Translations under genes and position numbers: made by a program
Assembly (NCBI RefSeq): GCF_020360975.1
Contig: NW_025408670.1
Span: 930,001-994,000, forward strand
DNA from: Hirsutella rhossiliensis
Taxonomy: Eukaryota > Ascomycota > Sordariomycetes > Hypocreales > Ophiocordycipitaceae
DNA length: 64,000 nucleotides
Reading direction: 5' to 3'
Notes under the pieces: generated by a model
The model's input: the letters and a program-made list of their open reading frames with translations, nothing else
The model's database searches: none
What the model was told of the DNA's origin: nothing
Shown here: positions 1 to 64,000 of the stretch, piece by piece
How positions within the stretch are numbered: position 1 is the stretch's first letter
How the letters are laid out: the number at the start of each line of letters is the position of its first letter

Positions 1-3000
1 GGTATAGTAGATAGAGAAGCACTAAGAGATAGAGCGCCTCTTTCCTTATATAAACGAACCCCTTTACCCCGACCCTACCTATATATAACTAAAAGTACTA
101 TACTAGAATATATAGAAGAGATATAAGCTAGCTTAGTTAGCGCTTTACTACTAGGCTAGCTTCGACCTAATAGTATTATAGGAAGTAGAAGCTACGCTAG
201 GAAGCGGGGCCCTACCCCTTAGAGCGGCGCCTTATAGCTTAGTTTATAAGGAGGGGAGGTACGCGCTATATATATATAAAAGGCTCGGGCTAGGGATATA
301 GTCGCCCCGGTTTAGACTAGACTAAAGCGAGGTAATTTTCGGGGATAGTACTAAACTAAGAGCGATTTACTTACTACTAGGAGCCGCGAGGGCTAGGGCG
401 TTACGGGACCTAAGCGTAATTAAACCGGAGCACCCTATAATAATAGTAAGGGACTTTAATATCTACTACCCGCTCTAAGATAGATATAATAGAACCTTAG
501 ACGGGGCGATATAACTTATATAGGAGGCGATAAGACTATAACTCGAACTCGCTACCTTAAGAGGGGAGTATATAAGATTTTTCTATAGCTAAAAAGATAG
601 CACTATCGACCTAGCTTAGGCAACGCTAGAGACTAAGATATAGTATACCGGGCCCAACCTAGACCTATCTAGGTTAGACTATATCCCTTAGACTATTATA
701 CTATAGGTTAATACCTAGGCCTAGGCGCCTAAACTAGCCCTAAGGTAGAAAGAAGTAGAAGTAAAGCTAGTTAAAGCTAAGACTATATCTTAGCTAAGGC
801 TATTTTAGCTAACGCTCTAAACGCCTAAGGATATCGACCGGGACCTAGACTATATCTTTACTACCTTTATATAGATCGCGAAAGCTATAGTTCTATACTA
901 AGGGCGAGCATTACCTAGGGGCAACGTATAGTTTACCCTAGAGGTAGGAAGGGTAATAAGGGAAGCTAAGAAGGCAAGGAGGAAGTATAGGCGAGAAAGG
1001 AGTAAGGCGAACTAAGAAGACCTATACGAGGCGACTATAGCTTAGAAGTAGACCGTCCGCGAGGCGAGGAGGGCCTACTAGCGCGAGTTCCTAGAGGAAT
1101 TTAGCGCGGATAATACTAAGCTCTAGAATATAGAGAGGTAGGCTAGACTCCGTAGTAGGCTACTATTAAAACTAACCTATATCCCGCCGCTAGTTAAGGA
1201 GGGCGAGGACCGACTAATAGAAACCTTCGAAGGGAAGGCCTAGATACTAGCCGCTAAGTTCTTCCTACTAAAGGCTAGCACGACTTAAGGGCTACCCCGG
1301 CCTATAGCTAAGGCGACCCTTATAGTTAACTAATAGATCTAACTAGCCGACGTTACGGCAGCGCTAAGTAAGATAGTAAGCTAGAAAGCGGTAGGACTAG
1401 ACGGCGTCCCCCTAAGGTTTATTAAGAAGTACGGACTAGCCCTAGTCTAGCGACTAGCTATAATCTTTAACGCTTATACCTAACTTTTATATTTCCTAGG
1501 CCGGTTCTATAGCGCGAACGTAGTAGTAATTTAAAAGCCTAGTAAGAGGCTAGAAGCCTACCGTATAGTAGGGGGATAGAGACCTATTTCCCTCCTACTT
1601 ATAGTAGGGAAAGTACTTAAGTAGATACTAGCCTAAAGGATCGCGGGGGTAGCGGAAGCGAACGATATCCTACTAGAAGGATAAATAAGGAATAGGAGGG
1701 AACGCTTTATAGAGGCGGCGATCCTACTAGTAACGGAACTAGTACGTACGACCTAGGCCTATAAGGGCATCGTATCGTTCCTATAGCTAGATATTAAGAG
1801 CGTATTTAATATAGTTAACTATAATAAGCTTATAAGGGAACTAAAGCTTAGGGGATACCCTAGATAGCTTATAAGCTTAATATAGAGCTTTATAAGTAAT
1901 AGAAGATCGACCTTTTACTTTAATAGGAGGACCTCGGAACTAACTTAGGTGCTATCGGGAGTCCCCTAAGGCTCCCCCTTATCCCCGATCCTATTCCTAT
2001 ACTATATAACCCCCTTATACGAAAGGCTTAGTATAATATATAGTATTTATACTATTAGCTTTACCGACGATATAAATATAGTTAGTATTAGACCTAATAA
2101 GGCTACTATAGTAGCGCGCTTAGAGGAGGCCTAGAAGGTATACGCGGAGTAAGCGACTAAGTTCGCGGTTACTTTTAAACTATTAAAAAGCGAGTTAATA
2201 TACTTTATATAGAGGAGATAAGCAATAACGATACCGGTTAGCCTTAAGGCTAATATAGTAATACCGGTCTAAGAGGCCCGCCTACTAAGGGTTTAGGTAT
2301 ATCGGAAATTATATTAAAAGGCGTACCTAAAATAGCTTTAAGTAAAGATAAAGCGCTAAACTATAGCCCTAATCGGGCTCGTAGCGTCTACGTAGGGCTA
2401 TACCCTACCGCGCGCTAGGGAAGTCTATAGTAAGGTAATCCGGTCCCTAATCTCTTATACTATAGTTATATTCTATAAGATAACGCCTATAGGGGGGAAA
2501 CTATATAGGATCGCGCGGGACCTAGTACGGGACTAGTTAGCTTACCTCCGAGTAATAATAGGTGCCTACCGCGCGACCCTAGTTTACTAAGTAAAAGCGG
2601 AAGCGTAGGTGCCCTTAATTAACCTCTACCTAAACTAAAGAATAACGGATACCCTCTAGAGGCTAAAAGACTTAGGGCTCCTAGGCTAAATTTAACGCGC
2701 GTTTAATACGGTCGCGGATATACTTAAGAGGAGGCAACGCTAGAGGGAGAGTAGGCCCCCGGCGGCGCTACTACCTAGTAGGCCCCCCCTCGCGGAGGAG
2801 ATAAGGGGGGTCTAGAGCTAGATAGGATCGGACGACCTCTTAGATAAAGCTAAGTTACTTAAAAGGCTAAATAAGGAATAGGCCGCTTAGTAGAACGCTA
2901 AGGAAGACGCGATCTAATAATACTAGACTACCCTCTACCCCGCTAACTTCCCGCTATAGTTTAATAAGGTAATAACGCTAGATCGCTATAAGGGCCTCCC

Positions 3001-3500
3001 TAAGTATATTAGCACGGTAATTACTTAGATATATATAGGAAAGATTAAGCTTAACGACTTCCTCTTTAACTAATAGGTCCCTAGCGTAGTCTTACTAATA
3101 TATACCTATAGATAAAAATAAGATACTATCTACTATATAATAATCGACTACCTATTAACGGAAGAGGCGAGGGAGTCCCTCTTAATACGGGCCTAGAACG
3201 TAGGCGACGTAAGAGTAGGCTTCTAAGGGAAAAAGATAGTAGCGCCGCTAGCGTAATAGCTCCTCTACTTAAGTAGGCTCCGCTAGTTTAACCTAGCTTA
3301 GAGGCTATACGTAGATAAGCCGGATAATAAGACCGAGGTCGCGCCGGAGATAGAGCGGCCCTAACTAAGACTACCCTAGCTAACTACTTCCCTTACTAAG
3401 GCGACCTAAGAAAGGGAGAGGACTTACGATAATAGGACTATAGTATTAGCCGAACTAAACCTAGACTAGGTATATACCTCGCTACTTAGACTACGGACTA
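1..3500 (+). mobile_element. RIP-mutated Tad-like LINE (non-LTR) retrotransposon, 5' cut by window edge
   Basis: Seen: no long ORF survives, but one strand reads as a LINE when TAA/TAG are read through. An endonuclease-type DFNI segment lies near 448-471. A reverse transcriptase follows with SGVP-stop-GSPLSP at about 1952-1987, where the usual Gln of SGVPQGSPLSP is now a stop, and FTDD at about 2058-2072 in place of the FADD/YADD active site. Near 3090-3150 a degenerate Cys/His segment matches the C-terminal CCHC-like region typical of these elements. Known: EEP endonuclease, RT and a C-terminal zinc knuckle is the order in fungal Tad/I-type LINEs. Inferred: an old element killed by C-to-T changes at CA on both strands. 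The 5' end lies outside the window and the 3' end is approximate. Confidence 0.8.
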
Positions 3501-3926
3501 AATAGAACTAACGAGACCTAACTATACTAGCCTTAATAGCTATAAAATAAGACCTACTACTAAAAGACTATAACTAAATAAGACCCGACCTAAAACTAAA
3601 CTAAGATAGAGCCGATAACTAGCCCTTAAACTACGACCTTAGCTTAACTTATTAGTAGCGATATCCGCCTCGCTATCGCGATAGGAATAATAGGACCCCC
3701 TTAAAGTAGTACGCGGAGTATAAGAGGGAGTAACCTAGGACTTACGAGGAGTATAGGGACTACTATTACTATAAGAAGCCTAATAACGGCTAGCCGGGCC
3801 CGACCCTAAACCTAAACCGGAGCTAGCCTAGACGGCTAGCTTATAAGATAAAGTAACGACCGGGGTCTATACTAAGGTAGGACTTACTCTAGCGGCGGCA
3901 TAGAGGCGTTCGCTATAGCCTATACT
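3501..3926. other. RIP-mutated DNA between LINE and Ty3 copy A, unassigned
   Basis: The same CA/TG-depleted composition continues. It may be the 3' tail of the LINE or another relic. I recognise no domain here. Confidence 0.4.
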
Positions 3927-4112
3927 TATAAGAGTCTTTAACTATTATAGGTTATAGGCTTAGGCTATAGCCTAAGCCGTATAGTTACGTACGGAGGGCC
4001 GGATCCTATACGTATATATACGGGCCAGCCGCGTATAGGAGAGCTCTATATAGCTTATTAATATTATCCTACGGACGGCACCTACGCGCACGCCTCTACC
4101 TACTCCGTAATA
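3927..4112 (+). repeat. 5' LTR of Ty3 copy A
   Basis: About 185 bp, shared with 10696-10884 and, reversed, with 13655-13840. It contains the shared blocks GGAGAGCTCTATATAGC and CGCACGCCTCTACCTACTC. The 3' boundary is accurate to about 10 bp because RIP has removed the terminal CA. Confidence 0.8.
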
Positions 4113-4199
4113 GTATAAGCTATTAATTAATAAATCTAATAGATATCTCTCCGGAGAGGGCGCCTCCCCCTTAAGGAAGCACTCCGCCCCTCCCTAGAC

Positions 4200-7100
4200 G
4201 GATAGGAAGTATCGTAGCTATCCTAGAAGCGATTAAAAGCACGACGGCTAGCGAGAAGGACGAGGTTCTCGCTATACTAAGGGAGCCGTCTACGAGACCG
4301 GCTTTAACCCCTACGACCTCCGTAACGCTAGTTACGGCGGCGATACTACTATCGAGGAAGCCGCTCCCTTAGCCGACTTAGGACGGTAAGCTAGAGTCCT
4401 TTTACTTCTTCCTTAGCTAGCTATAGACGAAGTTTATAACTAACGAGAAATAGGGCCTAAATAGCTATCGCGATATAGCGTAGTATTCGCTCCTCTATAC
4501 GCTACTAGAGCCCTAGATACGGCGGATCTCCGGATTCTAGGATAAGGGCGGCCCCGGGGGTAGACGCGACCTATAAGACTTCTTCTAATACCTTATATAT
4601 ACGTTCGGCAACGTATAGGAGTAGGAGAAGGCGTAAGATAGGCTATAGACCCTTAAGTAAAGAGACGGATAAACCTTTAGCGAATTCCTTCCCGATTTTA
4701 AAGAGACGCTCTTACGGGCAGCGGGGACTACGGTATAGGAAGATAGCGTAAAGCTTATATAGCTACGGAATTCGATTACGCCGGCCCTATAAGAGCTACT
4801 TATCCCCGTAATTATACTTACTAACTATAGTAAGTACGTAAGCCGGTTAATAAAGGTAGCTTAGGGCTATAAGTAGACGCCGCGTTTCTAGAAGCTCCGT
4901 AAGCGTACGCCGTATAGCGGCGATAGGATCACCGCCCCTCTATAAGATAAATAACCGGCTATCGATATAGATAGGGATACCTTAATATCGGCTACCCGTA
5001 TAGACCGGGCTAGACGCGGTAAGAAGACGCCGTCGACTACCCCCTATACCGCCCTATACTCTAAGCAGCGGGCGAAGTAGGTAACGAGCGAGGAAATCGG
5101 GAAGAGAAAGGCTAACGGCCGCTGCCTACGTTACGGAGTATCTATATACTTTATATTAAAATGCCCCTTCCTTTTAGCTAAGCGGCCTATAGCGGTTTAA
5201 GTAGCGAAGATAGAACCGCTCCTTACTTTAGACGATAAGGAGGACTCTACCCCCCTAGGCCTAGAGGAAAAAGAGTAGCTCCGGAGTAAAGATAGGCTTT
5301 AGAGCCTTAATTACTAGTACTAGTAAAGGAGAAGGAAGAATTATCCGCCCGTATAAAAGAGGAGCCTACTTTAATATAGGTTATAATTAATAACTCCTTG
5401 CCCGTTACTACCCTTATAGACAAGGGCTACTAGTACTACGCCGTAGTTAATAAGGCGCTTACGCGAGAGATATAAGTGCTAGTAGAAAAGATCGCCCTAA
5501 GGCGAGTAAAGGGCGCCTTAGGCGCGATAGAAGGTACGGTAATTAAGGGTATTACGTAGCTAGCTATAGAGGTCGACGGTTACTATAAGCTTATTATAGC
5601 TTATATAATCCCTTAACTAGAGTTTCCCTTAATCCTCGGGAAACCTTAGTTATTATATATAGAGTTATACTTAGTTCCGTACTAAAGGAAGCTATAGTTT
5701 AGGCCTACGTAACGGTAGGTCTGCTATAACGACGGTTCTATAAGCGTAGGACTAAGCGTACGAGCTTTATACTTAGTATAAGAAGTCCTTACCTCTATCT
5801 TTATAGGAACCGTGCGACGGGTAGAGCGGGGGTAAGGCCGGGCAGCGGCTAACGTAGCGGTCTACGTAGTTAGCCTAGCGGATATCGATAAGGCCCTCCG
5901 GATAAAGAAGCTAAAGTCGCCCTCTAAGCTATAGTAATAGATACCGGAGCGCTTTTACGACCTCCTACCGCTATTTAAGTCCTAGGAAGTAAATAAGCTT
6001 AACCTATATAAGCCGGGGGTAGACTATAGGATCGTACTCTATACTAATAAGAAGGGGTAGGAACTACTTATACTATTTAGACCGCTATATAGTATATTAT
6101 ACGTAGAGCTGCTAGTACTAAAGAAGACGCTAAGGGACCTCTTAGATAAGGGTTTTATTTAAGTAAGTAGCTCTAAAGTAAGAGCGCTAGTCTTATTCGT
6201 GCGTAAACTAAGGGGCGGGATACGGTTTTATTATAACTATAAGGCCTTAAACGCAATTATAAGGCCGGACCGCTACCCCTTACCCTTAATCTCGGATACG
6301 CTCTATAACCTTTTAAAGGCGAAGTAGTTTACGAAGCTAGATATAAAATAGGCGTTCTATAAGGTATAGATCTTAGAGGGTAACGAGTAAAAGATAGCGT
6401 TCTATATACGCTATAGCTTATTCGAGTAGCTTATAACGCCCTTTAGCCTCTTAAGAGCGCCCGCTACCTTCTAGCGTTATATTAATAACGTACTTTAGGA
6501 CTTCCTCGACGAGTTCGCCTCTATATATATAGATAATATCCTTATCTATACGAGCGGCTCCTATAAGGACTATATATAGAAAGTACGGAGGGTCCTAGAG
6601 CGCCTCTAACTTTATAGGCTCTACCTTAACCTAGATAAGTACGAATTCGGGGTTAAGAGGGTTAAGTACCTAGGCTTTATTATCTACGTAAGCGTAGGTA
6701 TATAAGCGGACCCCGTAAAGATCTAGGCGATTTAGGACTAAGCTGCCCTAACTATATAAATAGGCGTATAGAGCTTCCTTAGGTTCGCGAACTATTATAG
6801 GATATTTATTAAGGGCTTCTCTTATATTATAATACTATTAAACGAGATTACCGGAAAGTAAACCGCTTTTTACTAAGGGCCTATATAGGAAGGAGCGTTC
6901 CGTACGCTTAAGGACCTATTCTCTTAAGCCCTAGTACTACTCTAATAGGACTTCGACTAGTCTACGTTAGTTAAAGCGGACTATAGCGGCTAGGCACTTA
7001 AAGGAACGCTCTCCTAGGAGGTAAACGGGCGGAAGTAACTAGTAGCGTTCTACTCCTATAAGCTAACCTTAGCGGAGCGGAATTACGCTATTTACGATAA

Positions 7101-9135
7101 GGAGATACTAGCGATTATTAGCTACCTCGAGTAATAGTAAGCGGAGCTCCGGAGCTATAAGAGCTTCGAGGTTCTTATAGACTATAGGAACCTCGAGTAC
7201 TTTATAACTCGCTAGCACCTCTTAGAGCGGTAAGCCTACTAAGCGGAGTATCTCTTACGCTTTAACTTCTCGATTAAGTACCGCCTTAGGCGGGACTCCG
7301 CGGTCCTAGACGCGCTTTCCTAGAGGGATTAAGACCGGCTAACGGGAGTAGATATTAAGGCCTAGGATCTATAGCTTATCCTATAGGAAGTACTATAGAC
7401 TTATATAGGAGCTTCCCTAGTAGAGGAAGATATAGTATTAGCGAATAAGCTTCCCCCCGCGCCTTTACCTTAGTCTAGCGAGGAGGGATAGACCGGCCTA
7501 GGGGCGCGCGCGGCGAGAGTATTCTAAGATAAGGCCCTTTAACGCTTATAGGATAGGATAGCGGCTCTAGACCGTACCTACGAGGGCATACGCTACGCCG
7601 TTAAGTCCGGCGCTCGACGCTTAGATCTAAAGCTAAAGCTAAAGGTATAGGTAGCCGACTACTATATCGACCTACGGGGGCATCTACGCTAGCGGGGGAG
7701 ACTATAGGTACCGGGCGCACTATATACTATAGAAGCTAAGGAGAAAGAGGGACCGCTAAAGCTAGATAAATAGAACGAGCTCTAAGGGAGGCTAGTCTAA
7801 CTTATCTATAACTCTAGCGTCGTAGGTTACTTAGGTAGATAGGGCATAGTAGTAGGCCTTACGAGGGACTTTTACTAGCCCTTCTTATAGTACTACGTTT
7901 ATCGCTTCCTTTATAACTATAATATCTACGGCCGTATAAAGATCTAAAGGGCGTAGCTTAAGGGGCTACTTAAGTAGCTTCTAGTACCCGACTAGTTCTA
8001 TATATATATATAGATAGACTTTATAATAGACCTCCTACTTATAGAGGGCGGTAACTACTATATATAGGTAATTAAGGACCGACTTAATAAGTCTATAGTA
8101 TTAAAGCCGATACTATCTATAGATATAGAGTCCTACGTAGAGCGCTTCCTATAGTACTAGGCCCGCTTATATAGCTAGCTAGCCTCTATTATAAGCGATA
8201 GGGGATCGAATTAAACTAGCCGCTTTTAGTAGCACCTATACTAGCTACTTTAGATTATATAGCTACTTAGCACGGTATATTACTTATAGACTAACGGAGG
8301 GCCTAAGAGGGTTAACTAGGAGGCGTAGGCTTACCTATAGGCTATTATAGCCCGTAACTAAGTAGACTAAGACTAGTAGCTCCCCGCGGCCTAACTTACG
8401 TTAAATAGTAAACTATATACCTCTATTAAGATAGCCCTTTTCTTTATAACGTATAGCTTCGAACTACCCTTACTAGTTCCCTTTACCGTAGACGTAGTAG
8501 CGGAGTAGTATAGTAATTCGTTACTAGAGGGCCACGCCTCCGCGTTTATACGAAAGCTATAGGAGACTATAGATTATTGCTAATCCGCGATAGCCGCCGC
8601 GGCGTAAGATTAAGAGCGGCACGCTAATAAGACTAGGGCCCTAGTAGATAGGTTCGCGGTAAGAGATAAGGTATAGCTAGACCTCCGTAACTATAGGTCG
8701 GCACGACTAAAGAAGAAGCTTAACTAGCTATACGCGAAGTTTACGGTATAGAGGGTTATTAGCCCGTAGGTTATAGAGCTCGATAGTCTCCTAATAGGGG
8801 TCTATAATAAGATTAATATAGACCTCCTTCGTAGAGCCTCCTTTAACCCGCTGCCCGGATAAGAAGTAGCGGACGCCTAACTACCTATAATTAAGGTAAA
8901 GGGAGAGGATAAGTTTAAGGTTAAAGAGATATAGGCCGCGCGCTAGAAAAAGGTTAGTAGGGGGAAACGCCGGGAGGTCCTCGTTAAGTAGCGTAGGTAT
9001 CTTAACCCTATATAGGAACCCGTATATAAGTTTACGGGAACTATAGCCCTCGATAAGTTTAAAGCCTTATTCAGAATAGTAGACGAGAATAACGGACTAG
9101 CGGACTACCGATAGTAGCCTAAGCTAGGACTATAA
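4200..9135 (+). pseudogene. gag-pol of Ty3 copy A, destroyed by RIP
   Basis: Read through stops, the + strand gives in order: a retrotransposon gag domain (about 4380-4850); a zinc knuckle at about 5122-5163, with two of the CCHC ligands now Tyr; an aspartic protease region near 5400-5690; RT (about 5990-6800) whose YxDD box reads YIDN at about 6520-6545; RNase H (about 6960-7330); integrase (about 7640-8560) with the DRGSN segment near 8200; and a chromodomain-like tail near 8930-9060. CAA/CAG to TAA/TAG and TGG to TAG account for the stops I checked. The catalytic D-to-N change is also the TG-to-TA outcome. No function remains. Confidence 0.85.
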
Positions 9136-9189
9136 AGTAGGTAAAGTAGAGTAGGTAGTTACGATAACGCGAGCGTAATTATATAAGCG

Positions 9190-10680
9190 GAGATAAAAAT
9201 AGCGTTTATTTTAGGGCAGAGCCCCTAGACTACCTAGACCTACTCCTCGTCCTTATCGTCGTTCTTATCCTTATCCTCGTCGTCCTCCTCTACCTTATTA
9301 ATAGCGGCGGCGCTCTCTAAGGCGCTTAGGCGGCCCTCTAGGCCCGCGAGCTAGTTAGCGGTAGCGGCGGCTCCGGGGGCTCCGGGGGCGGGGGGGGCCC
9401 GGCTAGCAGTAGCAGCGGGGGCGGCGGCGGGAATAGCTAAGGGGACCGCCGATAGGGCGACGGAGGCAGTATCCCTAGTGCCGGGAGAGTTAGTAGCGGA
9501 AGTAAAAGAGCTAGATAAGAGGAACTTACTTAGGGACGAGGCCCTAGCGCTCGAGGGCGCGGAGATTGCGGTAGGCGGCGGCGGCGGCGGTAAGGCGCTT
9601 CTTAGTAGCCCCCCGTGCCTACCCGTGCGCGCCGGCCTTCTAAGCCGACGCCGTAGCGAGCAAGATAGGAGGCGCCGCCTTATAGGCGCGGCCGGCACGC
9701 GCGTACTAATAATAACTACCGCTACGGCGGCGCCCGACTTAGTCGGCGTAGGGGAGCTCCTACGACGCGCACCGTATATAGGGGGCTACGCGGGCGGCTC
9801 CGGCCTATACTTAGCGTTTATACTTTAAGAAGTTAGCGGAAAATAGCTACTACGCTTACTAAGTAGCGGACTTACGGGGGTAGTAATAGCGGAGGCGGGG
9901 GCAAAGGGGCCGGGCGTTACGGCCGGCGGCGGGGACGGCGTCGTTACCCGGAAGGGCGACGTAAGGGCGGCTAGCGTAGTAGAGGTAGAGGCGGCGGCGG
10001 TAGGCGCGGTCGCGGGGGCGCGGGCAGGAGCAGCGGTAGCGGCGGAGCCGTCGTCGGCCGTACCTAGCACGGCGTCGACGAACGACTCCGCACGCTCCGA
10101 GAAGGAGGAAGCGGGGGAGGGGGAGGTAGATATATCTATCGCGGAAGTTAGTATTACGGATTACGGCCTCCCGCTCTATAAGGCGGAGAACTTACTAGTT
10201 AAAATTATTATTATTAGGGCTATTATTACTACTATAGCTATTACTACGAGTATACGTTAATAAAGCGGCCTATATAGCTAGGAACGAACTAACGCCTTAG
10301 GTAGAGCGGAACTTACCTATTACTACTACTACTATAGTTAAAAAAGGAGGAGAAAGAAAGGAAGGAAGAAGGGGGGGATACCGCCTTATATACCCCTAGG
10401 TAGAGGAGGCTGCCTAAGGCCGAGGGGACGGGTAACCTAAGGCTTACGTAGGTCTAGGCCGGCCGCCGGCTACCTAAGGGCGTATATAATAGGTTGCGCC
10501 CCTATTTAAACGGCTAGCCGGCCGATAAGTATAGAGCCCGGTTCTAGCTGCCCGGGCTAATAGGCGCGGGGATAATAGGGCTAGTAGGGCTAGCACGATT
10601 AACGGAAAAGGGTAGGGTAGAGCTAGCGGTATAGGCCCTATAGTACGGAAGCCGTTAATAGGGCAACGCCGCGCCGCGCT
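9190..10680. other. 3' accessory region of Ty3 copy A between pol and 3' LTR
   Basis: About 1.5 kb, GC-rich, conserved in inverted copy B (13856-15340). Both strands contain open stretches, for example 9478-9828 on + and 9825-10070 on -. The minus strand reads a long Ala/Ser/Thr/Pro-rich sequence with an Asp/Glu/Lys-rich end near 9190-9310, in a position equivalent to the antisense ORF of element C (26978-27477). RIP and composition bias prevent deciding which strand was coding. I favour an antisense accessory ORF by analogy. Confidence 0.4.
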
Positions 10681-10681
10681 T

Positions 10682-10692
10682 AAGGGAGGGCA
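10682..10692 (+). other. Polypurine tract of Ty3 copy A
   Basis: AAGGGAGGGCA lies just before the 3' LTR start at 10696, where the plus-strand primer site of an LTR retrotransposon is expected. The complement of the same tract adjoins the copy B LTR at about 13844-13855. Confidence 0.6.
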
Positions 10693-10695
10693 TTA

Positions 10696-10884
10696 TATAA
10701 GAGTCTTTAACTATTATAGGTTATAGGCTTAGGCTACGGCCTAAGCTATATAGTTACGTGCGGAGGGCCGGATCCTATATATATATATACGGGCTAGCCG
10801 TATATAGGAGAGCTCTATATAGCTTATTAATATTATCCTATAGACCATACCTACGCGCACGCCTCTACCTACTCTATAATAATA
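10696..10884 (+). repeat. 3' LTR of Ty3 copy A
   Basis: Direct repeat of 3927-4112, starting TATAAGAGTC. The two LTRs differ at scattered sites, many of them C/T or G/A as RIP would leave. The 3' end is approximate. Confidence 0.8.
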
Positions 10885-10939
10885 CTATAACTATAGATTT
10901 AATCGATATTAAGACTAGCGACGATCTTAGCCGGGACTA

Positions 10940-11730
10940 AACCGCGACGACTATAAATACGCTACTAAATAAAGTTAGGAGCGCTAATAAGGTCGCTAGG
11001 CGATATAAAACGGGGACGCTTTAGGGCGGGTTTAGCGATAAGAGAACTACCGAGCTATAGCTCGGTATCGGAACCGATAGCGGGCGATAAGGCGGGCTCC
11101 TATACTAGCTTTAGGACGACTACGGGTATAGGGACGGCGACGGTCTCCCTAGCCTTAGCCTTAGATAGAGCTATAGACGAGGTAGCTACCTTACCCTTAC
11201 CCTTACCCTTCCTTTTATTAAAAGGGGCTAGGGCCGGACTAGGGCTAAGAAGATTAAAACTACCGTTATCCCTACTATTAAGACTATCGCTAGCAATAAG
11301 ATAGAAATAGTTAGCGAGATCGTTAACCGCTATAAGAGTCTTTTAAGTAACTAAGAGCGACTTAGGCCTAACCTAGGCTAAGGTCTTAATAGTATCGCTA
11401 AACTTACTTAGGTGCTTCTCTAAGGACTTATATATATAGTAGGTATTATCTATAAAACGGGTAAAAGCTAAGGCGAGCGTCTCGATATTCTTAGCGACTA
11501 TAGCCGGACTAAGGGTAGACTCGTTTAACGCGCCCTTACCCTTAGCGGCGGGGGCCTTCCGACTAGCGCGGATATAGGTTTCTAGAGCAGCGCGGTAAAG
11601 GCGCTCCTATACCGAGCCCTTAATAAGAGAGAGGCGGTCGACCTTAGACTAAGCCTAGTATAGAGTATAGGCGGCCTCCTCGCCCTTAAAGGTAATCTAA
11701 GATATAGATTAGTACTAAACTTAGACCGTA
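10940..11730 (-). pseudogene. Unidentified RIP-mutated ORF
   Basis: One minus-strand frame stays coherent for about 790 bp apart from TAA/TAG codons. It encodes a segment rich in helix-forming residues (stretches such as KNIETLALAFTRFID and KSLEKHLSKFSDTIKTLA near 11380-11520), followed by a Ser/Pro/Lys/Ala-rich tail near 11150-11250. I do not recognise a family. It could be a gag-like or accessory ORF of another retroelement lodged between the two chromovirus copies, or a captured host gene. Confidence 0.4.
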
Positions 11731-12699
11731 CTATAGTAGGAAGGGGTTACTTACCCGGTAATAGGACTAGTTAGAGTTAGCGTAAGCGATATATACTTTA
11801 GCCTTTACGGCTAGTAAAGTTAGTAAAAAGTACTAGAAGTAAGACCGGCCTAGGAAAGGAGTAGGACTAATACTTATAGGACTAGTTTTAATAGCCTACG
11901 AAGGACTTATAGGTAAGCTCGCTAGTAAGGCGCCCGATATACGTAAAATATAAGATAGAGCGCTCCGATCCTACTATAGTAGCGACTTTCTTATAAGGAG
12001 GGGGTTTTATAGGAGGTAAACCGCTACTACCTAAGTTAGCTTCTTAGTTAGATATTGCGAAACGATAGCGAACGAACTTAATATAGTGCTAGTAAGACCT
12101 AGGATATAGAGATAAGGCGGGTAAGAAACCGGGGCTTCTAAAGGAGAGGGTAGATAGAGAGGTAGGGGGAGGTAGGTATAAAACTAAGGGGAGAGGGCAG
12201 GTATATATATACGCGAGCCGGGCGCGCGAAATTAGTAACCACGCGCTAGATAGTAAATATAAGCCGCCGCGCCCCTAATTAGGAAGCTGCGTAGCTAGAT
12301 AGAAACCGATTTTCGATTAGCGGAGCCGGCCGACTAAATTTCGATTAGCCGGCCCTACCTAGGAGCGACCTATACTAGCGCCCGGCCCGGCAACCGGATA
12401 GTACCTGCCCTACTAACTAATAGACTAATAGGCTAACGCGTACGCGGCTACGCGGTAGCGACGCGGGAGCTAAGGAGAATAAAGGTGCCCGCGAGCCGGG
12501 CCCCTAGAGAAAGACTACTGCCTATAACCCTAGGCCTAGGCTAGTAAGCCCGGGCCGCGGCCGCTTAGGATAGTAGCGGCTACGGCCTAAGAGGGCCTAC
12601 GCCGAAGAGTAAATACGCGGGAGGAGCCTATAGTAGCTAGCGTAAATTTTATATATACTACTACTATAACCTCGTTTAAGGCGGACCCATACTAAAAGA
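11731..12699. other. RIP-mutated repeat DNA, no gene recognised
   Basis: CA/TG-depleted, moderately GC-rich, with no domain that I can read on either strand. It may belong with the unidentified ORF at 10940-11730. Confidence 0.4.
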
Positions 12700-13654
12700 G
12701 GGGAGGGTTTTCCCCTAGGCACTTTAGTTTTTCCCTCCTATTTAATACCGAAGTTTTAGATACCTTTAGCTAGGTCCCTAGTATAATCTTAATAATAATA
12801 ATATATATTTTATATATATTTTATTTTACTAGGATAGGCTTATCTTAACCCTCTTCTCTTAAAGGAAGGTATAGATATTTAGTAAAGGTCTTTATCTTTA
12901 AGGGTTATTCCCTTAAACTATATTATAAAGCCTCTTTTTACTAGCTTATTTTATAGAGCCTCCTTATACCTATTATTTCTTTATAATAGTAAAATAGGAA
13001 TATAAGGGTATATTCTTATAGCCTCCCTTAAAGAGTACTAAGTAAATAGTGCTCTTTACTAGTTATTCCTTTTATAGTAGAATTATCTATATTAAGAATA
13101 AGGTATATAATAGGAATATAAAGGAAAATTTTAAAACCCTTTCTAGGAAAAACCTTAGTAGGAAAAATCCTAGTTATAATTATAATTTTTTTTCCTTTTT
13201 TTAGGCAAACCTTTATAAGGAAAAAGCCTTATAAAGTTATTATAGGAAACCTTTAATAAGGAAAAACCCTATTTTTATAAGTTGTTTTTTATTAATAGGA
13301 AACCTTTTTAAAGGAAAAAGCCTATTAGTTATATATAGAAGAAAAGCTAAGAAAGCGAAAGATAAATAAAAAACCTTTATTAAAGGGATATAAGCTTTTT
13401 TTTTAAGGCTCTTTTAATTCCCTAAGGGAAAGAAGCTCTTAGAACTTTAAGAATTTTTCTCTTCTTAGTTCCTTAGTAAATATATCGGTAATATTATCTT
13501 CGGATTTAATATAGAAAATCCGAATCTTCTTTTCCCTAATATTTTCTTAGGTATAAAAGTAAGCAATATCTATATACTTTGTCTTTTTATAAAATTCCGG
13601 ATTTTTAGCTAATTTAATAGCTACCTTATTATCTATTAAGATAGGAGGTATAGT
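12700..13654 (-). mobile_element. 3' end of a RIP-mutated Ty1/copia retrotransposon
   Basis: Seen: the minus strand at about 13430-13654 encodes the end of a copia RNase H: IDNKVAIKLAKNPEF, then a KTKYIDIAYFYT-like box and a D.FTKEL-like end, all hallmark copia motifs with RIP changes. Downstream on the minus strand (13430 to about 12700) is an AT-rich tail that probably includes the 3' LTR; its ends are not resolvable. The LTR of Ty3 copy B begins at 13655, cutting the element. Inferred: copy B inserted into an older copia element. Confidence 0.75.
13120..13335. repeat. Imperfect short repeats in the copia tail
   Basis: About four degenerate units of roughly 33-38 bp, each with an AAACCTTTATAAGGAAAAAG-like core that is itself partly self-complementary (AACCTT..AAGG). 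It lies in the AT-rich tail of the copia relic, probably LTR or 3' UTR. Confidence 0.6.
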
Positions 13655-13840
13655 TATTATAAAGTAGGTAGAGGCGTATATATAGGTGCTATCTATAAGA
13701 TAATATTAATAAGCTATATAGAGCTCTTTTATACGCGGCTAGCCTATATATATACGTATAGGATCTAGCCCTTTATATATAATTATACGGCTTAGGCTAT
13801 AGCCTAAGCCTATAACCTATAATAGTTAAAGACTCTTATA
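13655..13840 (-). repeat. 3' LTR of Ty3 copy B
   Basis: Reverse complement of the LTR at 3927 and 10696, with its LTR start at 13840 (GACTCTTATA on +) next to the purine tract complement TAATGCCCTCCCTTA. It interrupts the copia RNase H relic. Confidence 0.8.
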
Positions 13841-13855
13841 TAATGCCCTCCCTTA

Positions 13856-15340
13856 AGCGCGGCGTAGCGCTGCCCTATTAATAGCTTCTATACTATTAGG
13901 CCTATACTACTAGCTCTACCCTACCCTTTCCTATTAATTATACTAGCCCTACTAGCCTTATTATCCCTATACTTATTAGCTTAGGTAGCCGGAACCTAGC
14001 TCTATACTTATTAGCCGGCTAGCCGTTTAAATAAGGGCGCAACCTATTATATACGCCCTTAAGTAGCCAGCGGCCGGCCTAGACCTACGTAAGCCTTAGG
14101 TTACCCGTCTCCTTAGCCTTAAGTAGCTTCCTCTATTAAAGGGTATATAAGGCGGTATCCCCCCCTTCCTCCTTCCCTTCCTTCTTTTCCTTCTTTAACT
14201 ATAGTAATAGTAGTAATAAATAAGTTCCGCTTTACTTAAGGTATTAGTTCGTTCCTAGCTATATAAGCCGCTCTATTAACGTATACTTATAGTAATAGCT
14301 ATAGTAGTAATAATAGCCTTAATAATAGCAATAATATTAATAACTTTAACTAGTAAGTTCCCCGCCCTATAGAGCGGGAGGCCGTAATCCGTAATATTAA
14401 CTTCCGCGATAAATATATCTACCTCCCCCTCCCTTGCCTCCTTTTTCTTAGAGCGTATAGAGTCGTTCGTCGACGCCGTACTAAGCACGGCCGACGATAA
14501 CTCCGCCGCTACCGCTACTCCTACCCGCGCCCCTACTACTACGCCTACCGCCGCCGCTACTACCTCCGCTACGCTAGCTACCCTTACGTCGCCCTTTAAT
14601 ATAACGACGCCGTCCCCGCCGCTACCTATAACGCCCGGCCCCTCGGCCCCCGCCTCTATCTCCGCTACCCCTATAAGTCCGTAGTTAAGCGAGCGTAATA
14701 GACGTCTTCCGCTAACTCCTTAAAGTATAAGCGCTAGGTCTAGGCCGGAGCCGCTCGCGCGGCCCCCTATATATAGTATACGTCGTAGGAGCTCCCTTAC
14801 GCCGACTAGGTCGGGCGCCGCCGCAGCGGTAGTTATTACTAATATACGCGTGCCGGCCGCGCTTATAAGGCGGCGCCTCCTATCCTACTCGCTACGGCGT
14901 TAGCTTAAAAGGCCGGCGCGTATAGGTAGGCCTAGGGGGCTACTAAGAAGCGCCTTACCGCCGCCGTAGCCGCCTACCGTAACCTCTACGCCTTAGAGCG
15001 CTAGGGGCTTATCCCTAAGTAGGTTCTTCCCCCTCCGCTCTCCTACCTCCGCTACTAACTCTCCCGGTACTAGGGATACCGCCTCCGTCGCCTTATCGGC
15101 GATCCCTATAGCCGTGCCCGCCGCCGCCGCTACTACTACCCCTACCGCCGCCGCTAAAGCTAGCCGCCGCCCCTCCGCCCCTAGAGCCGCCGCCGCCGCC
15201 GACTAGCTTATAGGCCTAGAGGGCTAACTTAGCGCGCTAGAGAGCGCCGCCGCCGCTACTAAGAAGGAGGAGGGGGCCGATAAGGATAATAATAATAATA
15301 ATAGTAAGGGCAAGGGTAATAATAAGGAATAAGCTTAGGA
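13856..15340. other. 3' accessory region of Ty3 copy B
   Basis: Reverse-complement counterpart of 9190-10680 in copy A. It includes an open minus-strand stretch at 14276-14488 whose reading matches the + strand of copy A near 10080-10260 residue for residue over much of its length. That open frame may be chance in GC-rich DNA. Confidence 0.4.
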
Positions 15341-15374
15341 AGTTTAAGGGCTCTACCTTAAAATAAACGCTATT

Positions 15375-18300
15375 TTTATCTCTACTTATACTATTACGCT
15401 TATATCGCTATAATTACTTACTTTACTTTACTTATTTTATAGTCTTAGTCTAAGCTACTACTAGTAGTTTATTAGTTTATTATTTTTATCTACCGGTCTA
15501 TATAAGGTCTCGAACTTATTAAGGGCTATAGCTCCTATAAACTTATATATAGGTTCCTATATAAGGTCGAGGTACCCGCGCTACTTAACGAGAACCTCTT
15601 AGTATATCCCCCGGCCTACCTTCCTTTAACGTATAGCCTCCTCGACCTTAAATTTATCGTCCCCCTCTACCTTAATTATAGGCGGTTAAGCGTCCGCTAT
15701 TTCTTATCTAGGTAGTAAGTTAAAGGAGGCTTAGTAAAAGAGGTTAATATTAATCTTATTATAGACCCCTATTAAGAGACTATTAAGCTTAACTACCTAT
15801 AAGCTAATAACCCTTTATATCGTAAACTTTATATATAGCTAGTTTAGTTTCTTTTTTAGTTATATTAACCTATAGTTATAGAGGTCGAGCTATACCTTAT
15901 CTCCTACTATAAACCTATCCGCTAGTACCCTAGTTTTATTAGCGTGCCGCTCTTAATCCTACGCCGCCGCGGCTATCGCGGATTAATAGTATTCTATAGT
16001 TTCTTATAGCTTCTATATAAACGCGGAAGTATAGCTCTCTAGTAACGTACTACTATACTACTTTACTACTACGTTAGCGGTAAATAAGATTAAGGAGGGT
16101 AGCTTAAAGCCATGCGTTATAAAGAAAAGGGCTATTTAAATAGAGGATTATAGTTTACTATTTAGTATAAGCTAGGTAGCGGGGAGCTAGCGGTCTTAGT
16201 CTACTTAGTTATAGGCTATAACTACCTATAGGTATACCTATACTTCTTAGTTAACCCTCTTAGGTCCCCCGTCGGTCTATAGGTAATAAGCTATACTAAG
16301 TAGCTATATAATCTAAAGTAGCTAATATAGGTACTACTAAAAGCGGCTAGTTTAGTTCGACCCTCTATCGCTTATAATAAAAGCCGGCTAGCTATATAAG
16401 CGGGCTTAGTACTAAAGGAAGCGCTCCGCGTAAGCTTCTATATCTATAAACGGTATTAGCTCTAGTACTACTAATTTACTAAGTTAGTCCTTAATTACCT
16501 ATATATAGCGGTTACCGCCCTTTATAAGCGGGAGGTCTATTATAAAGTCTATCTATATATACGTATAGAACTAGTCTAGTACTAAAAGCTACTTAAGTAG
16601 CCCCTTAAGCTACGCCTTTTAGATTTTTATATAGCTATAGATATTATAGTTATAAAGGAAGTAATAAATATAGTACTATAAGAGGGGCTAGTAAAAGTCC
16701 CTTACGAGGCCTACTACTATACCCTACCTACCTAGGTAACTTATAACGCTAAAGTCGTAGATAAGCTAAACTAGCCTCCCTTAGAGCTTATTTTATTTAT
16801 CTAGCTCCGGTAGTCTATCCTTCTCCTTAGCTTCTATAGTATATAGTGCGCCTAGTACCTATAGTCTCCCCCGCTAGTATAGATACCCTTATAGGTCGAT
16901 ATAGTAGTCGGCTACCTATACCTTTAGCTTTAGCTTTAGATCTAAGCGTCGAGCGCTAAACTCTATAGCGCGGCGTACGCTCTCGTAGGTATAGTCTAGA
17001 GCCGCTATCCTATCCTATAAGCGTTAAAGGGCTATATCTTAGAATACTCTCGCCGCGCGTGCCCTTAGGCCGGTCTATCCCTCCTTACTAGACTAAGGTA
17101 AATGCGCTAAGGGAAGCTCGTTTAATAGTAAAGGTATAAAGGGAAGCTCGTCCGCTAGCACCGCGCCTTCCTCTACTAGGGAAGCTCCTATATAAGTCCG
17201 TAGCGCTTCTTATAAGATAAGCTATAGATCCTAGGCCTCGATATCCGCTCCTATCGGCCGGTCTTAATCCCTTTAAGAAAGCGCGTTTAGGACTATAGAG
17301 TCTTACCTAAGGCGGTACTTAATCGAGAAGTTAAAGCGTAAGAGATACTCCGCTTAGCGGGCTTACTACTCTAAGAGGTACTAGTAGGTTATAAAGTACT
17401 TAAGGTTCCTATAGTCTATAAGAACCTTAAAGCTCTTATAGCTCCGGAGCTCCGCCTACTATTGCTTAAGGTAGCTAATAATTACTAGTATCTCCTTATT
17501 ATAAATAGCGTAATTCCGCTCTACTAAGGTTAGCTTATAGGAGTAGAACGCTATTAGTTACTTCCGCTTATCTACCTCCTAAGAAAGTATTCCTTTAAAT
17601 ACCTAGCTATTATAGTCTACTTTAACTAACGTAGACTGGTTAAAGTCCTATTAGAGTAGTACTAGGGCTTATAAGAAAAGGTCCTTAAGCGTATAGAACG
17701 CTCCTTCCTATATAGGCCCTTAATAAAAGGCGGTCTACTTCTTAGTAATCTTATTTAAGGGTATTATAATATAAGAGAAGCCCTTAATAAATATCCTATA
17801 ATAGTTCGCGAACCTAAAGAAGCTCTATATACCTATTTACGTAGTTAGGGCCGCTTAGTCCTAGATCGCTTAGATCTTTATAGGATCCGCTTATATACCT
17901 ATGCCTATATAGATAATAAAGCCTAGGTACTTAACCCTCTTAACCCTAAATTCGTACTTATCTAAGTTAAGGTAGAGCCTATAAAGTTAAAGGCGCTTTA
18001 AGACCCTCTATACTTTCTATATATAGTCCTCGTAAGAGCTACTTATATAAATAAGGATATTATTTATATATATAGAAGCGAACTTATCGAGGAAGTCGCA
18101 AAGTACGTTATTAATATAATACTAAAAGGTAGCGGGCGCTCTTAATAGGCCGAAGGGCGTTATAAGCTACTTAAATAAGCTATAGCGTATATAGAACGCT
18201 ATCTTTTACTCGTTACCCTCTAAGATCTATACCTTATAGAACGCTTATTTTATATCTAGCTTTATAAACTACTTTACCTTTAAGAGGTTATAAAGTATAT

Positions 18301-20339
18301 CTAAGATTAAGGGTAAGGGGTAGCGGTCTAGCCTTATAATTATATTTAGAGCCCTATAGTTATAATAGAACTATATCCCGCCCCTTAGTTTACGTATAAA
18401 TAAGACCGGCGCTCTTACTTTAAAGCTACTTACTTAAATAAAACCCTTATCTAAGAGGTCCCTTAGCGTCTTCTTTAATACTAGTAGCTCTATATATAAT
18501 ATACTATATAGCGGTCTAAACGGTATAGGTAGTTCCTACCCCTTCTTATCGGTATAGAGTATAATCCTATAATCTACCCCTAGCTTATATAGGTTAAGCT
18601 TATCTACTTCTTAGGACTTAAATAGTAGTAGGAGGTTATAAAAGCGCTTTAGTATCTATTACTATAGCTTAGCGGGCGACTTTAGCTTCTTTATCTAAAG
18701 GGCCTTATCGATATTTACTAGGCTAACTATATAGACCGCTACGTTAGCCGCTGCCTAGCCTTCCTCCCGCTCTACCTATTATATAGTTCTTATAAAGATA
18801 GAGGTAAGGACTTCTTTAGCTAAGTATAAAGCTCGCACGCTTAGTCCTATACTTATAGAACTATCGTTATAGCGGACTTACTATTATATAGGCCTAAACT
18901 ATAGCTTCTTTTAGTATAAAACTAAGTATAGCTCTATATATAATAACTAGGGTTTCCTAAGGATTAAGGGAAACTTTAATTAGGGGATTATATAGGCTAC
19001 GATAAGCTTATAGTAGCCGTCGACCTCTATAACTAGCTATATAATACCCTTAATTACTATACCCTCTATCGCGCTTAAAGCGCCCTTTACTCGCCTTAGG
19101 GCGATCTTTTTTCCTAGTACTTATATCTCTCGCATAAGCGCCTTATTAACTACGGTATAGTATTAGTAGCCCTTATTTATAAGGGCAGCGATAGGTAAGG
19201 AGTTATTAATTATAACCTATATTAAAGTAGGCTCCTCTTCTATATAGGCGGATAATTCCTCCTTCTCCTTTACTAATACTAGCAATTAAGGCTCCGGAGC
19301 CCGTCTTCGCTCTAGAGCTACTCTTTTTCCTTTAGGCCTAAGGGCATAGAGTCCTCTTCGTCGTTTAAGGCAAGGAGTAGTTCTATCTTCGCTACTCGAA
19401 CTATTATAGGCCGCTTAGCTAAAAGGAAGGGGCATTTTAATATAAAGTATATAAACGCGCTATAACGTAAGTAGCGGCCGTTAGCCTTCCTTTTCTTAAT
19501 TTCCTTACTCGTTACCTACTTCGCCCGCTACTTAGAGGGCGGGATAGTATAGGGAATATTCGATAACGACTTCCTACTATATTTAGCTTAGTCTATATAA
19601 GTAGCTAATATTAAGGTATCCCTATCTATATTAATAGTTAGCTATTCCTCTTATAAAGGGGCGGTAATCCTATTACCGCTATATAGCGTACGCTTATAAA
19701 GCTTTTAAAAATATAGCGTCTACTTATAGCCCTATACTACTTTTATTAACCGGCTTATATACTCGCTATAGTTAGTAGGTATAATTATAGGGATAAGTAG
19801 CTCCTATAAGCTAGCGTAATTAAGTTCTATAACTATATAAGCTTCGCGCTATCTTCTTATACTATAGTTCCCGCCGCCTATAAGAGCGTCTCTTTAAAGT
19901 TAAAGAGGAATTCGCTAAAGGACTACCTATCCCTTTACCTAAGGGTCTATAGCTTATCCTACGCTTTCTCCCGCTCTTATATATTACCGAACGTATATAT
20001 AAGGTATTAAAAGAAGTCCTATAGGTTACGTTTGCCCCTAGGGCTACCCTTATCCTAGAATCTAGAGATCCTTTATATCTAAGGCTTTAGTAGCGTATAA
20101 AAGAGCGAATACTACGCTATATTACGATAGCCGTTTAAGCCCTATTTCCCGTCTATTATAAACTTCGTCTATAGCCGGCTAAGGAAGAAGTAAAAGGACT
20201 TAGGCTTACCGTCCTAAGTTAGCTATAAAAGCGGCTTCCGTATTAATAGTGCTACTACCGTAACCGGTATTACGGAGGTTATAGGGGTTAACGCTAGTCT
20301 CGTAGACAGCTCCCTTAGTATAGCGAGAACCTTATTCTT
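15375..20339 (-). pseudogene. gag-pol of Ty3 copy B, RIP-mutated and 5'-truncated
   Basis: Minus-strand remnants in order from 20339: gag, zinc knuckle near 19480, protease near 19000-19230, RT near 17900-18640, RNase H near 17340-17700, integrase near 16100-17000, chromodomain near 15560-15700. Stops lie at former CA/TG sites as in copy A. The first part of gag is lost at the junction with element C. Confidence 0.8.
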
Positions 20340-20805
20340 TGTTACGACCCGACCAACGGATGTTACGACCCGACCAACGGATGGCCATGACACGGGCCAG
20401 GGATGACTAACCGCTGAAGGATCACGTGACCATGCGAAAGGTGATCGGTGGATCGCCTTACGATCAAGCGAGCGGTGCTCGACGGATCGTTCATCGATCA
20501 AGGTGATCACCTCTGTGATCACCTCCAGCACCTCGCGATCAGAGACGGGCAGTTGGGTATATATAGCTGCCCCATTTCACTCTTTAGATAGATAGCTCTT
20601 TAGCTTTCAACACAATCATTACGATCCCTATCACGATCTCATCTCTGATTCCGATCACTTGATTACCTGGTTACAGTCTACGGTCTACGACCTCCGACTC
20701 ATCACCAACGTGACATACTTATCATTGCTCAGACCACGCCCTGTTGTATCTGCCAACATAAACCCCACGACAGGTTTATCCCTGGGAATATCACCGGTCG
20801 TCACA
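20340..20805 (+). repeat. 5' LTR of element C
   Basis: It begins TGTTACGACC and ends GGTCGTCACA, near-perfect inverted ends of the TG..CA type. The first 21 bp are duplicated in tandem (20340-20360 and 20361-20381), so the true LTR start could be either copy. The same doubled start is present at 27697, beginning the 3' LTR. Confidence 0.8.
20557..20566 (+). promoter_or_regulatory. TATA box in LTR of element C
   Basis: GTATATATAG lies about 40 bp upstream of 20602, the base where the transcript should begin if the self-priming model holds. It is probably the retrotransposon core promoter. Confidence 0.55.
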
Positions 20806-20806
20806 C

Positions 20807-20816
20807 GTTGAAAGCT
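20807..20816 (+). other. Self-priming primer-binding site of element C
   Basis: GTTGAAAGCT sits one base after the LTR and is the exact reverse complement of AGCTTTCAAC at 20602-20611 inside the LTR, near the expected RNA 5' end. This is the arrangement of Tf1-type self-priming retrotransposons, in which the 5' end of the RNA folds back as primer. I see no tRNA 3'-end complement (TGG..) at this place. Confidence 0.65.
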
Positions 20817-20868
20817 CTTGTTCAGAACGATACCGCGTCTCTCTGAGCAATATCGCATAACTGTCAAC

Positions 20869-22280
20869 ATGCCTGCACAGCAAACTGGATCAACCAACTC
20901 GGGACACACCGTGTCGCCGCAGGACATGATGCGCGAAATCATCAGCCTTCGACAGGAGGTCCAAGTACTCAGGAACGGAGGAGGCAACGGACAAGTTAGG
21001 GACCTCGGAGAAGCAGTCAAACCAAAACAGCCAGGACCATTCGACGGTACTCATGGCACGCTTCGAGACTTTCTCACCCAACTCAAAGCCTACCACCGAT
21101 TCTATCCGACCAAGCTCTCGGACCCAGTCGAAAAGGTACTCCACGCAGGAAATTGTTTATCTGGAACGGCACTCGCCTGGTTTGGACCCATCATGAGGAC
21201 TTTCTCGACAACCAACCAGCGCGACGAGACAACGAGACAGACGAAGTCTTTGCCAGTTTCCAAGGATTCGAAGAAGCCATTACGAAGGTATTCGGAACAA
21301 CCGACGAGGAACGAGAGGCCGAACAGAAACTTCGAGAACTCCGACAAAGGATCTCAGCATCGGATTATGCTGCGAAGTTCCGTCAAGTCACCTCAAAGCT
21401 TGATTGGGACGACGAACCTCTTATGTCACGATTCTACGACGGGCTTAAAGAAGAAGTCAAGGACGAGCTCTACAAGGAAAATCGACCTGACAACCTCTCG
21501 GACTACATTGCTATGGCAGTACGAATCGACGACAGACAGTATGCGCGACGCCAAGAAAAGAAACAAGGAAGAGGAAACTGGAACCCTTCCTATGGGAACA
21601 ACTTTAACCGACGCGCCAACTACAAGAAGAAGCGCGAAACTCCCATTGCTTACGCCCACACAACTAACCCAGGCAAAATGGACCTGGATGCAACAAAGAA
21701 GGGCGAAGGAAAATGCTTCAACTGCGGGAAAGTTGGACATTTCTCACGAAATTGCAAGCAACCTCGCAAGGAGAAGAAAGTTCACTGGGCCCCAGCCCCA
21801 GAAGGTAAGAGACACCTGAACGCTACTAACAAGCAGGAACCAAAGCATGAACTCCTTAGTTGGACTGCATGCTACGACGACAAATGCACGGTACACCTAA
21901 GCGACAAAAACGGTACCGGATGGTTCCAAAGCCACCAAAGAAAACCCTGCAATGGTGCAACGAAGAGATCCACAACACAGAAACAAGTCAAATTCGCAGA
22001 ACCAGAATACCCCTATCCTGAAGGAGTCTCACAAGACTGGATCAGGAAGAACGGCAAACGATTCCAGGAAGACATGCGAAATAAGGATCGACAACAACGA
22101 CGGGCAGTCTATAAACAACATAACAAAGAAGATACGGACGCAGCCCTTATGCTCACGAAACTCGGACAACAACCCGAAGAGGAACAACGAAGTTTCGACG
22201 ACACAAGCTCTGAAGAACAAGACACGCTACAAGAAACAGAAGACGAGGATGAACTCGCACCACCACCCTCACTACTAAGG
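20869..22280 (+). pseudogene. gag: Gag of element C (one frameshift)
   Basis: Capsid precursor of the retrotransposon. The start ATG at 20869 (MPAQQTGSTNSG) is the first in frame after the PBS. A capsid-type domain follows (GPFDGTHGTLRDFLTQLKAY and later FRQVTSKLDWDD), then an Arg/Lys-rich stretch and a CCHC zinc knuckle CFNCGKVGHFSRNC at 21714-21755. The frame changes at GG 21197-21198, where one missing G would explain the shift. It changes again at A4 22281-22284, where gag runs into the protease region. The part after the knuckle carries the first of five C-x4-C-x2-H motifs (21870-21896). Confidence 0.82.
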
Positions 22281-24113
22281 AAAACGCCACGATTGGAGAA
22301 CACGCTCCATACTTCGAAGAATTCGAAGAAATGCTCAAAATTGGAACTCAACAAATACCTCAAATTCTCACGGAAAACCAACAAGCTGCATTGATTCGAT
22401 ACCAACCGGCACCACGCGGAGGAGACTACGCTGTGGCTATCGCCGCGGTCGACACCTTTACAGCCCTACAACGAGAATGGCAACCACGAGGAGAATTTTC
22501 AGATGACCCAAGAACAGTGCTCAGTCACGAAGAGCACAAACATATTTCATGGATCTCATGCGTCTATTTGGACTGCATGATACACTTCCAGATGAAGGCA
22601 CGACACGACGCCTTCCCAGTCAGATTCGACGGACAAATACTTTCGAAACCCTACCTAAGCACGGAACTGGACTACTGGAAAATCGATCAACGTTACCCGA
22701 ACGACCAAGTCATGTTATTGGAACCCGATTACGGCACGCCACTTGAATGCCGCGATGATTACGGTTCTTTAACGAGATGTCTTTCGGAAACATGCAAAAT
22801 CCACAAACACGCCAAAATTGGGGAATGGCACAACGCCACTCGCTCTAAGGCATCCGAACCATCTATCTTCACAAGACTCGCGCAACGAATCAGATGCGAC
22901 GAAGAAGATTACAACGAATGTGCACACCCGAACTGCAAAGTTCACGAACACGAAAAGGCACGAGCATGGCACAAACGACACAACGGTGCACCAAAGGACT
23001 ACTGGCGACACCTACGAAGGCTACAAGCTACATTCGACCAAGGAAAAATTAACGCAGAAGAACTACGCGCAAAACAGAAAGACGCAGAACGAAAACTCGA
23101 TTCCTGGTACGAAAACGAACAGAATTGCGAAGCACGGTACGCAATCAACTGCGAAGCAGCACAATGCAAACAACACAGCGTTGAGAAACAAGAAATCTTC
23201 GATTGGCTACAAGAAATCAGTCTCTTGAGCCCCGACACGACACCACGCGACGAAAACATAAAGAAACGATATCAACAACAAATCGAAGAAGAATACCCAA
23301 ATGAAACGAATAAGGACCAGGCAAAACGAGGTACGCCATCTGTAAAAGGGCTACAGACTGGCACGACACGACAAGATCCAAGGACCCTATGCATGGCAAC
23401 GGCAAGCCATGGCAACCAAATGGTATTGGACATCCAAATCGCGGGACATCACGTACACGCACTATTGGATTGCGGCGCGATGGGCAATTACGTTTCACCT
23501 AGAGTCATCAATCGTTACCGACTCCCATGGAGACACAAGAAAGATCCATATGAACTCACGAATATCGAAGGAGAGGCCTTCAACTATAACAACGGAATCA
23601 TTGATATGGAGATTGATCACCTCGACATCAATATCCAGGGCCACGACGAACGAGTCGACTTCGACATCATGGACATTGGAGAACACGACCTTGTGTTAGG
23701 GCTTCCATGGTTACAGGAGAGCAACCCACTGATCAACTGGAAAACTGGCCAGCTGCGTTGGAACGAAGACGCAAGTTTCCAAGACCAGCAGATTTGGGAG
23801 AAAGCAAAATTTTGCGATGATTTAGCCACTGAACAGGACGAAAGGGATGACCGTTCAAGCAAATCATTACGGGCTTCAGCGATACAAACGAAAACAGCAA
23901 CCGAACCGGCGGACACAACAAAATCGACTGACAAGACCCACGTACTGACCAACACGGCTGTACAACCTGGCATCCGACATAAACAGAACAAAGGACACAA
24001 CAAGAAGATCCGAAGAGTTATTGCCACTCTAAGGAAAGACCTCGAACAAATCAACAAAGAGCTCGAGTCAAGAAACCAGCTCTCAAAAGAAAGAACAAAG
24101 CCCACAAGACAGA
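22281..24113 (+). pseudogene. Linker and aspartic protease of element C
   Basis: Open in one frame from about 22285 to 24247. The first half holds four C-x4-C-x2-H motifs (22559, 22778, 22919, 23150) each followed by a Lys/Ala-rich helix and often a His or Trp; no function is known to me. The second half is a retropepsin-like protease with LLDCGAMGNYVSP at about 23464-23502 (active-site Asp in D-C-G rather than the more usual D-S/T-G), followed by DLVLGLPWL near 23690, the family's flap-downstream motif. The frame passes to RT around 24080-24115 by either a one-base gain or a two-base loss. Confidence 0.75.
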
Positions 24114-25476
24114 ATGAAGAACATCCCACAGGAATACCGGAAATACGACAAACTCTTCAAGGAAGAACTCGAGACAGGGTTACCCGAACACAGTCAATGG
24201 GACCACGAAATTTGTCTCAAAGATGGAAGAACGCCGACGTTCCATAAGATTTACAACCTAAACGAAAAGCAACTGCAAACGCTACGCGACTACCTCGACG
24301 AGAATCTACGAAAGGGATACATACGAACATCAACATCCGAAGCAGGCTACCCAGTCATGTTTGTTCCAAAGAAAAACGGCAAGCTACGACTAGTTGTCGA
24401 CTACAGACGCCTAAACGATATTACAATGAAGGACCGAACACCATTACCGCTTATATCGGAACTACGAGATCGACTGCACGGCAAAAAATGGTTTACAGCC
24501 CTCGATCTCAAAGGCGCCTACAACTTAATACGCATGAAGAAGGGACACGAATGGATGACAGCTTTCAGAACGAAATTCGGACTATTCGAATATCTGGTAA
24601 TGCCATTTGGACTCACAAATGCACCAGCTACCTTCCAACGGATGATCAACAATGTCCTACGCGAACACTTGGACATCTTTGTGGTAGTATACCTGGATGA
24701 TATCCTAATCTTCTCGGACACCCTAGAAGAACACAAGGAACACGTCCACAAGGTACTCCGCGCACTTCAGAATGCGAAGTTACTGGTTGAACCAGAAAAA
24801 AGCAAGTTCCACACACAGGAAGTAGATTTCCTCGGACACACGATCTCACCAGGAGAGATACGAATGCAACAAGACAAGATCAACTCAGTCAAAGAATGGC
24901 CAACGCCAAAGAACGTCAAGGACGTACAAAGTTTCCTAGGATTTGCGAATTACTACCGACGATTCATCAAAGATTTCGGAAAGATTGCAACACCACTACA
25001 CGACTTAACGAAGAAGGAAAAAGAGTTTACATGGGACGACAAAGCCAACGAAGCTTTCGAATGCATCAAAACGACGATTACGCAAGAACCGGTCTTAACC
25101 ACCTTCGATCCAGAACGACAAATCGAACTCGAAACCGATGCATCAGACTTTGCTCTAGGAGCACAAATCGGACAGAAGGACGATGAAGGAAGACTACGAC
25201 CAATTGCATTCTACTCGAAAAAGCTACATGGCGCAGAACTCAATTACCCCATCTACGACAAAGAATTCCTCGCAATCATTCAAGCTTTTAAGGAATTTCG
25301 ACACTACCTTCTCGGAAGCAAACACAAAATCAAGGTCTACACAGATCACAAAAACATCTCACATTTCGCGACGACGCAACAATTGAACGGACGACAGATC
25401 CGATGGGCCGAATGTCTATCAGAATTCGACTACGAAATAATCCACAGAAAAGGAACAGAAAACGGTCGAGCTGATG
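24114..25476 (+). pseudogene. Reverse transcriptase and RNase H of element C
   Basis: The ATG at 24114 is internal; in the intact element this belongs to one Pol polyprotein. RT motifs are intact: LRLVVDYRRLND, FTALDLKGAYNLIRM, MPFGLTNAPATFQRMI and the catalytic VVYLDDILIFS near 24690-24720. RNase H follows with ETDASDFALGAQI and IAFYSKKLHGAELNYPIYDK, ending at GRADA. One base appears missing at CC 25477-25478, after which the frame reads LSRRSD as family members do. No RIP stop is present. Confidence 0.88.
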
Positions 25477-25478
25477 CC

Positions 25479-26989
25479 TCAGCCGACGATCCGACTACGA
25501 CACAGGAGCACCTATTGTGAAAGGACAACTCCTTGAGCTCAACAATGAAGGAATATGCAACAACGACAGCTTAACGCAATCTTCAAGGTCAATCCAGACG
25601 AAGGCCTTACGAAGAAGATCCAACAAGCCTACGATAAGGTTGATTGGGAACCACTTCCAGTTGTTTGGGAAGATGGCCTGGCAAAGCATCAAGGAAAGAT
25701 CTTTGTACCAGAAGAACTTCAGGACGAAGTTATACGCGAAATTCACGAACACCCGACACACGGACACCAAGGAATCCGGAGGACGATGGAAAGAATTCGA
25801 CGAATCTACGACTTTCCACGGATGAAGAAACGAATCAGCGAAACTATCAGAAAATGCGAACTTTGCGCACGAAGCAAAGCTGAACGACACAAGCCATACG
25901 GAGAATTGCAACCGTTACCAGTACCAAAGAAACCATGGGACTCGATAGCTTTCGACCATATCACAAAGCTACCACCGTCAAAAGAACCCATGACCAACGT
26001 CAAGTACGACAGCATATTCGTCATTACCGACAGATTGACGAAGTACGGATACTTCTTACCGTACAAAGAAGCAAGCAACGCAGAAGAGCTAGCATATGTG
26101 TTCCTACGAACTATTGTCAGCAATCACGGACTACCGAACGAGATTGTCTCTGACAGAGGAAGCACATTTGTGGCCAAGTTTTGGCAAGCTCTCATGGCAC
26201 AATTAGGAACGAAACATAAGCTCAGCACAGCTTATCACCCACAAACAGATGGACAAACAGAACGACTCAACCAAACGCTTGAACAATATTTACGATGCTA
26301 CATCAGCTACGAACAAAACGATTGGGTTAAATGGCTACCGACGGCACAACTAGCTTACAACAGCTCAGTCACAGAGACAACCAAGCTCTCACCAGCATAC
26401 GCCAATTACGGATACAACCCAGAAGCATTCAAGGTCACTCGACAAGGACCACAAGCGGAACGAGCGATACTGCAAGCAGATCAGCTACGAAAATTGCATA
26501 AAGAAATGCAACAAGAACTTCAATTCGTCAGAGAACGAATGTCCACTCACTACAATCGGAAAAGATTGCAGGGACCAATCTTTCAAGAGGAGACATGGTC
26601 TACCTCGTACGACGAAACATCAAAACAAAACGACCAAGCAACAAATTGGATTTCAAGAAACTTGGACCGTTCAAAGTCAAGAAAACCATTTCAAAAGTCA
26701 ACTACGAACTTTCGCTACCAACAACAATGCGGATACACCCGATATTTCATATCTCATTATTGGAACCAGCACCACGAAACGCCAAACCACAGGAAAAATC
26801 GAAGTCGACGACGATCAAGAATACGAAGCAGAACAAATACTGGACACAAGAAAACAAGGTCAGCAACAGGAATACCTTGTAAAATGGAAAGGATACGGAC
26901 CTGAGGAAAACACATGGGAACCCACCAAGCACCTGACCCATTGTGGTTCGCTTCTCCGACAATTCAATCAACAAAGATCAACCTCCTGA
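25479..26989 (+). pseudogene. Integrase and chromodomain of element C
   Basis: Zinc-binding HHCC segment (H..HPTHGHQG, then CELCARSK near 25858-25880). Catalytic core with FDHITKLPP, VSDRGSTFVAKFW and HPQTDGQTERLNQ containing the expected D, D and E. C-terminal GPFKVKK/HPIFHISLLEPA segment and a chromodomain with EYLVKWKGYGPEENTWEP at about 26870-26923; stop at 26987. Frames change at GG 25550-25551, GG 26589-26590 and A5 26794-26798, each consistent with one missing base. Known: chromodomains target such integrases to heterochromatin, which fits the RIP-mutated neighbourhood. Confidence 0.87.
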
Positions 26990-27477
26990 CGAAATGGGAT
27001 TTTCCGGCGCCGACGAATCCCCGAGCAACCCAAATTGGGCTAAGACAGAAGGAGACAACGACACCTGGGAGTACAAAGAATCCCAATCCTCGACGAAGTC
27101 CGAGGGTAACCGATCGTCGTGAGGGGAAGGCGGCCGCGCCTCCTCCACTCGTTGCCGCTCCTTCTCCGCCTCTTCTTTCTCGACACGTTCCAGCTCCTCA
27201 ACGTTATCGATCCCACGGGAGACCGCCCGCATCATCTTTTCAAACCATAATTTCTTTTGTTTTCGAAGGCGCAGAACCTTTTCCTCGGCCTCCTCAAGCT
27301 CGCGTTCGAGCTTGATGTGTTGATTTGCAATATTTCGAAGCTGTGCCGGCGATACCCCTTGGACGTCGCAGCGGGAAGGTGAAGGCGCACGCATTCGACA
27401 CAGCGATCAGAATCCGAAGACGACACCTGGCATTCCCGGAGTCCGCGACGCTCGCAAGCCGAGCAAGAAGGCATCGT
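26978..27477 (-). pseudogene. Antisense accessory ORF of element C (Cys-cluster plus coiled coil)
   Basis: Opposite to gag-pol, between its stop and the 3' LTR. The start MPSCSACERRG at 27477 opens a Cys-cluster: C-x2-C, then CVEC about 25 residues on and RCDV, a small zinc-finger-like arrangement. A predicted coiled coil follows (HIKLERELEEAEEKVLRLRK, then KKLWFEKMMRAVSRGIDNVE) and an acidic/Pro-rich tail. The frame is interrupted once at GGG 27373-27375 (one base short). I recall similar proteins predicted as hypothetical in many fungal genomes; the function is unknown. The annotated minus end at 26978 overlaps the end of pol. Confidence 0.6.
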
Positions 27478-27676
27478 AAGAATGTCGGGATTCGAAAGGA
27501 TCGTGGAAAGCAGGACACCACAACGGATGGACGACGAGGCCTTGGCCTTTCTTGGAAACACGGTCAGACGGCATGACGGACCATGATGAAGGAAGAAGAA
27601 AGGAACGGCACACACTCACGCAGGAAATGACCAGGATATGCGACACGGCGGCTAAAGCAGGTCTTGAGGGCAAGAC

Positions 27677-27690
27677 CAAGGGAGGGGGAG
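27677..27690 (+). other. Polypurine tract of element C
   Basis: Purine run (AAGGGAGGGGGAG core) a few bases before the 3' LTR start at 27697; the expected plus-strand primer. Confidence 0.6.
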
Positions 27691-27696
27691 ACCTGA

Positions 27697-27750
27697 TGTT
27701 ACGACCCGACCAACGGATGTTACGACCCGACCAACGGATGGCCATGACAC
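27697..27750 (+). repeat. Truncated 3' LTR of element C
   Basis: The first 54 bp match the start of the 5' LTR, including the tandem 21-bp duplication (27697-27717 and 27718-27738). The match ends at GCCATGACAC, where the MULE inverted repeat begins. Confidence 0.85.
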
Positions 27751-27824
27751 GGGGGGAGCCAATAGAGGCGCGGACCCCCGCGCCTTTAAAGTCGGCGCGG
27801 ACGTCCGCGCCTGTTATGTAAGCC
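27751..27824 (+). repeat. Left TIR of MULE
   Basis: 74 bp, identical to the reverse complement of 30927-31000. It contains a perfect 18-bp palindrome (27794-27811) and an 8-bp-stem hairpin (27766-27785). Confidence 0.95.
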
Positions 27825-28170
27825 CAGGCGGAAGATAGTCGGGCCGCCCCCTGACCTGTACTCTCCTTTTCTATTGCATGTGGCAAACTGTCGCACAGAG
27901 AGCCAGCCTCATATAGCATACCATCTGCGCTCAGAGTAGTTGTCCGCGGAAGCGATGCTATAATCCGCATATTAAGGTCGAGCGCCTGCATGCGTGGTGC
28001 TTGGACCCCATTGAGGCCAAAGCTCAAACGCAGGCTGCATTAAACCTCGCAGGCGGCCTCGGTTACAAGGGTTCTGCACCACGTCCACAAAGCAGGAGTT
28101 TCCTTTCCTTTGTGTATAAAGAGCTGCTCACTGTCGTGCACTACAGCTAGCTCTTCAAGATAATTCCAAT

Positions 28171-30659
28171 ATGGGGCTTACTGAATTCCCTGACGATTGC
28201 CTTCCTCCTGAGGGCCAGTTCGACTCGCGAGAGTCTCTTCTTGCCTCAATTAATGCGTGGGCGGCTCCAAGAGGCTATGCCTTCACCACAGGCAAGTCCA
28301 CGAGAGACCCGCGGTCCGGAAGACGCACAGTCATATTTGCCTGCGATCGTGGAGGTAGACTTGGGGCTCATACAAGCAAGGACCAGAAGCCAGCTGATCG
28401 GCAACGGTCTACAAGCTCCCGTATCACTGGATGCCAGTTTTCCATCAATGCGAAAGAGAGCCTTGATAAGTCGTACTGGTATGTCAGGCATCGCCCAGGC
28501 GAGGAGAAGTCGGTCCACAACCATGAGCCCAGTCTGCATATTACAGCACATCCAGCTCATCGTGCCTCTCCTCAACTGACCAGTCAGCTATTGGGAACCT
28601 CTCAAGCGCTGGCATAGCACCAAAGGATATCCGGACATATATGCGCCAGAGCTCTCAGACTGCCCAAGGAGCGACACAGCAAGACATATATAACTGTATC
28701 GCACAGCGCAGACGAGAGCTCCTTGCTGGCCAGAGCACAATGCATGCCCTTGCCAATGAGCTTGACAACGAGGGGTTCCAGAGCCGCATACAGCTTGATC
28801 ATGATGGCCGAGTCACAGCAGTCTTATTCGCACACCCAGCGTCTCTAGGATACCTCAACGCATACCCAGAATTACTACTGCTAGACTGCACATACAAGAC
28901 GAACAAATATAAGATGCCACTGCTCGATATGATCGGCGTTGATGCCTGTCAGCGGTCATTCTGTATTGCCTTTGCCTTCCTCAGTGGTGAAGACGAAAAT
29001 GACTATATCTGGGCACTGGACCAACTCCAATCGATATACGAGTTATATGACATTCGCCAGCCATCGGTTATCCTGACAGATCGCTGCCTCGCCTGCATAA
29101 ACGCAATTTCCGGTGCTTTCCTGCGTCCAAGTCTCTGCTTTGCATCTGGCATGCGAATAAGGCGGTGCTTAGCTATTGCAAACCAGCTTTCGACCGTGAC
29201 GATGAGGACTCTAATAGTGATGAGAGGTGGGCTGAGTTCTTTGGGTATTGGCACTCAATCGTGGGCTCGAAAGATGAGGAGACATTTGATCAACAAGTTG
29301 AAGAGCTCGAGAAGCGCTTTGTGCCACGATACGTCAAGGAGGTTAGCTACATACGGGAAACCTGGTTGGACCCGTATAAGGAAAAGCTCGTCAAGGCCTG
29401 GGTCGATCAATATGCTCACTTCGGCAATGTGGCTACTTCCCGGGTGGAAGGCATCCACGCATTATTGAAGAGTCACCTTAAGAAGTCAACATTAGACCTC
29501 TTCGAGGCAACGAGGGCAATCAAGCAAGCTCTCCTCAACCAACTGGCCGAGCTACAAGCCAACCAAGCCAGGCAGCATATACGGATGCCAATTGAGCTCT
29601 CTGGAACCGTATATAGCACGGTACGTGGCTGGGTATCACACGAAGCCTTGCGACAGGTTGCAAAGCAACACAAGCGCCTCAACGAGAAAAACACCCCATC
29701 TTGCACAGGCAGCTTCACCAAGTCTCGCGGTCTCCCTTGTGCGCACGCATTACAGTCTCTCATAGTGGAAGATCTGCCTCCGGCTACAACATTTTCATAC
29801 ACATTGGCGCCTTCGACGGGATAACAAAGAGATTGGTCAGGTCCTCATAGAGCCTCGTCGGCGACTAGACCAACTTGTCGCCGCATCAAGGATATCACAG
29901 TCATCCACACAGCGCGAGCCAAGTGCATTTGAAGCCATAGAGTCAGATCTACGGCCAAAGGCGCCGCCTACATGCAGCAAATGCCACCAGCAAGGGCACA
30001 TCATGACATCTCGCAATTGTCCTTTACGCTATAGCGACATACTGCAGCGGGCAGAGGCACGGGCGGCACAGACTGCAGAGACTGCAGCAATTGCAGGGAC
30101 TGCACAGACTGCACAGACTGTACAGACGGTAGCAGTTCCAGAGACTGCGCAGACTGCAGCAGTCATGGAGAAAATGACAGTTGCAGTCACTACGGTCTCT
30201 ACAGTCTCTACAGCAATTGCAGAGACTACAGAGACTACAGAGAATCTATTATATGATGACCCACGAGCCATCTATCAGAGGTATGTCAGGGAAAGAGACT
30301 CTTGGTATAGAGCACAGCCTCGCGGCAGTCTCAAGACCAACCAGGCATACCGAAAGGCAATGGGCTTGCCATTGCGCTACAGCAAGACTGAATATGACTG
30401 GTGCCTCGACTGGAAGCAAATGTCAAGGAGCTGCGGCTCGAGGCAATGGACCAAGGTAGAGATGATGGCATACCTTGATTGGGATAAGGCAGAAGAAGAG
30501 CGATTAGATGCCCGGGTGGCCGAGGAAATTCAGGTGCAGCCTTTCTCACGAGAAAGAGGTACTGCAGGTATATGGGCTGACTGCGAGAGAGACTCAGAGG
30601 AACAGCAGGCATTTTATTCACATATAAGTGGTGATGATGCCGGCGATGCGAAAATGTGA
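28171..30659 (+). pseudogene. MULE transposase (three frameshifts)
   Basis: It would catalyse cut-and-paste transposition of the element. N-terminal FAR1/WRKY-GCM1-type DNA-binding region with VIFACDRGG, ITGCQFSINA and HNHEP (about 28320-28530). MULE DDE core: first Asp in LLLLDCTYKTNKY (about 28880), second in SVILTDRCLACI (about 29065), CIWHANKAV (about 29140-29166), Glu in ATSRVEGIHALL (about 29430). SWIM-like C..C.H at about 29700-29745, zinc knuckle CSKCHQQGHIMTSRNC at 29967-30014, then a Thr/Gln/Ala repeat and a charged C-terminus. Frame breaks at AA 28574-28575 and CC 29120-29121 (one base short each) and AA 29788-29789 (one extra). Either inactive or affected by base-calling errors. 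Confidence 0.82.
30055..30245 (+). repeat. Degenerate CAGACTGCA-type minisatellite in MULE transposase
   Basis: About 190 bp of imperfect repeats of CAGAGACTGCA/CAGACTGTA type, encoding an Ala/Gln/Thr/Val-rich linker of six-residue-like periodicity (AQTAQTVQTVAV). It lies right after the zinc knuckle. Confidence 0.75.
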
Positions 30660-30926
30660 GGCAGATCGTGAGATCACCGACATGCACCGGCGTGTAGCAC
30701 TGTAGCTGGCCAATTTTAAGGCGGTGAACTTCCCGCGCACCCTCCTTGCCACGCAACAGCGGCGCCCTTTGCGTCACGTCAATCTACCAAATAGGGAAGG
30801 CTATGGGTTCGAACCCTAAGGGATATCCTCCTTTGCAATTAATTGAAGCTATATGTATGCAGCAAGCATGCTGTATCGGTGAGGCCGACTGCGAGCGCAG
30901 TTGGCGGCGGCCCAAATGGCCTGCCA

Positions 30927-31000
30927 GGCTTACATAACAGGCGCGGACGTCCGCGCCGACTTTAAAGGCGCGGGGGTCCGCGCCTCTATTGGCTCCCCCC
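30927..31000 (-). repeat. Right TIR of MULE
   Basis: Perfect 74-bp reverse complement of 27751-27824. Confidence 0.95.
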
Positions 31001-33285
31001 GTCTCCTGATGCCCTCACCCCAGTCTCCCACAAGAAGCATCCCGCTCGAGCCACACCACGCCCAAAGAAACCGGGTCTTCCCCGCCGCTCGATTGCCAGA
31101 CTTGCCCACTCGCCTGACGGCTGCCTGTGCGGTTCATCGCTCTCCTCCACTCATTGCTGGTCCCCGGCATGTGAGGGGAACAGGGATCCGGAGATGCAGT
31201 GTCGGGAGCTTCGGCGGGACGCGGGGAGGCAATCGCCTCCGATCATCGGCCGCATCAGGCTCGGACGTGCGCTCAACAGGGAGATCCGCCCGCCGACTGC
31301 CCCGGGACCTTGCATCCCTTGGCCCCTCCCTTTCGGAGACGACGCCGTGTCGGTCGGCATCGACAGGCCTCGGGACATCAGCCTTGACCCGGTGTAGGGA
31401 AGCTCGTGCTCCCCAGAATGCCGTAACGCCCTTTGTCCTTCCTGTATTGACATGGACCAGTTCCGGCGCGGCGACTCGGCTTGCCGCACGTGGAAAGCAG
31501 CAATCGCTCAGCAAGGGCAAGAATTTTGGTCGACTGGACGGGCCGAGTGGCCGCCAAGCCCGGCATGTTTCTTCCGCCGCCTCGCTCCCCAGCGCGTGCC
31601 CTTCTCTAGGAAACAGTTCTGCTTGTCCGCCCTCGCTCAGCGGCCGCCTAGCGCACGACGTGCCGTGTGCTCTCAGAGACAGCCATCTGGCGCCCTTGTG
31701 GTCTGATCGTTAGCCGCCGGGGCAATCCGGTACGAGCCGTCTCTGCATCCATCGTCTACAGCCAGCTATTTGGCTCCAGCAGTTATACGCCATGGTAGTA
31801 CGACCTAGCTTGGGATCTCTCACAGCCGCATAAGCCTGACGAACCGGGAGCCGGGAACAGGGCCCTTGCCGATTTCCAGGAGAGGCCTCGTTGAGTGCTA
31901 ATACGTACTAGTCGGGGGAGATATTTGCTTTTTTAATCAACGTCACGCCAACACCCAAAGTCCTGACCCCTGCAGCTGGCGCCGTACTCTCTCCTTGCTC
32001 CGATCCAAACAAAGTCCAGGCACGATCCAATCAACCGCCAAGGTGATTGATTGGAGATGAGAGCCGCCAGCATCAAGCCCCATTCTCCCGGAAAGCTAGC
32101 GTCGAGGGCAAGTGCCTGCCAAGACCCAGAAATAAACCCAGAGGGAGATCGGCGAGTCCACGGCAGATCCCTAGTCTGGTGGAGTCGGCGGCGGGAGCGG
32201 GATGCTGACTCGTCGCCGAACTACAACAAACTGACAAAGGAGGGGGAGAAAGACACGAGCAAGCGCACTGACGAGGGCAAACAGTCTGTTGAACCCCCTT
32301 CCCGCGGAAACGTGACCGTCTGTTCCCCTTTCATCCCGTAATGGTCCTTCGCATCCAGCCATGGCTGCTTGGGAAGCAGTCCGTTCCCTGCACTGCAGTG
32401 AGCAAGAGCGGCAGCAAAGGAAACAAAGACGTGTGACAGTGCCCTTTGCTGTGCGTTTTCGAGGCGTTCTTGCACCCAATGACGTGAATGCAAACATTGA
32501 ACGCGACTCAGATTTCGGCGTGGAATTCATTAACGTGCCGTGCAGAGAGTCTCAGACCCCTCGAGAGATTGAGACGCCAGCGAACGCGCCGAGACCCTAG
32601 CCTGCGCCAAGGGCTATGGGCAACAATAAACAACATGTCGATACAATTGTATGATTCTGGAACTCCAGGATGCTGTGCTCCGAGGCCTCTTGGCTTGCTG
32701 TGCGACTACATACCCGGCCAGGTAATCAAGCACACGGGTGAGAGCACGTATGCCAGCCCGCTCACTAATGAAGCAGAGAAATGACTGTTATTGATAGCGG
32801 AGCATACGCTTTCTGGCATCCTTTGCTGCCGGGAATGTTTCTGGCGGACCAAAGACGAATCACTGGTCCCACTCGGCGCTGGCAAACTGCCAGCTCTGGG
32901 ATGCGAGACGTGGTGCTGATCTCTTGATCCAGCGAGACATTGTCTTTTCGGCCGCTAGATTACGGCTTCGGTAGCTACGAGCTTCCCTCGTGCCTGTGTC
33001 ACGGCGCGCAGAGCTGGCTGTGGGACTCGATGATCGAGGGTGTTACGGGCTCGACTCGACTGGCTATATAACTCTGAGCTTCCTCCCCGTGAGCTTGGCT
33101 TTCTTTCCTCTTCATCCCTCGTGTCAATATCACAGCTTCGCCCATTGCTTTATCTGCCTCACTCTTTCGGCAGCAGTCTTTCGCTCATCAATCCAACTGT
33201 TATCCACATTCGTTTTCGCACGCCCGCAAAGGACCAATAACGGAAACATTTGCCTGTCCCTCCTTAACCAGCAAACTCCGTCAAA
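31001..33285. other. Intergenic, no supported gene
   Basis: About 2.3 kb of normal (non-RIP-mutated) GC-rich host DNA from the MULE to the collagen-like gene. Open frames here have no domain or signal peptide, and one begins inside the transposon TIR. The last few hundred bases should be the promoter and 5' UTR of the downstream gene. Confidence 0.5.
33063..33071 (+). promoter_or_regulatory. Putative TATA box of the collagen-like gene
   Basis: CTATATAAC lies about 220 bp before the ATG at 33286, followed by a pyrimidine-rich leader, a common layout of strongly expressed fungal secreted-protein genes. Confidence 0.4.
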
Positions 33286-35319
33286 ATGAAGTACGCTTAC
33301 ACCGCCGCCGCTCTCGTCAGCCTTGCCCTTGCCGGCCCCGTCGTCGTCATCGACGACTGTGTCAAGGGCTGCAACTCCGCCCATGACGACTGCCTCGGCA
33401 AGCCGGACGCCCACCGCCCGACCTGCGCCTCCGAGTACGCTGGGTGCCTGGGCTACAACCCGTACGAGAAGCAGCCCTACGAGGCCCCGACCGCCTGCCG
33501 CAAGGGCGACAAGGAGCCGACTCACCCGCCCAAGCACGGCCATGAGAGCAAGAAAGAGGAGGTTGTAGTCGAGCAGTGTGCGTGCGCCAAGGCCTGCACC
33601 GAGGAGTGGACTGCCTGCGGCAGCAAGCCAGATGCCCACAAGCCGACGTGTGCCACCAAGTACACCAAATGCATCGGCTACAGCCCATTCGGACCGGATG
33701 GCGCCCACATCCTCCCCAAGACCTGTGCCGATGACGACGGACATGCCGAGGGCCCTGGCGGTGTGGTTCGCGTCGTCGAAGTCCACGGCAATGACGGCCA
33801 CGAGTGTGCCAAGGTCTGCTACGCCAAGTTCAATGCCTGCCGCGGCAAGCCCGATGCCCACCGCCCCAGCTGCGACTCGGACTACAAGGGTTGCCTGGGC
33901 CACAACCCGTTCGGCCCCGACGGTTCCTTCTCCGTCCCGACTTCCTGCACCGTCGGCCGCCCGGGCCACCACGGCCCGGGTGACAAGTTCCCCGGCGGCG
34001 GCGCTCCCGGGTACCCTGGCGGCTTTATCCGCTTCCCCGGCGATGATGCTCCGGGTGTCCACTGCACTGGTGGGCCTGGCTCTCCGTGCCATGGCGGTCC
34101 TGGCGGTCCTGGCTACCCGGGCCACCCTGAGCACCCTGAGCACCCTGGCCACCCTGGCCACCCTGGCCACCCTGGCCACCCAGACCACCCGGGCCACCCT
34201 GGTCACCCTGGCGGTCCCGGCTATCCCGGCTACCCGGGCCACCCGGGCGGCCGCGATCATTGCACGGGCGGCCCCGATTCTCCTTGCCACGGCGGCCCTG
34301 ACTACCCGGGCCATCCGGGCCACCCTGGTGGTCCGGGCTACCCCGGCCACCCGGGCGGCCCTGGCGATCATTGCACTGGCGGCCCCGATTCTCCTTGCCA
34401 CGGAGGACCTGACCACCCGGGCCACCCGGGCCACCCGGGCCACCCTGGCTACCCTGGCTACCCGGGCCACCCTGGCGATCATTGCACGGGCGGCCCCGAC
34501 TCTCCTTGCCACGGCGGCCGTGACCACCCGGGCCACCCTGGCGGTCCTGGCTACCCCGGCCACCCGGGCGGCCCTGGCGATCATTGCACGGGCGGCCCTG
34601 ATTCTCCTTGCCACGGCGGACCTGAGCACCCTGAGCACCCTGAGCACCCCGAACATCCTGATCACCCGGGCCACCCTGAGCACCCTGGCCACCCCGAGCA
34701 CCCTGAGCACCCTGAGCACCCTGAGCACCCCGAGCACCCCGAGCACCCTGAGCACCCCGAGCACCCTGAGCACCCGGGCGGCCCCGGCGCTCCTTGCACT
34801 GGCGGCCCTGATTCTCCGTGCCATGGAGGCCCAGGCGGCCCTGGCTATCCAGGTCACCCGGGTGGCCCCGGCGGTCCCGGCTACCCTGGCGGTCCCGGCG
34901 GTCCCGGCTACCCTGGCGGTCCCGGCGCTCCTTGCACTGGCGGCCCCGATTCTCCTTGCCACGGCGGCCCCAAGGGCCCTGGAGCCCCGGGTGAAGGCGA
35001 GAATGGCGAGCATTGCGCAAAGGTCTGCACTGAGAAATACAACGCGTGCCGCAGCAAGCCCGACGCGCACCGCCCGACTTGCGCGTCGGAGTACTCGAGC
35101 TGCCTGGGCTACAGCCCCTTCGGCCCTGACGGCTCCCTCAACACCCCGAAGTCGTGTTCCAAGGATGGCCAGCCCCCGAACAAGGGCCCCGGCGGCGACT
35201 ACCCCGGCAACAACGGCACCACTGGCACCGGCAACCTGCCCGAGGTGGTCGTTGCTGGCGGCGAGCACATCAAGCCCGTCATGGCGCTTCTCGCCCTGGG
35301 TATCCTGGCTGTCCTGTAA
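33286..35319 (+). CDS. Secreted collagen-like Gly/Pro/His-rich wall protein with four six-Cys modules, probable GPI anchor
   Basis: 677 aa, intronless. Residues 1-17 form a signal peptide ([17 protein letters not shown]). Four copies of a six-cysteine module C-x3-C-x6-C-x10-C-x6-C-x16/17-C, each with KPDAH[RK]P[TS]C, lie at about 25-71, 100-147, 174-221 and 577-624. Between modules 3 and 4 (about 226-568) is a period-three region of HPG, HPE, YPG and GPG triplets, punctuated seven times by CTGGP[DG]SPCHGG (a C-x7-C loop). Glu or Asp replaces Gly in many triplets, so a long unbroken collagen helix is unlikely. The hydrophobic C-terminus after small residues suits GPI addition. The layout recalls the Metarhizium collagen-like coat protein MCL1, but I cannot show homology. 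Likely a cell-surface adhesin or coat protein; the His-rich tract could bind metal. Confidence 0.85.
34060..34990 (+). repeat. 9-bp minisatellite coding array in collagen-like gene
   Basis: Tandem 9-bp units (CACCCTGAG, CACCCTGGC, TACCCGGGC and variants), densest at 34120-34200 and 34620-34780, interleaved with seven copies of a longer unit encoding [12 protein letters not shown]. Unit length is a multiple of three, so copy-number change keeps the frame. Confidence 0.9.
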
Positions 35320-36749
35320 GCAGGTTATACGAGGGTTGAGGGTCGGGCTGGGGCCGGGATGAGTACAAAGTCGGCGGGAGACGATGGATGGATGCTGCTT
35401 CAGGCGGTTAGGGATGGGACAGCTGCAAATGTTTGTGTGCTATTGTACAATGCTGCCTGATGGTTGCCTCGAGGGAATAATGCCGCATACATATTGGTTT
35501 TGGAATTGATTTGCGATCGAACTTGACTGCCTCCCCTATACATGCGACAGCTCGTAGCCCTCTGCCAATCAAGTCGCTCGAGAATCCAGCGACCAAGAGT
35601 CATGGATGCACTGGACCAAGCAAGAAACATAGCATTCTCTCTCTCTTGCGATCCAAGGGCTCTCTCGACTTGTGACGACAAACCTCAGACGCAGACCCCT
35701 GGCCCATTCCCATCACATGCTCCCCTCGCCAGCTGCGACAGTGCCTCGCTCCACCAAAGGGCTGAGCCGGCCCTGCCTGGCTACGGGTTTCCTACAGAGA
35801 CCGTCGTCCTTGATCTCCGGGGGAGGAGCTTGATTCTTGCTGTGACTTTTGTCGTCATGGTCCCTCGTCGACTCCTGGCCGGGCTTGATTCAAGTAGACC
35901 AGAAGCCAGCCGCGTCCGACTTCTGGTCGAGAACCCAACACCCGTGAACAAAAATACGCAAATAGCCACCAAGCCCTGGCGGGCATGAATGAGGCCATTG
36001 TCCGAAGGGCGTGTTTTCCCCTGAACCACCCTCTCTCTACCCCCTCAGACGTGTTGAAGTCTCCTTCACGCCCTGCCCTGGCTCCCTCGTCCGTCGCAGT
36101 CTCAGCCGCCAGCTCTTTTACGTGCTGTGCTAGTTATCCGTCAACAGGCAGCCAGCATATGCAGTGCATCAGCCGTATCCCTCGTGTGAAGCTGTTGCTC
36201 GGCTGACACTTTTCCCGCAGAGGCGCTGACAATGAAACCACTTTGGGCAGTCGGAACTACAATCTGGCTGCCTCATGGGCACAATGGCACCCCTGTCTTG
36301 TTCCAAATTCTTCGTCTACTGTGCACTCTGGCCACATCAAGTCGTCGTGGGATCTAGCCCACTGGCAGGCATGTCCGTACAATAAATGCAATAAAGGACA
36401 ATTTTCACATTCCAGTCTCGTACGCATCTTTGCCCTCCTTGGTCGGGTCGGCCTCTCATATCAATCACACGTCCTGTTGATTGATATCTCTTTCATTTAT
36501 ATACATAGCGCGGACCGCGACCCCCGGGCGAGCCAGATAAAGTTCTGGTGGACAAAGGCGCATGACGCAAGAGAAGAAAAAAGTCGTTGGCAAAGTCGTT
36601 AAGTACCATCTGGCATAACGTACAGAAGAGAAGTGAAGATAAAAAGTCAGAGTCCCTGTGCAAATCCTCGCTATCTAGCATAACGAACATGGCCGCTCCA
36701 TGCCCGCAGATGGTCTGCAGTCATCACATCGCGTCATCCACGATGGGAA
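35320..36749. other. Intergenic, no supported gene
   Basis: 3' flanks of the collagen-like gene (+) and the CAP gene (-), which converge here. I see no domain-bearing ORF, tRNA or repeat. Confidence 0.5.
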
Positions 36750-37790
36750 TCACGAGGGCTGAGGAACCATTTCGCCAAACTGGCCCGGGACGTTGCCTAG
36801 AGTCAGTCATGTTAGCGGCCGAAGGAATTGCGCAATTGCATGTATAGAATGAGTTCGCCTCACCTGGCTTCTTGTAGTTGCAGACAGTGACCCAGTCGAC
36901 CTTGGAGTTGGAGCAACGGTGAGTCGCGCAGCCAACCTCGTCAGTCGCCTTCCAGACCATCTGGGTGTAGTGGCCGATGGCATTGAAGTTGCCCGAGGTG
37001 GGGTCCGGCACTCCGTAGAGGTTGCCAAAGTTCTTCTTCTCATCGTACCAGCTCTTGACACCGCCAAGAGCGACCTTTGTGGCGCTGTCGCCCTGATCAG
37101 AGGTCCACAGCCAGGCCAGGTTCTGACCAAAGCCCTTGCCATGGCTGCGAGTCGGTTAGCTGCTGTTGGAGCGCACCCGGGACACCTGCTTGAGACTTAC
37201 TTGTCATGGTTGTCGATACAGTTCTCGGCCGAGCTCTTGGCCGCCTGGGCCAGTTCGTCGTTCCACTTGAAGGCGGGAACTCTGTGCTCACGGCGGGCCT
37301 CGTTGTGCTTGTCGAGCATGGACTTGGCGTATTCGTCGAGGTTGCCGCCGGCGGAGGGCTCAGACTCCTTGGGCTTGCGGGGAGCGTACGTGGGCTCAGG
37401 CTCCTTGCGATCGGGACGGGCAGGGCGCGGGGCCGCGGTGGGCCTCGGCCTGTTGTTGGGCTCGTACTCGGAGGGGACATGGGCGGGACGAGGTTGACGA
37501 GGAGGGTCGACAACAACATCCGGGGGCGGCAGGTCGAAGATGTTGGTGGGGGCCGCCTCGGGCGAGTCCTCGACGTCGTTGAACCGGAGAGGCTTCTTGA
37601 CCTCGTTGAACTTGGCGTCTTCGGCGGGCGGCTCCTGGCCGGGGGCGAGGGTGACAACGGCGGTGCTGATCTCAGTGGCGTAGACCCACTCGGTGACCGT
37701 CTTGACGGGGGCACGCTTCTCGGCGTCGCGGATGGGACTGGCCGAAGCCAGCAGGGCGCTGGTGGCCACAAGGAACATGGACGACTTCAT
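36750..37790 (-). CDS. Secreted CAP/PR-1 (SCP/TAPS) family protein
   Basis: Three exons on the minus strand: 37201-37790, 36864-37144, 36750-36796. Introns are 37145-37200 (GTAAGT..CAG) and 36797-36863 (GTGAGG..TAG, branch GCTAAC). Joined length is 918 nt, 305 aa. The signal peptide MKSSMFLVATSALLASASP is followed by a possible Kex2 KR site and a Pro-rich linker (about 75-145). The CAP domain (about 155-300) has HNEARREH, GHYTQMVWKA, VGCATHRC and CNYKKPGNVPGQF. The usual first Glu of GENL is Gln here (GQNLAW). Known: fungal CAP (Pry-type) proteins are secreted, bind sterols or lipids and are often linked to host interaction. The role here is inferred. Confidence 0.9.
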
Positions 37791-40700
37791 GGTTGGTAGT
37801 CTGTCTGGATTTCCTTGCGGAGTCGGGTCTATAAATGCTCGTCTGGAGCCAAGTTAGCTTCGACTTGCTGCGCATGCTGAGCCACATGTTGGCTCTTGAA
37901 CAGGACGTCGGATGCTTGATGTGTCTGTGGTTGCTACACGAAGCATTCCGGCGTGGAATGGGGGAGGTGGGCTGTGAGGGACCCGAGCAGGCGGTTGGGG
38001 CTGGAATGGATGGGTTTGAGACGGGGTTGCCTGAGCGTCGGGGAAATAATAGGCATCGTGGAGACGGCCAAGCAACGGACAAGAAGCCTAAAATATCTCC
38101 GACACGAGCTGGAATGGTCCGTCAAGCAGGCGGGAAGAAACATGGCGTTGATTGTGCCGTGACGGAGCAAACGTGACAGGGCAAGACAAGTGCAAAACGT
38201 ACCTCGAAGACAGGTGCTTCACAAAGTAGAGAGAATAGACGGTGACGATGCGGCTCGAGAGAGTGCCTCAGGACCAGCTGACGCGATTGAGATGGAGATG
38301 TCTGTCTGTCGATGAGGCCGAGTTGATGGCAGAGAGAGGGTCTGAGCCGGCAGGATCGTGAAGGGATGCGAGGGCCTAACACGAGAACAAGCCGACAAAG
38401 CGAGGGACGAAGGGTGAACAGGTGCAAAGAGCGTCAAAGGTGAGAGAGAGAGAATGGACAACGTGGTCGCAAAGGCCGGCCTGGGCAAAGAGGGCTTGGT
38501 GACCCGTTGAAAAGGAAGGAAGAGCTGAAGGTGAAATGAAGCTGACGAGAGGAAGGAAAGGGAGGAGAAGGGAAGGACGAAGAAGATGGGTTATAAAAAG
38601 GAATGGACTGCGAACATGCGCCGCGCGAGTGAATTGGTGGGGGCAACACAATGGAGGCGTGGAAGAAGTGAGGACAAGGCGTAGAGGAGGCGAGCCAAGG
38701 AGAAGCAGAGCAGGGGGGGGGGGGAGATCCCTGGGGGAGATCCTTGGACGGTGGACCGCACCCGAACCAGGTACGGAGCCGGGTACGGAGTACGTACCGC
38801 GGACCCACCCAAGCAGGAGCTTCTTTTTTCCCCTTCTTTCCTTTGATTTTAGTTCCGATGCAGCGTCGGTTCGCGCCTGCCAAGCTCGACGGCCCACGCC
38901 CCCTCCCTCCCTTTCTCTCCCCGTTTCACCCGTCCTTGGGTGTGCTGGAGAGGTGAAGAGCCAGTGCAAGAGCCAGTGCAGGTCCAGGCGCCTCTGCACG
39001 GCATGTGCGCACGGAAGCGCTTGTCACTGTACTGTGCTGTGCGGCACGGTACCTTGCCGTTGCAGCGTGCATTAGCGCCAGGGGCGTGCCAGGCGGGCTG
39101 ATGTTACCCCTGGCGCTTGCAGGCTCGCCGTGCCGCTCGTCACTCACCATTTTTTTCAAAGCCTCGTCACACAGACCATGGCTGCCAGAGACGTGCTGAA
39201 GGTCAGTGGGATATTCAAGTGCACGGCTGCCATCTTGACGCAGAGAGAGAGCCGACCGGGGGCGTGCACACAGTAAAATGCCACGTCGCGTGTGCAAAGC
39301 TTCCTGTCCATGCCGCGGTGCATGCTCTGCCAGTTGGACCGGCCCTTTTGCCAGGGTGCTGTACTGTACAGTACGTTGGCAGACGGGACGAAAAGGCGGC
39401 CCCACGAGCCTCAAACAGAGGCTGGCTGCATCGATGACAGCGCAGCTGCAGCAACCTCGAGGGGCCGTAATAAAAGGCGTTATTTATCTCGTCACTGCAA
39501 TCTCCTGCCCCGAAAAGCGCTCGCCCCCTTTTGAGCCGGGATTTGTTTGAGATGGCCGTTTGCGCATTGTGTTGCCGGGCCACGACATGTCCCTCTTGGA
39601 CAACTAGCTGCTGCCCTATATGTCGGCTTTGGTGGACCGGACTATTCAAGAGATCTCAGACCAGAGACGGGGCTAGGCAAGTAAGGCAAATGCCTTCCAG
39701 ACATTGATTTCCCTTGGGAGGGGGGGAATTTCAGCAACCTTGACTCCGTGCAGAGCGTCGCTGGGCTCGCTCTGAAGAGTCAAAGTGGGCAACGTGTCCC
39801 AACGACGTCATCGGCTGCGCCCAAAAAAACAATCCAAGCTGGTTGCACTCTGTTCGTACTAATCGCCCACGCTTTTTCTTTTCCTTCCTTCTTGTGCAAG
39901 GCGCAAGAGTCATCATCTGTGCCCAATGCCGATCGCTACTTTGGCTGCAACACGCCCTTGTCCTCGGCCGCTAGACGCGCTGCATCGGCCACAAGCGCCC
40001 GATGGACAGAAAAGGGGGCAAACAGCATCAAACCCTCGTGCGTTGCAGCCACAACAAGACTGCAGACCCGATGTCTGTCATCTGCCAACCGACGTGGGTG
40101 GCTAGTCGACACGAAGCCGGGGCAGCATGGCAAACAGCCAGCCAACAGACCAGCCGCAGTCTCGCACTCGTCAAGCCAACAGACACGGGGTTGTCTTTGG
40201 GCTGGTTTGCAAGCCTGCACCTGTGCAACGGTCCGGCCCATGGCACCCTGGGCTGTGGAAACGGAATATTCAAGTTACCATCTGGGCGGAAAGGGCAAAA
40301 GGGCAGAGAGAAAAAGAAGCCGATTCTCCTTGACGGCACAAACATCCGTGGCGGGTGTGTGTTGTATTACTGTAGATCCTCAGTGAGCCCAAAACGGACG
40401 CCTTCCAGCCGCCAACGGCGATTGGGCCGCCCCGTCAAATAAGATAGACGGCCTACGGGGCCGCTCGACCCTGAAACCCGCCGTTCATCTCAATCGAGTG
40501 CGGGGCGGGGTGGGAATGTGGGAATGTTGGAACAGGTCCGGCCAGGGTGCCCCTGCCTCATCTTTCCCTGGTTGGAAAAGACCACCTGCCTAGCCTGGAA
40601 GGATGCAGTACAGTGCATTACTGTGCGAAGAGAAGAGAGAGAACCTGGGCTGACCCGAAGAAACAGTCCTTTTTCCTCGTCAATGGTGGCGTTTCCGACT

Positions 40701-43700
40701 GCAATATCTGACACGGCTGTGCTCACCTCCAACGAGGCTCGGCTGTCTTCCGGAATACCGTCGTCGGACTGCTCGACTTTTTGCTTGTTTACGTCCGTTA
40801 TTTCATTCCCCACGCGCGGCCCAAGGTCCGGATTGCTCGAGCAGCCTCAGCCGGCCACCTAGGTATTCTGCCCTGGCATCTTGCCGTGATGGGTGAGACG
40901 TGCATTTTTTTCTTGCTTGCGCAATGGATGTGGCTGATGAAAGGACTGCGCCGTTTTGATTACTTGCTGCGAACCAACCAACAGCCTCTTCTCTTGTCTT
41001 CTGGCGTTGCCAACCCCCAGACCCCTGCCGAGGCCAAGCGGCGACTGTCCTCCTCGGAGTTTTCGTCGTCGTCGTCGTCGGCGGCCTCGTCGTCGAGTGC
41101 CACGGCATGAGAAGATGCTCTCTGCATCTGTACAGATGCTGTCTGACGAGAGACGGCACTTGCATGCTCTGCCGCCCGAGACTCGATGCACGGCCAAAGG
41201 CGGCAAGGGAGAGGAACGTCTTGGCTTGGATTGGATGCCGTCGTGTGGCTCCAGTGCTCGTGCCGATCCGCGACATGCGGAGGACCAGGCGAGTTGGGAA
41301 TGCATCGACGACAATCGATTGTCGCGTCTCCTGACCCCGGAGCTTTTCTTTCCCGCATGCGACTTACCTCCGTGGGGTATGCGTGTATGGGACAGTGCAT
41401 CTTCACCGAGCACCCCCAATGCTCTACTCGACATCTCTTGCATGCAACCCCGGAAAGACCATTCGACAGCTCGTCGAGTACAAGTACGACTGTACGGCCG
41501 ATCCTTCTCTCATCGACCGGCTACTGTACACGGCACGAGCCGGATGTGCGAAAAGTCCAGCCGTTTTCTCTTGAAAATGCAAAAAAGTCTTACAATACGA
41601 AGTACGGATAGTACTCTGCTCGAAACCCCTTCCCTACCATAGACACGATGTAAATTACTGTACGGAGTACGTACAGTACATACACACTGCACTTCGTAAA
41701 TGCAGCCGAGCTGTCATCTCTGCCATCAAGGCTGGCGAACCGGCAATCTCGAAACGTGCCTTTTCTGGCCCGGGGAGTCGTGGAGCTTGGACTCTCCCCC
41801 CTCTCGCACCGTTGGTCCATGCACAGAGCCTCGGAAATGAAGAGCTGTAAAGCTTCGACGAGCACGCATCGCGACTCTGCAAGCATCGCGTCAGCCAAAG
41901 ACGGGATCAAGGGTTCGCGCCCGTTTCGCGCATGTCCATGAAGGTGCCGTCTCCAACAAAACGCCCCTCTCTCCATCTTTGCTCGCTTCCCAGCGTCGAG
42001 GGGAGGGCGCGTGGGCCTGTCCGATTCTTCCTGGGCGCGATTGGATGGCAGTTGACGGCCTCGAAACGCCCAGCAACGCGCTTCCTTTCCCGCACGGCGA
42101 CCCGAGGGAGCGGCCAGCCCTCCGTCTGTCGCGCGCACGCCCCCCTTCTGTGTCTATCTTGGAACACACGCCCCCCCATCCCACGTCTTTCAATGCCTTT
42201 CTTCTCGTCTCGTCTCATGTTGCTCATCCTTTTTGCTGAAACGGTTCTAGACTTCTTTGTTCCTTTTTGCTCTCGGCTTCCAAGACGTGTTGACGCCAGC
42301 TCATCGATGCTCCCGTCCCTCCCTTGTTCCCTCCAAATGGTACGCCCGCAATCAGGCCCCCCCCGGTTCTTCAATGTACGAATGCAATGCAGACGAGAGG
42401 CACAGAGCAGCCTTGGTCCAGGCGAGATACATACTTGGTAGATACTGCAGGTGTGCGACAATAGTCTTGGATCCGCCCGTACCACCGACGAAGACAAACC
42501 TCGTCCGAGCCTTCGACCAAACGAATCACGAGGCTCTGCCAAGCTGTGAGCGAGCATCGGTTTCATCCCCCGCCATGGACCATCTCCCCCCCGGGTGGCT
42601 TGACCACCCTTGGTGCACGGTAAGTGTCCGGCATGTCCAGAGCTAACATATCGTCCGAGAGGCGAGGAAACCATCTGGAAGGCTCGGCTCATATCCTTGG
42701 GCTTTGGACCTTGGCCGACTAGCAAAGTAAAAAAGCCATGGTAGCCAACACGTACTGTATGTATGGCGCTGTCGACACAACCAACCCCCTCATGACCTCG
42801 AGATAACTACTACATTACTATCCGTACTGCAGTCCCTGTAATCTGGCCGTTGGCTCTCCAGTATTGAACTAAAAACACACACGGACCGCCCGAGTCCAAC
42901 GCTGATGAGAGAGCACCCGGCACACATGCCGCCCGACGCGAGCTGCCGGGCGCGCCGTCGCTCACAACAGACTGGCCGTTGAGACGACGAGCCCTCAAGA
43001 GACCGAGTGAGGCATGTAGGCATTCGTGCTCACTCTGCTACTGTGGAGCAAGAGCGCGTCTCTGTCGTCCAAGACATTGCGTTGCAGCCCGGCACAGTGG
43101 CGTCCGCCTTTTACAACAAGCCCCGACTCCCACCGGTGCCATCCATTCTTTCTCCCTCTCGCGGGCCGCCGTTGCAACGGCTCGCACGCCGTCTCCCCAT
43201 GTTTTGCACAGAAACGCAAACGGCGTCCAGTTCTACGAGCGGGCACGGACACAGACAAGTCCAAGTGGCCGAAGCCAGCACGGGACGAATAGAGGGGAGA
43301 GAAAAGCTCACCCAGCAGCTAATTCGCGTCGTGTCACATGCGCAGGCCGTGGCGTGAATACTCCATCGGACAACCTAGTCGTGCATCCAAGTACGGACGC
43401 GTGCCGGGTGCCGCTGCAAACCCGAACACCAACGCTTTCATTGGAGAGGGGCAAACCAGGTAGCAAAGTACGAGTAGGTATGTAGTCAAGGGCTGGTAGC
43501 ACGGGAGAGAGTTCCAGGTGGCTCGTTTCGTGCTCTGGTCGAGTCGACAAAAGGTGTCGTGGAACCGGCCCCCCAGACTGTCGTGTCAGGCCTCGGCCAG
43601 ATGAGGACGGACCGTCGGCTTCACCAGCGATTTGCCTTCCCTTCTCCCTCTGCCGTCTTGTTGCACCATGCAGTGCAAGGCGGCAACGGCAGTCGACGCA

Positions 43701-44542
43701 TCACTGCCCATACAAGCCGAGCCTCCTCCGCGTCCGTCGATCGATCATGGCTGTGCGGCGAACGTGGTATGAATGGGGCGATTGCGCCTCCCAATCCTCT
43801 CCCATCTCACTCATTGCGGCCTGACGACATGAACCAAAGTCTCAGGGGATGCCGCGGCGACTTGATGTGCGTGCAGACGCGTCAAGTTGGCGCCGCAGGA
43901 CGCGTGCAACAGGCCCTCCCGTCTTCCCCTCAACCCATCTGAAACTCAATGTCGCCCGAGCTGTCTCTGAACAAGTCTTGGGCGCGCGGGGACGGGCCAG
44001 GCCAACGGACAACCTCCAACCTTTCAGGCGGCGGCGGCCGGTGCAGCCACAAAACGGCACCCGCCCACCCGTCTTCCGACCTTTCTGCGGACAAGGCGCA
44101 GTTCGCTTACAGTGGCAGCTTGAGCGTGTGACGGAATCCATGGCCGTCGGGGACCGCTGCGTCCGAGACGTACGTAGAGGTGGCCTTATCTCGCGTGACG
44201 ACACACGGGCGCACTGCGGGAAACGCCAGACTGTTGGCACTTCTGCGATTGCGGTGCTAGCAGCGCGTGCGTAGCAACTGGAGAGCTGGGCCTAGACATT
44301 TGTCTCAGCTGTCATTGTCGACCGCCACGGCCCAACATGAAATCCCAACCCAAGAAAGCGCTCAACCTTGGTCGTACATCGTTGCCCTTCGCCTAGTCAC
44401 AGATCAGGTGCGCCACGGGCCTGCATGTCCCGCGAAAACGTGGCACAGCTGCATATTGACGCCCAATTGTTCCATTCTGAGCTCAAAGAAACTTGGAAAA
44501 GAATGTACAACCCGTGTCGCCAACATGGATCCTTGCAGCTTC
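37791..44542. other. Long gene-poor intergenic region
   Basis: About 6.75 kb without a supported gene, unusual beside the compact block that follows. ORFs of up to 272 codons exist on both strands but have no signal peptide, domain or believable intron structure and fit GC-rich chance. Visible items: a 12-bp G run (38713-38724), a 14-bp palindrome GTACTGTACAGTAC (39361-39374), several GTACGGAGTAC-like motifs (38770-38800, 41655-41680), and a GTC microsatellite (about 41063-41080). It may hold non-coding RNA or long regulatory sequence; nothing is proven. Confidence 0.45.
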
Positions 44543-45338
44543 TCACTGCTTCGCCTCGTTCTGCTGACCCGGGGCAAACGGCTTCCCGTCGCCCGGCCCG
44601 ATGCGCACGTCGGCAAAGATCTGTTTCGGCCGTAGCTCGACGGGGACGACGTTGGGCGGCTGATCCGGAATCTTCTTCTCCAGCTTCTGTAGGGGGAGTC
44701 AGCTCGGGTGGGGAGGTGCGTCGGAGAGGCACAGCAGCTTGCTTACTATGTTGTCAAAGACGCATTTGTTGAGCTTCCATTCAGCCGGGCGACACTGCCA
44801 GAGCTGATGGTTGCGGTCGTCGAGACATTCCCAGTGCTTGCGGAACTCGGCGAGGCAGTGCGTGTTGATGTCCTGGATGCTGTTCCGGCCGCGCCCTTGT
44901 CAGCACCGAGCTACACGCATCGTAGATTCGCCCAGTTGTCCCGCTTGAATCGTATCCACGTGACGAGGGAAAGGGAGCAGCGCAGGGGAGACATACACAC
45001 TCTGGGCACAGCGCGTGACCCGTCGGCCCTCTTTCATGCACTCAAACTCTCCTCGGCCGGGCTTCTCCGTCTTGCACTGCATGTAGTCGTCGTTGTAGTC
45101 ACGACACCGCGCCCCGATGAAGAATGAGGCCGACAGCAGCGGCGCCGAGCTGGCGCCAATCTCCTTGACGGCGGGGACATCGTCGGGGAGCGGCGTGGTG
45201 TCGATGAGGAGCTGCTGGTGGAACCTGCTCTGCCGTCAGCCCACGCCCATGGATTCGCCGCCGAGGTGCTGGATTGAGAAACCGCGGCGATCGCATCGCC
45301 CAAGAGGAGGAATCTTACTGAGCACGTCGGGCTGCCAT
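44543..45338 (-). CDS. NADH:ubiquinone oxidoreductase 20.8-kDa subunit (NDUFA8-like, CHCH protein)
   Basis: Accessory subunit of mitochondrial complex I. Four exons on the minus strand: 45319-45338, 44997-45224, 44747-44879, 44543-44686. Introns: 45225-45318 (GTAAGA..CAG), 44880-44996 (GTATGT..CAG), 44687-44746 (GTAAGC..CAG). Joined 525 nt, 174 aa. The tiny first exon encodes MAARRA plus part of Gln. Conserved order: QQLLIDTTPLPDDVP, ASFFIGARCRDYNDDYMQC, then paired C-x9-C motifs (CRDYNDDYMQC, CMKEGRRVTRC, CLAEFRKHWEC, CRPAEWKLNKC) as expected of a twin CX9C protein imported through the Mia40 pathway. It matches the Neurospora 20.8-kDa subunit in layout. Divergent from the nucleoporin gene. 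Confidence 0.93.
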
Positions 45339-45765
45339 GATGCTCGCGTTGCCGCTGCCCGGTGTTTGGTGTGAGCTGCGTAAAGGGCAATTGCTCGTTC
45401 TCAAGCGCCGGAATTTGGGCTTGAGGTTGGAATTGGCGAGCTCGGATTGGCTGGCGAGGTGCTTGGTGGGGCGAGGCTGGTACCTCGACAAGGCGGCCCT
45501 CGAGATTCGACCCTGCGACCCTCCGCTGCCAGCAGCGCTGCGAGCAACAAACAAAGGGGAAAAAAACCTGCATCGCCACGAACCCGACCTCTGTCTCTGA
45601 TCTACGAGCGACTGCGAACCTCCCGAAATGTCTATCTGAAGAAGCATCAAAGTCGAATTCTTCTCGTGCGCATCGCCGTCGAAGCATACCTGAAGCTCCC
45701 GTCGCGAACAAACTCTTCGCTAAGCGCGACCTCGGAGCCGCAACGGGCGTCGTCACTGGGGCAAG
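45339..45765. promoter_or_regulatory. Shared divergent promoter, complex I subunit / nucleoporin
   Basis: 427 bp between two divergent ATGs (45338 and 45766). It must contain both 5' UTRs and core promoters. I recognise no clear TATA box. Confidence 0.5.
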
Positions 45766-46893
45766 ATGTCGCTCTTTGGTCAGTCCAAGGGCCTCGGCTC
45801 TGGCGGATTCTTCTCCCAATCGCAGCCCGCCCAGCAGCCGCAACCGACCCAGCAGACCAACAATGCCTTTGGCCAAACCCTGGGCGGCGGCCAGCAGGGC
45901 GGCGCGCTCGCCGCCTCTGCGATGCAGCCTCCTCAGCAGGTCCCGCAGATGCCCATTCTCGCGCAGTCGGCTGCCCAGCTGTCCAGCTCCCTCTGGCAAC
46001 CCGGCAAGGAGACGCCACGCAAGTCCCACGCACCTTTGATCGGGGCCCCGGCAGCTAACTTGACGACGCAGACCAGAAGCCGATTCTCGACCAGATCAAA
46101 CTCGTAATGGAGAAGTGGGACCCGGCCAACCCCAGCTGCGTCTTCAAGCACTACTTCTACAACAAAGTCGACGAAGCCCATATCCCCTTCTACAAGCCCC
46201 AGCCCTACGAAGACCCCCGCGAGTGGGAAGAGGCACTCCAGAAAAAGCCCGCGCCAGGCTTCATGCCTGTTCTCTGCTCGGGCTACGCCGGCGTCGCCGA
46301 TCGCCTCAAAACGCAGAAACGAGCCGTCTCCGAGTTCAACACGCGGCTGCATCAGGTCAACGGCAGCCTGGACGCAATTCTGCAACGCCACGAGCTCGAG
46401 ACTGAAGTGCGCGCTTTGGCGGCGCGGAGACGGCAGACGGCAATCAGCGAGCGGTGCCTGGCCCTGGCAGCGCGTGTGCAGGTCCTGCGAAACAGGGGCT
46501 ATGCATTGAGCGGGGACGAGGACGATCTCAAGAACAGACTGCAGAGCCTGGAGCGGGAGGTCCAGGACCCAGCGCTGGGGGCCAGAGAGGAGGAGCTGTG
46601 GAGCAGACTGATTGTGCTCCGGGGATACTCTGACCGGCTGAACAAGGCGATGGACCAGCCCGCCAGTGCAGAGAGTGAGGGACTGGACGCCGAGACTGAA
46701 GTCAAGGCCAAGAGGGTAAGCCAATCCCCCTTATTGGATACTACCCACCAGCTAGCACATTCGCTAACGACGCGAGCAGGTCATGGAAGACTACGAGAAG
46801 CAACTTCAGCATCTGAAGAAGGAACTGGAGGCACTGGGTGCCGATTTCGAGGAATGGGAGAAAAGCCACAATGCAAACCCCAAATCTAGATGA
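45766..46893 (+). CDS. NUP57: Nucleoporin Nup57/Nup54-like, central channel FG nucleoporin
   Basis: Three exons: 45766-46018, 46072-46715, 46780-46893. Joined 1011 nt, 336 aa. Residues 1-60 are a short Gln/Gly-rich FG region (SLFGQSKGLGSGGFF, NNAFGQ). The conserved core follows: SSSLWQPGKETPHQKPILDQ, then EKWDPANPSCVFKHYFYNKV, PRREWEEAL-like and a long heptad-rich coiled coil ending DYEKQLQHLKKELEAL. Known: Nup57/Nup54 forms a triple coiled coil with Nsp1 and Nup49 in the pore channel. Intron 1 (46019-46071) has donor GCAAGT and acceptor CAG with a GCTAAC branch, a GC-AG intron; only this join keeps the conserved core in frame. Intron 2 (46716-46779) is GTAAGC..CAG. Confidence 0.9.
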
Positions 46894-48230
46894 CGCAGTG
46901 TCGCGGGCAGCGATGAGCGCGAGAGGGGAGCGTCTGACAGCTTCGCGAGGACTGGAGTATATGCGATTTGACGAGGCCAGCTAGAGGGGAAACGGTGGCT
47001 ATAACTATGTTGCCATGTCTGGACCCGTCTATTCATGGTAGCAAGCAACATCTTGCGGGATTCTAGAACGCACATGGGCCCTGGGCGATGTTCCCAGGCC
47101 GCCGCCTGTCGCATCACCGAAATCTTTGACACTTGAGTCTATTTCGTGCTTTCATAGTCGCAGGTGGAGTTGGGAAGCCCTCCGAGCCAGGAAGCGTCAC
47201 TAAACGTCCGACGCGGGAGCCGTCAACGATATGGTACAGCTTCTCTCTATATGCAACTCTAGTAGGAAAAAAGCTCCCAGTCCGCTGTCAAGAGCTTGAC
47301 TCTCACCCCCGTTCATCGCTATGGGGACGTCCCGTTTCATCGTGTCATGCTGGGGCAGGCAAAGGCCGGGCCAGTCTCAAGTTTACGATCGTGCAACGAC
47401 AGGTCTAGAAGATCCTGCTGGCCATGTCAATGGCAAACGGCGCTACAGAGCAGACAGCAATCAGTATGGGTCGCAGACGAAGGACGCAACCGAGGACCTA
47501 CATAGATATAGCATGAAGGCGGTCGCGGCCACCTGCTGGACGGTGAAAGCCGCCTCAGCTTCCATGGCCCGAATCTCCTCGGGAGACTGTTGCGGGGGAG
47601 CGACTGCGAGGTAACGAGAGAAGAATAAGGTTAGCCTTCATCTTCTACAGCAAAAGTCATGGCATGGCGTAAAGGGACGTACAGCCTGCAAACATGGTGA
47701 GATTCGTGGTTTTTGATGCGAAAATTGCGTCGTGTTTGGTAACCGCAAGTTGGATGCTTTACGTAAAAACAGGGCGATTTCGGGCGCGCGGACTTGGGTC
47801 GAGCCGGGCAGCACCGGGCCGAGTGCAGCCGATGTACCTGTGGCGTACTCTATACGCGGCTGCATGACGACGATCGGGCCACTCAACGCGGGCAATGTAC
47901 CTCATACTTAGCGCTAGCCGAGGTGCAGAGAGCGTTATCGGTGGTGCGAAAAAAAAAAGCCCTCTTCTAGCCGCGATATCAGCATCTTCCCTCTCTCCTT
48001 GTCCTCTTCTTCTCTCGGTCTCCTTTTTGGCAGGCGGATCTTTCACTTGGCGCCGACTCCCCTCTCCAGAACGCACGTCGCCTCACTCCGGGGCCGGAGA
48101 GATCTGCAATCGCTGCAGGTAACTACCGACGCTCAACAGCCTGCTGGAGCAGCCCGGGCCTGATACCGCCGCCCATTGACTCACTCCAGCCCCTCTGCCG
48201 CTTGCGAATACCAGCGCTCGAGCCGCGGCA
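46894..48230. other. Intergenic, no supported gene
   Basis: 3' flank of the nucleoporin gene and upstream region of the glycine decarboxylase gene. A pyrimidine-rich leader (about 47960-48060) precedes the ATG at 48231. No RNA gene seen. Confidence 0.5.
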
Positions 48231-51200
48231 ATGTCGTCCAGACTGGTCCTCGCCGGGGCCGCCGCGCCGCGCCGCGCCTCCGTGCTGGTAGCCGGCCTCA
48301 TGTCTCACGGCCCTCTCGTCCCCCGCGGCGCGCGCTGCTATACCAAGACGACCCCGCCTACACACGTCAAAGCCCCCTATCGTGTTCGTCTGCACCCGGG
48401 CGTCGGCTTGGACGCCGACCCTAAACTCTTCAACGAAATGGAGCACGCCCGTGACAAGGACGAGGCGCCGTGGTTGGACTTTGTCGACCGCCACATCGGT
48501 CCACGACAAGAAGATATCGCCGAGATGCTCAAGGCCTTGGGCCCCGGTGCCGAAACCCTCGACTCCTTTGTCGGCCAGGTCATCCCCGAGGACGTCATGC
48601 TGCCGCCTCAGGTCCCGATCCAGCCCCGCAAGTTTAACGAGTACAACATCTTCAGGGAATACCAAAAATACCACAAGGCAAGCCGACAAATGTTGTGGAT
48701 GAACGGCGGCGGCTACTACCCGGTCGACACGCCGCCTGTCATCAAGCGCAACATGCTCGAGAACCCCGGCTGGTACACCAGCTACACGCCTTATCAGGCC
48801 GAAATCAGCCAGGGACGTCTTGAGTCGCTGCTCAACTTCCAGACCATGGTGTCGGATCTCACAGGCCTCCCAGTTGCCAACGCCAGCCTGCTCGACGAGG
48901 GGACGGCGGCTGCCGAGGCCATGACCATGTCACTCGCCAACCTCCCCAGCGCGCGGGCCAAGCGTCCAGGAAAGACCTATATCGTCTCCGACCGTATCCA
49001 CGAGAGTTCCTACCACGTCATGCTCGGCCGTGCCACGGGCTTCGACATCACCGTGCAGCTCATGGACCTGTCCGAACCGGGCGTCCATCAGAAGATTCAG
49101 GACCTCGGCGATGACTTGGTCGGTGTTCTCGCGCAGTACCCGGACACCGAGGGTGGCGTCGACGACTTCCGGGAGCTTGCCAAAGTCGTCCACGAGCAGG
49201 GCGCCTTGTTTAGCGTCGCCACGGACCTCCTCGCCTTGACTGTCCTGACTCCCCCGGGCGAGTGGGGTGCCGACATTGCCTTTGGCAACTCTCAACGATT
49301 TGGTGTTCCCCTGGGCTACGGTGGCCCGCACGCCGCTTTCATGTCGGTCAAGGAGTCCATCAAGCGGCGCTTGCCGGGCCGGCTCGTCGGCGTGTCCAAG
49401 GATAGGACCGGTGGGCGCGCTCTCCGTCTGGCCCTGCAGACGCGAGAGCAGCACATCCGGCGAGAGAAGGCGACCAGTAACGTGTGCACGGCGCAGGCTC
49501 TCCTGGCCAACATGGCGGCCATGTACGCTATCTACCATGGACCGGCCCAGCTCAAGCAGATGGCCTTCACCGGCATCAGATACGCCCGCATGTTGCAGGC
49601 CGCTGCCCAGCACTACGGTCTAAGGGTCACGACGCGCACCCTCGACCCTGAAGGGCGTGTCCTCTCCGATACCATAAGCATCCGCTTCCCCGAGGACAAG
49701 CCGGTTACTATTCTGCGCAAACAGCTGGAGGCGATCGGGGTCAGCAGTGGAAGGACCTGGGCAAATTGTCCCAACGTTGTTCTCGCCGTACCCTCGGTCC
49801 TCCATCTAAAGCAGTATCTGCGCATCGTCTGGGCTTTTAAGGAAGTCGCCACCAAAAACCTCTCGGACGACTCGAACGAAGTTAGCCGCAAAATCTGGAT
49901 TGAGCACACGGCCCAGTCACCGAAACAGGTGCTCGGGGAGATGCCTGATGCTGTCCGACGACAGTCTAGCTACCTGACGCACCCCGTCTTCAACTCGCAC
50001 CATAGCGAGACCGAGTTGCTACGGTATATGCACCATCTCCAGTCCAAGGATCTGTCACTAGTCCACTCCATGATACCCTTGGGCTCTTGCACCATGAAGT
50101 TGAACGGAACGGCCCAGATGGAGCTCATCGGCCTCAGGGCGTCCCATACTCACCCGCTCGGCCCTCGCGAAATGTCCAAGGGATACTTGACCCTCGTCAG
50201 CGCTCTCGGTGCTCAGCTCTCGGCCTTGACAGGCATGCACTCAACCTCGCTGCAGCCCAACTCGGGTGCCCAGGGTGAGTTCGCCGGGCTCCGCATCATT
50301 CGCCAGTATTTCGAGGATCACGGGGATCGTCAGGGAGTCAAGCGCGACATTTGCTTGATCCCCGTCTCCGCCCACGGCACCAACCCGGCGTCTGCCAGCA
50401 TGGCCGGCATGCGCGTCGTGCCCATCAAATGCGACTCGCAGACGGGCAACCTCGACTTGGAAGATCTCGAAGCCAAATGCAAGGAACACCGCGAGCAGCT
50501 CGGTGCCATCATGGTTACCTATCCCAGCACGTTTGGCGTCTTCGAGCCCAACATCCGCAAGGTCTGCGCCATGGTCCACGAATACGGCGGTTTGGTCTAC
50601 ATGGACGGAGCCAACATGAACGCCCAGATCGGCCTCACGTCTCCCGGGGCCCTCGGGGCGGATGTCTGCCACCTCAATCTGCACAAAACCTTCTGCATCC
50701 CTCACGGCGGTGGCGGCCCCGGCGTTGGCCCCGTCTGCGTCAAGGAGTTCCTCGCCGAATACCTCCCCCACAAGCTCGGCCAGATGCCCGTCGCTAGCGC
50801 CCACATTGGCAGCGCCAGCATTCTGCCCATCAGCTGGGCGTACATCGCGACCATGGGTAAGTCCTCTTTTCGCGTCTTGCCATCCTCTCCGCCCCATGCA
50901 GTACCCGGGGTGAGGGCTTGGGGCTCGAGTAGCTGACTGCGTATCATCCACAGCCGACGAGGGCCTTCGCAAGGCCACCCAGGTGGCTCTTCTGAACGCC
51001 AACTACGTTCTTGCCCGCCTCAAGGACCACTACCCTATCCTGTACACCAATGACCAGGGTCGGTGCGCGCATGAATTCATCCTTGATGCTCGGCCGTTCA
51101 AGGCCTCGAGCGGCATTGAGGCCGGCGACATTGCCAAGCGTCTGCAAGATTACGGCTTTCACGCCCCGACGATGAGCTGGCCCGTGCCCAACACGTTGAT

Positions 51201-51599
51201 GATTGAGCCCACCGAGAGCGAGAGCAAGGCGGAGCTCGACCGATACGTTGACGCCCTGATCAGCATTCGCCAGGAGATCCGCGACGTCGAGGAGGGCAAG
51301 CAGCCTCGCGAGGGCAACGTCCTCAAGAACGCGCCTCACACTCAGGCCGACTTGATCATGGGTGACGGCGAGGGCAAATGGGACCGCCCCTACACGCGAG
51401 AGCAGGCCGCGTACCCACTGCCGTACCTGCGGGAGAAGAAGTTTTGGCCCACGGTCACGCGTGTTGATGACAGTACGTGGCCGCCTCGTCTCTGAACCTC
51501 CCTCGAAGGAGCCCATGGCTAACGTTGACTATTGCAGCGTACGGCGACACCAACCTTTTTTGCACATGCCCTCCTGTAGAAGATACGACTGGCTTATAA
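48231..51599 (+). CDS. GCV2: Mitochondrial glycine dehydrogenase (decarboxylating), P-protein of the glycine cleavage system
   Basis: PLP enzyme that decarboxylates glycine and passes the aminomethyl group to the H-protein lipoyl arm. Three exons: 48231-50856, 50954-51472, 51538-51599; introns 50857-50953 (GTAAGT..CAG) and 51473-51537 (GTACGT..CAG). Joined 3207 nt, 1068 aa, the normal size for a eukaryotic P-protein. The N-terminal 40 residues are Arg/Ala/Ser-rich, a mitochondrial presequence. N-half: [36 protein letters not shown]-half: [16 protein letters not shown], [27 protein letters not shown] and the PLP lysine in [18 protein letters not shown] (Lys819). The C-terminus is [15 protein letters not shown]. 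Convergent with the WD40 gene downstream. Confidence 0.97.
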
Positions 51600-52421
51600 G
51601 CGCTGCTGAGCGAGACGCCCTCCAAGCCCTCCAAGTGGAGGGCAAACAGCGCTTCTGTTCAGCAGTCTCTGATCTCATTGTACTTTATTGTCTCGCCACA
51701 CACGTACGTGTGTGAACCAGAGATGGAAACCCGCAGAGTTTAACCTCTGTCCAGGGCCATAGACCTCGAGGACGGACGGGGGCGACTCAACCCGTCCCTC
51801 GTGCTGTTTTGTGTTTGCAGCAATTTCGATCTGGCCATGTATCACGCAATTGGAGTCTTGCCTTTGTTTTTGTCTCTTTGGAAAGGCGGAGGCGGTGGCA
51901 TTTTACCTTTTCCTTCTTTTCTGAAGGCACAGTTATCATTATGTGGAGCGGTCGCGGGCAAGCAGGCAAAGAGGATATATACATACACGTGTACGCTCGG
52001 GCACGCATTCAACATGTACGGCGTCTTTTGGCATACGAGCGGCTCTGGGCGGCGTGGAGTCAGTGGCGCGGGAAGAGGTGAAGCGAAAAGAAACAAAGAG
52101 TTAGACTTCAGAAGCTCACTTGGATGTGGGGAACACAAGTGGGATGGTTACGAGACACGAGGCTATGACGTCCCAGTCTTGATGTAGGAATTTGCAGATT
52201 CTGTTTCCTTGCTTCTTTTGCAAGTCTGTTGAAGCCCACTGCTCCGGGATAGACTCGTCATTCCTTTTATGTGCGCCGCCTCATCGTTGCAACCAAGAAA
52301 GGGAGTTGATATTCTGCCACATGCCATTGTCATCGTCGTCATCGTCAAATAGGACAAACCGTGACGCCAATTCAATCCACTGCGGGGAAGAAACCACTCC
52401 ATCACCCTCCCCAGCCAGTCT
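51600..52421. other. Intergenic between convergent genes, no supported gene
   Basis: 3' flanks of the glycine decarboxylase (+) and Sqt1-like (-) genes. Open frames here lack domains. Confidence 0.5.
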
Positions 52422-53972
52422 TCAGGCCTCAAACACCAAGGCCAACCCATCATCACCCGCCGTCACCACCCTCTCTCCAGTCTGACCCTGGACAAAGCCC
52501 AGGACGCCGCCCCCCTCGCCGTCGCCACGGTGGCCCCTCCACTCCTTCAGCAGCCCTGCGTCAGCAGCGGCACTCGAGCCCGTCGCACCGCCGGCGCGCA
52601 GATCCCAGCGGCGCACGACGCCGTCCATGCCGCAGCTGGTCAGGAGCCACGAGCCCGGGACGAAGTCGAGGCAGACGACGGAGTGGTCTTCGTGAGCCCC
52701 GACAATGTGGCGGCGCACGGCGAAGCGGCGGTTGGCGTCGTAGACGGCAATGGAGCCGTCGACGGAGCCGGCGGCCACGAGGGTGGTGGGCGGCGACGTG
52801 GACGTGACGGCGACGGCGAGGGTCTCGACGCTCTCGCCTTGCGTGTGCAGCGAGGCGAGGATCTGCCCCCCGGTCGAGGGGTCGGCGGCCGAGCCCTTGG
52901 CGCCGCGCGCTGCTTGCGGGCGGGATTGCGACGTGGTGCTGCCGGGCGAGGCGAGGCGCGGGAGGGAGACGATCTTGATGGCGCCGCCCGCGCCGCCCGC
53001 GGCGACAAAGGCGCCCTTGGGGTCGATGGCGACCGAGTACAGGCCGCCCTCGACCTCGAAGCGCTGGTCGCTGGCCGTCAACGACACGGCCGTCATGCCG
53101 TTATCGCCGACGAGGCCCTGGCCCGCGGCAAGGCCCCACACGTCCCAGACGTACAGGCTGCTGTCGTCGGCGACCGTGGCCAGTAGCTGGCCGTCGGGGG
53201 TCCAGGCGCCGGCGGTGCAGGAACCCGTGTGCAGGAAATAGGACTGGACAATCTGCAGAGGGGCGGCGGGGTCCGAGGGGTCGACGGCGTAGACCCAGAC
53301 GGAGCCGTCCGAGGCGCCGAGGGCGATGGCGTCGGGATGGGCGGGCGACGGGCAGGCGGCCAGCCAATTGACCTCCTCGACCTCGCGCGCCTCGCCCAGC
53401 AGCGCGACGGCGACGCCCTGGGCGCCATCGCCACCGGCGCCGTCAGCCCGTACGTCGACCTTCCAGGCGCGCACCCTGCCGTCGAGGCCGCCGCTGACGA
53501 GCACGTCGCCGCGCGGCAGGGTCCAGCACAGGGCGTTGATGGAGTCGGAGTGGCCGTCGAGGGCGAAGAGGCTCGCGAGCTGGGTCATGGTGGCGCGGGG
53601 CGCTGCCGCCGCCGCCGGATCGCTGGCGTAGCTCGCGGGCAGCACGGGGCGGGACGGGGCGGCGGCCGTGTCGAGCAGCCAGCCAGCGCCGGGGGCGTTG
53701 TCTTCGGGGCCGGCTGAGCCGCCGACGGCGACGAGGGCCAGGTGGAGCGGGTGCTGGGCGATGGCGAAGAGCGAGTCGGGCGGCAGGTCAAAGTAGGCAA
53801 TCGAGTCGTTTTGCAGCACCACCTCTTCCTCGTTGTCCGAGTCCATGGCCACGTCGCCGTCGTCGTTTGCCTCGGCAACCTCCTCGGCCGCGTCGTCGGC
53901 GGCCAGCATCTCGTCCATGTCCTCCTCCTCGTGTTCCCCGGGCCGCGGGACCCTGTCCTTGGCCGACGACAT
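52422..53972 (-). CDS. SQT1: WD40 protein, Sqt1/AAMP-like ribosome assembly chaperone
   Basis: 516 aa, intronless on the minus strand, start at 53972. The acidic N-terminus (DDAAEEVAEANDDGDVAMDS) leads into EEEVVLQNDSIAYFDL and DSLFAIAQHPLHLALV, the segment typical of Sqt1/AAMP orthologues. WD40 repeats follow to the end, for example GHSDSINALCW, VSGGLDGRVRAWKVD, ASDGSVWVYAVD, ATVADDSSLYVWDV, AGSVDGSIAVYDAN and TSCGMDGVVRRWDL. Known: Sqt1 is the dedicated chaperone of ribosomal protein uL16 (Rpl10) in 60S maturation. Ala/Gly-rich inserts (residues about 100-130 and 340-370) may be loops. Assignment to Sqt1 rather than another WD40 protein rests on the N-terminal motif. Confidence 0.87.
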   Translation of the reverse strand: MSSAKDRVPRPGEHEEEDMDEMLAADDAAEEVAEANDDGDVAMDSDNEEEVVLQNDSIAYFDLPPDSLFAIAQHPLHLALVAVGGSAGPEDNAPGAGWLLDTAAAPSRPVLPASYASDPAAAAAPRATMTQLASLFALDGHSDSINALCWTLPRGDVLVSGGLDGRVRAWKVDVRADGAGGDGAQGVAVALLGEAREVEEVNWLAACPSPAHPDAIALGASDGSVWVYAVDPSDPAAPLQIVQSYFLHTGSCTAGAWTPDGQLLATVADDSSLYVWDVWGLAAGQGLVGDNGMTAVSLTASDQRFEVEGGLYSVAIDPKGAFVAAGGAGGAIKIVSLPRLASPGSTTSQSRPQAARGAKGSAADPSTGGQILASLHTQGESVETLAVAVTSTSPPTTLVAAGSVDGSIAVYDANRRFAVRRHIVGAHEDHSVVCLDFVPGSWLLTSCGMDGVVRRWDLRAGGATGSSAAADAGLLKEWRGHRGDGEGGGVLGFVQGQTGERVVTAGDDGLALVFEA

Positions 53973-54581
53973 GGCCGATTCGCTGTTGTGTCTCTTGTTG
54001 CTTTCGGTCGTTGCAGGCCTTTGCGGGCTTTGCGTGGTTGACGAGCCGCGAGGAGAGAGAGATGCTATGTTCTTGTATGGCTTTAGCTATTGCCGTGATT
54101 GAAAACCCCCCGCTGCAGCTTTTTTTTTCCTGCTTCGAACCCCTCCATACGTCACGGCGGGCGGGCGCTGCTTGATAAGCAGGGTCTTCTTTATTAGCGG
54201 TGATAGTTTATAATCAGGCCTTCTCTCGAGGTCCACCAGCGCCGCTTTTGCCACAGAGATTGTCCTGCATGCGCCGGACGACGGACAAGATATCCTACGT
54301 CTCTGCAAAGAAAGCTTCCTTTTTCCCTCGTGGCTGGAACGAAACACCTCTGATAATTGCAGAGTGTCTTCAAGCTATGCCGTGGGCTGGACTGTGTCGA
54401 AAAGACGGGGGTATCTTGAAGCCATCCATCCCCTTGCACGCCAGCTCGTCTTCCAGAACCCGGCAGAGCTGTGTGCCTGGACAAGTCTCGGGTTCCGGAA
54501 GCCACCCCAAGCCGCCTTCGTCCCGTTAACGCCGGCCAGAAAGCCCAAATCCCTTCACTTCGAACAAGCCGTGAATGGCCA
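53973..54581. other. Intergenic, promoter of Sqt1-like gene and 3' flank of Spp1-like gene
   Basis: 609 bp. A T run at about 54119-54128 lies upstream of the Sqt1-like gene. No gene seen. Confidence 0.45.
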
Positions 54582-55969
54582 TCACCCGTCGACAACTTCC
54601 ACCCAATTCTTCTCCGCCTGCTTTCGCTTCCACCGCTCGCTCGCCGCCTCCCGCACGATGCTTTCCTCTTCCCCCCACTCGGCGGCCTGGTTCGCCATCT
54701 CGCGTATCTGATACTTGATCCCCAGGGGTAGCATCTTATGCCACCCGCTGTGCACTTTGCACCTTTTGCGCTCACACATGCCCTTGAAGGCCTCGTCTGG
54801 GCTGAGCGCATCACCGCCGAGCTTCGACTCCTTGAAGGTGGCCTGGCCCTCGGCTGACGCGGCGTACGCGGCAAAGGCGTCTCGCGCGGATATCGTGTCC
54901 AGCCTCGAGTCGTATCCGCAAATATCCTCGCCGAACCGACCGCCCGTGATGGCTGCTCGCCGGTGCTCCTGCGCGAGCTCCACAAGCCTGAGCATCTTGT
55001 CGCAGAGGACCGTTTCCTCTGCCAACTGGAAGCGGGCTTTCGAAGCATTGTCGAGAAACGTCTTCTCCTCGTCGCTCAAGATGCGAATGAGCGCATCATC
55101 TGCCCCAAGTCAGCGCACGCGTCATCCGCCAGCCGTGGCGTCATTCACTCACCTTTTCCGTCGTCGCCGGTTCCCTTGGGCAGGGCGCCGGAGAAGGGTA
55201 TCCTTGCGACCTTCCACGTGCCATCCTCGCCAACGCTCCCCAGGTCGCTGTTGAGGATGGCCATGAGCTCATCCTGAGAAAGATGCTGTTGGTTCAGCCC
55301 GGCTTTGGGCTGGGCCTTGGGCAGTCTCGCCACCATGCGCTCCCACCAGGTTTGTGCGTGTTCGCTGGAGCAAAAGACGCTCGGCTGATTGTGCGTGAGG
55401 CGGGCGGGCTTGCGGCATGCTCCCAGGGCGCAAGCCTTCTTGTATATGGTGACGAGGTTGCCCTTTGTGCACAAGGGGCAAACAAATTTTTCAATCAGAG
55501 CCTCGCCAATCTCCTTGTTGATGTTGATGCACTCGCCGTGGAACCAGTCCTCGCAGTTCTCGCAGCAGATCATCCAGCGGTGGTCGTCGGGGCCGCGGCA
55601 GAGGCAGTAGGGCCCATTGTCCGACTCGTCGTCGCCCGATGCCTCGTCGCCCCCTCGCCCACCCGGCCCCGATTTGGACTTTTTGGGTTTCCTGTTCGAT
55701 TCGCCATTCCTAGTGCGCTTGGGCCCTTTCTTTACCGCGGATGCCGTACCTTTTTTCTTTGGAGGATGTGCGGCGGCCGTCGTCGGTGCTGGATCTGGCG
55801 CTTCGGTGGAAGGGAGGGGGGCGGGGGACGATGACGGCTTGAACGGCGGAGGCGCGACGTCTTGTACAGTAGGACGAGGTGATTCGGGGCCGTTTCGCGT
55901 CTCTGCGGCCTCGTCAATGAGTGCAAAGCGAGGCTGGTCGTAGAAAATGGGCGCCGGGGCTTGATCCAT
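54582..55969 (-). CDS. SPP1: PHD-finger protein, Spp1/CFP1-like subunit of COMPASS (Set1 H3K4 methyltransferase)
   Basis: Two exons on the minus strand: 55153-55969 and 54582-55099, intron 55100-55152 (GTGAGT..CAG, 53 nt). Joined 1335 nt, 444 aa. A Pro/Ser-rich and basic N-terminus (PKKKGTASAVKKGPKRTRNG) looks nuclear. The C4HC3 PHD finger spans about residues 121-167 (YCLCRGPDDHRWMICCENC to CPLC) with Trp residues suited to an aromatic cage for H3K4me3. A family-specific second zinc segment, CALGACRKPAR...FCSSEH..WWE, follows at about 180-220, then a long helical C-terminus with CERKRCKVHSGWHKM near the end. Known: Spp1 reads H3K4me3 and stimulates Set1 and, in yeast, meiotic break formation. 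Divergent from the Sco1 gene. Confidence 0.9.
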
Positions 55970-56318
55970 GGCCTATTGAAGCTGAGCTTGGCGATTCGGC
56001 TATTGCCCCGTCAAGTTTTGCACTCTGGCCACTCAGTCTGCCCCGGACATGGTGAGCTGAAGATGCTCGCACGGCATCCGCGCCTTGATGAGTATCCCGA
56101 GACGAGTCAACGGGATGAATTAGCTTTGGCAAGGATGCCCTCGTCGGAGGTCAACGATGAGGGACGACATGGCCCCTTGAGCGAGGTGACTAAGCGTTAT
56201 CCGCTCCTTATCGATAGCACCCGCCTCGGCAAATTCTCGGTGGCGCAACGGCCCATCCAGAGCTCTTCTCTTCAAGCTGCTCCTCCAGAAGCTCGTCTCG
56301 CCAGCCTCAGAGATCGCC
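55970..56318. promoter_or_regulatory. Shared divergent promoter, Spp1-like / Sco1
   Basis: 349 bp between the ATGs at 55969 (-) and 56319 (+). I recognise no TATA box. Overlapping ORFs here are shadows. Confidence 0.45.
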
Positions 56319-57304
56319 ATGTCCCATCTAGCCACGGCATCAAGAGCCCTCCTCGGCAGGAATATTGCTCGCCAATGCCAACGCTGTTTTTCCAGCAGCG
56401 CGCTGCAGCCGATGCAGCTGCGGTCGACGACACTCCTCCGGTCACCGATTCGGACGAGACCACCGATTGCGCAGAGGCGGACGTACAAGACGGTCGAAGA
56501 GGCAAAGAGCCGGCATCGAACAGGTGTATGATGGGCCTTTTTCCGGCGCATGCTATTGAGGGTGAGGCCGCTGACAAGTCTCTCCTAGCCCTTCTCGTGG
56601 AAAGCAATCCTCATCTTCGTCGGCACCTGTTCGGCACTGGTGTGGTACTTTGAGTATGAAAAGGCTCGCATGCAGAGGAAGAGAATAGCAGAGGCGTCCA
56701 AGGGCGTCGGCAGGCCCAAGGTCGGAGGCGAGTTTGCGCTCGTGGACCAGAACGGGAATCCATTTACCAGCGAGATGATGAAGGGCAAATACTCTCTCGT
56801 ACGTCCTCCAGCTTGTTGCGCCGAGGAGCTGCCTCTTTTCCCTCGACGCTTGACTGACTGGTACCTTTGCTGCGACAGGTTTACTTTGGCTTCACACGAT
56901 GCCCGGACATTTGCCCGGAAGAACTGGACAAGATGGCTCGGGTGCTCGATCTGGTTGAAGAAAAGGCCCCTGGCCCTCTGCTTCCAATCTTTGTGACGTG
57001 CGACCCTGCGCGTGACGACCCTCCATCTCTCAAGAGCTATCTCTCCGAGTTCCACCATTCCTTTGTGGGGCTCACGGGCACCTATGACCAGATCAAGGAC
57101 CTGTGCAAGAAATACAGAGTCTACTTTAGCACGCCCAAGGATGTGCAGCCGGGACAGGACTACCTGGTGGACCACAGCATCTACTTCTACCTCATGGACC
57201 CCGACGGTGACTTTGTCGAGGCCCTGGGCCGGCAGCACTCGCCTGACCAGGCGGCGCAACTGATCCTGGGACACATGAAGGATTGGAAGGGGCGGAGAGA
57301 ATGA
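56319..57304 (+). CDS. SCO1: Sco1 copper chaperone for cytochrome c oxidase assembly
   Basis: Inner-membrane protein delivering copper to the CuA site of Cox2. Three exons: 56319-56525, 56589-56798, 56879-57304; introns 56526-56588 (GTATGA..TAG) and 56799-56878 (GTACGT..CAG). Joined 843 nt, 280 aa. The presequence MSHLATASRALLGRNIARQC is Arg/Ser/Ala-rich without acids. One membrane span follows (AILIFVGTCSALVWYFEYEK, about 74-93). The thioredoxin-like domain has the copper ligands CPDIC (Cys147, Cys151) and His238 in LVDHSIYFYLMDP, all present. FGFTRCPDICPEEL and TCDPARDDP are family hallmarks. Confidence 0.95.
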
Positions 57305-57439
57305 GCAGGATGGGGGTTCGTCTGCCCAAGGGATCGACGATGACGTCGGAGGCCTTCGTGGGCGTGTAAAGTAGTGTCAAGAAATGGGCCCTTTGATGGC
57401 GTCGACGCTCTCAATCCTAAATGTACAATTCAACAACGG

Positions 57440-57445
57440 AATAAA
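57440..57445 (+). terminator. Putative poly(A) signal of Sco1 gene
   Basis: AATAAA 136 bp after the stop codon, followed by an A-rich stretch. Confidence 0.4.
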
Positions 57446-57693
57446 GAAGAAAAGAAAATGCGACAGGAAGATAGCTGAAACCAAACCGATACGCTGTCCT
57501 GCATCAGCATCGTTGCATTGTCGTTACGCCCAAGGCCCGTTTTATCACTCGCAGGGGTTCGCTGATCTAAGCCAAGCTACGGGAGGCGGACCCGTCTGAC
57601 CGACACGATGGAAACTCGGAGTAGGCATTGACTGGCCGCAGAGTCTCTCCAGTACCGATTTTCAGCTGCCCCTGCTTCCCGACAAGGACAGCC

Positions 57694-59215
57694 ATGGAAG
57701 CGCAAATGGCGCGTGCCTCGAGCGCGTGCGTGAGGTGTCTCGCCGGCCTTGCCTCTGGCCCCGGCTCGGCAACACTACGAAGCGGGCCAACATTGGCCAG
57801 CGGAACTGCGCTGGGCCCCAAACTGCGAAGGCGGCAGTTTTGTAGCTCACAGAGACTGAACGAGAGGACCAAGGTCGAGCCGCTGCAGCCTCGCCAACAG
57901 AGGGCCAATGGCGGCGACGTCTATGCGGACGTGGCGTTTGCTTTCGAGTAAGCAGGCTCCTCCGGGCAGAGTGTCATCCAGCTGCTGACATCCCGGCAGC
58001 ATCGATGGCGTCTTGTACCGAGGCCACCAGAGCATCCCCGGGGCCAGAGAGGTGCTTCGGAAGATTCGGTCTCTCGGCATCCGCTACGTCTTTCTGACCA
58101 ACGGCGGAGGCGCCCATGAAGATGCCAAAGCGGCTTCCTTGACGAAACGTCTGCTCATGTCGCAGGACGAGGACGTGATTCACAACAGGGTCATTGTTTC
58201 TCACACCCCCATGCGTGGGTGGCCAGACGCCGTCAAGGAGCAGACTGTTCTGATTACCGGATCGCAGCCTGAGATGGCTCGACAGCTCGCCAATGAGTAA
58301 GTCGCCCTCCCAAGTCCCGCCTCGCCTTGACTCTTGCCGGAATTGCGGCCAACGGGGAGCAGGTATGGCTTCTCGCGGGCCGTGACCCCGGCCGATCTCA
58401 TCCATGACAACGACAAGATCTACCCCTTTGATCAGCTCAAGGACAGTCTTCATGCTCGTCATCGGCCACTCCCGGATGGGAAGTCGGCGTCCCGGATCGC
58501 CGAGGCCTACAGTCGGGACATGGCCGCGGACGCGCTCAAGATTGACCAGATTCTCGTATGGAACGACCCGAGAGACTGGTCGCTCGACATCCAAGTCATT
58601 CACGATCTCCTGCTGTCCCACCAAGGATACCTAGGCACCGTCTCGGAAAAGAATGGCGACCGGTCGTTGCCAAACAGTGGCTGGCAGCAGGATGGGCAGC
58701 CGAAGCTCTGGATCTCGAACCTCGACCTGGTCTGGAAGACAGAGTACCCCGTCAACAGGTTCGGCACCGGCGCCTTCGTGGAGGCGTTGAAGGGAGTGTG
58801 GTCCGCAGTCACGGGCGGCGCGGAGCTGCAGTTCAATGCGCTGGGCAAGCCGTCCAAGTTTACCTACGACTACGCGCACCAGAGGCTTCTCAACTACTAC
58901 TCGGACGCAAAGGCCGCGACTGACGTGGGCGTGCGGACGGACACGGGCAGGCAACGACCCCTGCGGAGGGTGTACATGATTGGGGACAACCCGGAGAGCG
59001 ACATCCGGGGCGCCAACGACTTCCGCTCCGACGACGGCGCCGAGTGGGTGCCGATTCTCGTGCGGACGGGCGTGTGGAGGCAGACGGCGGCCGAAAAGGA
59101 GCCTCGCCACAGGCCGGCTGTGATTGTCGACGACGTGGTGGACGCCATTGCGTGGGCGCTGAGGAACGAGGGTGTCGAGGTGGCGAGGGACTGGCTCGTG
59201 TCTGGAAAGATGTGA
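57694..59215 (+). CDS. HAD-superfamily hydrolase, CECR5/HDHD5-like, probably mitochondrial
   Basis: Three exons: 57694-57947, 58000-58296, 58363-59215; introns 57948-57999 (GTAAGC..CAG) and 58297-58362 (GTAAGT..CAG). Joined 1404 nt, 467 aa. Start at 57694 (ACAGCCATGG context); a second ATG at 57706 is possible. The first 60 residues are Arg/Ser-rich, a likely mitochondrial presequence. HAD motif I is DIDGVLYRG (Asp85, Asp87), motif II is FLTNGGG, and the acidic motif IV is in YMIGDNPESDIRGAN near the end, followed by PILVRTGVW. The intron 1 join creates the Asp of motif I, which supports it. The yeast counterpart is YKR070W, a mitochondrial protein of unknown substrate. Confidence 0.9.
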
Positions 59216-60099
59216 GGATGCGCAGGAAGACAGGTGGGCAATTAGACGGCCAGCCATTTTGTGTTTCTTGCGCGACTTGTCATGGCGCGTAGGAGCAAAC
59301 GCAGAGCTCTCCGTTGATATAAGATTCTTGCGGAGCAGACGCGCTGTGCCTCATTTCGCGTGCTCTTATGATCTCCGTATGATGACACGCATAGTGCTCT
59401 CTAGCTACTCTCATTGGACTGCCGTGTCAACAACACACACCATCGGTCGGAAACGCCTCACAAAGCGAGAGGGCCTCATCGCCCATATAACAACCAGCTC
59501 CGAACGATGCAGATGATGGTGCTCTGGCTGAAGGCAGACGAAGCCGAAGAGTATAGTGAGCAGGCCGAGGACCTGCTTTAAGAAGCCAACGCCCGTCTAA
59601 AGGACTTGAGACGCCAACTCCTTCGCATACAGACGGCAGAAGTTGGGATTCGTCGACCGCAGCCACTGACGTATCGCCCATGGCTGCGGTGATGCAGTTT
59701 GCAATCCAATGGACTATTTCGAGCACAGTTGACACCGCCAAAATGCTATTCGTGGTCACACTTCGCTTCCCGAAGACGGCTCATCATTGCCCTCTGCTCG
59801 CTGTTTCACCACCGAATGATTCGCTTCCACGCCTCTACCACGCCATGCTATGGATCCTTCTCGGGCACCTCCTAGAGCTTTGGGAGGATACGATGCCTAA
59901 GATGGGGTGTCTGCACGAGCTTCAATGCAGAAGTAAATAGTATTTAAGTTGATGAGTCCGTCTCCGGAGCCAACTTTCGCCGCCCATATTAACGCCGCCT
60001 ACTACCAAAATCTCACCTTGCGAGCTCCTGCAACTCATCAAACTCTTCTTCCTCATTCCTCAAATCTTTGAATATCAACCCCCTACCGGCAGCGCAAAC
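59216..60099. other. Intergenic; possible degraded coding scrap near 59509-59640
   Basis: The stretch 59509-59640 on + reads a Glu/Ala/Leu-rich helical sequence (KADEAEEYSEQAEDLL, one stop, then EANARLKDLRRQLLRIQ), which looks like a broken coiled-coil coding remnant, perhaps of a transposase tail. The rest is upstream sequence of the small secreted gene, with ATTTAAG at about 59942 as a weak TATA-like box. Confidence 0.3.
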
Positions 60100-60294
60100 A
60101 TGTTCTTCGGCACTGCTATTCTCGTTGCCAGCCTCTTCGGCGGCGCCCTGGCTGCCCCAGCTCGAGAGGCGCCCGCTAATTTTCGACTCCAGGACACTGT
60201 ATCCATGGGGGGAGAGGCGAGCGGAGGTCTCGAGGCGATTCCCGTCGTTGGGGATGAAATGGACAAAGCTGTCAAGGATATTACCCCTGTTTAG
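60100..60294 (+). CDS. Small secreted protein, 64 aa, no cysteine
   Basis: The ATG at 60100 follows a pyrimidine/A-rich leader with GCAAAC just before it, typical of fungal genes. Residues 1-19 form a clear signal peptide (MFFGTAILVASLFGGALAA). The mature part is about 45 residues with no Cys, acidic overall (GGEASGGLEAIPVVGDEMDK). No family recognised. It could be a small effector, a propeptide-only fragment or the first exon of a longer gene, although no donor site is obvious before the stop. Confidence 0.5.
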   Translation: MFFGTAILVASLFGGALAAPAREAPANFRLQDTVSMGGEASGGLEAIPVVGDEMDKAVKDITPV

Positions 60295-61045
60295 CCCGGG
60301 TCGGTTCTGATTAAGTCTGTACGACACGTCGGAAGAATAGAGCTGATTTCTTCTTTTACATCTTATTGGAATCCGAGCACTAGCCCGGCCTCAAGCTGCT
60401 CTTGGAAGGCCTTTATGAAAACTCGTCCTGATGGTCATGTTCGTCTGTCGGTTCTCCTTACCCTCAAGCCGACTTTCCTGGCTGGTTTCTCTCTTCTCGT
60501 CAACGTCTTTTCGCGCCATTGGAGGCGGTCGTAGCTAGATTGTCCCCATGAAGGTTGGCGTGCAAGTACTGTCATTGGTACAATCGATCTCATTCCATGT
60601 TGATGCTCCTAAGACTCAAAGCTCAGGCACTCTGACCATGTCGGCCACACTCAGGAGACAGCGAGCGATAGAGAACAGTGCCATCTAGCAACTCAACTGT
60701 GTCGGCATCAGTATAACCTTATACGTGTCTTTCATGTTGGAGTCCTCATGAGAAAGAGAAATGCTGTTCGCACAAAGACCGGCTATTCGGCGATGTGCGA
60801 ATAGTGACTTACATGCGCGAATAGCATTGCTTCCGGCTTCAAATCATGTTCACCTCACACGTGATTGTTCTTATGAATGGACATGGAAAAAAGGTTATGC
60901 CCTGCAATTTATTCCTGCATGGCAGCTAATATAAATCCGATGTTGGAGCGACCGAGGCCCAGGCCACAAAGGAAAATCTAGAGATTGCGGATATTATCTA
61001 GGCGAAAAAAAAGCTGTAACGGGGCAGATGAGCCGCCCTCGCCCT
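60295..61045. other. Intergenic, no supported gene
   Basis: It contains a small inverted/direct repeat, CTATTCG (60783-60789) with CGAATAG at 60798-60804 and again at 60818-60824. Nothing else recognised. Confidence 0.4.
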
Positions 61046-61456
61046 TTAGTTGTGATGGTGGCCACGGGGACCGTCACGGTGACCATGGGGACCGCCACGG
61101 GGACCGTCACGGTGACCACGGGGACCGCCACGGGGACCGCCACGGTGGCCATGGGGACCGCGGCGATGACCAAGACCGTTACGGTATCCGAAACCCTTGT
61201 TCCGACCGCGGAAGGGACGAAGGCCGCCAATTCCGTAGCCATACTGGTGGCCAGGTCCATAGTAGTAGTCCCAGCAGTCGTCGTCGTAGTAGTCGCAATA
61301 CCAGTCGTCATCATAGTAGTGGCCATAGTAGTAGCCACCTCTCTTGGAGAGGGATTCATCGGAGCGCTTCTCCACGTCATTGGACTGGACAGTGTCGGCG
61401 CTGGGGGCGGCGAGGGCCGCGGCCGCGAACAGGGTGGCGATGGTGAAGAACTTCAT
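61046..61456 (-). CDS. Secreted Kex2-site protein, Tyr/Asp-rich then Gly/His/Arg/Pro repeat
   Basis: 136 aa, single exon on the minus strand, start at 61456. Residues 1-17 are a signal peptide (MKFFTIATLFAAAALAA). A short propeptide has two KR sites (DVEKR and ESLSKR, about residues 31 and 39). The predicted mature chain begins GGYYYGHYYDDDWYC and holds 13 or so Tyr, many Asp and just two Cys (WYCDYYDDDCW), suggesting one disulphide. It then becomes Gly/Arg-rich and ends in repeats of HGHRGGPRG and HRDGPRG with a His tail. No family recognised. By form it could be an antimicrobial-like, metal-binding or wall-associated peptide. Expression and processing are inferred. Confidence 0.7.
   Translation of the reverse strand: MKFFTIATLFAAAALAAPSADTVQSNDVEKRSDESLSKRGGYYYGHYYDDDWYCDYYDDDCWDYYYGPGHQYGYGIGGLRPFRGRNKGFGYRNGLGHRRGPHGHRGGPRGGPRGHRDGPRGGPHGHRDGPRGHHHN
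61060..61160. repeat. Short tandem repeat encoding the HRDGPRGGPHG tail
   Basis: About 100 bp of GGGGACCGTCACGGTGACCA-like and GGGGACCGCCACGG units (period 9-15 bp, all multiples of three). Confidence 0.85.
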
Positions 61457-63530
61457 GTTGAAAGCTTTGCAGAGAGGTCCCGGTTTGTCTTGAATATGGA
61501 TGATAAGAAATGTTTGAATGAGTGAAGATGAGATGAACTGATGAGTGATGGAGAGAAAGAAGGATCCTGTCGTGGGGAGGCGGTGATATTTGTACTTGAG
61601 CAACTGGACTCTTCGTCCTCGTCCTTCGTCCCAAGTCCGACGAACAGCAGAGGATACAGCTGGGCTCGCAAGGGCCTCAACCAGCTGACCTTGGACGTCT
61701 CCTGATGCGACGGATGCAATCACGGCTACGAGACAAGGCTGCGGTGCAGTGTGCACCGCGGCAACTAAGCTGTAAGTCGCCGCTAAAGCAGGCCATGGCT
61801 TCGAAGCTGGAGTAATCGATCAGGACGGGTCTGTGCGATGTACATACATACACAGAAGGACCTCCAAGGACAAAGCATGCGGCTGAAGAGGACCATGTCC
61901 AGTAGTCGGCGTCCAGCCATGGGTCGTTCAGCACAGCGTCATGTCAACAACACCAGCACCGCGCCGGACATGAGCTATACTCTGCCAATGCTGACATGCA
62001 GTAAAGCCACGGGCTACAGAGTAGTCAGACTGGATATGCTCTGGCCTGGAAAAGTGGGACTATGGCGGCTCGGCTGCCAGCTGAGCTCTTGTTCGGCACT
62101 TGACGGAACAGAAATTAAGCTCCAGAGTTAAGCATAGAGCCATAGTCCAAGTGGCGAAACGCCGCGTTCTAGCCCTGGGTTCTCTGAGCCGATATAAGCA
62201 CGCTACTTCGCACTAATGAGTATAGTTGTCAGACTATAACACTCTTATTTCTGAATCCCTGTATCTTTATATTCACGATCTCGCCACTAGTCAGCGTAAA
62301 AGCAAATACGCAACCAGCTCTCCAATATACTGATAATTAGCTTGGTGCTAAGGCCACTTCCGTTGCCAAGTCGCGCCGTCGATGCGATGCCGCTTACCAG
62401 GCCCTTCTGGAGGCTGGCCAAGGAGCTAGGATAGCGAGGCTCCTGCGCCCAGAAGAAACTTCCCGCGCCTCCATCGTACATGCTTGCGCGGGAAATTGCA
62501 GAATACGTGAGCCATCTGGTCAGAGCAACGCTGCTGCACCTAGGGTTAGCTAGCTCTTCGCTTTCTGGCTGTTGTAGGTTGGCGAATCGGACGATCTGCT
62601 TGGCTGTGAGACGTTTCTTGGAAGTGTTTCGGTTCTCGCTACGGGTCGTCGAGTGCATGCGTTTGGGCACGTACATGAACGACTCCGTAGGCACACCTGA
62701 TCAACTGAACAGACGGCAGATGAGCTGGACTGGGAGCTGAGGAAAACGGTGAACAGGGGAGTCGGCAGACACGCGGGGGCAGCTGAAGAATCACGCGATA
62801 CGGCCATTAACTCATTATTTCTTTTGTTGCTTTCTTCTTCGGGTCCCCGGGGGGTAGGGGGTTTGCCGCCCTGGGACACTGTCGTGAAAATCCTGCGCAA
62901 AGGAAGAGAACCAAACTTGATACAAGTTGACCAGAATAGCTAGGGAAAGAATTCTAGAACCTCATTTCTTGGCTAGGAACATTCGCAAGCTGAGGCATTT
63001 CAAGATTTTAGGCCAGAAACGACTGGGTGCTCCGTAGCCAGCTTATGTCTATTTCGGAGTGGCCGGGCGTCTGAACTCGATTGTCGACACAATGAACCGG
63101 GGTCACGCAAGCTAAGGCGTTCTATATTCGTTTAGTTGCGGGCATTTGGCTACTGCGCGCCGTCGAGATGCTAGTTCCTCAGGGGCTTGATACCGCCTGG
63201 CTTTCTTTTTCCTTGCGGCTGTGCCCTGCAGTAATGCACTGGGGCAACTAAGCAAGGAAGAAGAAAATCGCCAGAAATTAATTACTAAGCCATTCTGTCG
63301 AGATAGAAGCCTCCAATTTGTTAGTAATATTATCGCAAAGGCATGACGGTCCCGGAGGTCTCCAGCAAGCCGAAGGCTGCGTATGCAGTTGTTTATGCGA
63401 TTTATAACTTGGCCTAGATAGTTGTTGAGGAGAGTAGGCATAAGAGGCCACAGTCATGCCCAATAGACCTAATAGTCATGCACAAGGAAGCCTGCCTGAC
63501 TAATATGACTCCCCTAGCCCAAGGACAGTA
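61457..63530. other. Intergenic to transitional DNA, no supported gene
   Basis: 5' flank of the Kex2-site gene, then 1.9 kb with only weak ORFs (62287-62694 and 63112-63441, both minus) that lack recognisable features. From about 63400 TA-rich, CTA/TAG-rich tracts begin to appear between normal CA/TG sites. Confidence 0.4.
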
Positions 63531-64000
63531 TATAGGCCTAACTTAGGTATAGGAATATCTTAATGCCCTCTTTTAGCTAGCTATATATAGTTACTATACC
63601 TATATAAGCCCCTCCCTTATCCTAATAGATAGACTAAGATATATATTACTAAATTTACCTTTCTATGCCCCTATTTCTTCTACTATGCTTTTAAGCCCCT
63701 ACTTAAGAGTTATAAGCCCGGCCTATATAGCTAGATTATCTTTTGCTCGCCGATATTACCTTTAAAGCTATTTACGAGCTATTAACGTGGTTATAACGCT
63801 TAAATCGTAGTATTAAGGCAAGGAACCTAGCTATACTAAGGGGCACTACTAGAAATATAAATTATATATCCCTTAAAGAAGGGTATTACTTATTAAGCTA
63901 GAACCCTTAATTTTTCTAAGATAACGTTAAAGGAAGTAAGAGGAGATAATTATATTATAAGACTAAAAGAAAGCCTTAATTAGACCCTATAAATTAAGGG
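63531..64000. mobile_element. Edge of a second RIP-mutated repeat island
   Basis: Composition changes to the same CA/TG-poor, TA-rich pattern as 1-20339, with survivors mainly in TGC/GCA. I cannot name the element; it continues beyond the window. Confidence 0.65.

Follow-up and report, generated by a model that had tools for sequence, protein, structure and literature searches.

Nearly every CpA that survives in the repetitive DNA at the left end of this stretch of the Hirsutella rhossiliensis genome (64,000 nucleotides, hereafter the window) is preceded by a G, which raises the question of whether RIP refuses GCA or only reaches it more slowly than the other CpA contexts. A first-pass annotation had proposed that RIP ran to completion on HCA (ACA, CCA and TCA) and was poor on GCA. 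We consider it highly probable that RIP changed C to T at the CpA of old repeats, on either strand and at a rate that depends on the neighboring bases, so that near saturation almost only GCA is left, with RID and/or DIM-2 as the putative mutator.

Surviving CpA in the RIP-Saturated Block

Both strands of positions 1-20339 retain 131 CA, comprising 116 GCA, 9 CCA, 4 ACA and 2 TCA; the counts agree with the annotation that survivors are overwhelmingly GCA. The gene region 31001-62000, taken as a control, has a CA o/e of 1.11 and a TA o/e of 0.55 and contains, on both strands, 783 ACA, 1244 CCA, 1295 GCA and 818 TCA (4140 in total). GCA thus makes up 89% of the surviving CA in the block, where the control has 31% (p 2e-42, binomial, each site taken as independent), and the excess recurs from 63531 onward (Table 1). 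The 15 remaining HCA include 12 on the plus strand (C at 655, 4026, 4930, 5421, 8533, 9072, 10846, 12240, 12688, 14068, 16111 and 20307) and three on the minus strand (TG at 13283, 13580 and 17637). All four exceptions named earlier (CCA near 4024 and 8531, TCA near 9067, ACA near 5410) exist, each within about 11 bases. The first 1.2 kb does lack TG as described; its CA number eight on the plus strand, one of them the CCA at 655, rather than seven that all follow G. A is not enriched at -2 among GCA survivors of the block (37/116, versus 487/1023 at GTA).

The block contains eight stop-to-stop frames of at least 100 aa, and blastn found no match between it and the remainder of the window. Neither a tRNA nor an Rfam match at gathering score was found in the 64 kb. 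Of 20 random 2-kb tiles sampled from the genome, 10 were RIP-saturated.

Table 1. Coordinates of repeats, RIPed blocks and the un-RIPed element in the window
Feature	Position	Strand	Remarks
RIP-saturated repeat block	1-20339	.	CA o/e 0.05, TA o/e 2.07; GCA 116/131 survivors
Large inverted repeat, left arm	4263-10882	+	Aligned pieces 4263-7429 and 7448-10882 (second gapped); 82-86% alike to right arm
Repeat-family stretch	4788-7468	+	At least 39 other genomic places, 91-93% identity
Inverted repeat, right arm	13654-20332	-	Pieces 13654-17118 and 17167-20332; 82-86% alike to left arm
Inverted second window copy of 4788-7468	17128-19808	-	86% identical to 4788-7468
Ty3/Gypsy-type element, un-RIPed	20340-27753	+	Identical 57-base terminal repeats
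Gypsy gag	21153-22394		
Gypsy aspartyl protease domain	within 22331-24247		
Gypsy RT and RNase H	24114-25520		
Gypsy integrase	25555-26904		
Second RIPed block, beginning	63531-64000	.	Right end of window; 6/7 surviving CA are GCA

The 5' Neighbor Effect at CpA

Of 40 scored matches to the un-RIPed Gypsy element, extended to 27761 as the reference for mutation counts, 12 are partly RIPed relatives, which makes a direct test of the context effect possible; 17 near-intact copies, which bear on whether RIP is still active, carry no clear excess of CpA among their differences. In the 12 partly RIPed copies, C had become T at 2114 of 3053 ACA (69%), 1990 of 2460 CCA (81%), 820 of 2100 GCA (39%) and 1686 of 2129 TCA (79%), while the mutated fraction across the 12 other contexts was 3-17% and the T-to-C background 3-4%. 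Alignment to an unmutated relative with tabulation by 5' neighbor, the check that the annotation had proposed, therefore finds GCA mutated least. Because 39% of GCA was nonetheless mutated, against 69-81% of the other three, GCA is a slow target and not an immune one: the CpA-directed RIP and the 5' G effect of the original claim hold, its sharp division does not.

These fractions also bear on whether a GCA-rich ancestor or base composition could produce the pattern. The block has an excess of GpC (o/e 1.42), as such an origin would predict, but in the un-RIPed Gypsy only 185 of 838 CpA are GCA and in the control 31%, and the mutated fractions differ by context; we regard this explanation as scarcely credible.

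Overall, GCA was mutated at a rate about 3-fold below that of HCA, and GGCA about 14-fold more slowly than HCA. A regression on 9217 observations gave, relative to A at -1, 0.32 for G (0.28-0.38), 1.48 for C and 1.63 for T; it also gave 1.98 for C and 2.05 for T at -2, and 0.52 for C at +2, with influence reaching +2 and +3. A 5' G accordingly cuts the CpA hazard about 3-fold relative to A and about 5-fold relative to either pyrimidine; the rate is doubled by C or T at -2 and halved by C at +2. The rule is consequently wider than the trinucleotide to which the annotation had confined it, and CpG is a second target (see below). Between copies, the HCA/GCA hazard ratio varied from 1.7 (L015) to 5.1 (L022).

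In the 6450 of 9217 observations with unchanged neighbors, mutation was found at 348 of 1197 GCA and 4212 of 5253 HCA; the 5' G effect was present on both strands (site-level p 7e-44). A strict rule, with RIP acting on HCA alone and another process mutating GCA, could draw on the 21 of 197 GGCA mutated in this subset. The GCA fraction, however, is far over the T-to-C background, and GCA mutation rises with the RIP load of the copy (50/176 in L011, 107/176 in L021), making the strict rule very improbable. RIP with a graded neighbor effect is further illustrated by TGCA, at which the first hit removes the 5' G and second hits then come in excess: 59 sites were hit once and 134 twice, where independence expects 152 and 88, while at the control motif TGNNCA single and double hits match expectation. 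TGCA palindromes were rejected as the cause of the pattern, GCA outside TGCA still being mutated at 300 of 950.

Saturation and the Origin of the Surviving GCA

Once about 95% of CpA is lost, rates that differ roughly 3-fold would leave almost only GCA. At this saturation and rate difference, a model whose starting values for CA density and GCA share come from a different repeat family predicts a GCA share of 0.88, compared with 0.89 seen in 1-20339; for ten other copies pooled its prediction is 0.78, and 0.82 was seen. Some single copies deviate (L042, 0.79 seen and 0.65 predicted; L039, 0.78 seen and 0.88 predicted), and in saturated random subtiles GCA accounts for 84 of 123 survivors (68%), below the model expectation. 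According to the model, then, the rate difference is sufficient, and simple kinetics account for the seemingly absolute pattern.

The survivors could alternatively be late intermediates, GCG converted to GCA by a hit on the opposite-strand CpG once CpA is exhausted. We examined 12 aligned copies of the 4788-7468 family (the two in the window and L034-L043; 40 of 1073 candidate genomic copies were scored). Of the GCA survivors, 28 of 262 stand where other copies have CG, as do 10 of 54 HCA survivors, and CpG loss is seen between copies, which speaks for such a source; against it, 225 of the 262 GCA survivors lie at columns with CA or TA in other copies, and alignment to the un-RIPed Gypsy shows the 5' G effect at CpA sites themselves. 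As the main source of GCA, CpG-derived intermediates are refuted, contributing about a tenth in this family, and we judge this account of the pattern improbable. A score trained on the Gypsy copies correlated weakly with the GCA columns of this second family (rho -0.27, p 0.053, 52 columns).

CpG as a Slower Target

The annotation had described CG, CC and CT as undepleted, which is true of the composition of the block (o/e 1.27, 1.31 and 1.51, respectively) but for CpG gives way when copies are compared. In the 12 copies of the 4788-7468 family, CG in one copy stands opposite TA in another in 22% of pairwise comparisons; the product is almost always TpA, rarely CpA/TpG. Loss is 48%, 19% and 10% with a 5' G on zero, one and two strands; in this family CpG is a slower second target, and a 5' G slows its loss as well. 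Gypsy CpG loss does not follow the 5' G order (15%, 18% and 9%), and at CpC the context with 5' G (2.7%) is not the slowest, 5' A giving 0.7%. The pooled Gypsy counts rank the 3' base as CpA, CpG, CpT, CpC.

Candidate Mutator Enzymes and a Possible Basis for the Rule

RID and/or DIM-2, cytosine-5 methyltransferases of H. rhossiliensis, are the probable mutator, as both genes are present with open, un-RIPed frames. The RID-type gene (L032) has a 649-aa frame that contains PPCQ and EQTFG and was aligned to sequences including Drechmeria rid1. The DIM-2-type gene (L031) matches N. crassa DIM2 (9baq/9bap, E ~1e-243) and Pfam DNA_methylase above cut-off; its single BAH match (28.2 bits) is under the Pfam cut-off of 30.8, and the precomputed domains of a homolog (P0121) include BAH. 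We had suspected that H. rhossiliensis DIM-2 has a special residue at the -1 step; the idea was dropped because this residue is K in all 120 homologs among the matches listed.

AID/APOBEC-type deaminases typically show a strong 5' preference, and the deamination mechanism of RIP is not known to be settled; both would suit a separate deaminase acting in place of the methyltransferase. The specificity seen here, on the other hand, is strongest at +1 (A) and reaches +2 and +3, and in N. crassa only the combined loss of rid and dim-2 made RIP undetectable (PMC11969663, in the part available), so that we think a deaminase improbable. For the methyltransferases, the DIM2 structure paper, in its available part, calls the flanking preference open (PMC11315935).

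The 5' effect might reflect what it costs to unstack the target C and its 5' neighbor during base flipping, because the rates, which rank T > C > A > G, run opposite to measured stacking (G|C, A|C, C|C, C|T; values in PMC9902561, Table 1, the part available). With four bases, an agreement of ranks like this has a chance of 1 in 24, and only 0.2 kcal/mol separates A|C from G|C, yet their rates are 3-fold apart. That RIP senses six or more bases around its target (-2 to +3), with a -1 rule that is physical, set by unstacking of the flipped C, and hence general to RIP, and that the surviving GCA in saturated blocks are a fossil ratio, is a speculative and rather doubtful extension. If the -1 rule were general, the surviving-GCA ratio would reveal, in any genome, how much RIP has taken place and how specific the enzyme is. 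A general 5' rule would also matter for RIP indices (TpA/ApT and its partner), because these weigh all CpA alike (PMC2621366, as far as available). The rule supplies a specificity fingerprint for comparison with purified RID and DIM-2.

Comparison with Known Systems

What we observe is CpA RIP carrying a measurable 5' neighbor effect: CpA transitions occur on both strands, repeats are hit while the gene region 31001-62000 is spared, and the RID-type gene is open. CpA-type RIP of Pezizomycotina is a process of the sexual phase, after mating and before meiosis, and RIP is customarily characterized by the 3' neighbor of the target C. For MAGGY in Magnaporthe grisea, another ascomycete, a preference that includes the 5' base, (A/T)pCp(A/T), is reported, whereas here C at -1 equals T and G alone is poor. 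A quantitative neighbor rule, from -2 to +3, is measured here against un-RIPed DNA, and its 5' component recurs in a second repeat family. Among the matches listed, in their available parts, we found no neighbor or trinucleotide rule for CpA RIP; PMC10234303, PMC13207899 (N. crassa) and PMC6180176 may hold a 5' rule.

N. crassa RIP is alike in its saturating C-to-T change at CpA in repeats on both strands, and homologs of its RID and DIM-2 occur in H. rhossiliensis; its 3' order differs, being CpA>CpT>CpG>CpC (PMC5496416, in part). For the congener Hirsutella minnesotensis, a RID homolog has been reported along with RIP indices (PMC4255773, in part); the indices there are dinucleotide-based, while trinucleotide and wider contexts are resolved here. 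Trichoderma reesei, also in the Hypocreales, has both CpA and CpG as targets, at about equal rates (PMC5496416, in part), whereas in H. rhossiliensis CpG is clearly slower. Finally, the RIP-like TpCpG hypermutation of Microbotryum likewise depends on the 5' neighbor, but there the target is CpG with 5' T preferred (PMC5381629 and PMC4352252, both in part), whereas H. rhossiliensis targets CpA with 5' G disfavored, TCG being mutated at 490 of 3555 sites in the Gypsy copies against the 81% of CCA.

Surviving CA dinucleotides in the RIP-saturated block

The RIP-saturated block at the left of the window, in a genome of 81.8 Mb on 40 contigs, contains a large inverted repeat, its two arms 81-86% similar to each other, and has a sharp right edge, where an un-RIPed Ty3/Gypsy-type element (Gypsy) starts. 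Counted on both strands, the block retains 131 CA (observed/expected 0.05) against 6836 TA. The survivors are 116 GCA, 9 CCA, 4 ACA and 2 TCA, compared with 783 ACA, 1244 CCA, 1295 GCA and 818 TCA in the control gene region, a GCA excess over the control share with a binomial p of 2e-42. The first-pass annotation's claim that surviving CA is overwhelmingly GCA is therefore borne out (116 of 131). Its description of the first 1.2 kb holds for the absence of TG but not for seven CA all preceded by G, as the plus strand of these 1200 bases has eight CA, one of them CCA. Among 20 genome tiles, each 2 kb long and placed at a round coordinate, 10 are saturated with RIP.

Features of the window discussed in the text
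Feature	Positions	Remarks
RIP-saturated block	1-20339	
CCA, plus strand	655	
Repeat family, copy in block	4788-7468	at least 39 other genome places, 91-93% identity (40 of 1073 candidates scored)
Same family, second copy in block	17128-19808	
Gypsy	20340-27753	un-RIPed
Gypsy terminal repeats	20340-20396, 27697-27753	identical, just 57 bases, containing two 21-base units
MULE transposase domain	28641-29468	directly right of Gypsy; CA content normal
Control gene region	31001-62000	
Tandem arrays	34108-34971	9-base units (CCTGGCCAC and relatives), within open frames on both strands

GCA as a slow target

Forty genome places were scored for Gypsy: 26 full-length copies at 98-100% (including the window copy itself), 12 at 82-85% and 2 further pieces at 99%. 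All 12 diverged copies were taken, one of which (L022) aligned only in part, over 3190 positions. These copies are RIPed, with TA at 183-308 per kb (the loci include some flank) against 71 in the window copy. In pairwise comparison with the window copy, leaving aside gaps and the 183 of 9925 CpA cells where the copy reads A or G, C-to-T changes were found at 2114/3053 ACA, 1990/2460 CCA, 1686/2129 TCA and 820/2100 GCA; the 12 remaining, non-CpA contexts changed at 3-17%, and the T-to-C background was 3-4%. With 820 of 2100 mutated, against 69-81% at ACA, CCA and TCA (together HCA), GCA is a slow RIP target rather than a protected one. The first-pass annotation had proposed alignment to an unmutated relative, and against this one GCA was indeed mutated less than the other three; its view that RIP was complete on HCA and poor on GCA holds as to the slower rate but not as worded, GCA being mutated too. 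The effect is present on both strands (GCA 35% against HCA 76% on plus, 50% against 93% on minus). The minus strand was mutated more than the plus in all 12 copies, with an extreme in L015 (0.48 versus 0.91).

A proportional hazard regression (complementary log-log), fitted to 9217 observations of one site in one copy and bootstrapped 60 times over 150-base blocks, gave the size of the neighbour effect. Relative to A, the hazard at -1 was 0.32 for G (0.28-0.38), 1.48 for C and 1.63 for T; at -2 it was 1.98 for C, 2.05 for T and 1.10 for G; at +2, 0.52 for C, 1.43 for G and 1.06 for T; and at +3, 0.60 for C, 0.88 for G and 0.69 for T. In a stricter subset of 6450 observations with -2, -1, +1 and +2 unchanged in the copy, 348/1197 GCA, 4212/5253 HCA and 21/197 GGCA were mutated, GGCA being about 14-fold slower than HCA. 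Tested per site, GCA and HCA differ with p 7e-44. Two predicted poor neighbours are likewise enriched at the GCA survivors of the block, namely C at +2 (47/116, versus 128/1023 at GTA) and G at -2 (57/116 versus 274/1023); A at -2 is not enriched there (37/116 versus 487/1023).

The repeat family within the block provides a cross-check through 12 aligned copies. At 262 GCA survivors, the other copies were mostly CA/TA at 225, mostly CG/TG at 28 and mixed at 9; for 54 HCA survivors the counts were 34, 10 and 10. Where another copy identifies the site as CA, the focal copy was mutated at 407/633 GCA, 118/136 ACA, 73/77 CCA and 30/36 TCA. A context score trained on Gypsy predicts surviving sites in this family (AUC 0.70; within GCA 0.62, p 6e-7), and its relation to individual GCA columns is weak (rho -0.27, p 0.053, 52 columns).

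TGCA and the kinetics of survival

In TGCA the targets on both strands have a 5' G, and a mutation of either one leaves its partner with a 5' A instead. Across 30 such sites in 12 copies (after dropping 55 of 360 cells, which were gapped or carried other letters), 112 were unhit, 59 single and 134 double, where independence expects 152 single and 88 double; the control pair TGNNCA gave 122 single and 186 double against 120 and 187 expected. The second target thus seems to become accessible once its 5' G is gone, in a result to which only 30 sites contribute and to which differences between sites could add.

The near-exclusive presence of GCA among the survivors was modelled as exponential decay of HCA and GCA with a 3-fold rate ratio, starting from the mix of Gypsy (22% GCA, 133.7 CA per kb), a different family from the block repeats. 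In this model the GCA share of survivors climbs with saturation. For the block (survival 0.048) it predicts 0.88 and 0.89 is seen; for ten other family copies pooled (survival 0.080), 0.78 and 0.82. The fit is not uniform. Single copies depart from it (L042, 0.79 seen versus 0.65 predicted; L039, 0.78 versus 0.88), and the HCA/GCA ratio across Gypsy copies ranges from 5.1 (L022) down to 1.7 in L015, the lowest hazard ratio. In the 78 saturated random subtiles GCA makes up 84 of 123 survivors (68%); later mutations may have filled in there.

CpG and other targets

CpG is a second RIP target. In comparisons that start from a CG in one copy of the block family, a second copy carries TA in 21.9% and CA or TG in 2.2%; a first hit would create a CpA target, soon completed to TpA. 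In this family, sites with a 5' G on 0, 1 or 2 strands were no longer CG in 48%, 19% and 10% of 1671, 1192 and 128 observations, an order that is absent in Gypsy (15% of 3169, 18% of 1084, 9% of 140). CpT loss in the family follows a further 5' rule (18% after C, 14% after T, 3% each after A or G). CpC is barely lost, and 5' G is not slowest there (2.7%, versus 0.7% for 5' A). Two random genome tiles (L054, L057) have 22-24% GC and 3-4 CA per kb, far richer in AT than the block (43% GC); perhaps RIP continued there via CpG and CpT.

The Gypsy burst

No fewer than 26 full-length copies, 98-100% identical, make up the burst; they are un-RIPed and coexist with open RID and DIM-2 genes. Differences between 17 near-intact copies and the window copy contain no clear CpA excess, with both methyltransferase genes apparently intact; the CpA share of C-to-T changes is, for instance, 11/38 in L029 and 2/20 in L005, but 3/4 in L010. 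RIP seems to have left this latest burst untouched, as though there had been no effective cross after it; RIP may have been idle, or the fungus not crossing. At two near-intact copies (L029, L030) the match does not stop at the Gypsy end but continues into the bases that come next in the element, as though copies lay in tandem and shared a terminal repeat between neighbours.

Methyltransferases and a possible mechanism

A genome search identified two PF00145 genes, both at loci of normal CA content. The RID-type gene, whose open frame of 649 aa contains PPCQ and EQTFG, aligns with Drechmeria rid1 and six others; its product shares 97% identity, over 86% of the query, with a protein named Hirsutella rhossiliensis. 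The DIM-2-type gene resembles N. crassa DIM2, with a match to structures 9baq/9bap at E about 1e-243 (PMC11315935) and a BAH match falling slightly under the Pfam cut-off; the 441 residues of its catalytic part are 100% identical to a second protein of that name. Both matches fit this member of the Hypocreales or a very close one. As reported in PMC11969663, RIP of native duplicates in N. crassa drops below detection only when rid and dim-2 are both mutated, so either enzyme, or both, may have set the rule here.

A methyltransferase would act by base flipping, which takes its target C out of the double helix. In the DIM2 of N. crassa, according to the structure paper, which leaves flanking preference open, R1175 intercalates on the non-target strand, with the orphan G on one side and the -1 neighbour on the other (PMC11315935). 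This position is K in H. rhossiliensis DIM-2 and in 120 of 120 homologues among the matches listed. Single stacks with C, as tabulated, measure -2.1 kcal/mol for G, -1.9 for A, -0.6 for C and -0.5 for T (PMC9902561, Table 1). This order is the reverse of the 5'-base rate order here, an agreement of four ordered points expected by chance 1 time in 24, and the magnitudes do not match.

Comparison with known RIP systems

RIP at CpA is itself already known. Magnaporthe reportedly follows an (A/T)pCp(A/T) rule. Among the literature matches listed, a 5' rule of the present form for CpA RIP was not found. RIP has been reported in Hirsutella in a passage of PMC4255773. Passages on Microbotryum describe a trinucleotide rule, TpCpG (PMC5381629, PMC4352252), whereas H. 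rhossiliensis follows a CpA rule with a 5' neighbour effect.
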